From Sphaerolaimus hirsutus (lineage: Eukaryota > Nematoda > Chromadorea > Monhysterida > Sphaerolaimidae): a stretch of DNA of 64,000 nt. A model generated the notes under the pieces. It saw nothing but the letters and a program-made list of their open reading frames with translations. It searched no databases and had not been told where the DNA came from. Position 1 is the first letter of the stretch. The number at the start of each line of letters is the position of its first letter. The position numbers and the translations under genes were made by a program. Of this stretch, positions 1-64,000 are shown piece by piece. The DNA is taken from assembly GCA_964036195.1 (NCBI GenBank), contig OZ038450.1:9984701-10048700 (forward strand), in the 5' to 3' direction.

Positions 1-2730
1 TTGTTCAGGGCGTGCAAACTGTCTTGTATTTAGTGTGTTTGCACACTTTAAAAACGTTTTCTACCCATTTATGTTACCATCACATGATAAAATAATATAT
101 ATATTACAATCCACACAAGATCTGTGCCGTAATTGCACTGTGACAAAATGACAATCTCGCGCTTGAAACAGGACCCATGGGAGGATTGCCTTCGCCTGCT
201 TAAGTCATCAGCTTTCCATGTTTCGCGCTCGCGATGCTGCGACAAGGTCGAGGCCGCGCGCGGCAAACCTGCCACTGATTTGTTTTTGAAGCTGCCGCTT
301 CTCCAATTAACATTACACGCGGTACATAAATACGACATCCCACTGCTTGCCAACCGCCTTTCCCGGGACACTGCACTGTTTCAGTTCAGTGTTACTGACA
401 CTCGATGTTTGTTGCTTTATGCGTATTACCTGCCTAAGCTTATGCCTTGAGATGTGTCTGCTTTTCTTTTTCACGCTGCGCAGCTTTCAGCGGCGCTTTT
501 AGCTTTCTCGGCGATCGCGCGTTTTACGTGTGCTAATTGACTTGATGCCCGCCTTTCTTTGCACCTGATATGCTAATTTGGCCGATTGTTTTTCGATACG
601 CGTTAGTAAAATACGTATACGAATGTGCTATCTTTTCCTAATGCATTGCCGTGCGTAAGATCGCAGAATGTGTAATGGTGGAAATAATCGCTAAAAAGAC
701 AAGAGCGGCTTGGAAACATAGCGAAACATTTTCGCACACTTTTAGTTTACGGCTTCCCCGTAAGGTCCATCAAATCTGCGCGTGATTATCCATGTGCACG
801 TACCGTAACCAATGCTCTCAATAACAGTACTGATTGATCTTCGCCAGCGGCCGGGGCGGCTGCGCGAAATGATTGCGGCCCGAAATGAAGTAAAGTACAG
901 TTCCGCTCGGTGCCAGTCTGCGGCGACGGCCGGTCGATCTGCCGCATAACCTGCGCCCATCCAAATGCCGCTGCACATGCACCTTAGCTCAGCGACGCAA
1001 AATCGTGCCGGGTTTGCATGAGCATGATTTTTGTTGCTGTTTTCCTGCATGTGCCCATGCGTGTTCAACGCAGACGCATGCTTTATCAGGAGTAGAAAGT
1101 GCGTGATTCCACGCCCGACGCGCTGTTGATTGCACAATAGGCGGCATGGATGTAAACACTACTCGAACCTAAACCGTCTGCCGCATTGTACTGTACATCT
1201 AACGGTGTACGAGCTGTGCCAAATTCGACCGCGCCGCGTCCAAATGGGCAGCTTGGGGCGCGGGTCGCGCCCACCGCCGACCTCGCCGTCGCGTCGCTGC
1301 AGCGGCGGCGCTGCGCAGTCTCCAGCTACCGGTCCACGATTATCCCGCAATTATCCCATCCCATCCCGGGTCGCGTCGCCGCCCAGGTGCACTTTACAGC
1401 GGGCGGACGCATGCGCGCGCAAGTGTCCTTTCCGGTCCGGCTACAATGCGGCGCGCAATCAAGTTGACAGCCGTCGACGCAATCCTTGCTGTCCGCGTGC
1501 TAAGCGGACCGTGGCCAAAGGCCGTTGCTCCGGCAGTCGTTACGGCCGCACTGATTGTCGCGCTGGCGCGCCCGCTGCGGCCGCATCAACGCTCTACCGT
1601 ACTGTGGCCAGGCCGATCTTGCAGTTCGCTTGTCTGCTGCGCGACGAGCTCGCCGCAGTGTAATAATCTACTGATTGTGTGCGCATGTTTATTTACTTGC
1701 GCATGTCCTTCGACAAGAGCGGAGACTTGTTTTTGTCGATGGCTCATGCCGCGGCGGCGCCGAGTCAGCGCGTTGTAAAGCCGCGCTTTCATGCACATAT
1801 CAGGCCGCAAGCATGAGATAATGTTCGGTTGCTTTGCTGACGCATCGTTTTACAACGTCCTTTCGACCCGATAGCCGTGCGTCTAGCGGCGCGCAGATTC
1901 GCATGCAAGCGACGTAAATATATACCTACCTGCGGAGATTTTCGTCAGCTCATTGTGTGATAACCTGTCATTGCTGCCTTTGCTGCGAATCGACTCTGAG
2001 CAAACCGGCGACGCGCTTAGAAAAGAAAACGCTTTTGAAAGCGAAAATTCGCCCTTTCGTTGCGTCGTTGCGCACGAGCGCGCTATTCCTCAGGGAGCTA
2101 ACCTAAATCTGCGACGGCGTGTGTTGCAAATCAAAAGTGAAAACTGAAACGCGAGGTGTATGATTTGTCGGCGGCAACGGATGCCCCATTGTTGACGCGC
2201 GAACGGCCTGAAACCGACCGGGCGTCACATGCAGCCAGTGCGTGAATCACTGCGACCTGGTGCTCTTGGCGCCGCGTTCACCTGGTCGCGTGCCGCCTAT
2301 TAAAATCGCTTTTTCTGTGCACAACGTTATTGCTGTCATTTCCGTTTCGGGGCCAATTTCTAGTGTTGTACTTTTATGTGCACATGCATATTTGTGAATG
2401 GACTGGATCAACTTTGTCTGGTTCAGAGCGCGACTATCCCGCTGATCTAAATAGTGTCGCGCTAATACTAGTTGTAATGCATTTGTGAATATCATCACAT
2501 GCAAATATTTACTAAAATAGTTAATATTCAGGTAGTCACGCTGATTTTGCGCTCTCAACATGGGCATTCCATGAAACCTTCAACCGAATTTCCAATTTTC
2601 GCATCAGACACTATCAGGCTGCAATCAAAAGTAAGCTGTAAGCCGAAAATTCCGCCCACCGTACAGGCAGGGGCGTGGGAACGGTGCGCCGGTGCGTGAT
2701 CACCGCGATTCACCCCCACCGCGGCAGAGG

Positions 2731-3249
2731 CAGGGTTGTTAAAAGTACCGAACTTTTTCAAAGTACCTATACGTAAACATAAAGTATTTATTTTTTATAC
2801 ACTCCGAGTACAGCAGTTTTTTATTTTTACTCATGAGTGAATATGAGTAAAATAACTTTTACCCAGAAAACGTAAAAGTGAGTATTTTTGAGAAATTTTG
2901 CCCACTGTTTCATTGAAAATCACTTATTTTCATATTTTTTGCCCATTTTCACTTCGAATTCGCGTTTTTTTTTGTTTACCTACATTATATTATTGTATAG
3001 GGTTGTATATTACAGACCCATTTTTGGCTTCTTTATTTTTAGATTTTTTCACCCTTTTTCTCCCTTCCATGCCTTGAAAAACTATACAAACACCAATCAG
3101 AAATACGTTTTCTGTACTCGAGTACTTTCAAAAAGTATATGTAAAAGCGAGTACAGGAACTTTTTCTTGAGTATTTATGTAAACGTATTCACTCTGTACT
3201 TGAGTATACGTATTTATAGAGTAAAAGTAAATACGTTTTAACAATTATG
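2731..3249. repeat. hAT-like MITE, family A (copy 1)
   Basis: The left end is CAGGGTTGTTAAAAGTAC and the right end is TTTTAACAATTATG. The flanks GGCAGAGG and GGCAGAAG form an 8-bp target duplication with one mismatch. The interior is AT-rich and repeats ACGTAAA/GAGTA motifs. Three more copies are at 5542, 31735 and 47676. There is no coding capacity. Confidence 0.75.
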
Positions 3250-5541
3250 GGCAGAAGATGATGCGTGGGCGCGACACAATTTCGGTGGTGCGCCACGCAC
3301 AGAGATGAGACACGGCGGCGGCGCTAACAAACTGTTTACACGGCCGGTATTTCAAAGTACACAACAATGAAGAGGAATCAATCGATCGCGGTTTGCCCAC
3401 CGGAAGCCGCCTTGTAATCACGCGAGGCATGCGACGCGCGACAACAATGCATGGAACGGGGCGGCTGCTGGTCGCCCGGCCCCGCGGTGCACTTTGCACC
3501 GGCCAGAGTCACTTTGCACTACCTTGTTGCACGTGTTCCAGCGATGCTCCGGCAGCAATTGACTCCAATCAATGGGGGCAGTCAGGCAGTCGGTCAACTG
3601 CCCTGTAATTGGCCGCTTTACCGCCGCCCCTTTGCAAGGCGCGCGCGCGTGTCTTCGCAGTCAAATCCCCCGGCCGCATAAGGCAGCGGTGCGTCTAATT
3701 GAGTGAGGCGGATTTCGAATGGCTGTTTTGTTTGGTCGGTTTGTTTGACCAGTGGTCACTCAAGGTGCGCCCAGAGTGCAACAGATCGGTTGGCTGCAGG
3801 TGCGAACAGCGCACAGCTGCCGCCCTGTCTGCGCCATTTGCAGGGTGACTGTGGCGTTGTGACAGAGTTGTGCCGCTGGCTACTTACTTTTGTTGTTGTT
3901 GTTTATGTTGTTATTTAATTTCTAGGTATTTTGTGTAGGATTATTTTGCGTTTGTTTGCAATATTCCGGCAAATAATGTAACTTTCTCTTTTAATGTGCT
4001 CATGAAAACGGCTCGCTTTTTATATGACTTTGTCACCGTGTGTCCAGCCAGTGAACCACCTGTAACATTCAACTGACACTTGCCTATTTGCATGTTCGGC
4101 CGCAGGTGTGCCGCAGTTTACTTTTACAAAATTGATGATCCTTAGACAAATTGAAATTCTGCAGCAACATTGTGCTCCAATTTTGGGTGTGCACACATTG
4201 ATTATGTAAATTTTGTAGTCTAGAGGATGTGTTTCTGAAGTCTGATTGACGCTGTCATAGTCGTTTTGAATTCACCTTTAGTATTTACCTATATTCATTT
4301 TCCTAATATTTACGATTGTCGGCGAGTTATTCTCGTAGAAGAGTGCAATACTTTCCGTCCAATCCTTCATGGCCGCTCATTTTTTGTTTTCATTTCGTGT
4401 TTTTTTTTACCTGCCGCCTTATCAAAGCGCGTCGCTTGACACGGCCACACCTTGAATGCTCTTTCGTCTGGCATTTGCATGCAAATATCCAAGTGGCATC
4501 CGAAATAATAAACTCTGGAGAAAATGTTATGAGCGGGGCGCCGGCGCTCATGCGGCCTTTTGTTTGCGTCTGCGTCGCTGCGCCTGATAAAATATGCGTG
4601 TGGGAACTGGCAGTGCCCAGTGTTTTGAAACATCTTTTTTGTTATTTTACGAGTGAAGTGAGATGGATTTCACGAGTCACTTGGTGCGACAATGTTGATT
4701 TGCTGCGCTGCACAATGTGCAACTGTGGCCGGCCGCGCATGTGACTTTCCCACGGACGTAAAGCGGCGACAAACTGCATCGCGGTCGTCCTCGTGGAAAT
4801 TAGCAACGCAATGATGACTTTTGATGGTCCAAGGCAATTATTGCGTTCTACTTATCGCATTGGACAGCGCTGAATGGCTTCCGTTATCTGCCGGTGGGCG
4901 CGCATGCGCAAAAATTAGCGCCCATTGCTCGATTTTCGAGTTTCATGCGTGTTATACACTCTTCATGCGGTTTCATGCAACTGCTCAATCCCAAACCGGT
5001 TTGTCTTGTAGTTTTTATTGTGCATATGAATACCTGCATTGGCTTATGGTTGCCTTTATGGCCTAAATAATGTCTAGCACATGATTTTTGTACCGTTCAT
5101 TTGTAATTCTGTGACTAGATTTTAGACTAAATTTTCTGCGAGTGAAGCTCACCAACCGACAAACAATTTCGACATTAATCCAATTTGGTCCCACTGGATC
5201 CGTTTTTAACAACCAGAAAAGTTGCACGACGAAATGCATATTGGTTTCGTGCACTTCATATTTCGAATGTTTACAATATCACCCGACATGACTTGAGTGA
5301 TTGACGGCGTCTGTCTATAAAACATAACAAAGGCACCATCGCACCTTTGCCCATATTGAATTTCACCAAGGGGGACATTTGATTAAACGATCCCAGGTTC
5401 TACTTTGGCGGAAAAGTGCAAAATCATTATTGGAGACCTGTGCCTATGATCCACATTCACTACTTTAACCTATACCATTCAGCTTTGATCACACTTGTCA
5501 AATAGCTACCACCCATTCACCCGATACCGGAGACACTGTTG

Positions 5542-5990
5542 CAGAGTTGTGAAAAGTACTGAACTTTTTTGAAAGTAAACGTAAACGTAAAGTATTTATT
5601 GTATACTCACTGCAGAAAACGAAAAGTATATTTTTTACTTTTACTCATGTATAAACGTGTGTAAATTACTTTTATTGCCTAAAAGTGGGTATTTTCGATA
5701 AATTTTGCCCCAATTTTCGCTCGAAATGACAGATTTCCAAACTTTTTCCCCCTCAAATTCACTAGTTGGTTTGTTTTTGCCCATTTTTAAAAGCTGTTTT
5801 GTATATTTTTATTTCTTTTTAGCTTTTTTCTCTTTATGTATTGAAAAAGCCAATATAAAAGCCTATCTGAAATACGCTTTCTGTACACGCGTTCAAAAAG
5901 TACGCGAGTAAGTGAGTATTGGTATTTTTTGCAGCAGTACTCGAGTATATGTATTTATCGAGTAAACGTAAATACGTTTTAACAACTATG
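5542..5990. repeat. hAT-like MITE, family A (copy 2)
   Basis: Ends are CAGAGTTGTGAAAAGTACTG and TTTTAACAACTATG. The flanks CACTGTTG/CACAGCTG match at 6 of 8 positions, as expected for an old insertion. The interior matches copy 1. Confidence 0.7.
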
Positions 5991-6472
5991 CACAGCTGCG
6001 GCCGGGGCTCCGCGCGCAATCCTATCGCGTTTCAAAACAGCGTGTTTCTGTTGAGAGCGCTGTCAGAATCGGATCTGGCGTCGGTCGCGCCCGCAATAGG
6101 ATACAACCTTAGGTGCAGTAATATACAAAGGTGCATTTATTATTGGATTCCGCGCTGGGTCTATCTTATTACGTTTACAATAAACCTGCGTGGGCCACGG
6201 CGATCTGCGGTTTGTGCTGCCCGGCCGCCCGCCGCCTGCGAACAAGCGTAATCAAGAAATTGTTTACAACCGCTGGAACAACCTTTCTGCGGCACGCTGC
6301 CTGATTTACAAGCGACCACATTTTCTGATGCTTGTCCTATAATTTGCGCCAGTCAAAGTTCAAATATTTAGGCCAGTGCTCGTTGCTGTGTCAGAAATGA
6401 AAACACAGCAATATTTACCGATTTTTTAAACCATTTTCATTCCTTACTCAAGTACATATTTAGATTATTACA

Positions 6473-6650
6473 TACCGTATTTTCTCCAATAAGACCCCCT
6501 TGAATAATCCCCTCCCTTGAATCACTCCCCCTGTTGGCCGATTGAAGAAAAAATACCCCCCAGAATAAATGCTCCCCTTGAATAACTCACCCCTCAAAAG
6601 CTATGACGAAAAAAGAACATCCCTAGGTTCTTATTCGAGGATATACGGTA
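6473..6650. repeat. MITE with CCGTATTT termini
   Basis: Inverted ends TACCGTATTTTCTCCAAT and CGAGGATATACGGTA enclose runs of C-rich CCCCTTGAATAA motifs. The same family recurs near 12052, 15327, 19108, 24584, 26797, 35227 and 55155. Confidence 0.65.
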
Positions 6651-8000
6651 TTTATCAGATGTTTTGTTTGTGCGTGTAGACCATGATATTATTATTGGTG
6701 GAATGCTTGTAAATATATCTAATAGATATTTTGATAGAAAAAACGGGTTCAAGTGTGCTGGGACGTGTGGCGCTCGTGCGGCCAGTAGGCGCCGCCCACC
6801 GCTGAATCTCATGCATGACACCATTGTGGAGTCCATGAAACGCAACCGTGTCAGTATAACATCCATGTCAATAATTCATGTGATGTGTGTCGCTAAATGT
6901 AAATCACAGTGTAAAACTAGTCTATCATTACTTCATCCATGCATTTCACCAGATTAGTGTGTCATTTTGCGAATGTGTCTAAATCAATGCACGCATATGC
7001 CGCTATGCGCTATACTTTTACATCTCGTTGTTCTGTCATATTCTTTTGTTTCCTCGAAAATCCCTAACCTGTTCACAAATTACATTAGCAAGCAATATGC
7101 GCCAGGATGTATTGCTGACAGAGTTGTCTGATGGTATATATAGATAGGTATCAGATAGGTATATTCATTCCACCAGCGCGCAAGCCATGGAGTCGTTCCA
7201 ACCGCACACTTGTGCGACAGCATGCAGCCTCTTCCGGCCTAGCGGTGCCCCCCGCACAAACACGACATGTCTTGCCTTTGCCCGCGAATGGGCGTGGCGC
7301 CCCGCCGCGCAGACCAATCGGCAGCCTGTGCCGCCGCTCTAAATTGCCCCAGCTGCAAAGGTGCACTTGAAGCCGCGCCGCAGCTGTTGAGGAAGCAGCA
7401 TATTTCCGTTACATTTCGTCGTCAAAGTGTGTGGGACTCTGGGACTACTCCTTAGCAAGCTCTTATATTTGGTTACGGTAATTGTGTATCAACTTATGTA
7501 TTTGGTTACTTGATGCAGTTCATGTTGATTGGAATTATTTTTTTGTGCGAAAGTGCCCGTCGATCGAACTCTGCCCATGCAGCGCTGCATTTACGTGCCG
7601 GCTCCAAAAAGACTAGTACCTTTAAAATGAAAATCAACATTTTCGCCAATGTGCTCATTTATACAAAAGAAACCTAAATAGATTTGATCCCGTGATAAAT
7701 AGGGCGCGTGAGCAAACAGTCAAGTGGAAAATGAATAGAGCAAGGTGAAACCGGCCCGGGAAGTAGCTTCGCGTTGAGATGAATAGCTTAGATGCAGCTC
7801 ATTTGACTGTTGACTTAGGCGGCGGCCCGCAAGGGCGACCATTGTGCCTTGCGCAGGCGGGTATTATCGCGCCGCGGCCGTTTGCCCAGCTGCGGGCGCG
7901 CGGCCGCCCCAGCTTCTCGCTTCGCCCGCTCATAATCTTCTCAGCGAATACACTTTCAAAACGGCCATTCAATTCGCTCCGCAGGACGAATTCCTATCAC

Positions 8001-8010
8001 CTATAAATAT
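8001..8010 (+). promoter_or_regulatory. TATA-like motif before prospero
   Basis: CTATAAATAT lies about 30 bases before the prospero ATG at 8040. If used, the 5' UTR would be only a few bases long, so this may be chance or may serve one of several promoters. Confidence 0.25.
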
Positions 8011-8039
8011 ACCACTGAATAACCTACCGGCGATCGGGA

Positions 8040-11000
8040 ATGATGGCCACCGCGGCGGCGCACAGCAGCATGGACGGGCAGCAGCAGCAGCAGCAGCAAC
8101 AACAACTACACAGCACGTGGCTGCGGCTGCAGTCGGCCATGGGGCCGGCGCCGGTGGTCGCCGACGAGTCCGGCTCGGTCAAGTGCAACAGCGCGCCGGT
8201 CGACCTGACCGACAAGCCCGTCAAGCAGGAGTCTGGCGCTGTTGTTGAGCGTGTCGACCGCGCCGACGTGCTCAACAATAATGATGTCAATGTGGGCGAT
8301 GGTGTGAAAGAGAATGTTCACGGTTTGTTGCTTTTGGATTTTTTAAGGCACTATGGTTTTGTATTTGTGTGCGTGTTTCATTAGCGGTCGATGGTAACGT
8401 TTTAAATGAGTTTCGTTTCAGAAGCTGACCTGATGGCCATTGGCAAGCAGCAATGTGAGAGCCCGTTGTCGGAACATGGCTCTGGTTCTGCTACAAGTGG
8501 CTCTCCGAAATCAAAACGCAAACAGTACCAACCGCAGCAAATTGATCAAACCCAGCCACAGGATCCTGTCGAAGAAAATAGTGAAAATGGTCAGTTTTTG
8601 TTGTGCTGCGTTTAATTTACCTGGTGCTAATTATCGTTATTTTGTCAACAATTAATGTTTTCATACAGTCGTAGACAACGAGCTGAAGGATGATGAACCG
8701 GCAGCCAAAGTTCCGCGCACTGAATCAGCCGACACAAATATAACCACATCCAATGATACATCTGCGAACGGAGGCGGCAACAATTCGGCAGAGACGGTGC
8801 AAACGCGACTGCAGGAGATCCTTGAAGCGCAGCAGCGAGTTTACATGGCTTACTTGTTGCGCGCAGGGCAACATCAACAGCACAAACTGGCGCACCAGCA
8901 TAACAGCCAATTGCAATTGGTTGGTTTGAAGAGAGCAGTTCATTTGAAAACATCACTCATTTAGTCTATCTACGTCATTTCAAAATACGCGTCTCACTCA
9001 CACAGGCTCGCGACACGAGCGCTGGACATCACGGACCGCAACTATCCGCCGGAGCACAGCCACAGCTCACACCGACCGGCGTCGGGCAGGTAGCTCTGTG
9101 CTCGCCCACGGTGACCCAGCAGTCGGCGCTGCAGCATACGCCGCCCTCGCTGCTGACCACAACTGCCGCAGCGGCGGACAGTCGGCCGCAGACCCAGACC
9201 AAAGTGGTCCCGCTGCAGCCGTCGCCCAAGGAGATCGCCGGCCTACGCGACACGGTCAAAGCGCAACTGCTGAGCACCGTGTCCGCCCAGGTAGACAAAC
9301 TCTTCGAGGAGTACAGCAGGCAGGCGGAGGCGCGCTTCTCGCAGCAACAGAGTCACATGCGCGCGTACCTGGAGCAGCAGGTGATGCAGCAGGCGCTCGT
9401 GCAACACGCCGCTGCCGCCTCATCGGCCGCGACGACAAACAGTACTGCGGGAGCGGCAGCGCAGTTCAACACGCTCGCGGCCACCCGCTACCCGTTCTAC
9501 GCCATGGCGCACAACGCCGCCGCCGCCGCGGGCTATGCTCAAGCTTCACCTGGCAGCATCTTCCCTCATGTCTGTCATACTACATAAAATACCATTATGA
9601 GATTGTAAAATTTCGATTCCATCATAGTCACGCTCGTTTCTCGTTTACAGACCACACTGCAGCACTATTTGTCTGCGCTAACGAATGCGGGCCACCAGCA
9701 TCAACAACAGCAGCACAACATTGGCGCCAAGCTCATGCAGCAGCACCACGGCTCTAATGGCGCCATTCCACCCACTGCATTGTTTGCAGGTTCGAGTGAA
9801 CACTTGGTGCTAGTCCCAGTCCTTGTAAAATGCAAATCGTCAAAAGTCATGGGAAGTGCCCTGCAAAATCGTAACCGATTCGTAACCAAAATCGTAACGT
9901 TTCCATGACTTCGACACTTCGCATGACATTTGACATTTTACAGGGTTTGGGACTGCCCCCTGGCACAGTAGAATGACATTATCTGTGAAGAATTTTGCTG
10001 AACAAACACATGTGCTTTTGCAGGCTCTGCCGTGCTGCGCGATGCAGCAGCTGCCGCAGCCACCGGCGGCTCACCGAGTTCACCGTTCGGCAACGCGTTC
10101 CGCAAGAAGCGCAGCAAGGTGACCGACACGAGACTGAACAAGGCGCCCGCGTGCCGCGACGACGGCGTGTGCAGGAACTCGCCGTCGAACAACGGCAACA
10201 TGCCCTCTGCCGCCGCCACACCTAGTAAGCATCTTTCCTTACTGATATATATTTTTGAAATATTAAGTAAGAAAATAAATAAAAACTCATATTTATTTAA
10301 ATTTTCTCCTGTTTTTTTTTTCTCAGAGAGATTTAATTATACTTTATTAATGTGAAGAGAATATAAAAACGTATCTCATTTATTTATATTTATTTTTTCC
10401 ACATTATCTGTAAGAAAGATTTATTTAGGTATATTTTATTTTTGAGCGATTATATGAGATAATATTGAATCATAAATATTTCCCGAAAATCAACTACCGG
10501 TATTTTTGGAACGCTTGTCGAAAAAATCATTGTAACTTTACATCCCCTTGAAAATTCGTTTCCATCAACTTTTCAGGCTACGTCGGTGCCCCGACCATGG
10601 TGGGGCAGCAACTTTTTGGCATGAAAACTTCGTCCAGCCCCACGGCGCAGTCCGACGACCAAGCCGACGACATGTGCGACGAGGGCATCGACGCCGACGG
10701 AAACAGCACCGGCATCACGTTGGTTCATGTTTTTACAGAAAAATTCTTAAAATTCCAAGTCAAGTCGTCACATGAAGTATACTGGACAGAGGTAACGCTA
10801 CACAATTTATGATACCATAATTTGATGAATAGGGTCACGTTATAAGTGCTGGACAAAATGAACCAAAAGTGCGAGCAATATCATACGTATGATGACATTT
10901 TTTATGTCTGTTCGTTTATTCAGATGAAATATGGGTGATTTCATTGTGAGGTGTGCTATCGGTAGACTATATTTATTTCCCTGTCACCGTTTTCAGCAGC

Positions 11001-14000
11001 ACGCTGTCGCCGGTGCACTTGCGCAAGGCCAAACTGATGTTCTTCTACGTGCGCTACCCCAGCTCCAGCGTGATCAAGTCCTACTTCCCGGACATCCGCT
11101 TCAACAAGAACAACACCGCCCAGCTGGTCAAGTGGTTCTCCAATTTCAGGTTAATTTCGATTTTCAAACGTTTCCCAACTTTGCGAGCCTTTCGGGCGAA
11201 ACTAAAGTGTGCAAACAACGCGAGCAAATAGGAAGTGTCCGCGTCCAAGTGAACGCGTTGGTCGTAGTTGATTAGTTCAAGAAGTGCGTCAAGAACTGCA
11301 GCCGCGCCGGGGGGGGGGCGTCCCAAAGGACCTTCGCGGGTCATCCGCGGGCCGCATTAGCCCATCGGCCCTAATTGAGTCGGCGCCCTGCGCCGTTTTT
11401 CCACCTCGCCCCGTCTTTGCGTGACCGCAATTGTGTCGCGCGGTGCAATGCAATCCGGCGCTGGGCGCGGGTCGTAAAACTACGCCGCCCCGGAATGGGT
11501 CGCTTCGTTCGTAAAAGGAATTGCCACCGCCGCCTGCACGCTTATTATACGTGGGCGCCGCCGCCGCTGCCAAATTGGAAGCAAATGCTCCGTTTATAGC
11601 GCGGTGCGATGTTTCCAATGCATTTACGTTGCAATGCACTCACGCTATGGCTACTGGCTATCTTAGAGGTGTATAGCGCCATTTATCCTGAATAGATTCC
11701 ATATGATGTAACAATTGACTCAATGAGCGTCTAGTCAAACAGCGAATGGTACATTCATTCAGCCGTGAAAGCTTGAAGGCACCTGCACAAAGCGGCACAC
11801 TGCCTTGGACGGCTAAATTGCGTTGATAAATGGGAGGCCCGCGAAAATTGCTTTTAAAGCTCGAAGAGAAGGCCTCGTGTGCCTCGTGTCTTTTGGGAGG
11901 CAGGCGGCCGGATGCCGCCGTCACAGTTGCGCATTTCACAGCTACTGCAGCAGTGGCGGCTGGCTTGAAGCTGATGCTTCAGCTACATGTAGATGTCCAC
12001 GAGTAAATAGAAGTTAAGTAAAGATGTGAATAATGTAAGGATGTAAATAAATACCGTATTTCCTCGAATTTATTTCAACTTGAATTATCCCCCCCCCCTC
12101 GAAATACCCCAGGTCTGAGTGAGCTAAGAAAAAATAACCCCCTCAAAATTTGCTGGCGAAATAATAAACCCCCCGGGTGTTTCAAGGAAATATTTTACGA
12201 AAACGGTAGAATATTTTGTTGTCACATCGCACAGAATAAAGTGTGCGTTCTCAAAAACAATTCGCTCATGTAACATGCGTACACGCGCTTTTGTATCGAC
12301 CGACGTCTGGTTGCCGGGGACGTGCCGCTTCCGTCCGCTTTCGGCGGTCATCACGGACGGGGCCATTGTCGCCGCGGTGCAGCCCGGTGCTCAGCTGCAC
12401 GGCGCGCCTTAGATCAATTAACGGAATTGCCGGCTACAGCGGCCGGCGGCAGTCGTCGGGGAGACGGCGGCGTGTCCAGCCGCCGCCCGTTTTATGTGTT
12501 TGCCCAAACTAATGGAGCCGGCGGTCGCAAGATTGTCCCGCGGCGGCTTCCAGGCGTAATTGAATTGCGCCAACTTGCCGGCCGGGCCGGTCGCAAAAGA
12601 TGATTGCCAGCGGAGCCGGGGGCGGCGCGAATGGCCCCACTCGCAGTTACTGTAAGCAGTCCTTCACGCGCGCCCGGCCGAGGGCAATCACGGCGCGCAA
12701 ACTAATGAAGCATGGCCGGGCGAGAACCGGCTGACACGAAGTAAACGCGGTCGCATGTGCTCAACATCTAAAGTAGTTTTACTACGGCGCCTCGCCTTTG
12801 TCGCATCGGCGCGCCGCCGCGCCGCCCGACGCGGTATTAGATTGCAATTTTACGGCCGCGCAGTGCGTCACATGCTTTTCTATTAGGTCGAGCACATGGA
12901 GATGTAACGCGCATGGGCGAGCGGCGCGCGCCCGCGAGAAGATACAAGATACGTCCGACCGCGAGGGGCCCGAACTCTTGTTTGTCCTCCAAACAGTGAT
13001 CGTATTGCGCCTAAAGAGGATTTAAATTGATCTATTCTGCCGCCACCTCCATCCGTGCACGCGCATTCAGCGACGTGACGGTGACAATGTTCTCAAATGT
13101 TATGTTTCCGAGTTGTGTTTCCGCTGGACCTCCATGAAGGAAGCTCGTCATCTCAAATTCGATTTCGTCCGTGCCCTCGCTGTACAAACATTCCGTCTAC
13201 GGCAGCACATCGGTGCAAATAAGTCGAATAGCTGGCAGCCGCTACGGTAATGCCAAGTGCCTTCTTGAAGACAAACACAAGGCGGCAGGTTACTGTAGCC
13301 TAACGGCAGTTTGGGAGACGCGCGCACACCTGTGGCGCGTGTTCAGCGTCGCATCATGCGCCAAGGCTCACTTATTGTCGCGGCGCGACGACTCGACCCG
13401 GCTGTCCCAATTCACTTCGCCCATTCGGTCACGCTCGGCGCCCAATGTCGCGGCTGGCCGATTTCGCGCTGGCCGGAAGTAATGCGGCCGCGTGATGCGC
13501 CTAATGAGCCCCGTTTCACACGCGCGCGGCATTGTCAATTATTTTGGCGCCCACGCGCGTCCCAACTTGCAATTCGCTGTTTGTCCTAAGTGACTACCTG
13601 CGCAACGGAGATAATCACATGCATTGTGCCATCTGAATGGATGTTTATCACATGCGCGATCAGTGGGGTGCATCATCTTTTGTTTGTCGCCCAGCGGTGG
13701 CCGCCGCTGATTCATGGCGCCCGTTTTCAAGGTTGTGCTCATGCGTTCATTATGTTCATTGGAACGATGAACCGCAAACGGGCGCAAGCATATTTGCTTT
13801 GCACGGTCGCCTCACCTTGGCAATAATACTGGGCGCATTAGATTATTTGGCATGCGACCGTTGGGCCGGGGGCTGGCAATCTGTTGCACCGCGCCGCGCG
13901 CCGGTCCAGCCCACAGGTCGGACGACTTGAGGCGCCGGCGCCATATGCCGCAGCGCCGGTGTCTCATGCGGCGGCGAACCTTGAAGCTGCGAGCGGCCGG

Positions 14001-15135
14001 ATGGGCCCAGTTTCACCTTGGCTGCTTGCATGCGCCCGCGCAGCGCCACATAATGGTCAGCGGGCACACACGTGCGGTCATGCTTATTTCAAGCATGCTT
14101 TACAATTGATGCACCGAGCCCGCTGCAAGCGGCCATCCTTCCATGAAGGAAATAGGTCCTTGATCAATTCTAATTACCTTTTCCGACGGCAGCGAGCCTA
14201 TTCAGATTAGCCGTGACAAAAGCGTGCACAGGTGTGTTTGTCCCCCGTGTGCACGCGGTGTCTTTTGTTGACACATCAGAAGCTACTGCAGCGTTCACCT
14301 AACCATAATGAGGTTGCGTTGTAGACCCGCATGCGCACATTTATTTGCTTCCGTCTCAGTAGACTCCACAAACGATCAACGTGAATACACAAATAGCAAT
14401 AAACAATGAAATACAATCGTAAATCAACGCCAGAATAATCCGCCAAACAAACGTTCAAAGTGCCATTCACTCGCAGGGAGTTCTACTACATCCAGATGGA
14501 GAAGTACGCCAAGCAGGCGCTGGAGAAGGGCGTCCGGTCGCCCCACGAGCTCGTGATCACCGTGGACAGCGAGCTGTACAAGGTGCTCAACCAGCACTAC
14601 AACCGGAACACGCACATACAGGTGAGCGCCGCCTACGAGCTACCTTTGTTGGCTTAGAGCCAAGGCGATATGGGGTAGATTCAATTTAAGCGTCCGGTGA
14701 GCGACAGAACAGTAAGCGTAACGTCGAGCGCCTCACGTTCTGATCGAATAACTCTCAGACCCTGTAAAATGTGATGCAAAGTGTCAAGTCATATAAAAAT
14801 GCCCTGTAAAATGGCAAACGCGTTTTACACGGCATTTTACTGGACTTTAACACATTTGGATGACATTTGATATTCTACAGGGTCTGGAAGTTCCACCCTA
14901 AATCAGGTGAACTATTCCGCCCTTATCCACCCACCCACAAGGTCCACAAACGCAGGTGCCCAGCTCGTTCCGCTCGGTGGCCGAGGCGACCCTACGCGAG
15001 TTTTTCCTATCAATCCAGGCGGGGCGAGATGCCGATCCGGGATGGAAAAAAGCCATCTACAAGGTGATCGCCAGACTCGACGAACACGTGCCAGAGTATT
15101 TCAAAACGCAGACTTTCTTGGAGAGCTTGGAATGA
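8040..15135 (+). CDS. pros: Prospero homeobox transcription factor
   Basis: Ten exons: 8040-8322, 8422-8589, 8669-8919, 9006-9569, 9651-9789, 10024-10224, 10577-10718, 10997-11149, 14477-14621, 14956-15135; all phases agree and give about 741 residues. The N-terminal two thirds is low-complexity (a Gln run near residue 14, then Ala/Gln/Ser-rich stretches), as in this family. The basic segment [10 protein letters not shown] in exon 6 looks like a nuclear signal. Exons 8-10 encode the whole homeo-prospero domain, from [17 protein letters not shown] through [18 protein letters not shown] to the end [11 protein letters not shown]. Prospero proteins bind DNA in the nucleus and drive neural precursor differentiation. 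The start is the first ATG of the open frame (ATGATG). The protein is about half the length of Drosophila Prospero. An intron of 3.3 kb splits the homeodomain at SNF/R. The domain call is certain; the N-terminal exons rest on frame, phase and composition. Confidence 0.93.
9806..9962 (+). repeat. Introner-family element inside prospero intron 5
   Basis: The left arm GGTGCTAGTCCCAGTCC is followed by TGTAAAATG, and the right arm is GACATTTTACAGGGTTTGGG. The two arms are inverted copies. The element sits within intron 5 (9790-10023) without forming its splice sites: using its ends would put a stop in frame. Confidence 0.75.
11150..14476 (+). other. Large prospero intron 8
   Basis: This 3.3 kb intron interrupts the homeodomain codons. 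It is GC-rich in 11290-11580, 12290-12700 and 13290-14060 and carries a CCGTATTT-type fragment at about 12052-12180. I see no exon in it. Its 5' splice site is GTTAAT. Drosophila prospero has a differentially spliced intron in its homeodomain, but I see no U12-type donor here. Confidence 0.6.
12052..12180. repeat. CCGTATTT-type MITE fragment
   Basis: ACCGTATTTCCTCGAATT is followed by C-rich CCCCTCGAAATACCCC and AAATAATAAACCCCCC. This is the left half of the family seen at 6473 and 35227; no matching right end is evident. Confidence 0.55.
14755..14890 (+). repeat. Introner-family element inside prospero intron 9
   Basis: CTCAGACCCTGTAAAATG at the left and GACATTTGATATTCTACAGG at the right are inverted copies. 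An internal GTAAAATGGC motif is shared with the SIRT6 copy. It occupies the middle of intron 9 (14622-14955), whose own donor is GTGAGC and acceptor CGCAG. Confidence 0.75.
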
Positions 15136-16425
15136 GGATTATGTATATTTGAATATAATAATCACATTGAGTCAAGAAGTTACAGCCAGTCACGGAAAGT
15201 GGTAATTGTTTGAGCATAATCAGATTTGGTTACACGTGGCATTAGTGTTTCACGTCATTTTCAATGATGAGCTACATTTCGAGTACTTTTACCTACTCTG
15301 TCCGCAGGCATTTGTATTAGTTTATCACCGTATTTCTTTTAATAGAACGGCATACCCCCAATAGAACAGCAGGTTTTGGCACGTTTTTGCACAAGAATAA
15401 AACAGCAGCCTCAAATAGAACGGCAGGTAAAAAGTTGACGAAAAATCGAACTGTGCTCCTCTATTGGAAGAAATACGGTATCTCTGTTGAAATGTAAATA
15501 TCTATTTATCCAGCTAGATATTATGAGCTGGCTAGTGAACTACGGCGCCCACATCATTTCGGAGACAGTGCGTACTTTTTCGATCATTCCAATTTTTCCC
15601 TCTATTGTAATATGATTTGATTAGTACATAATAGCCATGTAATGCAGAAACGATCAAACTTTCACCGTTACAAGTTTTTTTTCTCGCGCTGCCTGAAATC
15701 GTTGTAAGCATTATCATAATATTTTACATGTTATACTTAGGTAATCGAAAATATGCGGTTAATGTTATTTATCTCACATTGCAAATTTTTATGAAGTTTT
15801 CAGTTCATCTTGAGTATATTTAAAGGGTGTTAAAACATTTTTAGCAAAATCCCGTATAAAAAATCCAGCAATTTGGGTGGAGTTGGAGCATAATTGAACT
15901 TTTGCTTTATGTTACTGTGATGCGATCTCTCGCCTGTTTTAGTATTGTGGCTTTATTAGTGGGTTTTTCATTGTTACTTTTTATCATTACGATACCTTCA
16001 CAGTCGAGTATTGTAATTACTTTTGGCACTTTTACGACAATTTCACAAATGTACCTATCTGTACATTACGTATCATGATGTAACGCACTTTGTGCAGACA
16101 ATGTTCCATTCACATAATCATTTTATATTCATCATGTTTTACCATTAAGTATTTATAATGACAATCAGGTCGCTTTTTACACAACAATATAACAGTATTA
16201 TTGCATCAACCAGTATTCAGCTGAAATTTCAGTCACAGATTACGTTTACGTGAAAATAAACATGTATTTAAATATAAATTGGTGAATTGTGAATTTGTGC
16301 ATCGACCGACATAGCATAATTTTTAGGTCAAAATTGGAAACACAAACCGAAAAGCAACAACATAAATACAAAACAGTCTACATAGAACGGAACTGTACAG
16401 TACGAATGACACGTCACGAACAGTC
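15136..16425. other. Convergent 3' ends of prospero and the MYND gene
   Basis: No coding exon is visible between the prospero stop and the MYND gene stop. The stretch should hold both 3' UTRs. An AATAAA lies at 16255-16260 on the + strand, far from the prospero stop. An element with CCGTATTT ends occupies 15327-15480. Confidence 0.55.
15327..15480. repeat. MITE with CCGTATTT termini (AATAGAACGGCA variant)
   Basis: CACCGTATTTCTTTTAATAG and CTATTGGAAGAAATACGGTA are inverted ends. The interior repeats AATAGAACGGCA. It is probably in the prospero 3' UTR or just downstream. Confidence 0.6.
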
Positions 16426-19400
16426 TCACTTGTCGCCTTGCTGCTGACGCTTCCTGCGGCAGTACTTTCGATGGGTCGGCCAGTGGCCCTGCGATCGAAA
16501 AAAACGAGAATATTTTGTTGCACAATAGTATTTAGTAGTGTGTAGCGGAAACATTTGATCGCATCATCGCGGGGAAATGTGGCAAACGAGTGCACTTTTC
16601 GAACAGAATAGGCCAAAAAAGTTTTTTCCAATCACTTATTCCACATAACGGTAAAAAGAACGTTGTAATACACTGCCAAAAACACGATCGAAGTTCACAG
16701 GGAGCCATGCACATCAGAAACACTTTCAAAATGCCCTGCAGAATGTAATTGATTCCCTGTATCAATTGTCATGCAGTGTGAAAAGTTACACGCCCTTTGA
16801 CACTTTGCATGACATTTGTCATTTGACATACAGTGCCCCAATCAAACCCACCTGCTGACACTCCACACTGCAGTAACTAGTATTCCAACAACAATGATAA
16901 ATCGCCTCGGACTCGCACTGCCAGCACCACTGTTTCTTCTTCACATTGCTGATCTCCCTGCGGTGCTTGTCGCTCAGCCGCGTCAACTCAGTTTTCAGCG
17001 TGTCCCTGTAGCGCTGCTCCAGCTCCTGGCGGGTAGAGTCGAGCTCGTCCTTGAACTGGGCCAGGAGCTCGGTCCGGATGCGCTGCTGATCCGCTAGGAA
17101 TTCCTGGTGCAGCTGTGGAAGGGTGGATTTGATTTATGGTTGGGCGCGATGGGTTGGGGGGTTTATGGGAATCTATACCACACAGACTAACGAGACCAAC
17201 TGTCAACTGGTTCCGATTCCAATTCAAAGCTTTCTGAATAGCCGGCGAAAAGCGTTCAAATGCAAATCGTGTTGCAAATGAACCTGTAGCGTTGAAAGCA
17301 AGGACGTAGCCAGGGGGGGCGGGGGGGCGGCCGCCCCCCCCGCCCCCCCTGGCGCCATTCCCCTACAACAGAGGTTAAATTTTTTTTTTTTGGGGGGGGG
17401 GGGGCGCCCCCCCCCGTTCGCCGGGCTCCGTATACAAGTCGCCCCCCCCCGTTCAAAAATCCTGGCTACGTCCCTGGTTTAAAGTGCACAAAGATCGGCA
17501 TGAAGCATGTGTACACAATCACACGTTACTCGCCACAAGAATTGGGATCGGAGACAGTTGACATAGGCGACGTTGTCAACTATAGTAAGGCCTTTCAATA
17601 GTTCGCATAAGGGAAAACATTTGGTGTAATTTTGTGCCTACGCACACTAGTTTTCACACGAAATTTTGAAAACTGAAAAATCAGCTTAGAACACATTTGA
17701 GTTTACTACACTGAAGTGGCCGTCAACTTCAGTTGATGGAGATTAAAAATGATTCATTCAGGAAAACTCAAACATGTTCAAAGCTCATTTATGAGTTTTC
17801 GAAATTTCGTGTGAAAACTAGTGTGCGCATGGCTATATTTATGTATCTCAGAAGACTGACGGTCACAAAATATGCTTGAATCAGAAGCGCAACCGCTAAT
17901 AATCTGAGAGTGGAATGTTTTGGCACACGTTGACAAACTTGGCAAATCATAAATAGATTCACAAGTGAACTACGGGTGCAATCGAACTTTTCCAACTGAA
18001 AACCCACCTAACTAATTGTCAGACACATGATTGCGCTTTAAAAGGGACACCATAGGCGCTATACACACTGATTTTCTTTCTTTTTTTTGTTGGAAAATCA
18101 GCTTTGAACGCATTTGAGTTTACCGGAATGAGGTGTCCGTCACTTACTGTTGACGGAGATAAAAACACTCATTCAGGTAAACCCAAAACCTTCAAACTTT
18201 ATATGTATGAATGAATTTCCAACTTTCAATTTACAATTTGAATTTTCAATTTACCTATTTACTGGCCGAACTAAATCTTGCCCGTCAAAAGTGCCCCAAA
18301 ACTGATGAAAACGTTCTCCAATGACAATTCCACTTCAGTCTGACGTACGCAACGCAACCGTCTGACACAACCACCACGCCTATAAATACACCCGAGCTTC
18401 CTCGAAAAGCGGTTCACGTATTTATCCAAACACCACAACAGAATACATTGCCGCACCGCAGGGGTCTCCCAGGGGGGGCTGGGGCCAGTGGCGTAGCCAG
18501 GATTTTTGAGCGGGGGGGCGGATTGTTTACGGAACCCGGCGAATGGGGGGGCGGCGCCGCCCCCCCCCTAAAATTTGACCCCTGTAGTAGGGAACTTGTG
18601 TCATGGCGCTGGCGCTATTCGTAAGCGCCACGCCATGGTGTTGGCGCCATTCGTAGGCGCCGCGCCATGGCGCCATTAGCGCCACAGACCGCTGTAAATG
18701 TACGTATTTTACACATACGTATACAGCGACATGGACAGAATTGGGTGCATTTTCACCCAGCTTGAGCCGACCGCGACCCGTGATATAAAAATGCCCGTAA
18801 TGTGAAGCACAAATGCGCGCCAGTGGGTACGCCACTGGTTGGGTGGGGGGGGGGGGGTGGGCTGCCCCCCAAATCCGCCAGCTATCTATCTATCCCGGAG
18901 GCCGCTCAGCTATCTATATCTATCTATCTCGGAGTCAAATTTTTTGGCTATCTATCCCGTAAATCGGCTACCTATGTACCTATCTGGAACGATTTTTGAG
19001 AAACTTTGAGGCCACTCCAATTTTCACCCAAAACCGCTAATTTTCGTGCATTTTTAAACTTTTTCACCTTCTAAATCGCGGCTTTCGCCTATACACATGT
19101 TCATATACCGTAAATGCTTGAATAGTTTCCCCTGTAAGACGAGTGAGGAAAAAATAATTCCCCCTTGAATAATTCCCCCATTAAGAGATTTGATCAATTT
19201 GCTGTGCCTAATTTGACCAAAAAGGGCACGATATTGTGTAAATGACGCACATTCCGTGAAATGACTTGATCGAAACAGGCTCAAAAAATTTGACGAAATA
19301 ATAATTCCCCCTCGACTAGTTCCCCCTCAAAAAAAATCTGACGAAATAATAATCCCCCATGGAGATAATTCAAGCAAATAGGTACCTATTTTTAGCCATT

Positions 19401-20959
19401 TTTTTCGCCTGTTTTAGCTAATTTTAACCTGTTTTAGCGATTTTTTCCCCTTTTCTGCCTTCTATGCATAACGATGACAAAAATTTTGACAAAAAAGTTC
19501 AACGTTCTAAATCAATTGACAATTGACTTGCGGTGTGTCTGAGATATCTGAACATGATAACCACCCAAATAGTGCACCTAAAGCTTTGAATCAATTTTTT
19601 TTCCAAAAAATTCGAAAACAGTTTAAAAAATCCAAAAACTACCAAAAAATTCGAAAACTACCAAAAAATTCGAAAACTGTTTAAGGGAAGTCATTTTCGA
19701 AAAAATACTTTTTTTCTGGAGGGTTTGCCATCGTTATCTATGCATTGAAAAAGCCTATATATTTTGCCCCCGCGAGCCCCCCCAGAAAATTTTCCAGCTC
19801 TGTATCCACCAGGACGAGCGATGAGCTACCTATCCAGCCCCCGCGAGGGTCAAAATCTTGGAGAACCCTGCCGCACCGCCTAACGTACCTTTTCGGTTAT
19901 CTCTACGAGTATCTTCTCGCGGCTGTTGTGGTACTCGTTGAGCCACTGCCGCTGCAGCTCGACCAACATGCGCTTCAAGCCCTCGTCCATGGCCCAGCTG
20001 CTCGGGTCGGCGCCTTGCATCTGACAAACGGAACATAGGTGTAGTGCGTACTAGCAGATAGAGGTTGACAAGCCAAGTTTGGGCTTCTGAGTACACACAC
20101 ACTGGGGCATTTGATGATTAAAATAATATCTGATCAAAATACTTGGTAAAATAACCATTTGATAACTCGCCCATTTTTAAAAGAAAGTTATGAGGTATTT
20201 CTATGAGCCAACACTGGGGTTGGCATTTGATTAAAAAAAATTCATTGTGTAAACTGATTTTAAGTGTAAAAATCAAAAGGCAATAATTATGATTGGTATT
20301 ATGCGAATTTTTTTGCGCCCATGCGCGCAATTTCTCATACACATTGTAATTGTTTTCATGGGTTTTGAGCCATTTTTAGTGTAAAAGCTTCCTTCTGTTC
20401 TGAACCAGCCAGATGTTTCAGTAATTCTTAGTAATCGTTGCTATTTTTAAGTATGCCTCCAACAAATGAAGCTTTATATTTTCGATAGTGAATAGTGGCT
20501 GCAAAAGTTACAGCACAACACAACGGTTACACTGGCTTCGTGTCTAGCAGAAACATTGAGCTGCTCGTCCAACTACCGAATACCCAAAAACCAATTCACA
20601 CTACACCATCAGGCAAATTTGGTCCAGCATTTGGACATTGCAACAATCTCCCAATTGGAAACGCGTTTAAGGATTAAAAATTTTGGGCAGATATTCGAAT
20701 TGCACAAGGGACTAGGAATCCTTTTTATACTTTCAAAAATTACAATTTTAGACAAATTCCGGTTCCGCGGAACAAAAAACGTTCGAATGCGGAACGGAAG
20801 ATTGTAGCGTGCGGAGCATTCAAAACCTTGATAATTTCTCAGTTCAAAACAACAAAACGTTTTCAGCCCCAGGCGTGTGAAAAAGAGACTAACACCATGG
20901 ACATCCATCATGTCGTGGTGGGATTCCAACGCTCCGCCCTTGTCCTGTGTCGCCGCCAT
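16426..20959 (-). CDS. Short ZMYND8/ZMYND11-like MYND-finger protein
   Basis: Firm exons on the minus strand: 19889-20020, 16852-17112, 16426-16488. A tentative first exon at 20903-20959 ([13 protein letters not shown]...) joins in phase 0 but uses a poor donor (GTCCAT). The firm exons encode a charged, probably coiled-coil stretch, then [29 protein letters not shown] and [14 protein letters not shown]. That is a complete MYND zinc finger closest to the C-terminus of ZMYND11 (BS69) and ZMYND8, co-repressor proteins whose MYND finger binds peptide motifs of partner proteins. The reader domains that precede the finger in those proteins (PHD, bromodomain, PWWP) are absent, and PSMD10 begins only 1.6 kb upstream on the same strand. 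The gene therefore looks like a short coiled-coil plus MYND protein, unless long introns skip over PSMD10. The 5' end is uncertain. Confidence 0.8.
16727..16851 (-). repeat. Introner-family relic at the last intron of the MYND gene
   Basis: On the minus strand the intron begins GTGGGTTTGATTGGGGCACT and runs straight into TGTCAAATGACAAATGTCAT and GCAAAGTGTCAAAGG, which match the arm of the SIRT6/paxillin introns. The opposite arm is degraded, and the intron continues to 16489. Confidence 0.55.
17299..17476. repeat. hAT-like MITE, family B (short copy)
   Basis: Ends CAAGGACGTAGCCAGG and CCTGGCTACGTCCCTG form a TIR. Flanks GTTGAAAG/GTTTAAAG give an 8-bp target duplication with one mismatch. The interior is G-run/C-run hairpin DNA. 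It lies in the MYND gene intron 17113-19888. Confidence 0.75.
17634..17833. repeat. MITE with CACACTAGTTTTCAC termini
   Basis: GTGCCTACGCACACTAGTTT and AAACTAGTGTGCGCATGGC are inverted ends about 200 bp apart. It belongs to a terminal-sequence superfamily that includes 22031, 27622, 33354, 41991, 54278 and 56801. Confidence 0.7.
18486..18837. repeat. hAT-like MITE, family B, inserted in a CTAT-type element
   Basis: Ends are CAGTGGCGTAGCCAGGATTT and GTGGGTACGCCACTG. It interrupts the G-rich tract of an element that starts with GGGGTCTCCCAGGGG at about 18460 and resumes with G-rich DNA and CTATCTATC motifs at 18838. Confidence 0.65.
18838..18990. repeat. CTAT-type repeat element fragment
   Basis: A G-run is followed by AATCCGCCAGCTATCTATC, GGAGGCCGCTCAG and more (CTAT)n blocks. 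Relatives with the same GGGGTCTCC and CTATCTATCCCGGAGG motifs occur near 29035, 30360, 39020, 40250 and 42264. Confidence 0.55.
19108..19383. repeat. MITE related to the CCGTATTT family
   Basis: ACCGTAAATGCTTGAATAG at the left and AATTCAAGCAAATAGGTA at the right enclose repeats of AATAATTCCCCC. It lies in the same MYND gene intron. Confidence 0.5.
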
Positions 20960-21613
20960 ACCTGGGCAAATAAAAATGCCAGTGTCAAACGCTAAAAACA
21001 CCAACGAAAAAACGGATAGTGGGTATAATATAAAATTTTCCTTTTTCCGCAGATGTAATCAGTTGTGCTCAAATGGACGAATAGAAGAAATTCAGAAATA
21101 ATACGAAAACACACCGGGAAGTAAAAAATCACAAATTCTGGTCACGAAAAACGCTACAGCTTTTCTGTGTATTCGTCATCGAATATCTATTCGCCTGTGT
21201 AACCTGTATCCCAGTGGAGGGTGAGTTAAATATACAACACGAAGCTTTCATGCACAAGTATGTACATTACATTGCGAAGCGCACGCTTGGCTACGTGCCA
21301 AATAATCACAATAGCAAAACAATAATTCGAGCAGAATCGCAGCTGGACAACACCGGAAGAAAAACGTAGCGGCTTCCACCGGAACCAAGCAAACGACCCA
21401 CTTTGCGATACAATCCACAACCAAATTTTTATTATCGCCTGGCACAATCGATGTAATTTCAATTTCATTTCCGGTGCAATTTCATAAGTCCAATCGATTC
21501 ATATTACAAGTTTAATTCTTCATGAAATCACTCCAAAAAGGACAACAAAATCAAAATCACGCAGATCAAAATTCACTCAATCGTCGCAAATAATCACAAC
21601 CCCACCGAGTGTG
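20960..21613. other. Spacer between the MYND gene and PSMD10
   Basis: About 650 bases that should hold the PSMD10 3' UTR and the MYND gene promoter. No coding exon is seen. A minus-strand AATAAA lies at 21428-21433. Confidence 0.5.
21428..21433 (-). terminator. Candidate PSMD10 poly(A) signal
   Basis: AATAAA on the minus strand, about 180 bases past the PSMD10 stop codon. Confidence 0.4.
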
Positions 21614-24600
21614 TCATCCCATCTCAACGGCCAATCTAGTCAAGTGCTTGCTGAGGTTGTTGTTAGCCAGCTGCAGCGGCGTGCGTTCGTCGCGGTTGAG
21701 CGTGTCGAAGCGGGCGCCAGCGCGAGCCAGCAGCACTGCAGCGTCGCGCCGGTCCTCTTCGCAAGCAAGGTGCCTGAAGGGGTCATGGATCTACCGTATT
21801 TAAAAGTACTCGAAATACCCCCCAGGGGGTTTATTATTTCGCCAGCTAATTTGGAGGGTGGTTTAATAGTTCGCCTGAAATTTTATGAAATTCCACGTAC
21901 TATAAAATGCAACAATATCATTTTGAAGCATACAGGCGGTATGAGCCCTGCCCATATTTATACAACAACACCGTTTCTAACATGTGTTCTACTATAGACG
22001 GATAACCAACTGCAGTTTTGTCGTTTATATTGTGCGTGTGCACACTAGTTTACCAACGCGGCACATCGATCAAAAATGTAAACTGAAACGCGACGCGTCA
22101 CGCGTCGGTTTACCTTTATGATCGACGTGTTAAAATTAGTTTATTTTTGTGTTTCACTTTCTGGGGTAAGTGGTTTCGGCAAGTCACAGAAATGCGACAC
22201 ATCGCCAGATTATTTTTTATGTGAAACATAATGGGCAAACTGAATGCAATTTTTGGCGACGCGTCGCTGGCGACGCATGCAACGCAGAAAGTGTTGCACA
22301 TAAGATGTAAACTACTGTTTTTTGAGTTTCATCTGAATCAAGTAATTTGTGCTTGTTATAGCATTTATGTCTTATTTTGATGCTTATAATGATTGTTAAT
22401 TAGCATTCTGCTCATAAAGTTGATACTTTTTGCACTTTAACAGTAAGATAGTCGCGTGAAATGCACCGGTAAACTGAATGACTTTTGCGATGCTTGCAAC
22501 GCTACCGTAACCCTGCTAAATTAAAAAAAGGCAACGCGTCGCCAGTTTACTTTTACTGTTTTACTCTAAATTAAACCGTTGTAAATCGTCGAGAGAGTCG
22601 CCAAAAACGTCGCAAAACGTCGCTTTTTGACTCAGTTTAACGCCAACCCCCACCGATGAAAAAGTAACTTCATTTGTCACTCGTAGGTCAGATTTGAGCC
22701 ATTTATCCACTGACATGTGCAGAAAAAAATCGCGGTTTTAATGGTGTTTTTTTACAAGTCCTAACTTTTTTCCAAAAAATTTTTATGAATTTTTTAAAAT
22801 TTTGCCATAAATTGTGGTGACGCAGAAAAATGTATAAATTCAACTAAAAAAGGGAATACATGTAAAAGTTCATACATATAGTAAACTGAGAGTAACCAAC
22901 AGCTAATAATGTGAGAATATAACTAGAAGAATTTCAGGCATAGTGGAACAACGTACTAGTGCTACAAGCAGTATTTTTGTTTAAATCTGCATCTTCTGAC
23001 TCAAATTGACTCAGCCTGATGATGTCCCTCCAGTGTAAATACAAATGTACATTGACAAGAGAGAAGCCAGCCACATGAGGGGAATTATCAAGAATTGTAT
23101 GCTTACTCCCGCTGGTTGTGTTGCATCGGTAAATCCTTTATATTGTTGAATTTAAAACTATGTTTTATGTTAAAATCAAATTGAAAAATTGCTGTAAAAA
23201 TAGCAGTTTGCAATTCAGTCACATACTCACGTTAAACTTGAATGAAAAATTTAAAAAAATCATTTGCATGCTATGTGCCACACTTACAGTCAATTTTTCA
23301 AGTGCAATTAGTTACAATGGTAACAAGCGAACAAACTGTCATTTCATTGACAAGTTTTGGTCATTTTTTAATTTTTTTACAGACTTCTTTAATTAGAAAA
23401 ATGAAAAAATCATAAGTTGAAAAGTCTTTCATTTTACACTGTGAAAATTGTGTTATGTGTGCATCTTATGGTTGTCTTTCATGTGTCCAATTTTTGAATG
23501 ATTCGTGCATTCCATTGAATTTTTATTGATTAAAATGTATTTTTATGAAATAAATTCATGAAAAATCCAATTTTCATTTTTAATGTCCGCCGTGTATACC
23601 AATCGATAGCTGAATGAAAACTGTTTATTTCCATCCATTAAATAAACAAATAAACAAAACGGTTGATTTTATATGAATTTTTATCTGCCGAAAATAAATA
23701 AATTCAATAAAAAATCCAATTTTGCACTTTAAAATATTTTAAAAATTTTGACAACATCTACAGGACGTACTGTACACGATGACACAAAAAAATTGCATGA
23801 ACAATGCTCTGTTCTTCCACAATAAAAGAAAAAAAAATTAACGTTTACAGTGTAAATTCACAGCACTGGCAAACTTGAAAAAAATAAAGATGGTGGCCTA
23901 AACTCCACCCACTTTTAAAATGTGGGAATTTAGCCGGTAAACTAAAAAATTGAGTTTACCGCCAGTAAACTAGTGTGCGCAGGGCCATTCTCTCTACAAT
24001 CATTATTTTGTGTTCAGGGGGGTTACTGTTTCTCTAGATTACTCAGCCCTGGAGATATTTCGAAGGGGTGTTAATCTGTAGAAATGCGGTCAATTGCTTA
24101 TGGAGCTGTAGCCGCGTACAGCCGCTCAACTCACAGTGGCGTGTTCATTTCCCTGTCCGACGCGTCCACGTTGCAGTTCGGATGCTCGAGCAACAGCTGC
24201 AGCACCTACATCACAATAATAAACTCGTCGCATTCCGCTCAACTTCGCCAACAAAACAAGTAGCCCATTCCCGCAGTCTCACCTTCACATTACCCTTACT
24301 AGCGGCCCTATGTATAGGCGTGCCCCCGTACTGGTCGCGGCCATTTGGTGACGCTCCATGCTCTAGTAGCATCTTGACAATGGGCACGTGTCCCTTGCTG
24401 GCGGCGTAGTGCAGCGGGCGCTGGCCCGTCGTGTTCGCGTGGTCGGCTGAGGCGCCCTGTTGAAGGGCGAGCTGCGCGAGGGCTTGGTGGCCGGCGGACG
24501 CGGCGATCATAAGGGCTGTCCAACCTGCCTGCGATGAGTTCGGATGTCGGTTGGCAAACTGTGGGGAGAGTTACTGTTTATCGTGTTTGCTTGAAAAATT

Positions 24601-25410
24601 CCCCCGAGGAATAATTATTTCGTCAGATTTTTTTGGGGGGGGGGGATATTATTCAAGGGGAATTACTATTTACTCACTCATCTTACAGAGGGAATTATTC
24701 GAGGGGGGAATTATTCAAGCAAATACGGTACATATTTCATTTATGTGAGCTAGCTAATCATACATTTTACAAAAAAATACAATGCTTTTTAGTGCAGTAT
24801 TGCGCATTTTAAATAATTCTATTTTGAAAAATACATAGGAGATAATCTCCTCACTGCAACACTGACTTCATCTGGCTCGTCGAGTTGATCCGGGTGCAGC
24901 GTCAGCAAGTACCTGAACAGGGGGTCGCATCCACCAGACGCTGCCCAGTGCAGCAGCAGGCGGCCGCCCTGCGGCAAATAAATACATGAAAGTGACTGCT
25001 GACAGCGGCAAATTTGTGTTCAAAAATATTTAATTTTAAAAACGATTTTTTAAATTGTTTTGGCGGAGTGTTCGATTTTTTTCTGGTGAGATCTCCGAAA
25101 ATAAAAAATTGCAATAGAGGTTTGTGGTCGACAGTAAAGCTTGTAGCATTCATCCAAAACCACTTTCCAATGCCCAACTTCCATTTCTAAAAAAACGGCT
25201 CTATCAGCGCGACTCGTCGGACAAAAATACAGAGGTATAAAAATCCACACAGCTAACACCGTCAAAACCAAACACCCCCCAAAACCACCCAAACCATACC
25301 TCATCACATCTTTGAGCCAGGTGCGGGTCAGCCACCAGCGCCCGCTTGGCTCCTTCAGCGTCGCCAGTGCGCGCCTGCTCGCACAGCTCCCGCGGCAACT
25401 CCTTGCCCAT
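21614..25410 (-). CDS. PSMD10: 26S proteasome assembly chaperone PSMD10 (gankyrin)
   Basis: Five exons: 25300-25410, 24867-24968, 24283-24528, 24135-24205, 21614-21773; all phases fit, giving 229 residues (human 226). The protein is a stack of ankyrin repeats: LLLHWAASGGC, AGWTALMIAASAGH, TGQRPLHYAASKGHVPI, YGGTPIHRAASKGNVK, MNTPLHLACEEDRRDA and RTPLQLANNNLSKH. Spacing and order match gankyrin, which binds the proteasome ATPase Rpt3 during regulatory-particle assembly and also contacts Rb and MDM2 in vertebrates. The start MGKELPRELCEQARTG aligns with the family N-terminus; an upstream in-frame ATG (25584) would add an unrelated tail. Exon 3 starts at GCAGGTTGG. Intron 4 (2.4 kb) is largely filled by the element 22031-23986. 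Confidence 0.93.
22031..23986. repeat. Large (about 2 kb) non-autonomous element with CACACTAGTTTAC ends
   Basis: TGTGCGTGTGCACACTAGTT at the left and AAACTAGTGTGCGCAGGGCC at the right are inverted. The interior is AT-rich with no coding frame; its flanks carry repeated ACGCGTCGC-type words. It fills most of PSMD10 intron 4. Confidence 0.6.
24584..24731. repeat. MITE related to the CCGTATTT family
   Basis: GCTTGAAAAATTCCCCCGAG and GGAATTATTCAAGCAAATAC with ACGGTA frame a G-run interior. It is in the PSMD10 intron 24529-24866. Confidence 0.55.
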
Positions 25411-26796
25411 CGGCGCGGCGGATAATTGGATGGTTTTGATTGTAGTTACAATTCCGTTATGCAATCTATGTGTGGGTTCTGTATTCAGATTGGTTATGGT
25501 AGATTTCATTGCAGAGTGTGCGGTTAGTGCAACAATACTTTTCAGAATGTATTTGGGGTGGATCTCGTGAACGAAGCTATTCATGTCATTTGAGGTTTCG
25601 AACTACACCGAAAATTTGGAGAAATTCATCTTCCTTTATATCTATGAGAAAAATGATGACGAAATTTGTGCCTGTACTTGGCGGACCGCAAAATATGAAA
25701 CCAAAATGACTTATGTCTCAGTCGATAACGCGCGAGTAGGACGCGCTTATATTGGGAATTGTATACCTACGCACTTCCACCAAAAAAACGAAAATGCCGT
25801 TGCGGAGTACAACCAACTATGTTTCGTGCCTAAAATGATGTATTTTTTGGAACAATTTTTATTTTATTAACGATGACGTCATGGTGAGTCATAGATAGTT
25901 TCTTCGCGGAAATGTATAGCGTGTGGTCTGCCGAGTATACGCACTCCAGTTGACAACCGAAATTTTCAGAACTAATAAAACAGCTTTGAACACATCTAAT
26001 TTTTACAATATATGAATAGTTTACCATGATGAATCCTTTTCGATATCCATTAGGACTTAGGATTAGGATTTGACAGAATCTTCATTCATTCCGGTAAACT
26101 CAAAAACAAAGAATAGTTATGTTAAGAAACAGATTGATCAGCTTTTGAATTTTATGTTAGCAGCTATTTCACATGCGTAGAGCCACTGGTACCATATTTA
26201 CCAAAATAATTTACCCAGTTTGAATAAATCCCGCTTTCGAACAACACTGTTTATAATCGATTATTATCACGAACACAGAAATTGGCGTAAATTGTTTATG
26301 CCTCACTCTTATAAAATAATCTTCACACATTTTTTAGAAAAGCTGCCATTCAGGGGAATTTCTTAGATGAAATAATGTACCAATCGTCCTCAAGACCGGA
26401 AAAATGACAGCACTACAATGACAAAACTATAGAATAAGTGGAAAGAAACTATCATAGAAAATATCTGTAACCATCACATAAACATGAATATCACAACCAA
26501 TTTCTCCATTTTGTCATAAACATTAGCGTTATCATTGCAAGTGTACAGAGTTTCAAACACATACGGAAAGCAAACGTTCATGACAAATGGCTTATTTTAT
26601 TAAGAAGAGTCTGATCGACTCAGCGATGGCTGATGAAATATCAGAAATCAACCCATTATACATTGTGCAACATCTTTATTTGTCGCTTTTTTGTCTCCCA
26701 CCCACATCTCTAGATCTACATTTCTGATAAAGTATGAAAAATATCATTATTTTACCTATCTGGTGAGAAGCCACCGTGCTTGTGATATGCCTAAAG

Positions 26797-26893
26797 TACC
26801 GTATTTCCTAGAAATACCCCCAAGGGGTTTATTTTTTCAGAGTGAGAATTTTGAGGGGGGTTAAACGAGGGGGGGGGTCGAGAAAATACGGTA
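26797..26893. repeat. MITE with CCGTATTT termini (97 bp)
   Basis: TACCGTATTTCCTAGAAAT and TCGAGAAAATACGGTA are inverted ends around a short G/C-run core. Confidence 0.65.
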
Positions 26894-27621
26894 GATTTTT
26901 TACGTATATACGACCTTATTCCATATATTTACATGGTGAATGTGTATTTATTTTTACATACATGGTGGCTTTTTAGATTCGAGAATATTCATGATTTACA
27001 AGTGAACATATGACACTTAAAAATCAGAGTTGGTAAAGCATTAAAGCAACAGGGTCACTGGTGTACATATTTACATACCCCCCACAATAAATAATACCCT
27101 TTGTGGTGGGGATGTAAAAATACAGTGGATAAATATCGACAAAACAGACCCAATATTCGCAATAAAATGCATCCTCAGCAAAATAGAGATTTTCCAGGCA
27201 AGAAATCATAAAAACAATTGGGTATATAGGCATGACAACAAAGGTACATGAGTATGAACAAGCTGTGTACAGAATCGTGATACAAGCACAGACAATGCAA
27301 CATTTCATTTGTCAAATCCACATTAGCTCCATATTAGCACTGTGCGCATGTATCAATCGAGAAAGGAAATGGCTCCAGGTTTAGCTCGACAGGTTTCTCC
27401 GGCTAGTCAATCAGAACCATGATCGTGATCATTAATCGTGCCGTGGAAAAACCGGCCGGGCCAATGGAAAACCATCACAGAGAAGAAGTCAGACATTCCA
27501 GCTAGAAGATCTTCGAGTTGAAGGCAGGTAAAAATTGATGCAGTTGATGCGAGATGATCGAAATGCAATATGTGGCGCAGTATGCCTACGTCCAACTGAT
27601 GGTGCCACGTGCCATTGGCGG

Positions 27622-27840
27622 TCCGCACACTAGTTGACACATGTGTGTCAACTGGGCTGTGTCAACTCAAATATCAGCTTCACGTACCAGAGAGATATTC
27701 CAATGCACTTGCCATAATATTTATTTTCCAACATAGCCGCGTGCAACATGTGTATTTCAAGATCGCTCTGCGACAGGTGAAGTCGAAATCAGAGTTGGCA
27801 CAGATCAATTGACACACGTGTGTCAAGTCTAGTTGACAAA
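27622..27840. repeat. MITE with CACACTAGTTGACA ends
   Basis: CCGCACACTAGTTGACACAT at the left and ACACGTGTGTCAAGTCTAGT near the right are inverted. TTGACAC words recur in both arms. Confidence 0.6.
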
Positions 27841-27938
27841 TGACACCGCTACGGCAACACAGCGGCGTTCAATATGGACGCGGCACATACCGAACATAAT
27901 ATCAAAGCACGATGCAAATCAGCGACAGGCGTCCCGGT

Positions 27939-28798
27939 TCACCTAGCCGTGTCCCAGCCGTTCTCCTTGATCATGTGCGCCAACTCGATGATGTACTTGC
28001 CCTCCTTGTACTTTTGGCTCGACTCGAACGCCTGCTCGTACTTCCAGCCGAGGGTGGTCTTGCAGCACTCGCAGTAGATGTCGGCCACCGCGTGCAGACC
28101 CGTCAACAAGACGCGCTCCTCGGCCCGCCCGCAGCCCACGTTCAAACTGAGAATGGATACAGTGGGCTAGATTTCAAAAAAACACTTTCCGGACACTTTT
28201 TCCACCGCTGGGAGACTTTTACTCCCACGTCCAATTAAATAAAAAGACTTGGTAAGATTCCAAAAAACCCTGGCGAACCCCTCACCCTGACACCGTATTT
28301 TCACAGGATATGTACAGTAGAGAAATACAAAGAAACGAAAGTTACTGAATACACAAAATCCGAAACTTCACGTGGTCAAACGCGGTTCAAATCTCCGAGA
28401 TAGAACTCTCCCAATATCGAAACTATTGATTGAAGAAGCTCACATTATCTCATTATCTAAATTTTTCTCTGCTAAAGAAAAATTAGCCAGATTGTAGCTC
28501 TAATCCGCACCACAACGATTGTGACCCCCCCCAAAAAAAAAACATCACAAAACTAACACAGCATTAAAAAGGTAGGCCTTGCCCTGACTGCCCTGGAAAG
28601 ACTGCAATGTATAAGGATGTGAGGTGTAAAACCAAGGGTTCCGAGCTGAAACATCCAATGGCACTTTGCCAAGCCCCCAAGACATCTCGCCCCATTCACC
28701 TTCGAAATAAGCTCATCGTGAGTAGCCAAGTGCGCTCTGCAGTGCACGCAGCTGTATACCCGACCACCGGGCGGCAGGTACTCCTGGAAGGTTTTCAT
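27939..28798 (-). CDS. Yippee-like zinc-binding protein (YPEL1-4 type)
   Basis: Three exons: 28700-28798, 28558-28601, 27939-28146; 116 residues (human YPEL1 is 119). The sequence reads [84 protein letters not shown] and [19 protein letters not shown]. The two CxxC pairs (CVHC, CECC) that bind zinc in the yippee fold are present. It clearly groups with YPEL1-4 and not with YPEL5. Family members are small nuclear/centrosomal proteins; YPEL proteins have been linked to cell-division structures and proliferation control, but biochemical activity is unclear. The ATG at 28798 lacks the usual extra residues before KTFQ, so a small upstream exon is possible (the bases before ATG read like an acceptor, TGGTGTAG). 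Confidence 0.93.
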
Positions 28799-29034
28799 GC
28801 TACACCAGAAACGGTGCGCGCGGCCCGAGCTGCAGACGGCCGCCCAGATTCCAGATAGTCGCTTAACGGTAGCTCAAATTGTTGCAGCGAAGAAATGGTG
28901 CGGCTGTCCCGTCGCTTGCCGCTATGGCGCGCCAGTGGAGGCCGGTACCCCTGCGAATGTGGGACGCCCAATGAACGACACTGTGCCTGTAGGCATATAA
29001 ACCCGTTCGGCATGTAGACAACGGATCAGCGGTT

Positions 29035-29330
29035 TCCAAGGTTTAAACCCTCGCGAGGGCTTGATAGATTGCAAATCCATCCTCTGGAAGTATATAGAGC
29101 TGCCAATTATTCGCTGGGGCAAAATATATATGATACAGATGGCAAAATTGACAAAATCTAGCAAATTTAGCGATTTTGAGTAAAAATTGGAGAAAAATCG
29201 CTCAAAGTTTGCTCCACATAGAAACCTAGATTGTTGAGCGATTCGGGGAGTGCCCAAGGGATAGTATGTACCTCGGGATAGATAGATAGCTGAGCAGCCC
29301 CCCACATGAGACCCCCGTGACGGGTCTACA
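29035..29330. repeat. CTAT-type repeat element
   Basis: It contains GATAGATAGATAGCTGAGCA, then C-rich GCCCCCCACATGAGACCCCC, with AAATTTAGCGATTTTGAG in the middle. These are the same building blocks as at 40250 and 42264, in inverse order. Confidence 0.45.
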
Positions 29331-31734
29331 TGCCAAGCGGGTTCACATGCCAAGCGAGCTTACATCCAATGAACACCGGCTTCTGCAGTCAGTCCGAGCT
29401 TCTCAACCCATACCTTAGCATCTCAAACAAAATAAAAATAGGTAAATACATGTATCTATTTACGAGGTAGGCTAGATGCTGTAACGAACTCATTTGGGAG
29501 GTGCACAACGCGGTCGGCAGCGGTTCACGCAGGAATGCGATAAAACATGCCGCCGCTAGCTGACGGCTTCACGTACGTGAACACGCGCGCACAGCGCCAG
29601 AAATCGATAGCGCCTACATGGCATGCGCGCGGCAGCGGCGCGGTGCAGTCCAGGCGCCGCGCTCCAAACATATGGAAAGCGGCGGCCGGCCGCCCCATCA
29701 ACCATTCGCGGAGGCCGTTGCGCCGCTCGTAAAGGAGCGTCACAAAACACACCTGCGAGACGGCGCCGGCCAGTGACGTGACACATCCTTGAATGAACGA
29801 ACCTATAGAATGGACGCAGTGCAAAAAATGGGGCGACGAAAAGCAGACCCGGACTGAGCAGTGCGGCTAACGGGGCGGGAACGCGCCGCGCGGCTCTATA
29901 GCAACGCGCACACGCAGAAGACAACACGCGGCACAGCACCATCTGAGGCTCAGCTGAAGCCGTGCTGCTGCATGAGCTTGCAAAGATATTTACGTTTCCG
30001 CTCAATGAAGCTGTGTTGTTAAAAAAACCTTTCTTGAAATTGCTTGTAAGCTGCGTGTTGAGCAAACGAGCGGTTTTATGTGATTTTTACAATGAATTGT
30101 CCTGTCTGAAACGGCCATAAAGATTAAATACCTGAAATTTTTAACCCTGGATGAAAGCATGAACAGCAATGTTTTACTAGAGTTCTTATGATGATTTTTT
30201 GCCTGACGTTTCAAATATTTTAGCATATCAAAATATTTTCAAAAAAACCGTGTAGCACAAAAGTGTCAGTGAACGACTTGAAACAAGCTGCCGTGAAAAT
30301 TTGCCTGTGAATTTGAAAGCCTATACGCAAAAAAACACTGCAACGCATGGGTCTAGTAGGGGTACGGGGGGTTAAGGTGGTTACCCCCCCCCCCCCTAAA
30401 CGTTCCAGCTATCCATCCCGGAGGCTGTTCATCTATGTATCTATCTATCCATACCTCAAAACTGAATCCCGAATTTTATATTTCATCAAAAAGTGAATAC
30501 TGAGCTGACTCCCGTTTTCAATATAGAATTATTAAAAACTCCTTTACACCAACGATGTCAACAGTGACTTTTAAGCTATTCGTAGAACAATTCCTGCCAA
30601 CTCTACAACGCTGAAATATTTATGACAGCAGACTTGAGGGGCACGCCACAGTACAAAAGGATATGCATATGATGAACACAATTTCCGGCAGGCCGACCTT
30701 GACTAATCCCCCCGTTCCCCACAGTTTTTGATTAAAAGAATGTTACGGCACCAGACTTCAAGGAAAAAATAAAAACCTAGATAAACCTAGATCGTCTTTA
30801 GGGCAGAGTGGTCCACGGGGGAAGAATTTTAGAAGGGTGTTCCCAGCGATTGGCGAATTTTTTTTACATATCCACCAGATATTTTCCAATTTGTACTGTG
30901 CTCAGTGCACAATTTCACATGCAAATTGACATTGGAGGTTGTTTTCATCGCTTTTTTGTGGTATTCATAGCGTTAAAGCTTCCATTTCCGCATGCTACCA
31001 TGCCGGGGGTATTCTAGAATTTGACACACAAACTCGAACGTCACGAAAACAAACCAGCCAATGCACACGCGAAGGGGAACACACCAATCACTGAAAAGGA
31101 GACCCCCCTAAAATGGCAACCCCGCAGACAACTCTGGTTGAGGGGCGGCGACCGCTGCAGTGCACTCCGGTCAAATCATAAATACTGCTATGCTGCAATA
31201 TGAATAGCCCGGACAAGGGACATGAACACGAGAGACTGTAGTGCATATGAAAAATTAATGCCCGCAACCGTAAAATGAATGCGGTTGAACGGATGAGTGT
31301 AAGGGAATGGGCGATTGTAATAGGATGTATGGCCGTTGTAAATAAAAGCTACTGATTTTGAGGTTTCCCAGAAATAGGGAACATAAATATCAGTTAGCTT
31401 TTACAATGGCCATTGGAACCGTCCTAAATACGTTCATGCCAGATCTGGCCACAAGAAAAATAAATCGTCGTATTTTTTTGTAAACTAGTGCTTATTTGAA
31501 TAAGTCAGTGCGGAAATCTGGCAGAAATCGATACAAAATTCATTCGCAACTTAACGCGGATGTCTGTACATCAAATATATTTGCATAGAAACGAGCGAAT
31601 AAACAAAACAAATTGATCGCTGACTTCGCGATGAATGACAACACAGCACCATTGATCTGCATCAAAGAATTATCGCGCAAGTCTAAAAAAAACATGCAGG
31701 TAGTTACGAAGATCGAACTGACACAGCACTTGTC

Positions 31735-32232
31735 CAGGGTTGTTAAAAGTACTGAACTTTTTTCAAAGTAAACGGAAACGTTAAGTATTTTTTATTCACT
31801 CACAGCTGAGTACAGAAAACGTTAAGTAATTTTTTTACTTTAACACCGTGTAAAACGTGAGTAAAATACTTTTCTCATAGGAAAACGTAGAAGTGGGTAT
31901 TTTTCCTACAGAAAACGTAAAAGTGAGTATTTTCTCTCACAGAAAACATAACAGTCAGGATTTTTTTCAATTTTCACTCTGGAATTAATGAAATATGTGT
32001 TTTTCTCATGATAAGTCTTATTGGGAAAATATCCAACGTTTGTCCCTTTCTGTCTCTCAAAATTTCACTTTCTATGTCCCCTTAAAATACGTTTTCGGTA
32101 CTCGCGTACTCTAAAAAAAGTAAGCGAGTAAGTGAGTACCGGTATTTTTTCAGAAGGAAACGTAAACGTATTTACGCAGTAATCGAGTATACGTATCTAT
32201 CGTGAAAACGTAAATACGTTTTAACAACTATG
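31735..32232. repeat. hAT-like MITE, family A (copy 3, best preserved)
   Basis: Ends CAGGGTTGTTAAAAGTACTG and TTTTAACAACTATG. It is flanked by a perfect 8-bp duplication CACTTGTC (31727-31734 and 32233-32240), which defines the boundaries of this family. Confidence 0.85.
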
Positions 32233-32564
32233 CACTTGTCGTAGACAAACGCCTGTGTAGGATGTTGGGTTGGTACATTCGTCAGGTTACAAGTGCACGT
32301 ATTGATTGTTGTACTATATAGCACTTGCATCAGATTACGCAAAAATTTTCCGCCAACGCAGACATCACGTGAAACATAAAAACACACGCGGCATTGCCTC
32401 GCTGAACTAGTAGACAGGATGCACATTGCACGCATGTTCCCACATCTGCTCACGCAAAAGATAAGACACCATCATATATGTATGCTGTTCATGTCTACTT
32501 GCCCCCTATAGTATCACTGGCACAGGGTACAATTTAAAACTCAACTGTGGGAAATTGTTGAACG

Positions 32565-33220
32565 TAGGGATGGCCGAGGGTTTTTTCAAAGTTTGAAAAA
32601 ACTGCTCAAAGGTTTTTTTAAAACAACACAAGCATCGACACCAAGTTGTTTTTAACCATTGACCGAAATTTTTAGTATTTTTGTCATGGTAGGTATTCAG
32701 GCATTTTTTTGCACGCAAGTGCGCAAGTTCACATGCACATTACCGTTCGTGGTGGGTTTGAGCCATTTTTAGTGTTAACGGTTCCATTTTTTCATGCTAT
32801 TGTGTTATAATAAGCTGTGGTATGTTAGTGTAGTATAAAATATCCAGCCTTGTGCCCCCAACATACGTGTACAGTGTGAAACATCACTGTCAATGTATTA
32901 ACATTTCATTGTAATTTAAACACTATTCCATGACCAAAATCACTTCGAGTCACGAACATTCGACAAAAGGTGATGTACATAACAAGTCGACATAAAACGG
33001 ATATTTTTGACAGAAATCACCACTTATAATGCTATCCCATGGCCTCACAGTCATTCTACAGCTATATTTAACATCACAAAGTACTACCAGTGTCTAATAT
33101 ACCAGTACAAATATGTTGACCCATAACCATGAGGTTTAAAAAAAACAGTTTTACTTAAAAAACAACGTTTTTAATAAAAAACGGGGTCATTGAAAAAAAA
33201 CAAAGTTTTTTCCATCCCTA
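32565..33220. repeat. hAT-like MITE, family C (copy 1)
   Basis: Ends TAGGGATGG and CCATCCCTA with the perfect 8-bp duplication GTTGAACG (32557-32564, 33221-33228). A/T homopolymer arms (GGTTTTTTTAAAA types) surround a conserved core that includes the words TTGTGTTATAATAAG and ATGTTAGTGTAGTA, shared with copies at 42451 and 45404. Confidence 0.85.
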
Positions 33221-33353
33221 GTTGAACGCGTACGCGCGCGGATCTAACAAACGGCAGATAAATCATGTCGCTGAACAGCCACTGGCCGGACCGCCGGCAG
33301 TGCGGGTAAAACGCAGACACGCTAGCGCGCGAATGCGCCAACAAAGGGACTAT

Positions 33354-35051
33354 GGCGCTCCACACGGTGGTTGACGCTACTTTTTAGAAGTCAATTGAGT
33401 CAACTCAGAGTCAACTGTTTTTTTTTAGTTGACCCCAGAACCTATTTAGTTGAAAACGTGCACACTTTTTTTGTGTCAACTGAAAAATTTGGACAGTTGA
33501 CAATTTTGAAAAAGTGACAAGTCAATTAAAATGACACGCGTGCGCTAAAAAGTGTACGTTTTTCATTCAGTTGACATTTCTCGATGATTACCTTTGTCAA
33601 TTGGGTGATTTTATTAGGCAAAAATCAACTTTAGTTGACATTTTTGCTGCACTCAAATAACAGATTTTTATAGTGAAAATGTCAACTAGTGAAAAGTGTG
33701 TATGTAGTGCATGCAAGTGTACGTTTTTAGTTGACATTTTCATTTTACAGAAATTCAATTGACACAAGTAGTCGCTCTTCATTGTCAACTGCCCAAAATA
33801 GTGCAAAAAAGTACGTTTTTTCGCTAGTTGACACAGCACTCACCGACTTTCTCAAAGTACCTTTATTAATTCATTTTTAATTGAAAATGTATGAAATTTG
33901 AGACTCTGATAGAGAAAAATTTACTCCATCTTTCATAGAAGAACTTTTTGCATGAAAAATTTTAATAAAGTTTTGAAAAACATTTTTGTCCAAATTTTTT
34001 GCTTGAGTTGACATCAGGTTTTTGTACTGATCGTACGCGCACGCTCACTTGACAACCATAAATTTTTAACTTTGTCAACTTCAAAAAAAGTTTTATCACA
34101 AAACTTACTAAAAATGTAATTTGATGCTGTAGTAGTGAGGGAAAAGGTGAAAAAGTGGATAAAGACTGGTGAATGCAGACTGTCATAAATAAAATGACCA
34201 AATTGCTCAATTGACATATCATGTGATTGTATTTGTCAAATTCATAAATTCATGCTCAACTCAGCAATTTTTCACTCATTTTCAAAAATCATTTTTGAAA
34301 GTCAAAAATGTTTCCATTCTTAACAATTAAAAAATATATGTTTGAAAATTTTTCCTCTATCAAATGACATGTATTACACAATTTAAATTGCAGTAAAACA
34401 TAACTTTGAAATATTTATACATAGAATTTTCTAAAAATCATATATTTTGTTTCCTGTATGCATTTCTTTTTGTTCACTGATCACTATGTTCCCAATTTTT
34501 TTATCTTTCTGCTGGTACTGTTTGCAATATGATATACATTTGTTGTGTTAAATAAAAAATAAATTTTGGTTTGATACAAAATAATTTTTTAATCTATCAT
34601 TAAGGCATCATTTAAACATGTTGATATATCATAAAATTGCCCTATATTAATACTACATGAATCACCAAAACAATTTTCACACAATTACACATGTCACAAA
34701 TTAAAAATTTTTCAATGTGAAACAAGAAAATAAATTTTAAAATTATCATATATTACTTTAACACAAATAATCAAGTGTCGCAATATCAAATGGCTTTTGC
34801 TTAACAACATAGGAACATTTAAATCACACAAATAGCATCAAAGAAGGCTGGGTCAACTCATTTCTGAAAATGTATTTTTCGCAGTTGACAATATTGTTTA
34901 ACAATCAGACCTAACTACCCAAAAAATAACAAAAAACAGGTTAACACATACGCAGTTGCGTAAATGTCTACTAAGAAATAGGTTGTGTCAACTAAATGGA
35001 GTTGACTCTGAGTTGACGCTGGAATCTATGTCAACTAGCGTGTGCAGCGCC
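33354..35051. repeat. 1.7 kb non-autonomous element rich in GTTGAC
   Basis: GGCGCTCCACACGGTGGTTG at the left and CAACTAGCGTGTGCAGCGCC at the right are inverted and flanked by TAT (33351-33353, 35052-35054). GAGTCAACTCAGAGTCAACT and AGTTGACTCTGAGTTGAC form subterminal inverted arms, and GTTGACA/TGTCAAC words occur throughout. It has no coding capacity. Confidence 0.7.
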
Positions 35052-35226
35052 TATGAGGTCTGCGGCAGCGGCGCCAGGTGAAAAAAGATATCTCACTCTG
35101 CGCGGCCAGGTACGGCACCAAGGTCAGCGGCGGTCGCCGGGGCGGCACACGCGCGCCGGAACAAATCACGTGCGCCACACTCCCGCAGATTGTTCCGCCA
35201 GACGGCGGCACTGAAAATCAGTTACC

Positions 35227-36157
35227 TACCGTATTTCCTCGAAATACCCCCGGGGGGGTTATTTTTTCAGAGTGGGCATTTTGCGAGGGGGGGGGGGTAA
35301 ACGAGGGAGGTTTATTATTTCGCCAGAATTTTTTTGAAATCCCAGTACTAAATTGTCGTTTTAAAGGTACGTAGACGTAAATAGGGTTCAAACGGGATCC
35401 GGATCCCGGATCCCGTGAAATTCCGGGATTTAGCAGTCCCGATCCCGATCCAGAAACCCCAATCCCGATCCCAAAATCCAAAAATACCAATCCCGATCCC
35501 GAAAACTTTCAAATCCCGATCCCGAGAATTTCCCAAGTCCGGGATCCCGATCCCGGAAAAAATAGTGGAAATTTTAACAAGTGAAAAAATGACATTTATG
35601 CATGCAAAAATGTGAACGCGTCCATTTTATGTCACGTTTCTGGCATCCAACAGTGTTTTGAGAACTTTATGAACAATTGTGAATGCCAGAACAGTGACGA
35701 AAATCTCTATCCCTAGACCCCAATCCCGATCACGACCAAAATGCTAATCCCGATCCCGATCCCGTGACCCCAATCCCGGCCAATCCCGATCACGAAATTT
35801 CAAAATACCAATCCCGATCCCGAAACCCCAATCCCGATCCCGAAATCTCAAAAAGTGAATCCCGATCCCGATCCCGAAAAGTCAATCCCGTTTGAACCCT
35901 ACTTAGACGTCGAAAAATGCAACAAAAATCGCCATTTATAAGACTCAAAAGACTTGTATAAGTGTGTAGATGTACAAACATTGTCATTGTCTCACAGAAC
36001 AGAGTCATTGTTTTTAACGTGTGTTCTGCATTGCCCGGATGACAAACCGCAGCCTTTGTCATTTACGTTCTCTACACACTAGGTAAATTTAGGGGGGATT
36101 TCGAGGGGGAGGGGGTTATAAGTTCATAGTGAGGGGGTATTTCGAGGAAATACGGTA
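35227..36157. repeat. CCGTATTT element interrupted by a GATCCC element
   Basis: TACCGTATTTCCTCGAAAT at the left and TATTTCGAGGAAATACGGTA at the right are inverted ends. The interior is split by the GATCCC-array element at 35382-35901. Confidence 0.7.
35382..35901. repeat. GATCCC-array MITE (copy 1)
   Basis: Ends TAGGGTTCAAACGGGAT and ATCCCGTTTGAACCCTA. Both arms consist of CCCGAT/GATCCC hexamer runs. A conserved core carries TGGCATCCAACAGTGTTTTG and GTGAATGCCAGAACAGTG. A clean target duplication is not visible for this copy. Confidence 0.75.
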
Positions 36158-36881
36158 GTTTGCTTATGACTAGTTCAAGGCGGCGTGCAGAAATCACCGC
36201 CGCGAATATCGCGCCGCGCGACGAACGTTTAAACATGTTCCCGCCGCGGTCGACAATAGAACAGCCGATCGCCCGACCGATTCGATTCAGTTCGCAGGTG
36301 AAATGACCGATCGAGGCGACGGAACAAAACTAATTCGGCGGCACGTGATGCGTGTCGCCGAGAAAACGAACAAACGGGCTGGCGGCAAAAGAAAAAGTTA
36401 TCGCGACCGATGGCGGGAAAGACACAGCCATACATCATGAATAAATAATAAGAACGGAGGTGAACTGAACCTGGCACAGCGGAGGCCGAGTACGCGCCCG
36501 TACAATCCGGTGCCACTCTGAATTGATCATGAAACATCCCTGGTTGTTAGCATTTGTCTGCTGTAACAATGTGCTTGGCGGCTCACCTGCAATGCCTAAA
36601 TTCCGCATAAACTTTAAGTTATAGGTTGATAAAATCGAGAGAGGAGACCAGTAGGCGTAAAAAGTGCGAAAGGCGTCAGGCACAGGGCGGCACTGAAAGG
36701 CAGCTCGGATGAAAAGCGACATTATAAATGCATAGTGATATTTCCAGTGAGAATTGACTTTTTGGGATTCATTCTAAGTATTCACAGATAAATATTTATC
36801 ATGAACATCAATGGTGAGCACGTTTTTCATGTCTGCGACTTTCAATGTTACTTTGTCAATTAATATCATAGTTGCAGTCCG

Positions 36882-39800
36882 CTACCGCTTTTTCCTGTAA
36901 GTGAAAAACACTTTTTCATGCACATAAATAGTGCAAATTTGCGTAGAAAGTAGAAACGAACCATATCCATTTGGCACGAGCGCCGGGCTGGTTGATCTTC
37001 TTGCGTTCCTTCTGTCGAATATCCGGGGACAAGTATCCAGCTGCGTCACAGATAATAATCACATTTTAGCGTGCATCAGTCGACTAAGCACGTTAACGCA
37101 GCACAAAGTTGGCACTGACCCAATCTGAGCTTCTCCACGTCGGCAGCGCCGAGGAAAGGACACAAAGCGGTCGAGACGGCCAGTCTTGCCGCGCCGGCAA
37201 GTGCCATCTCGCCGCGGCCGCGCTGCCGCTCCACCACCACGTCGAAGTCGGTCAGGCGCTGCAGCAAAAGCAGCGGCGCCAGACACTGCTCCCTGGGTGT
37301 TTGTGAACGTGAAGCGAGGCTGATAGCATTATATCAAGGGCCTCGGTGATTATATAAAAAATGACACTCAATTCAGGGAGCAATATTTCATCCAAGAATG
37401 TATCAAATATCCATCTGCGGGAACTTGAAATGTGAATTGAAATCAGGGACGTATCCAGGATTTTTGAGCGGGGGGGGCTGCTTGTTTACGGAGGCCGGCG
37501 AGGGGGGGGGGCTCAGCCCCCCCTAAAATTTTAGCTAAATAGTGGCGGAATGGCGCTATGGCGCTGGCGCCATTAGTAGGCGCCACGCCATGGCGCTATT
37601 GGCGTTGGCGTCAGCGCCATGGAACGCTGTATATGTATGTAAATATACATACAAAACAGCAAAAAGCACAACATTGAGTGTATTTACAACGATTTGTGGC
37701 CACATGGAGCAAATCTGATGATAGTACCTTAATGTCTGGTGAAGAATGCGCGCTTGCGCGCAAAATTTTTTACGGTAACGTTGAAAAAGTCGCATTTTCC
37801 GGTCACTTTCTGGTCTCGCCCCGGGAGGGGGGGGGGCTGCAGCCCCCCCCCCCCGCCCCCCCCCTGGATACGGCCCTGATTGAAATGTTTGGAAAGATTT
37901 AAAAATCAAGATCAAACTATGAATGAAATGCCGCGCGTCGCGACGGAATGATTTGGTGATACGTTTTTGTCTTTTGGTTTGAAAATATCACCATGCCATA
38001 CATAATGCAAATATTCATAAATATAGTCAAACGAACCTAGACAAAAAATATCCCAACGCCGACAGCGGTGCGCCATCAATAGTATACTGCCCACTTCCCT
38101 GCGAGAACACCTTGGCAGTGACCCAAGTATGCTTGCGTCTTCCAGTCGCCTGCACAAACGTCCTTCCAGTGTCTTTGTCCAGCTGGGGCTCGGTCGCCTG
38201 CACATCCTTGTCGGCGGCGCGCTGAGCGATCGCCAGCGGCCGTCGCAGCTGCTCGACGAACTCCTTGTGCAGGTAGCAGAAGCGCTTCGACGCAACGTGC
38301 TCTGCTAGCTCGAGGAACTGATCGTACTGAGGAAGGAATAGGGTTGGAAAAAAAACGTTTTTTTTAACTCGATGTTTTTTTTAAAAAAAAACGTTTTTTT
38401 TCAAAGCTCCCTGATATGACCTGGTGTCAACATATATGGGTATATCAGACACTGGCAATACTCTGTGATGTTAAATATGACCATATAATGGCTGTGGAGC
38501 CATGGGATAGCATTATAAGTGGTGATTTGTGTCAAAAATATCCATTTTTCGTCGACATATCGTTTGTATATCGCCTTATAGTCGAATGTTTGTGACTTCA
38601 GGTAAAGTTTGGCACGGAATGGTGATCAAACAAGGTTATAAAAGGAGGTTGTTACTTTGGGAGTGAAGTTACACACTGTGGAGGTACATGGAAGCACATT
38701 ACCTCAATATTATATATTACAGCAACATATGTCGGCTTATTCACCCATGGTAGCACATAGAAATGGATGTTTTGATACTAAAAATGCAACAAAACCAATG
38801 AAAACAACCACCAATGTCAATTTGTGTGTGAAATTGCGCGCTTGCGCGCAAAAATTTTGCAAAATACCTAGTGCTTAGTACTAAAAATTTCGGCCGATGT
38901 TTTTAAAAAAAAAAAACATTTCGGACGTCGTTTTTTTTTAAAAAAAAACGTTTTTTTTATAAAAAAAACGTTTAAAAAAAACATCGGCCAACCCTAGGAA
39001 GGAATGGATTGTGAATGTTCGTTAAGGGGTATCCTCCGTTAGAGGAGTTTGACCCGCCGGGGATTGATAGATAGAGAATCGCTCCTCCGGAGGGATAGAT
39101 AGCTGAAATTTTTTTTGGAGGTTTGGGAGGACCCCCCAACCCCCTATTGGAGACCCCGGGTATCGTTTATTTTCTGGACGTGTGAATGCAACATGGCACC
39201 TGATCTCTGCTAATGGACTCCATAAGATGTTGCCTCATTTCCTTCAACTCCATCCATCGGGTACCAGCCAAATTTCTGAATGCAACGTGATTTAACGTGA
39301 GACATGGAATATGGAATTATTCAATGAGTTAATTAGGGATGAACTAACAATGATTCCGGTGCTTCTCTACCATGATGTTTGGCTTCCATTTCATTGAGCT
39401 GTTTCAAACTCGATGTCAAATCCTGCAAAAATATGTAAATTAGATCAATTGCTATCCAAAAATGCCCAGAGTCAACAACACTTAAAAAAACCCTAATCAA
39501 CATTCACCCCAACCCACATGCAGCAGCTGATAGAAGTTGGGCGTGATCGTGTAGAACAGCGAGTGAAACGGACGCCCTGTCACATCAAACTCCACATCTT
39601 TCGCCTTGGGCAGCACCTGCTCTGGGGGCTTCATGATGGGCCGCGAGCGCAGCGAGAACAGGCCGGACGGAAAGAGATACTTGATCGCGTCGTCGATGTC
39701 CGACTGGGTCATCGTGTCCGCGTCCACGCCTGCGGATTAGGGAATTATTGGGAAATTCAGGGTTCGAGTGTCTGGAGATTTTTGATGAAAATTTCACTTT

Positions 39801-40762
39801 CGCAACGGATCCGACTCAAAGTCCGGCCATTGTCGTGATTTTCCGAACCTGATATACTTCAGAAGGCCAGCCCCGACACTGGAAACAGTCTCGTTTGATG
39901 AATCCCAATAAAAAAGCGAACACCCTTGTACATCGAATACTGAGATCAACAATTTGCAAAAAAACATTCCGAACGCCACACTCAGGACCAAAACCCTATG
40001 CAATCACAACTCACCGAGCATGTTAGCCAAATGTCGTTTGCCCTCCGAGAATTCCGCCTGCTGCCGATGTAACTCCAGTTGTCTGCGGCGCGCACGTTCA
40101 AGGTACACGCGCATGGCCCGGTCCACCTTGTGCGCTCGCAGCTGGCCCGGCTCGATCTGCGAACTGGGCAGCGGCTCCAGCTTGTCGGAAGTGGTCGACG
40201 CAGATTTCGGATCCTGAAAATAGGCCATTTTTGCGATTAGCGGCTCATGAGGTGGGCTGACACCGGGAGTTTGGGCCTCTCCGGGGGTCCATATACATAG
40301 ATAGTAAATCGCTCCCCCGGAGGGATAGATAGGTGAAAAAAATTAATTTTTTTTTTTGGGGGGGGGGGGGTGTTCGGGCTGTTCGCGGGGATTCCATACG
40401 AGGAAAAAGGGGAAAACCGCTAAAAAAATAGGTGAAAAATCGGTAAATATAGGTGACAAATCGCCAAAATGTATGTCAAAAAGCACTAAATATTGGTGAA
40501 AAATTGCTAAAAAAGGTAAATAGGCACGTAAGTTGAATAGTAATGTAGAGGGGATGTCGAGGGGAGTTCGAGGGATAGTTCCCAAAAAACTTGCCTCAGG
40601 ATAGATAGCTGGAGCGCCCCCCGCCCACACTGACCCCTGGCCAACTCAACCTATCAGAAAAAGCAAACCAACAGTCGCAGCAGCAGAATGGGACGATCGC
40701 CAGAGTCTCCCCACTGCGACAGGCCGGCAGCGCAACGGCACCAGGCGCACAGAAATGGACAT
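36882..40762 (-). CDS. MRPS9: Mitochondrial small-subunit ribosomal protein uS9m (MRPS9)
   Basis: Nine exons: 40673-40762, 40015-40213, 39518-39729, 39349-39422, 39200-39275, 38037-38326, 37120-37292, 36962-37040, 36882-36894; 401 residues (human 396). Exon 1 ([20 protein letters not shown]...) is Arg-rich without acids, a typical mitochondrial presequence. Family landmarks: [73 protein letters not shown], and the S9 core [20 protein letters not shown]. After [18 protein letters not shown] the unspliced frame would give a foreign tail, but a 67-bp intron (GTTCGT...TTACAG) leads to a 13-bp last exon that ends the protein in WKKR, the usual uS9 C-terminus that reaches the decoding site. Introns hold two hAT-like MITEs. 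Confidence 0.93.
37444..37878. repeat. hAT-like MITE, family B (copy in uS9m intron)
   Basis: CAGGGACGTATCCAGG and CCTGGATACGGCCCTG ends with the perfect 8-bp duplication ATTGAAAT (37436-37443, 37879-37886). G-run/C-run hairpins flank a core with GGCGCCATTAGTAGGCGCC. It is in the intron 37293-38036. Confidence 0.88.
38339..38996. repeat. hAT-like MITE, family C, in a uS9m polypyrimidine tract
   Basis: TAGGGTTGG and CCAACCCTA ends with the perfect 8-bp duplication GGAAGGAA (38331-38338, 38997-39004). On the gene's strand the duplication reads TTCCTTCC and lies 4 bases before the AG acceptor of exon 6 (38326). Long A/T homopolymer arms suggest a hairpin. Confidence 0.88.
39020..39170. repeat. 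CTAT-type repeat element
   Basis: GGGTATCCTCCGTTAGAGGA, GGATTGATAGATAGAG, CTCCGGAGGGATAGATAGC and ATTGGAGACCCCGGG are the family's building blocks. It is in the uS9m intron 38327-39199. Confidence 0.5.
40250..40640. repeat. CTAT-type repeat element near the uS9m 5' end
   Basis: GCCTCTCCGGGGGTCCATAT, CCCGGAGGGATAGATAGG and, at the right, GATAGATAGCTGGAGCGCCC with CACTGACCCCTGGCC. It fills most of intron 1 (40214-40672). Confidence 0.55.
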
Positions 40763-40910
40763 TTTGCAACAGCACACACGTGCTGCAAACATCAACTGAA
40801 CTCATTGCAAAAAAACCTCCACCATACAGGAAGGTAATACCCAATTTGGCGATCAAATAGATAGATCGATACACGTCTGCTGTCAAACACGACGCTAGAG
40901 TACAAAATTT

Positions 40911-43900
40911 TCATTTCGTGTCCACAAACATCGCAACGTCTGTACAAATTCGCTGCACCACAGACTCAACAGAATCAGGCTCAGGTTTAGCAACAGATTC
41001 AACCATCAAGCATTCAGATTTCACAGGACTATCAAAATTGCACGGTGTGGGTGCATCAGAGAAAGTATCCATGGAATTATTGCTGGTCTTGCGCCTTTTC
41101 ACCGAAGGAGATTCTTCTTCAAAGTCACGATCACTGCGCCTGGGGGCAGTCCCAGACCCTGTAAAATGTCAAATGTCATGCAAAGTGTCAAAAATCATGT
41201 AAAATGCCCGGTAAAATGACAAACACGTTAGCAATTTTACCGGAAATTTTACTTGACTTTTGACAATTGCATGACATTTGACATTTTACAGGGTCTGGGA
41301 CTGGCACCTGGAATGCGGCACCAGGCACGGCGCCACAAAGTCAGCCACAGGCACTTGCAAAATGCCGCACAACTCTCGCATGACATCGTCCACCTTGGCG
41401 TGCAGCACCAGGTCCGCCTTGGAATGTATTTTGGTCTTCTGTAAATTGACGATGACCATCTTGCCGCCGTTCTTGCGCGCGAGCAGCGGCAACGAGTTGG
41501 CGGGCTGTATTCTGAGGCTGGTGCCCAGGCACAAGCTGAGATCGGCCTGCCGCGAGTGCCGTTCTGAATCGGCCAGCGCAGTTGACGGCAGCTCGTCTTC
41601 CCAGTCGAGGGTGGTATCGCGTAGGCGACCCCTGTGAGCGTGCGACCATAGCGAGTGGAGCACTTTGAGCAGAATCCTACCATAATTTAATGAATAAAAC
41701 CTTGTGACAAATTTCGTAATCAATTATTCCACAGTAAAAACTAAATATTACGATGAAAACAGGTATCATTCTCGGTTCTTTATTCAGATGGGTTATGGTA
41801 GGTCTCCAATCTCCATACTAAGTTTGATGTCCGCTGAGTATAGCTCAATCTGATATGGGCGAAAAAGCGGACCAGGGTGGAACCGACCTGCATGGACGAC
41901 CGGTGGATCGAGGCATCCCGCACGTACCACCAGTGAACTTCTGACCCACGCTGCCGATCACGTGCGAGCGGATCTGCCGCCTGAGCGTATGGGCCCCCAC
42001 ACACTGGATGTCAACTGAATTCGTGTCAACTAAATGTCAACTGAATTTAAGTGATACTGCGATTTCAACTTATCTATCTGATAGAGCATAGTTAATTTTA
42101 CATCATGACACTTCATTTTCATTGTCCCTGTTAAGTGTGATGCTTTTTACAAACTTCTTGTTTTAGTCAATTGACACTGAGTTGACGCGAATTTGCGATG
42201 TCAACTAGTGTGTGTGGGCCCATTACTCCGATTTACAAGTGAAAAAAATTTTTTTGTCCAACCCTAGGTCCAGGGGTCTCCTAGGGGGGGGGGGGTACCC
42301 CCAAATCGCCCAGCTATCTATCTATACCGGAGGCAAAAATTTGGGCTACTATCCCCTAAACCCCCCCCCCTAAATCGCCCAGCTATCTACCTATATATCT
42401 GCAGCGATTTTTGAGAAACTATACACCAATTTTCGCCAGCTATTTTCGAGTAGGGATGACCAGCGCTCTTTTTCAAGCGCTTTTTTTTAAAAAAACGCCG
42501 CTTTTTTTTAAAAAAAGCGCTAGGGTCCCAGCACTTTTTTTTTCAAAAAAAGCGCTGGCAAAAAAATTAGTACTTATGCACTAGGTATTTTGCAAAATTT
42601 TTGCGCGCAAGCGCGCAATTTCACACACAAATTGACATTGGTGGTTGTTTTCATTGGTTTTGTGGTATTTTTAGTGTCATTGCTTCTATTCCTGCATGCT
42701 ATCATGTAATAATAAGTTGTGATATGTTAGTGTAGTATTGAATATTCAGCCAATGTGTTCCCACATACTTCTACAGCGGGAAACATTAGTCTCAATGTAT
42801 TAGCCTTCCCTTATAGCCTTATTTGTAAGCACTATTTCATGCCTAACTTTTCACTTAACTTCACGAAACATTCACAAACAGTGATATACATTATGAGTCA
42901 ACATAAAAAGTATTTTTTGGCAGAAATCACCACTTATCATGTTATCCCATGACTACACAGCCATTCTATGGCTATATATCATCACAAGTACTGCCACTTG
43001 TCTGATATACCTGTATATATTGATACAGAACCATACTTGGGAGCTTTTTAGGGAACATCGCGACATTTTTTGAAAAAACGCGAAAAATACGCGTTTTTTT
43101 AAAAAAAGCGCTTTTTTTAAAAAAAGAGGGGCCGTTAAAAAAAAGCGCTTTTTTCCATCCCTATTTTCGAGAAATCAAAATCGCTATTTTTCATACGTTT
43201 TTATAGATTTTCACCTCCAAAATCACTAGTTCATGCGTCTAACTGCCAATTTTTAGTACTATATGCGCTTATACCCATTTTTCACCTACTTTTAGCGATT
43301 TTTCTCCCTTTTCTTCGTTATACACCTTGTAAAAGCCTAAATATATTTCGTACTCCCGCACCCCCCCCCATTTTTCCCAGCTATCTATCTCGGAGGCCGC
43401 TCGGCTATCTATCCAACCCCAAAATCTACAATACCCCTGCCTAGGTAGGGTTCAAACGGGATCCCGATCCCGGATCCCGTGAAATTCCGGGATTTAGCAG
43501 TCCCGATCCTGATCCCAAAACCCTAATCCCGATCCCGAAATCCAAAAACACCAATCCCGATCCTGAAAACTTTCAAATCCCGATCCTGAGAATCTCCCAA
43601 GTCCGGGATCCCGATCCCGGAAAAAATAGTGAAAATTATAAAAAGTTAAAAAATGACATTTTTGCGTGCAAAAAAGTGAACGCATACCCCCAGCGTCCAT
43701 TTTATGTCACTTTTCTGGCATCCAACAGTGTTTTGAGACCTTTATGAACAACTGTGAATGCCAGAACAGTGACGAAAATCTCTATCCCTAGACCCCAATC
43801 CCGATCCCGAAAAATGCCAATCCCGATCCCGTGACCCCAATCCCGGCCAATCCCGATCCCGAAATCTCAAAACCCAATCCCGATCCCGATCCCGAAACCC

Positions 43901-46590
43901 GATCCCGAAATCTCAAAAAGTGAATCCCGATCCCGAAAAGTCAATCCCGTTTGAACCCTATGCCTAGGTCAGTTTCCAAACATTAATGGCAGCTAGCTAC
44001 ACCTTCAAAATAAGCATACATGTGACAAGTGTGGCAAGCCTCGGCAAAGACGTTTCCATGAAGCTCAGCCAATCTGTCCAATGGGAAGCCACTGCGCGCA
44101 TGCAAACCGTCCACGTTCTGTGTTATGACAAACCTGCGGCGAAAATACAGAGAATAATAAAAACAGTTGTCATCAATAAACAGAGATGCCTTAATAAATC
44201 CGCACTTGACATATCCGGCTCGTTCCAACGCGCAGAGGGCCATGTGCGTGAAAGTCGGTCGGGCATCCTCAAATGATATATTGAAGTTGGGCTGCTCGCC
44301 GCGCTGCTCTAGCGTCCACACACCACTAGGGCCGCTGCAAATGAAGGGTGTGCTTCTAAAAGTACCGATCTACAAATTTTTCAAATTTGAGTTAGGACCA
44401 TTTTTGGGGTCCCCATAAAAATGCGCCTCAAAAATATGTATAATATGTGGGGGGTGCGAAATTCAATTTTGAGATATGGGGGGTTGAAAAAGTACCGATC
44501 TACAAGCTTTTTCAGCTTTTGTATTTTTAAAAGTACCGATCTACACACATTTTTCAAAATTGTACTTCTAAATGTACCGATCTGCACTTTATTTTTTGTG
44601 CTTCTAAAAGTACCGATGTCAGCTCGGCATCATCAGCATCAAAAACTCAATTTGTGCTTTTTTACTATGGGTAAAAGTACCGATCTACATCTATCTGATT
44701 TTGTGCTTTAAAAGGTACCGATCTACATGCTATTACCAATTTGTTCGTACTGTACTACAAAAAATACGATTCACAAAATGTTATATAGCTAGTGTTATGT
44801 GTATAAACAATGATTATACCCATGCATGTGGATACCCAACAATATGGCCGAAATACCCATACCCAAAATTCCCATACCCAATACCCATGTATGGCTATTG
44901 CATACTCCAAACTTTCAATTGCGATTATCTCAAAATCGATTTTTTGTAGATCGGTACATTTAGAAGCACACCCTTCAAATAGACTTTCCGTGGACACGAG
45001 CGCATCACAAAGGTAACCAGTTATCACAGCAGAAGCTATGCTCGCTAACTAGGTAGTTATCATGTGCAAATTGAAATTTAAAAAAAAAACAAGACGCTTC
45101 AGTGTCAGAAAATCGCTTTCAATGCACGAAATCGCAGTCTCTACAGAACCTGGCCCGACTGCACAGAAGTACAAGACATTCACAATCGCACTTCACACAC
45201 GCGAACTATCCAGTTAATCTTGACACACAGCTTAGCGGCACAAACCGGAAGTCGGGCACGCCGGCGGCAGTGCTCACCCCTGCACCGGTGTGCACGACCA
45301 CGTGCTTGGCTTCGCGTACCCACTGCGCCAGTTGGGCGACCTTGGCTAGGAGGGACTCGGCAGACTCGGTCAACTGCGGTGGAATTGGGTGATTACTCAG
45401 GGCTAGGGATGGCAAGCGCTTTTTTTACAAAAAAACGCCGCTTTTTTGTACTTATGCACTAGGTATTTTGCTATCTTTTCGTGAGCAAGCGCGAAATCTC
45501 ACATGCAAATTACCACTGGTGGCTGTTTTCATTGGTTTTGTGGCATTTTTATAGTCATTGCTTCTATTCCTGCATGCTATCATGTAATAATAAGTTGTGA
45601 TATGTTAGTGTAGTATAGAATATTCAGCCAATGTGCTCCCACATACTTCTACAGTGGGAAACTTTAGTCTCAATGTATTAGCCTTCTCTTATAGTCTTAT
45701 TTATAAGCACTATTTCATGCCCAACTTCACTTGAAGTCACGAAACATTCACAAACAGCGATATACATAATGAGTCAACAAAAAAAGTAATTTTTTGGCAC
45801 AAATCACCACTTATCATGTTGTCCCATGACTACACAGCCATTCTATGGCTATATATCATCACAATTGCTGCCACTTGTCTGATATACCTGTATATATTGA
45901 TACAGAACCATATTTTGGAGCTTTTAAGGGAACGTCTCGACATTTTTTGAAAAAAAGCGCGTTTTTTTTTAAACGCGCTTTTTTCAAAAAAAGCGGGCCG
46001 TTAAAAAAAAGCGCTTTTTTTCCATCCCTACTCAGGGCCAACACGAATCTCGTAGAGTATGCATCACGTAAAGTACAGATGTCAACTGGTTCCGATCCCA
46101 ATTCAGAACTTACCGACGAATAACGTTCAAATGCAAATGTGTGGAATCTTGTTGCAAATGAATCTGTAGTGTCGAAAAAAATGCAATGCGCAAAGCCGGC
46201 ACGAAATAACGTGCATACAATAATGCGCAATGTTACTAGTCAGCAAGCTATGTATTGTTGTCAGCAAGCAAGATTTAAGTATAATGGCACTTCATTAGCA
46301 GTCTCATTCAAATCGGAGAAAACGAAAATAAACTAAACTTAGGAACCAGTTGACATTCGGTGTCGCTGTCAACTACCGTGTAGGGCCACTGTCGGAACGA
46401 TTTTTCAAGTATGATGTATAAGACCCTGGGCAAATACATCTAATCTTACAGAGCACCCCATACAATGATGAAGCTTCTACACACACCTTATCGAAATTGA
46501 AGACTTCTTGTGTAGTGGACAAACCTCAGGCAAACCACACACGCCTTTGTTGGGATACGGTGATAGCCCAGCCGCATAGTTGACCGACAT
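40911..46590 (-). CDS. SIRT6: NAD-dependent protein deacylase sirtuin 6
   Basis: Seven exons: 46525-46590, 45246-45373, 44206-44334, 44020-44133, 41888-41980, 41308-41631, 40911-41139; 362 residues (human 355). The start [16 protein letters not shown] matches SIRT6. NAD-binding and catalytic motifs are intact: [34 protein letters not shown] and the catalytic His in LAELHGN. The zinc site has CHTC plus a later C-x9-C pair ([12 protein letters not shown]). [27 protein letters not shown] and [11 protein letters not shown] follow the SIRT6, not SIRT7, pattern. The C-terminal exon is polar with a basic patch VKRRKT, a likely nuclear signal, and an acidic end. SIRT6 acts on chromatin, removing acyl groups from histone H3 and supporting DNA repair and metabolic gene repression. 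Exons 6 and 7 are joined across an intron made wholly of an introner-like element. The gene ends 148 bp before uS9m begins on the same strand. Confidence 0.95.
41140..41307 (-). mobile_element. Introner-like element forming the whole of SIRT6 intron 6
   Basis: On the gene's strand the intron starts GTGCCAGTCCCAGACCCTGT and ends GGTCTGGGACTGCCCCCAG. The two arms are near-perfect inverted copies over about 75 bases (CAGTCCCAGACCCTGTAAAA, TGTCAAATGTCATGCAA). The exon joint is exact: S-AG/G-CGC keeps the frame and fuses SIRT6 to its polar tail, whereas read-through meets TAA 21 bases into the element. Both splice sites lie within the element's termini. Confidence 0.85.
41991..42221. repeat. MITE with GGGCCC...CACACACTAG ends beside SIRT6 exon 5
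   Basis: GGGCCCCCACACACTGGATG and CATGTCAACTAG-type right end with TGTGTGTGGGCCC are inverted. It begins 10 bases upstream (gene sense) of the exon 5 first base, so little of the original 3' splice-site context remains. Confidence 0.7.
42264..43445. repeat. CTAT-type element, outer shell of a nested insertion
   Basis: CAGGGGTCTCCTAGGGGGG, then CCCAGCTATCTATC blocks and CGATTTTTGAGAAACTA. After an insertion at 42451-43163 it resumes with TTTTCGAGAAATC and ends near CCCAGCTATCTATCTCGGAG. Confidence 0.6.
42451..43163. repeat. hAT-like MITE, family C, nested (copy 3)
   Basis: TAGGGATGA and CATCCCTA ends with the perfect 8-bp duplication TTTTCGAG (42443-42450, 43164-43171). Arms of AAAAAAGCGCTTTTTT type. 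The core is closely similar to the copy at 45404. Confidence 0.88.
43446..43960. repeat. GATCCC-array MITE (copy 2)
   Basis: TAGGGTTCAAACGGGAT and ATCCCGTTTGAACCCTA ends with the perfect 8-bp duplication TGCCTAGG (43438-43445, 43961-43968). Hexamer CCCGAT arrays in both arms, core TGGCATCCAACAGTG. It lies just before SIRT6 exon 4. Confidence 0.88.
44345..44974. repeat. Element with repeated AGTACCGATCTACA units
   Basis: AGGGTGTGCTTCTAAAAGTA and ACATTTAGAAGCACACCCT are inverted ends. About seven degenerate copies of CTTCTAAAAGTACCGATCT are spread through the left half, and the right end carries the inverse unit. It fills most of SIRT6 intron 2, starting about 10 bases from the exon 3 acceptor. 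Confidence 0.65.
45404..46030. repeat. hAT-like MITE, family C (copy 4)
   Basis: TAGGGATGG and CCATCCCTA ends with the perfect 8-bp duplication CTCAGGGC (45396-45403, 46031-46038). It is in SIRT6 intron 1, about 22 bases from the exon 2 acceptor. Confidence 0.9.
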
Positions 46591-47415
46591 GTCCGCAAAG
46601 TCAAGTCACGTAGCCGGGCACAAATCCACAAATGGTAATCAATGAAAGATTGAAAAATATGATATCCGTCCAACTCCACAGCACCTGAACAAATAAATGA
46701 ATGAATGTTCAGTGGGCCTAAATGAATAATAGCCCACGGTATTTCACATGGATTTTTTAACCAGAGGATCAAACCAGATTTCGTTTGAATTATCAAAAAA
46801 TTTTATTATATCGGTTCACCAAGTATTTTGCAAAATAAATTTTAAGACAATTATCAGTTAGGATAAATACTTTTTTATATTTACTATCCCATGTAGGTAA
46901 TTAGGAATGGATGCTTTTTTTACTAAACTCTTGTAGGAAATACATCAAGTAGATTGGAAGTGATGCTTCATATTTACTTGGGACGGCCGGAATTTAAAAG
47001 ATTACTGATGGTAATAACCAAGAGAAATAACTGGCTTTTGTTTGAAAAAATCTGGTTGATCGCTTTGATTTGAAATAATTAGTAAACAATTAAATGCCAT
47101 CCATAGTTTCGCATGTAGTTTTTTTATAATTAATTGTCCAAGTATAAACAAATTACAGTCAAAATGTATGACAAATTGGATGTAAACAAATGGTTGGTCA
47201 AAGTTTGAGTAACATGAAATTTTTTACGTTCATTTGGGTAACATTGTCATCCGAATACCCAATCACTAGAGGTTAGGATCCTCCACCGGCAGGAAAACGT
47301 CAACGTTGCATTGGAAAAGTAGGAATAAACGAGTAACATGAATAAGTACTATGCAGTTTTTTATTATTTATTTATGCAACAAAAAAAAGTATATTTGTGT
47401 AGTTCAGTACTTCAA
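46591..47415. other. Spacer between SIRT6 start and TIPRL stop
   Basis: AT-rich, no exon seen. It should contain the SIRT6 promoter and the TIPRL 3' UTR; both genes are on the minus strand. Confidence 0.5.
47367..47372 (-). terminator. Candidate TIPRL poly(A) signal
   Basis: AATAAA on the minus strand about 45 bases past the TIPRL stop, within overlapping AATAAATAATAAA. Confidence 0.5.
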
Positions 47416-50400
47416 TCACACACTCGGCCGCAACTGGTGTATTCTCCGCAGCCGTTCGGGCAAATGCTGCCACAGCTCATCCGGCTTGTGCAGGAGACTG
47501 GCCGACTCTGCGCTCAACTCAGCCACCGGAAGTTCGCGCACGCTGAATTCGCGCAGCAAGGTGGCGTCGCCGGTGTGCGCGTAGACGCGCGTGTCGATTA
47601 TGCGCGCCAGCACGGCATCCACTCGGAGGTAATATCTGAGTTATTGAATGGAATCCAGTCCAGCCAAGCCCACATCAGAGTTGTAAAAAAACCCAAACTT
47701 TTTCAAAGTATACGCTTCAAGCCAGGGACGTATCCAGGATTTTTGAGCGGGGGGGGCTGCTTGTTTACGGAGGCCGGCGAGCGGGGGGGGGGGCTCAGCC
47801 CCCCCCCTAAAATTTTACCTACAAAATGGCGGAATGGAGCCATGGCGCTGGCGCCATTAGTTGGCGCCATGCCATGGCGTCATTGGCGCTGGCGCCAGCG
47901 CCATGGAACGATGTATATGTATGTAAATATACATACAAAAACAGCAAAAAGCACACCATTGAGTGTATTTATAACGATTTGGAGCAAATCTGATGATAAT
48001 ACCTTATGTGTGGTGAAAAATGCGCGCTTGCGCGCAAATTTTTTTACGCTGACGTTGAAAAAGTCGCATTTTCCGGTCACTTTCAGGCTTCGCCCCGGGA
48101 AGGGGGGGGGGCTGCAGCCCCCCCCCGCCCCCCCCCCCTGGATACGGCCCTGCTTCAAGCATACACCGGCATTCAAGCGTTTACGTAAAATATTTAGTTT
48201 GTATTCACCCCCGGCCTCGAGTACAGAAAACTTCCGAATTTTTTTACTTTTACACATGAGTAAACGGAAAACCTTTGAGTGTGTGAGTATTTTATTTTAG
48301 TGAGTATTTTAGCAAATTTTCCAATTTTCACTAACATAACTTATTTAGATATTTTCACCTTAAAATTCGCCTATTATCTTTTTTTTGGGTTTATCTGATT
48401 TTATATACCCATTTTTTTTCTTTATTTTTTGTTGCGTTTCTCTATTTCTCCCTTCAATGCCTTGAAAAAACCTATACAAAAGCCGATCAGAAATACGTTT
48501 TCTGCAATCGAGTACTTTCAATAAATATACGTAAAAGCGAATGCAGGAACATTTTTCAGAGGAAACGTAAATGAATTTACTCTTTACTCGAGTATACGTA
48601 TCTATCGAGTAAAAGTAAATACGTTTCAAGAACTATGTCCCACACCGTGTCAAATGTAGGGTTCAAACGGGATTGACTTTTCGGGATCGGGATCGGGATT
48701 CACTTTCTGAGATTTCGGGATCGGGATCGGGATTGTGGTTTCGGGATCGGGATCGGGATCGGGATTGGTTTTTTGAGATTTCGGGATCGGGATCGGGATT
48801 GGCCGGGATTGGGGTCACGGGATCGGGATTGGGATAGGCATTTTTCCGGGATCGGGATTGGGATAGGCATTTTTCCGGGATCGGGATTGGGTTCTAGGGA
48901 TAGAGATTTTGGCCATTTTTCTGGCATTCACAGTTGTTCATAAAGGTCTCAAAACACTGTTGGATGCCAGAAAAGTGGCATAAAATTGACGCTGGGGGTT
49001 TGCACCCACTTTTTTGCATGCAAAAACGTCATTATTTCACTTTTTATAATTTCCACTAATTTTTCCGGGATCGGGATCCCGGACTTGGGAGTTTCTCGGG
49101 ATCGGGATCGGGATTTGAAAACTTTCGGGATCGGGATCGGGATTGGTATTTTTGAGATTTCGGGATCGGGATCGGGATTGGGGTTTCGGGATCGGGATCG
49201 GGACTGGTAAATCCCGAAATTTCACGGGATCCGGGATCGGGATCCCGTTTGAACCCTAGTCAAATGTCATGCAAAAAGTGCCACTTCAACCGTAGGGTAC
49301 GGTATGGTAAAAGGGTAAGTGTAGGGTAAAACAAAAACACGCCCCACCTAGCGAGCACGAACAGCGCCGAGGGCATGCATCGCACGCGGACCGTGTAGGC
49401 GGCGGCGCCGTGGTCGGCCAGCTCGTCCTCGAACAGGGGCACCTCGCCGTAGAACGCGATCGGCTCGCGGCGACGCAGCACGTCCAAGTTGATCTGTTCC
49501 GCTGTTTCTTCTGCCTGTGGTGATTGGAGAACGTATAGAGGAGATTGGTCGCGCAAATAGGCCTAAAATTGGAGAAAATTAGTTGAAAGAAGTACCTTGA
49601 ACCCTCTCAGCGTGCCATCAAAGTGAGTGCAAAATGTCCAGTCGTACAGTTTACTGCGCTTTGAAAGTTCGGACACATCAGCTCTAGATGATTGCCACTC
49701 AGCACTGGCGGATACCTGCGAATGAATGTTTTTATCGTCATCCTTGAAGTACAAAATCGTCTCTACAGTTGGCACATAAAAATGTTTTTGAACAATTTCT
49801 AAAGAAAAGTAAAGTAAAAGCATTTTCTCTGTGAAGTCGGTAATTTAAGGTATCTCGTTGCTGACAAGTATGCCACGTATTTCTAGCTATTTCAACTGTG
49901 ATTTCAATGAATATTCTGCAGCAAGAAGCTGAGATCACTCAATCGAAAACCAAATGAATATGAACAAACAAAAATTCTATACAAATTGCATGCTTGCAAA
50001 ATTTGCAAAAACGGGAACTTTTTTTCCCATGTCAGTCACAAAAGTAATTCGAATGCTGTGGTACTGGGAACGAACAGTAATTTCCCCAATAAAAATGCCA
50101 GAAAAATTGCACTGAACCTGCAGTGACGGATCCGCATTTGACGCGCTGACACACTTCAAGGCATCCAAAGCGCTCCACTCTATAGACGCTCCGGACTCCT
50201 GATGTGTCACTGAAAGCTTGTTGTGGTCAAAAATCATTTCTGGGAATTCTCCACAATTCGGAACGGACCTTCGGAAGACGCACACCTGCAAAACGAATTT
50301 TATTAAGCCCTTCATGGCAAGAACAGCGAACAAAATGTCAAAACCAACATTGCAATCGTCTTGGCTTTTAGAATCATCTTCAAGATGGGCGCAAGTAGAT

Positions 50401-50549
50401 GGCATAATGTGTCCTTTCTGTATGGCAATGTGCCAAATCTTGTCGGCGGTGGTATACTCCGTGTTTTCGATGGGACGGGCGAGCGTAGCGGCTGCCATTA
50501 CCGCGGCACGGTTGTCGCCGGATTTGACGGTCGCCACGCGGGTCGACAT
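47416..50549 (-). CDS. TIPRL: TIP41-like protein (TIPRL), PP2A-type phosphatase regulator
   Basis: Five exons: 50349-50549, 50118-50285, 49596-49715, 49348-49514, 47416-47635; 291 residues (human 272). Matching blocks are IWHIAIQKGHIMPS, FPEMIFDHNKLSV, EWSALDALKCVSAS, AEWQSSR, LYDWTFCTHFDGTLRG, FYGEVPLFEDELADHG, VRVRCMPSALFVLARYYLRV, RIIDTRVYAH and LLREFSVREL. TIPRL/TIP41 binds catalytic subunits of PP2A, PP4 and PP6 and acts in TOR and DNA-damage signalling in the cytoplasm and nucleus. The first 35 residues are extra relative to human, so an internal ATG (MAAATLARP...) could be the real start. Intron 1 is only 63 bases, in frame and stop-free, so its retention would be silent to frame. Intron 4 (47636-49347) is packed with nested MITEs. 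Confidence 0.93.
47676..48637. repeat. hAT-like MITE, family A (copy 4), split by a family B element
   Basis: Left end CAGAGTTGTAAAAAAACCC, right end CGTTTCAAGAACTATG; flanks GCCCACAT/TCCCACAC match at 6 of 8. It is interrupted at 47723-48152. It is in TIPRL intron 4, 40 bases from the last exon's acceptor. Confidence 0.75.
47723..48152. repeat. hAT-like MITE, family B, nested in family A
   Basis: CAGGGACGTATCCAGG and CCTGGATACGGCCCTG ends with the perfect 8-bp duplication CTTCAAGC (47715-47722, 48153-48160). Core nearly identical to the copy at 37444, so both inserted recently. Confidence 0.9.
48657..49258. repeat. GATCCC-array MITE (copy 3, opposite orientation)
   Basis: TAGGGTTCAAACGGGAT and ATCCCGTTTGAACCCTA ends with the perfect 8-bp duplication GTCAAATG (48649-48656, 49259-49266). 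GGGATC arrays flank the shared core. The target site reads GTCAAATGTCATGCAAA, the arm sequence of the introner family. Confidence 0.9.
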
Positions 50550-50766
50550 AATGCACTATTGTGGTTTCCGACGGGTCAGTTGGCGAACGAGAAAACCGAT
50601 TTCAAAATCACCACCGATTCGGAAAGTTTTCATTTTCATAGCTTCCCGCTTTTTGAAAAGCACATTACGCGATTTTTCGTACAAAGTGGCGAAAACGTCT
50701 CTGATGATAGGCGGAGTGAAAGTAATATTATCCCGTATTCACCAAAACAAAACAACCGTTTTCGAC
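50550..50766. promoter_or_regulatory. Shared promoter between TIPRL and the DELE1-like gene
   Basis: Only 217 bases separate the two divergent start codons, so both 5' UTRs and promoters must lie here or within introns. I see no clear TATA box. ATTGG-type words occur, but none is a decisive site. Confidence 0.5.
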
Positions 50767-53700
50767 ATGCACCGATTGGCGTTGAAGCAGCTCGCTCAAG
50801 TCAATGTCCGCGCGGCGGGCACGTCCAGGTCGGGCTGCAATGTCGAGTCCACCAACCAAGTTTGCAGTCATGCACGGTGCGTTTTATCCCTTCATATTCA
50901 CGAATTTGACGACATTTTGTGTGCATTACTGTCCCCCGGTGAACGGAACGGGCCCGTATGAGAAATTGGCAGCCGGCCAAAATTTCGAAATCGGTTTAAC
51001 ATAAATAAAATGGCTAAAATAGGTTTATATCCATGTATATGGACGGAAATAGCTACCTATTATGGAGGTGAAAATTTGGCAAAATGTAGCAAATTTGAGC
51101 GATTTTGAGCTTTCACTTTCTTTCGTGTAATACGCAACCGGTAACCTGGGCGTGGGCCAAGTTCTCGTGCGTGATGCGATCTGGGTGAACGTAGACGAAC
51201 AAACACGCGAGTTATCACACTTCAGCTTTTAGTGGCGTGTCGGACACCGTACGTCCCTTTGAACTCGCCGTCTAACTTGCAGGCGTGAACGTACTACTGG
51301 CCAACAGGAGGCGTCTGCTTCGGGTTCTGGGGCTCACGCATCTGGCACATGCGATTGGAACCTGCACAGCCCCATCGCTCTCACGGTTAATTTTTAGAGT
51401 TTGTGTTGTCGGGTTTTAGCTTTTCAACTTTTTGTGTAATCTTTCCAACGACCCAATAGTGTTTCTGAAAGAGATATTGGAAATCAATTAAAAATTCACT
51501 TGCCGATCTCTTATATGCCTTTAATATTGTAGTACGCTCGTCTAACTGCAGGCAGTAGCGGCCAGCTTGGCATGCGGCCACCAACTGTGCGAGCTGCGTT
51601 CCGAAAGCTCCAAACTCGCGCGCGACTACACAGACTGGCTACTGCCCGGTGCCGCGGCCGGGACGAAGCCGCGGGATGTGGACATCGAGCAGGACCCGCG
51701 GCAGGGCGTATGCGCGCTCAGGGCGGTTACAAGGCGAGCCTTCGCCCAGCCCGTGTATACTACCCATCGTGTCTTAGATACGGACGGACTACCTCTCGAT
51801 CGAGATGTGTCTGCAAATTCGAATTGCAGTCGCGCAAATAGTGATGATTCGACAGTCGTGGCGAGGTTGAGCGGTGTTGCGAAGAAGCGGGTTACTTTTG
51901 ACGTGCAGTGTCAGACGACGGTACGTTGTTTGGTGTTGTTTGGCGCTGATTAGGGACGTTATTTTAAATCAGTATCGATCAGATTCTTCAATAAAAATTT
52001 GTAAAGAATAGATTTTCCCATTCCAGGTGCAATGCTTGCATAATGTGCTGAAAACAAATCAGCATTGAATTTACTACAGTTGATTTTTTTTTATACCCGT
52101 CAACTGTAGTTGAAACACCCCTCATTCCGGAAAACTCAGATGCGTTCACAGCTGTTTTACAAGTTTCCTTAATTTTTGGCAGTAAACTACTGCGTGGGGC
52201 GATTACACAGCGCTGTTGTATAAAAATAAGAGTATAAAAAGTGTTGATATAGTCTGGAAAAATGTATTATGTATTGATTCCTCATAAATGTGCCATCCAC
52301 TCAAAAAGTTTTGTCATGGAATGTAACGTAAATCTGGGGGCCAGTTCCGCAAGTGGAGAAGTGAGAAGTAAAATGGCAAATGCGAAGTGAAATGGCAAAT
52401 GCAATGTGAAATGGCAAAAGCGAAGTGAATTGACAAGTAAAATGACAAACGTGAAGAGAAATTACTGTTTTATTTTTTACTTTTACCGTTTTACGTTTTT
52501 GCCAATTTACTTGCCACTTCACTTTTGCCATTTTACTTATCACTTCTCAATTTGCGGGACTGGCACCTGGTTTATGTTAGTGTGGTCTTTCTTTTATCCC
52601 ATTTATTATCCTTCATTGTTGCAGCCCGCGTCAAATTCGTACATAAGAAAGCTTGCGAACTCGACAGCCGCATTCGAAATGCTGCTCAATGGTCAGGAAT
52701 CGCAATTGAACCTGAGAATTGGACTGTCTGCCATTGAGGCTGGGCTAAAATCTGAGGGATTCAAATACATCACAAAAGCATTCGAGACAAGTCCCGATGA
52801 TGTGCTAGCTATCTACAATTTGGCCATGTGCTATGCAAAGGGTTATGGAGCTCAGCGAGATTATAAGAAAGTAAATCAGTTTTTCACTTTCTTCCAATCG
52901 AAATTTTGATTTTGATGGACATTCGCCATGCGTAGCATTGAACAATTTGTTCTTTTGGGAAAATAGTATTAAATAATATCTCATAAAATATCACAAAAAT
53001 AAAATAAAATAAATTACCTCAGAGACAAAGCAAGAATAAATGTAAATGTGATATTCTGTATGTTAAAAAATGTCAGAATATATCTAAAAAAATCTGATAA
53101 AATTTCATGGACAACCGTGGAAAACATTCCATCAATCATCCGATGTATTTTTTTATACAATTCTCCCATCGATTTTTCAACGCTAACCACGCGAAAACTC
53201 GCTACACTTCAGGCCTACACTTTGTGGCAGCGCGGCGCGGAGCTGGGCGACGGCGCGTGCATGTACCAAATGGCCGTGTGTCTGTGCCGCAAACTGGTCG
53301 CGGCGGACACGAGCGGCAGCGCGGCGGGCGACAACAGGATGGACTTGGCGCGCGCTTTGCTTGCGCGGGCGCACAGAAAGGGATTTGAAGATCAAATCGT
53401 TGGTTGTTTGTTGTCCTTTTTTGTTTTTCGGATATTGGTTGGTTCAGAGAGGCTGTTTTAGGCACTGGTTTTTTTTGAGGGGACGAGCAAGCAGAAATCA
53501 AGATTTCTTTCACCCAGCGTACCTGCCCGGATCACAAAATTTCGTGATCAGCATTTCCCCACATTTTTGCCTCGGCCCAGATCTATAGCGGAGTGGCCTC
53601 TGACTTGACCGACTTATTTAGACAGCCAAAAAAATACCCCGTTCGATAGTTTCAGGGGTTTCAGCCGTTATATCGCCTATTCTAAACGTTCGATTTTTCC

Positions 53701-53782
53701 TCAGACCAAATTGGCGTCGGAATTCGAGACCCTGTGCGATAAAAAACGGGAAGGCGCGAGGAAGTCGTCCTCAACCATTTGA
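50767..53782 (+). CDS. DELE1-like mitochondrial Sel1-repeat protein
   Basis: Six exons: 50767-50876, 51283-51385, 51552-51920, 52625-52870, 53213-53398, 53705-53782; all phases fit, 363 residues. The start MHRLALKQLAQVNVRAAGTS is basic without acids, a probable mitochondrial presequence. A short hydrophobic stretch follows (WNLHSPIALTAVAASLACGH), then a long polar linker. The C-terminal third has tetratricopeptide-like Sel1 repeats: FKYITKAFETSPDDVLAIYN, LAMCYAKGYGAQRDYKKAYT, LWQRGAELGDGACMYQMAVC and MDLARALLARAHRKGFED. Presequence, early hydrophobic segment and Sel1 repeats in this order recall DELE1, the messenger that carries mitochondrial stress to the eIF2alpha kinase HRI. Identity is low, and another Sel1-repeat protein is possible. 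Confidence 0.75.
52334..52570 (+). repeat. Inverted-repeat element with GGCCAGT...GGGACTGGCACC ends
   Basis: CTGGGGGCCAGTTCCGCAAG at the left and TTGCGGGACTGGCACCTGG at the right are inverted. The interior repeats GAAGTGAAATGGCAAA. The outermost bases resemble those of the SIRT6/paxillin intron elements. It is in intron 3 of the DELE1-like gene. Confidence 0.65.
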
Positions 53783-54128
53783 TTTTTTAGTTCTATTATT
53801 TATACAAAGGATTATGCGCTAGATTTAAGTGCCAGATTTAAGTTTGTTGTTAAAGTTCGATTACGCGGTACCATGTTACTGTAGTTAAAATTAGTCAGTC
53901 TACCATGTATCTCAACGGCGATCGCTCAATTTAGACTTGCAGTGGTGGGGAATCACTTGACCACAGTTAATAATTCTGCACACATGACTTTTTACTTTGT
54001 TTACTGCCAGTGCAAAATCTACGCGGACTTTTGTTTGTTACATTTATCGCGGATTCACGATGTAAATATTTAGATTACTTGATGGCGAAGATTCATTATT
54101 TTAACCTCGGGTGAAAATATCTACACTC

Positions 54129-54134
54129 AATAAA
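54129..54134 (+). terminator. Candidate poly(A) signal of the DELE1-like gene
   Basis: AATAAA about 350 bases past the stop codon. Confidence 0.4.
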
Positions 54135-54277
54135 ATGAAATCTGTACTCATGAATTTCCTACACCACTGAAGTTCGCTGCATGGGGCAGGCTACTGACCG
54201 GAATTATTTTCATAATTGAGGGGAATTGCGTAAATTATTTCAGTCAAACGCACTTCTGTTTCATTGGCGATCTGTAT

Positions 54278-54483
54278 GGCGCCAGACACGCTGGATGCCA
54301 ACTGAATTCGTGTCAACTAAATTTTAGTGAATTATGTGATTTTAACTATCCAATCTGATAGAGCATAGTTATTTTTACGCTTTTTAAAATAAATGACACT
54401 TTGTTTTCATTGTTTATGTTGCTTTAAAAAATTTTTTTGAATTATTTAGTTGACATGAATCTGCATTGTCAACTGTTGGGTCC
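54278..54483. repeat. MITE related to the GTTGAC/CACACTAG superfamily
   Basis: GGCGCCAGACACGCTGGATG, then CAACTGAATTCGTGTCAACT, nearly identical to the left part of the SIRT6 intron element at 41991. The right end is ATTGTCAACTGTTGGGTCC. Confidence 0.6.
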
Positions 54484-55154
54484 GTTAAAGAAAAAATTTA
54501 CTTTACATTTTCAGTTTCTGGTGAGTAAATTCCAAATAATTTACGTTTATTTATATTCTTCAAAAAGCTCTAGTTTTCACAATTCCACGTTTGGAGTCTT
54601 GCGAATTTTGTTGAAGTACGATTTATGACTCTTACAATGTTTTAACTTAAAAGTGCTCGTCGAATGGAAAGGGGACTTCTGTTTTGCTTTTCACTTGAAT
54701 ACCCCTTTTCAATTGCACCCTTTTCCCGTGGCGCTTGGCGCCATGTTTCCTGGCGCTTATCCAATAGTTCCATTCATTCGACATTCTTCCATTGTCTGCT
54801 AGAAGTATATAAAATCCGCAACAATTTTGAATACTACATCATTATAAACGCGAGTTCAATCGATCAATTATTCAATAATAATTCAACTAAATACAAAAGT
54901 ATTTCTAAAACGCGATGTACACAAGAATGTATCCAAATGACCTAATCGCGAACAGCGTAAAATAATAAAAATCAAAGAAATCTACAATCGATCATCTGGT
55001 CCATATCGGTCAATTTACAAGGAATTAAATATGTAAATAACTCTAGCGGTGGTAGCTCGATGTAGCGGTGGCCACACGAGAAAAGTGCGTGTCACCCTGA
55101 ATGTTATGAAGGATATTATTTAGAAGAAGTTTGTGTAGTATAAAATCAATATTA

Positions 55155-55418
55155 ACGTATTTCCTCTAAATACCCCCAACCGGGGGTCTATTATTTCGCA
55201 AATTTCGAGGGGGGTTTCATTCTGCCAGAAATTTTTGTAACGGAATATCAGTAAGAATATGCTTTTACATTGTATACATGATGTATTTACATAATTCCAG
55301 GCGGGGTTATTTTCGAGGGGGTTTATTTATTTTCAGCTCACTCAGACCTGGGGCTATTTCGAGGGGGTGAATACAAGGAAATTCGAGGAAAGGAAGGATA
55401 ATTCGAGGAAATATGGTA
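55155..55418. repeat. MITE with CCGTATTT-type termini
   Basis: AACGTATTTCCTCTAAATAC and ATTCGAGGAAATATGGTA are inverted. Interior G/C runs with TATTTCGAGGGG. Confidence 0.6.
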
Positions 55419-55705
55419 ATACAACAATATTTACTATGCATACATAAGTTCACAACATGGAAAAAGGGTATGACATTACCAACAGGATCTTACCCCTCAT
55501 AAAATCTGTTTTAGGAAAATTAGAAAATTAATTACGTATTATATAAAAATCAAAATCGATGTTTCGGGTTGAAAAGACATGAGTAGCAATGTGTAAAAAT
55601 GCAAGAGCATGGAATTCAAGCCAATCAAGTCGACTAAGAACAAAATAAAAATATTAGAATAATGCATCGTTAAGAGTCCCGCGGTTTGTCGTTGGGAGGG
55701 CTGCT

Positions 55706-55850
55706 CAGGGGCCAGTCGCTCAAGTTGACAACTGCTTTACTCTTGACTCTTCACTGGACTCCTCACTTTGCTCTTGACTTGCGGAACAGTCAAGTAACAA
55801 CGTCAAGAGTCAAGAGTAAATCACTTGTCAACTTGCGGGACTGGCTCCAG
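55706..55850. repeat. Inverted-repeat element with GGGCCAGTC...GGGACTGGC ends
   Basis: CAGGGGCCAGTCGCTCAAGT and ACTTGCGGGACTGGCTCCAG are inverted. The interior repeats CTCTTGACT. The termini resemble 52334 and, less closely, the introner family, but this copy is intergenic. Confidence 0.6.
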
Positions 55851-56800
55851 AAGTGGTCAATCAAAAAAGCGGATTAGTTTTTGATCACCACTATTGACCG
55901 AGTAAAAATTCTTCAGCTGGCTGCGTTTCAGTGAAGTGCATGATAAATTGATCTGTGGCTCGCCCGAAAAGAAACAATACATCCATGCTTAAAGCACCCC
56001 TGCTTAAGTAACAGCAGCGCTATAAACGATGCATTAGTTGTCAGCGGCAGAAATGTGAGTGGTATCTGTTTTTATGCTATTCAACTCACAAACCGGTTGT
56101 TTCTCCATATAATTTCGTGTCGACACCATTTTTTAAGAACATTTGACGCCATGACACTTTTCCATTCACTATCAGTCGGCATGTGAATCGATTAGCACAG
56201 GAAACAAAAATCACCCAGAGCACTGATAAATCCAAACATGCGAAAATTCGGGTGAATTCACCGCAAAATGTAACAGACAATTTCATTTTAAAGTGCTAGT
56301 ATCTGTTCCTGAAGACGCTGCGAATGATTCTTCAATTAAAACAAAATCAAAAAGGTCAATGTAACAAATCCCCCACTGCACAAAAAAAATTTTCGACAGG
56401 AATTAGAGTAAAAAAACAACAAAGCAAAAAATGCACAATAAACATAAAAATTCAGAAATCAGTAGAATAAGTAAATAATTGAAGTGGAGCACTTCAAGCG
56501 CAGATATGTCCTACTGTAACCCACAACTTCGATAAAAATGTAAGTAGAATGAACTTCAAACACTTCAAGTGAATACAATGAACAAATAAGTTATATTTAA
56601 AATGCAACAAATCATTCATAAAACTGGACAGCGGTTTACTCATTTACTCTGTAGTAGGGGATACGGCGATCCCCAAACTGGCTGTGACCATACAAGCACC
56701 ACATTTGCTTCCACTTACAATTGCGTTAATGTGATAGGAAGCTTTGTAAATATGTATTTAGGCAAATTACATTTTTAGACGTCATAAATATGAAATCTAT

Positions 56801-57045
56801 GTGCCTACACACACTAGTTTTCACCGTGACTTCGTGTGAAAACTGAAACTTTTTCAAATGCAAATTAATGAACACGGTTGAATGATTTAATTTAGATTTA
56901 ATTTGAATTTAAATTAATGAAAGTTTAAGTTTGAAAATTTGTAAACTAAAACAGATATAGCATACGATAAGAGTAGGCTGAATGTCGCCATGTGGCCATT
57001 TCAGTTTTCACACAGGTCACGGTGAAAACTAGTGTGTGTAGGGCC
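56801..57045. repeat. MITE with CACACACTAGTTTTCACC ends
   Basis: GTGCCTACACACACTAGTTT and AAACTAGTGTGTGTAGGGCC are inverted and flanked by TAT (56798-56800, 57046-57048). Confidence 0.75.
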
Positions 57046-57241
57046 TATGTCGCCAAGCATTGAGATGGCTTCTTTACTTCCTCTTTTGAGAAAAAATTAT
57101 CGATACAAAGGAAATATAAACCATAAATGTCAGTAAATGCTCCAATGATGTCTTTTTGTCAAAGACATTAATGATAAAAACATGGTTGAATTTGATTAAT
57201 GAAGGTGATGCAGAAAAAGCTAATCGTCGAAAAGTGTCCAT

Positions 57242-57247
57242 TTTATT
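57242..57247 (-). terminator. Candidate paxillin poly(A) signal
   Basis: AATAAA on the minus strand about 155 bases past the paxillin stop. Confidence 0.4.
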
Positions 57248-57401
57248 GAGTTCAGGTAGCCGTTCAAACAATTTTCATATTCCATTTATCATCATTGCAG
57301 TATTTAGCTCCCGCCACGTTTTATCGAACATCACAAACAAGTGGTGCTTGATTGCCACAGCCAGTGTATCCATCCAACATTAAATTTATATAGCCACCGC
57401 C

Positions 57402-60400
57402 TCAAGCGAGCAACTTCTCAAAGCACTTGTGGCAGTAGGGCTTGTCCTGGTGCTCCTTGAAGGTGCCCTTGTTGAGCTCGCGACGGCAGAACGTGCACAC
57501 GAAGTGCTCGGGGTGGAAGCGGCGGCCGTTCATGGCGGTGACGCACCGGCCGGCGATGGGCTGGGCGCACACGTGGCACAGCGTGCCGCGCAGCTGGTGG
57601 TAGTGCCGCTCGCAGTACGGCCGGCCCTGGTGCGCGAAGAACGAGCCGCCGTCGAAGCGCACGCCGCACTCCTGCGAGCCGGGCCGCACGAGCTCACTGA
57701 ATTCACGTGCTCGAGCAGGCGTAGGCTCCCTGGCCATGTAAACCCGCCGGCCATGTAGACCGGGCGGACGTGTAATTCTACTCTGCGGCCATGTAGACCC
57801 ATATGTAAGTTTTTCCTCGTCATATTTTGACTTAATTCAAGGAATATCTTCACTTTATAAAGTGAAAAATGACAAAAAACATCAAAAATATACACTTCAA
57901 ATCATCAGATACTAATGACATTTTTTATCATATTTGACCGTATTCGAATGTGTCCACCACTTGAAAAAGTGACAAAAAGGTAAAAATAGTCATTTTTGAC
58001 GCTACATGACCAGCGGGTTTACATGGCCACCGACACAGGGACCTCGAACACGGACACGATGCGTGGAAATGAACTGGGCAACCACGCAGTGGAAAAAAAC
58101 CCTGGTGCATGAGCCATTCGAGCAAGTGACAACTAATTAATAGAGGTCGCTAACTAAATCCACACATGGTTTGCGTGTGAGTTTCTTCTAAGTTCTAGTG
58201 TCCATAAACTGCGGAAGAGGGAAGCGGTTGACAAAAACATGCGGGTGATGACCTTAGTTGGAGCCTGTGCCTCTCCGAATGTAAACCCGCCCCGAATGTA
58301 TACCCGCACCGAATGGAAGCATACCCGCTCCGAAGGTAAGCCCGGCCCGAAGGTAACTGATGCTACCTTCGGGCCGGGCTTACCTTCGACGCGGGTATAC
58401 ATTCAGAGCGGGTATTCATTCGGGCCGGGTTGGAGATAAGCGGAGGGGGGGGGGGCACGACTGGCGGCGCGTGTGCACCCATCAGCGCGGTGCGGCAAAC
58501 ACAAAGGGCAAATAACGATACAAAATGATACCCGAAATGAGTTTAAATTCAATTTCGGGTATCATGTTCAACTGCTAATTTTCAACGTATTCGTGAAAAC
58601 GACATGAAACTAGCAGTTGAAATTAAAACCCGAAATTGAAATTTTGTACAAAATTTCAATTTCGGGTTTTTATTTCAGCTGCTAGTTTCATGTCGTTTTC
58701 ACGAATACGTTGAAAACTAGCAGATGAAAATTATTCCCGGAAATGAGGAGTAAAGATACCCCAAAATGTCGGCAGATCGTTTTCCAAGATGTTGTTTTCT
58801 GTTCAATTAAATGTCAGCAGATCATGTTGCACAAATGTTGCTCGAAAAGACACCGAATCGCATGCCGAACCGGGGGGGGGGTCACTCATCAAACATCAAA
58901 CATCGGTTGCGGTCTTGGCGGCAAAATATAAAGAGCCATGCATTGTTGGGCCTCATTTGTATTGTTATTTGCCCTTTGTGTTTGCCGCACCGCGCCGATG
59001 GGTGCACACGCGCCGCCAGTCGTGCCCCCCCCACTAATCTCCAACCCGCCCCAAATGAATACCCGGTCCGAATGTATACCCGCTCCGAAGGTAAGCCCGG
59101 CCCGAAGGTAGCATCAGTTACCTTCGGGCCGGGCTTACCTTCGGAGCGGGTATGCTTCCATTCGGTGCGGGTATACATTCGGGGCGGGTATACATTCGGA
59201 ATGAGCCTTGGTCCCTTAGTTGTGCAGTTATTCTAATGCGACAACCCGTCAATACTTGAGTTCAGAAACTAGTGCATGCTGAATGGCCGATCCTAACTCA
59301 GTTACCGCTAATTAACGAATAGTTCCTTGAACATTGTCTAATTTCTCAATCGGGAGAATTAAGAATTTTCAGCATATTACCAGAATTGCTTTAACATGTA
59401 ATCTAAATTTATGAATTTTGTTAAAAATCTGATGAAATGAGCTCTCCCTTAAATAATTTTCCAGTAAAAAAGGATGAAAAATGCCCCAGGCAACTATTCG
59501 ACGATTTTCGGTATTTTAAGCGAAGGAAGTCGTTATCAGAAACAAAGTGCTTCAAATTTTCTGGTGCATACCTGCTGTTCGTTCATCATAAAAAATTTGC
59601 AGACAGCACACATTGTCTCGAAGATTTAAGTTCTTTTCACCAATGAATCATTTGACAAATATTCAAAGAGTTTTTTTTCAGTAATCCTAAACTAGGCACC
59701 AGATACTACAAAATCTAGTAAACAAACAGTGCATATTTGAGCAATAAGAATGCAACCTATACAAAAAGACACGTACTTTCGGAAGACACACAAATTACGC
59801 ATTCCAAAAATTATATAGACACAAATAACTCACACTATATCAGTTAGAATGCCCTTCAACAGTAGCTAAGCAGAAGTGGGAACAAAAGATGTGAACAGAG
59901 TATGTGACGAAAGATCGTGCATTACTGGAAGCAAAACAAACGTTAGTATAGTACAGATAAGATCCTACCGAGAAATGTAGAGGGTGCATAACACATAATA
60001 GTTAGCAAAATAAACAAAAGATGGTCACAGAAATATGTAAATACGAAATGTCAAAGCGGCTACCAAGCACCAAAAAGGTTGCGCAAGCCATTAAAAAAAA
60101 ATTCTAGGACGCACCTGGCAGACGAAGCACTCCGGGTGCCAGTGTGTATTGATCGCGGTGATGTAATTGTTTGTGATGGCTTTCTTGCAGCCGTGGCACC
60201 GCGGAGCGAACATGCCGAAGTAACAATTTCGGCAGAACGCCTTGCCTGCGACAGAATCGATAAAATGACTAGACTTACAAAAATATTGCGGCAGAAGTTT
60301 TTTTTTCGAAATGTGAGCAACCGGGGTTCAATCCCACTAGAGGAACAGTTGCGATAAGTTATAGACGGAAAGTAAATTCACGAGTGATATGTGAATTCAT

Positions 60401-61943
60401 AATAAATCATCATTTGCGAATTTACTTTCCACTTAAACCTTATCACTTTACTCAGCGGTGTTGGCACCCCCATTAAAACTGGACTGGATCTCGATTACCG
60501 AATCGGGAACGTTTGGATCGGAACAAAAAATGTAAAAAAGTCGAATGAAAATAAAATAAATCATTATTAACTTTTTTCCATTTTACATGATATTTGACAA
60601 ATTTGCATGGTATTTGACATCCCTGGGATCCCCTACAGAACATCCATGAAAATTGGACAGTATTTTTTCGGAACAGCAGTTTCAGCAATCTACAACCCGT
60701 ACATATGGGATAAAACGCACCATCTTTCTCGTGAAATCCATCGTCGCCGAAATCCGCACCGCACTGTGCACAAAAGAAGTGGTCCACGTGCCAAGTTCGG
60801 TCCAGGGCGGTCACACACCGCTGAAATGTGCAAACGATTCGGCATTTAAAAATCACTATCATCATCATCAAAACTATCAACCAAGTAAACCAACATCTTT
60901 GATGGGTCCATCACAATGGGCACAGCGAGGTGCAAACAGATCATGATAGTCCGCCTCGCAATAACCTTTGCCGGCCCTCTCGTAAAAATTCTTCTCGCCC
61001 AACTCCTCGCCGCAGTGGACGCACACAAAGTGCTCCGGGTGCCACATTTTGCCCAGCGCGATGACAACCTGGGGGCAGTCCCAGACCCTGTCAAGAACCC
61101 TGTAAAATGTCAAATGTCATGCAAAGTGTCAACAGTCATGTAAAATGGCCTGGAAAATTCCAACAAAAATATTTTCCAGGCAATTTTCCATGAGTTTTGA
61201 CACTTTGCATGACGTTTGACATTTTACAAGGCTCTTAACAGTGTCCAGGACACACACCTGCCCCACGATGGTCTTGCCGCAGGCGGCGCACTCGCCCTTG
61301 GGGATGGTGCTCACGCCGTGCTTGACCATGTCGGCGCTGAGGTTGCCCAACATGCTGTCCAACGGGTCGTCCATGGTGGCCGCTCTGGCGCTTGTAGTGG
61401 TCGTTGTGGTTGTTGTGGCAAGTTGCTGCTCGTAGTGGCGCGCGCGCTCACGCACTGGCACTTCTGGCGCGTCGACTGGGAGAGTAGGTAGATTGATTTT
61501 GTAAAAAAACCCTTGTTTTGAGCGATTTGAAAAATCCGACCTTTTAAAATGATAATAGATTTTTTTAAATCGATGCGATTAAAAAGTGGAAAACATCCTC
61601 AGACAGTACTTTGCAAACATCTGCGGTTGCACACGGCAGCTTTCAGAGATTGGGCACGCATCTGCCATTGTTCACGCACCGAAATCCAGATAACAAACAC
61701 GCGTCACAAACAAACACAAACGTCAAAATTACACCCAAACCTAACTCACCAAATTCCTCTTCGACGCTGCGGGGTCGTTGCTGCCGCTGCGGCGAATAGT
61801 CGCGCTGGTGCAGTCGACGCAAATCGGCGTTCTTGGGGCCGGGCGATTTGCGGGACCACGTGTAGGTCAGCTCGCCCGTGGGCGACTTGCTGAAGCGCGC
61901 TCGCAGTGTGCCGCCGGGCGAACGTTCGCCGCTGCCAGGAGAA
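57402..61943 (-). CDS. Pxn: Paxillin, C-terminal part with four LIM domains (5' end not in window)
   Basis: Six exons: 61750-61943, 61258-61475, 60895-61068, 60721-60820, 60115-60245, 57402-57671. They encode a Ser/Arg/Pro-rich linker ([11 protein letters not shown]...SVEEEF), a Thr run, the final LD-like motif [20 protein letters not shown], then four LIM domains: [11 protein letters not shown]...[18 protein letters not shown]...[31 protein letters not shown]; and [20 protein letters not shown] with [17 protein letters not shown]. Order and spacing are those of paxillin, the focal-adhesion scaffold linking integrins, vinculin and FAK. The upstream LD motifs are missing. The first visible exon opens in mid-codon (phase 2), so the 5' exons lie beyond the right edge or in introns I could not resolve. 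LIM1 is split by an introner-like intron; LIM3 by a 2.4 kb intron with a large foldback. Confidence 0.93.
58275..59199. repeat. Compound foldback (palindromic) element in a paxillin intron
   Basis: The outer arms (about 58275-58550 and 58935-59199) are long inverted copies with CCGAATGTATACCCGC and CCGAAGGTAAGCCCGGCC units; each arm has its own GGGCCGGGCTTACCTTCG hairpin. An inner inverted repeat (about 58560-58740) has CATGAAACTAGCAG arms on both sides of AAATTTCAATTTCGGG. No coding frame. Confidence 0.8.
61069..61257 (-). mobile_element. Introner-like element forming a whole paxillin intron
   Basis: On the gene's strand the intron starts GTGTGTGTCCTGGACACTGT and ends GGTCTGGGACTGCCCCCAG. 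Inside, TGTAAAATGTCAAACGTCAT and TGACATTTGACATTTTACAG are inverted arms shared with the SIRT6 intron. Exon joint [14 protein letters not shown] restores LIM1 exactly (human GQVVTAMGKTWH), so the splice sites are secure. Confidence 0.88.
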
Positions 61944-62986
61944 CTGCGTAAAAAGTACACATTTTGATTAGCCGGTGACAATGTAATTTCACATGAAAAT
62001 GAAGTACCGGGTGGCCCACGTCAGGCGCACGGTTTTGATTGGCCCCCAACACATCAAATTTGAATGAAAACCGCTCGAATTTGGTATGGGGGTAAATAAA
62101 TGTACCCCATTTGTTGTGTTAAGTGCACGGTTTCATATCGCAAGATTTCGTGTCAGAACGTGAAAGAGTTTCATATTGACGTTTTTGAATGTGTCCCATT
62201 GTAGATGGTCCTGTGGAGTAACGTTGTTTTGCATACGATGTGATAAATGTGGAAATTTAGTGATATTTATGTGTGTGCTTAACATACTAAATAGGGTCTG
62301 GATCTGGATTTACATCTGGAGGAAAAAAAAGAAAAAAGTGAGCGAGCTCTTTTTCTTAAAGGAGCGGTCAAAGGATCAAATTAGAGGTTTGCTGCGGAAG
62401 GAAGTGGGAGTTTTGGTGTTGCTTTCTGTTAGCTTGACCAGGTTGCCGTTTTTGTTTGTTTTCGACCTTTTTTGTTTGACTGGTAGGTAAAACAACCAAG
62501 TGAGGTTGTTTTTGGACAAGTGCCAAACCAGTGGGGTATTGAGCACTGACTCTGGTGTCCTAACGTATTGGACCTGGAAGGAATTTCACGTCGCGGTTAA
62601 CTACCGAAACGTATTTGACGCTGCACTGTGTAAAGACGCGAACTGCGAAGAAGTGTCGATAGGTGATTCATCGATCATTATTGGCAGAGTGCCAAACTGT
62701 GTCGGATTGAGACATAACAGGGCTTGATTTAAAGCCTGGAATAGTGCCTCGCTAATAGTTTTACGAGAGCATGTTACATTGTATGTACCATTCCTCAAAC
62801 ACGCTTGCAGCTCTGCTGTTAGCTCTCAAGTAGAGAGAGAGGGCATATTGGCGATCTGCCAAAGTTGACATAACTACTTATTTGGCAGTGTGCCAAGACT
62901 GGCACAGTGCCAATTAGTATTAGTCACTGATATCGCAAAAAAGAAAAAAGTTGAAACAAGACGAAATCGCAGTTTTCGGTTTAAAA
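61944..62986. other. Non-coding stretch between paxillin exon and the right-edge gene
   Basis: I find no exon on either strand that fits paxillin (needs a phase-2 donor on the minus strand). It may be a paxillin intron with the + strand gene nested in it, or the promoter region of that gene. Confidence 0.45.
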
Positions 62987-64000
62987 ATGTCTGGCGACGA
63001 GGAACGCGGACGCCCGGAGGAAAATCGCGGTGAGGACGCGAGCGAGGACGGAAATTTGGCCATAATGGAAGAGGACGACTCGCTTTTAGAGCCGATGCCT
63101 GAAAATGTGCCGAAAAAGAATGACAAAGAACCCGCGGTTGGTTTAAAAGCGAAACAGTGAGTTTTCGCACTTTATGGGTTCTTGCTCGTTACTGCACTTG
63201 TTATGTTCACGGTGATGAACATAATCGCTTGTGATTTTGTCGATGTCCATGATCAAATATACGGACATGCCTTGCCCGAAGTAAGGGTGCGTTCGATAAA
63301 ATTCCGAACTGAAACGCTGCCAACTGCCTTGCAGGAAAGCAGTGGGGCGTGCTCAGCATCGCTGGCCGCGAAAAAGCGCAAGGCCGAAGAAGACACGGCA
63401 AAAACTCCAAAGCGCATGCGCGACACAGAAGAGCGCACGCAGGAAGACACTTTGAGGTCTGCCCGACGCGATATAAGGCACGGCATTGAAAAGGACGGCG
63501 AAGATGCCTACACATGCCTCGCTGACATGGATTTCGTGTTGTCCGTATTGATGGACAATGAACGCCGCATGTGCGCTCTGGAAAGGCGTGCTCACAAGTC
63601 CGAAAAACGCTATTCCGACTTGAGAGATCGGGTTAGCGATCTCGAAAGCGACACTTCATCGCCCTGCGAAACACCGCCGGCCCGCACGCCACCGATAAAA
63701 TTCGCGGCCTATGAATTTTCAGAACAACTAAGTCTGACGTGGCCGTATCCTGTCATGCTGGATCACTGTGACGATCCATATCCATGCATGATGCTGGCTT
63801 TGATGCGGGTTAGATGCTTAAACGCGTTTATAGCGCCACTTTTGTGTAGTAATGACACGACCTACTTACAGTTGCAAATGGAGCACTGCGGTGCATCTGA
63901 TGATGATTACACCGAATTGGCGCATGTGTCAGCGGCGTACCGGTGCCATAGTGGCGCCGGCTTCGATGAGCGCTGGTACGACTGGTACCGCGATACGCAA
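62987..64000 (+). CDS. Unrecognised nuclear-type protein, 3' end beyond the window
   Basis: ATG at 62987 opens MSGDEERGRPEENRGEDASE and a very acidic stretch to 63156, where GTGAGT is a consensus donor. A compatible acceptor at 63342 (GGAAAGCAG) leads to an open frame that runs to the window end: KKRKAEEDTAKTPKRMRD (basic, nuclear-signal-like), an acid/basic helical stretch (MDNERRMCALERRAHKSEKR), a Pro-rich hinge TPPARTPP, then a more globular part with AHVSAAYRCHSGAGFDERWY. I recognise no family. The proposed intron (63157-63342, 186 bases) is a multiple of three; without splicing, one TGA at 63158 is the only stop in the frame, and the intron frame has a hydrophobic run (YGFLLVTALVMFTVMNIIAC). 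It could be a host gene or part of a larger mobile element. Confidence 0.5.

What the first reader, a model, noticed from the sequence alone, without database searches (positions are those of the whole stretch)
61069..61257. A second exact introner splits the first LIM domain of paxillin
Seen: same terminal and arm sequence (GGTCTGGGACTGCCCCCAG, TGTAAAATGTCAAA) as the SIRT6 intron, in an unrelated gene 20 kb away. The joint IVGQ/VVIALG is fixed by the very conserved LIM1, so there is no doubt about the splice sites. Two independent, exact element-intron matches in one 64 kb window imply many more genome-wide. Inference: an active or recently active intron-generating family.
Basis: partly seen in the sequence, partly recalled or inferred. 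Interest (0 to 1): 0.87.

Follow-up and report, generated by a model that had tools for sequence, protein, structure and literature searches.

The report
Transposon that became paxillin's intron
A short hairpin-shaped jumping-DNA element that copies the letters CAG where it lands sits exactly between the two splice points inside an animal's paxillin gene, so splicing would remove it cleanly; it looks like a way for a transposon to make a new intron, although no RNA data and no related species could be checked here.

Summary
On the minus strand, 61069-61257 is a 189-nt GT...AG intron splitting paxillin LIM1 ([14 protein letters not shown]). It consists wholly of a 186-bp foldback element plus one copy of a 3-bp CAG repeat. 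A second intron of the family (41140-41307, 168 nt), in SIRT6, is also exactly element + CAG. The window holds about eight family members including these two; the other six lie in longer introns (4), upstream of an uncertain exon (1) or outside recognised genes (1). Two not at splice sites (52.4 kb, 55.7 kb) have related tips and exact CWG duplications, so the CAG is a target-site duplication, not just splice consensus. CWG duplications and G-rich tips fit the published NuwaI group (PHIS/Harbinger); a transposase was not systematically sought. Proposed mechanism: the element inserts at an exonic CAG; CAG plus the tip GTG makes the donor; the other tip (CCCC) plus the second CAG makes the acceptor; splicing restores the empty site. 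This is a MITE-type introner, a known kind. 'Recently active' is not supported (78-87% identity). Splicing is inferred from reading frames. Whether paxillin had an older intron here could not be tested: the window's genome and eukaryotic relatives were out of reach.

The parts
61069..61257 (-). Intron in paxillin LIM1; 186-bp element (61072-61257) plus the second CAG copy (61069-61071)
61258..61260 (-). First CAG of the 3-bp target duplication; last codon (Q) of the upstream exon
61069..61071 (-). Second CAG copy; forms the AG of the 3' splice site
61072..61158 (+). Inverted-repeat arm carrying the 3'-splice-site tip (inward GGGGCAGTCCC); one search gives the arm as 61078-61158, extended to the tip by eye
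61171..61257 (-). Inverted-repeat arm carrying the donor tip (GTGTGTGTCC); one search gives 61171-61251, extended to the tip by eye
61258..61475 (-). Paxillin exon: LD motif and first part of LIM1 (...[11 protein letters not shown]); its upstream end is inferred from an AG and the frame
60895..61068 (-). Paxillin exon: rest of LIM1 ([14 protein letters not shown]...GPIKD)
41140..41307 (-). Second exact element-intron, in SIRT6 (element 41143-41307 plus CAG 41140-41142); 168 nt
9807..9959 (+). Family member inside a longer intron (9790-10023) of what I read as prospero; flanks TTG/CTG; not an exact intron
14740..14905 (.). Diverged member inside the intron (14622-14955) of the homeo-prospero domain
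16699..16840 (.). Diverged member near the donor of a ZMYND8/11-type MYND intron (16489-16851)
52337..52566 (-). Second subfamily, same tips, exact CTG/CTG (CAG in sense) duplication, upstream of a putative exon; not at a splice site
55709..55847 (.). Member with related tips (GGGCCAGTCGC / GAGCCAGTCCC), exact CAG/CAG duplication, outside any gene I recognised
60558..60639 (.). Weak partial member inside the paxillin LIM2 intron (13.7 bits)

Best explanation
The intron is a non-autonomous foldback DNA transposon (MITE) with arms of about 80 nt and a 3-bp CWG target duplication, of the type published for NuwaI (PHIS/Harbinger) transposons. It inserted into the coding sequence GGG-CAG-GTT of a LIM1 without an intron at that site. 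Insertion duplicated CAG. The 5' tip (GTG...) next to the first CAG makes the donor CAG|GTG. The other tip (...CTGCCCC) followed by the second CAG makes the acceptor CCCCCAG|G, with a YTNAY branch-site-like motif whose A is at -23. Splicing removes the element plus one CAG and restores the empty-site mRNA. Shown: sequence anatomy, duplication, frames. Inferred: that it is spliced, that it created the intron, and that a NuwaI-like transposase moved it.
For: Intron = element + TSD with no other sequence, twice, in two genes. Related tips and exact CWG duplications at two copies not at splice sites, 52337-52566 and 55709-55847; 200,000 random pairs at similar distances show equal CWG triplets in 0.061%. 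4 of 5 two-tip copies have an exact 3-bp CWG duplication; the fifth (9.9 kb) has TTG/CTG. NuwaI: 5'-CWG-3' TSDs, TIRs usually starting GGG, animals only (PMC4482050 section 7 read). YTNAY with A at -23 in both introns, the nearest AG starting only 2 nt beyond it. The paxillin donor matches 8 of 9 consensus positions. Long hairpin, z = -16.2 against 200 shuffles, leaving GT and AG at its open base. Retention puts stops in frame in both genes.
Against: No RNA evidence. No orthologue without the intron was seen; an older intron at this LIM1 position in other animals was not excluded. NuwaI assignment rests on TSD and tip letters alone, one tip being GTG or GAG rather than GGG, and the paxillin arms (81 nt) exceed the published TIR range of 12-61 bp. 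The element ends were set by eye. A blind scan for CWG-flanked inverted tips (at least 12 of 16 matching) gave 5 pairs, of which only 2 are family tips, 1 lies inside a family member and 2 look unrelated; it missed paxillin, 52.4 kb and 9.9 kb. The SIRT6 donor is weak (6 of 9). Six of about eight family members are not exact introns. The downstream SIRT6 exon has no conserved match.
Confidence: 0.72

Rival explanations
1. An ancient paxillin intron already lay at IVGQ|VV; the element inserted into it at or near its splice site, and all old intron sequence was later lost, so the element replaced an intron rather than making one.
For: LIM2 of the same gene has an intron one codon away from the equivalent place (GPIKD|RCVTAL), so introns near this spot in LIM domains are not unusual. 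Four family members do sit inside longer introns. Human gene structures could not be consulted; my recall of them is uncertain.
Against: No non-element nucleotide remains in either exact intron, and the same exactness occurs independently in SIRT6. The CAG duplication spans the exon edge, as insertion into the exon itself predicts.
Confidence: 0.2
2. The introns spread through RNA (reverse splicing of a spliced intron), as proposed for fungal introners, and the inverted repeats are incidental.
For: Intron boundaries equal element boundaries in two cases.
Against: Copies with related tips and CWG duplications lie at places that are not splice sites, one outside any gene I recognised and one antisense to the nearest putative exon. 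The fungal introners so interpreted lack TSDs and TIRs (PMC9860276).
Confidence: 0.03
3. The paxillin element is not spliced exactly; an alternative donor or acceptor inside the element is used, adding residues to LIM1.
For: Other AGs start at -21 and -33, and further GTs lie in GTGTGTGT.
Against: Those AGs alone give 19 or 31 extra nt, out of frame; an in-frame combination (donor +2, acceptor 19) would lengthen the spacer between LIM zinc ligands by 7 residues. The AG at -21 starts 2 nt from the likely branch A.
Confidence: 0.05

Closest known systems
Introners with TIRs and TSDs (Gozashti et al. 2022, PMC9860276; outline, abstract, section 4 and passages seen)
   Same: Similar introns in unrelated genes, similarity to both splice sites, TIRs, TSD; one splice site carried by the element and the other co-opted from the TSD (their Fig. 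2B/C legend); spliced product keeps the mRNA length.
   Different: Here the TSD is CWG and supplies both the exonic CAG before the donor and the CAG of the acceptor. The word Harbinger does not occur in that paper's main text.
NuwaI transposons, PHIS superfamily (PMC4482050; passages and section 7 seen)
   Same: 5'-CWG-3' duplications; one G-rich tip; animals.
   Different: No transposase or SANT gene seen here (not systematically sought); the two-tip copies are 139-230 bp foldback MITEs; tips vary at base 2 (GT, GG, GA); paxillin arms longer than the published TIR range.
Noncanonical GA/GG-donor introns of the copepod Eurytemora affinis (PMC5714493; part 1 of 2 of the text read)
   Same: Many apparently recent introns in an animal with obligate AG before the donor; this family's tips also occur as GG and GA.
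   Different: There the third intron base is almost always A; here it is G. All eight introns listed use GT (one after correcting a one-base slip). A link is speculation.
DNA-transposon introners of Micromonas/Aureococcus (Huff et al. 2016; recalled, paper not held)
   Same: Non-autonomous DNA transposon creates an intron on insertion with TSD-assisted splice sites.
   Different: Different hosts and TSD (recalled); no sequence relation tested.

Membership tests
Introner (intron-generating transposable element) | Several introns in unrelated genes share sequence up to or near both splice sites | tested here: met
   paxillin and SIRT6 introns, homologous along their length; only 2 in this window
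Introner (intron-generating transposable element) | Intron absent at the site in close relatives (de novo gain) | not testable with these tools
   window genome search unanswered (10 requests); no paxillin relative confirmed in the two collections scanned
Introner (intron-generating transposable element) | Element is spliced out of mRNA | not testable with these tools
   no RNA data; frames and stops only
DNA-transposon-type MITE | Terminal inverted repeats | tested here: met
   paxillin 81-nt arms 86% complementary; five two-tip copies
DNA-transposon-type MITE | Fixed-length target-site duplication | tested here: met
   3-bp CWG exact in 4 of 5 two-tip copies; fifth TTG/CTG
NuwaI (PHIS superfamily) | 5'-CWG-3' TSD | tested here: met
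NuwaI (PHIS superfamily) | TIR usually beginning GGG | tested here: inconclusive
   GGGG (4) or GGGC (1) at one tip of each of 5 copies; the other tip is GTG (4) or GAG (1)
NuwaI (PHIS superfamily) | TIR length 12-61 bp (published range) | tested here: inconclusive
   paxillin arms 81 nt by the repeat finder; where the TIR proper ends in a foldback element is unclear
NuwaI (PHIS superfamily) | DDE transposase and Myb/SANT protein in an autonomous partner | not tested

The most novel reading that the evidence does not exclude
A NuwaI-like transposon whose CWG target preference is itself the proto-splice site: any insertion at an exonic CAG in the right orientation yields CAG|GTG...CCCC|CAG and so an exact intron in any reading phase, the main change needed from an ordinary GG tip being one G-to-T at the second base of one tip. 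Such a family could have been a general intron source in an animal lineage, and target choice rather than later selection would explain CAG|G at new introns.
Probability: 0.35. Interest if true: 0.82.

Novelty: new member of a known kind. Interest (0 to 1): 0.6.

Why it matters
Introners were found in only two animal groups, and in no land plants, in a survey of 3,325 eukaryotic genomes (PMC9860276). A family whose target duplication equals the splice consensus gives a simple, testable route by which an ordinary cut-and-paste transposon makes exact introns, and bears on why new introns sit at CAG|G. It also gives exact tips and a target rule with which the rest of this genome and its relatives can be searched.

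Tried and rejected
Longer duplications (CCAGG, CAGGT) looked possible from SIRT6 or paxillin alone; the 52.4 and 55.7 kb copies restrict the shared part to CWG, so a 5-bp-TSD superfamily was dropped. A claim that all copies are intronic was dropped when the 55.7 kb copy was found outside any recognised gene. The ZMYND-type intron was considered as a third exact case and rejected: the element covers only its donor side and the tip letters do not match. A link to copepod GA/GG-donor introns was considered; third-base preference differs. Two weak profile rows were dropped: 49.2 kb (9.7 bits, equal to the best of 20 Markov windows) and 43.6 kb (4.5 bits). A 28-base pattern from the element core gave 0 in viral contigs and 0 in genome contigs, and the paxillin LIM region gave 1 pattern match in each but no confirmed locus; these are viral and prokaryotic collections and may leave out records near the window's own genome. 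Papers on paxillin-family gene structure with LIM intron positions were not found (passages of two reviews, PMC5316197 and PMC3227459). 'NuwaI' with 'intron' gave 2 papers, both unrelated by title. Introner papers: listings only, 14 of 14, 20 of 23, 30 of 44, 10 of 356, 12 of 31; passages of PMC12879420 and PMC13326754. Rfam: 0 matches. Pfam gave no hit for several pieces I had taken for a mitochondrial ribosomal protein gene and a repeat-protein gene.

In one search the 52.4 kb left boundary was set one base off and read as no TSD; one search repeats it at 52337 and finds CTG/CTG. In one search the homeo-prospero donor was printed one base early (14621; it is 14622). In one search the upstream paxillin exon was taken from 61481, six bases too far; its likely start is 61475.

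Full report
WHAT IS THERE. Paxillin lies on the minus strand. Its LIM region reads, by exons, 61258-61475 (upstream end inferred), 60895-61068, 60721-60820, 60115-60245 and 57402-57671; the joined protein has four LIM matches (Pfam E 7.1e-64) and its best PDB match is paxillin (7qb0, E 8.9e-58). The intron named in the finding is exactly 61069-61257. It splits LIM1 at [14 protein letters not shown] in phase 0. Joining the exons gives a complete LIM1; keeping the intron, though its length (189) is a multiple of three, puts stops in frame. The SIRT6 intron is 41140-41307, 168 nt; it too has in-frame stops if kept and joins two open stretches. The SIRT6 match to PDB chains ends about 10 residues before the junction (query residue 98-101 in the ten sirtuin-6 rows), so the downstream SIRT6 exon is supported by frame only.

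THE ELEMENT. Both introns are one foldback element. In paxillin the arms 61078-61158 and 61171-61251 are 86% complementary; the intron RNA folds at -112 kcal/mol against -45.5 (sd 4.1) for 200 shuffles, z -16.2, with the GT and the AG at the open base of the hairpin. A profile search found further members at 9804-9965, 14740-14905, 16699-16840, 52367-52574 and, weakly (13.7 bits against a best of 9.7 in 20 first-order Markov windows), 60558-60639. A scan with the two tip sequences gave 22 matches at <=3 mismatches (2 to 7 in ten Markov resamples) and 105 at <=4 (35 to 63), and pointed to one more member, 55709-55847. That makes about eight with the two exact introns. Six of the eight lie in introns: two in paxillin, one in SIRT6, one in a homeo-prospero domain (Pfam), one in a ZMYND8/11-type gene, and one at 9.9 kb in an intron that I assign to prospero from the flanking coding sequence and a homeodomain-part hit about 1 kb downstream, the nearest long frame itself having no Pfam hit. 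The copy at 52.4 kb lies upstream of a putative exon that Pfam did not recognise; the copy at 55.7 kb is outside any gene I recognised.

THE TARGET DUPLICATION. Five copies keep both tips. With the element ends set by the inverted repeats, four of five have an exact 3-bp repeat: CAG/CAG in sense for paxillin and SIRT6, CTG/CTG on the plus strand (CAG in sense) for 52.4 kb, and CAG/CAG for 55.7 kb; the 9.9 kb copy has TTG/CTG. SIRT6 alone would allow CCAGG and paxillin alone CAGGT, but what all four share is CWG. In 200,000 random pairs at similar distances, equal CWG triplets occurred in 0.061%; the ends were chosen by eye from the repeats, so this is a guide, not a strict test. A blind scan of the window for inverted tips (12 of 16 or better) flanked by equal CWG triplets gave five pairs: SIRT6, 55.7 kb, one inside the 14.8 kb member and two that look unrelated; paxillin, 52.4 kb and 9.9 kb were not among them. 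The 52.4 and 55.7 kb copies matter most: they are not at splice sites, so their CAG cannot be splice consensus.

HOW IT WOULD WORK. Reading in the sense of the gene, one tip is GTGCCAGTCC (GTGTGTGTCC in paxillin) and the other ends in GGACTGCCCC. At a CAG target this gives CAG|GTG as donor and CCCC-CAG| as acceptor; the intron is the element plus one CAG, and the spliced message equals the empty site GGGCAGGTT (paxillin) or TTCCAGGCG (SIRT6). In both introns a YTNAY motif has its A at -23, and the nearer AG starts 2 nt beyond it and so is likely skipped (the skipping is inference from general knowledge of splicing). Other YTNAY motifs occur at -30 (SIRT6) and at -35 and -42 (paxillin). The paxillin donor fits 8 of 9 consensus bases, SIRT6 and the plain tip 6 of 9; of the six other introns scored, five were 6 or more and one was 5. 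The paxillin tip differs from the family tip at +4, +5 and +6, with +5 and +6 changed to consensus; this may be selection after insertion, but it is one case. In the opposite orientation, or at CTG, the same element would give no GT...AG at its ends; the 9.9 kb copy (CTG side) and, if its neighbouring exon is real, the 52.4 kb copy (antisense) fit that. Insertion into an exon, splicing, and gain are inferred.

WHO MOVES IT. NuwaI transposons of the PHIS superfamily are described as having CWG duplications, TIRs of 12-61 bp usually starting GGG, and occurrence in 16 animal genomes (PMC4482050 section 7, read). One tip of each of the five copies here starts GGGG (four) or GGGC (one); the other starts GTG (four) or GAG (one). 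This fits NuwaI in part. No transposase was seen and none was systematically sought; the paxillin arms (81 nt) are longer than the published TIR range.

AGE. Paxillin and SIRT6 copies match at 140 of 161 gap-free columns (K80 0.143) and at 78% over 168 columns in the local alignment. The 9.9 kb copy matches them at 123 of 148 and 125 of 150. The family is not shown to be recently active.

WHAT IS KNOWN. Introners with TIRs and TSDs, including families that carry one splice site and take the other from the TSD, are established (PMC9860276: outline, abstract, section 4 and passages). That survey found introners in two animal groups; copepods are named. So this is a new family of a known kind. 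A link between introners and a CWG-duplicating (NuwaI-like) transposon was not found in the paper searches made, which cover an open-licence library only and whose listings were partly cut.

WHAT IS OPEN. No RNA; no relatives; host unknown; the window's genome could not be searched. The main rival is an older intron at this LIM1 position. The paxillin LIM2 intron lies one codon from the equivalent place, which keeps that rival alive. Against it stands the absence of any non-element base in both introns.

Noticed in passing
window 16489-16851 (-): In the ZMYND8/11-type MYND intron the diverged element begins about 20 nt after the donor CAG|GTGGG, nearly the spacing of the exact introns, but the tip letters do not match and the 3' half of the intron is unrelated.
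   Followed up: partly
window 58274-59200: Large nested inverted repeat (arms 176 nt, 94% complementary, with further arms inside at 58448-59032 and 58549-58746) with 17-nt spaced units, inside the long paxillin intron.
   Followed up: no
window 35382-35917, 43446-43936, 48644-49258: Three copies of a repeat built of AATCCCGATCCCGA units, two in one orientation and one inverted; longest paired stretches 91-96% alike.
   Followed up: no
window 42567-43082 and 45445-45959: Two direct copies (91-93%) of a longer interspersed repeat about 2.9 kb apart, on either side of a SIR2-domain exon, with inverted relatives near 38.4-38.9 kb.
   Followed up: no
window 60115-60245 (-): Paxillin LIM2 reads [13 protein letters not shown], with C where the PDB paxillin chain 7qb0 has D in CRKDYFDMF (alignment).
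   Followed up: no
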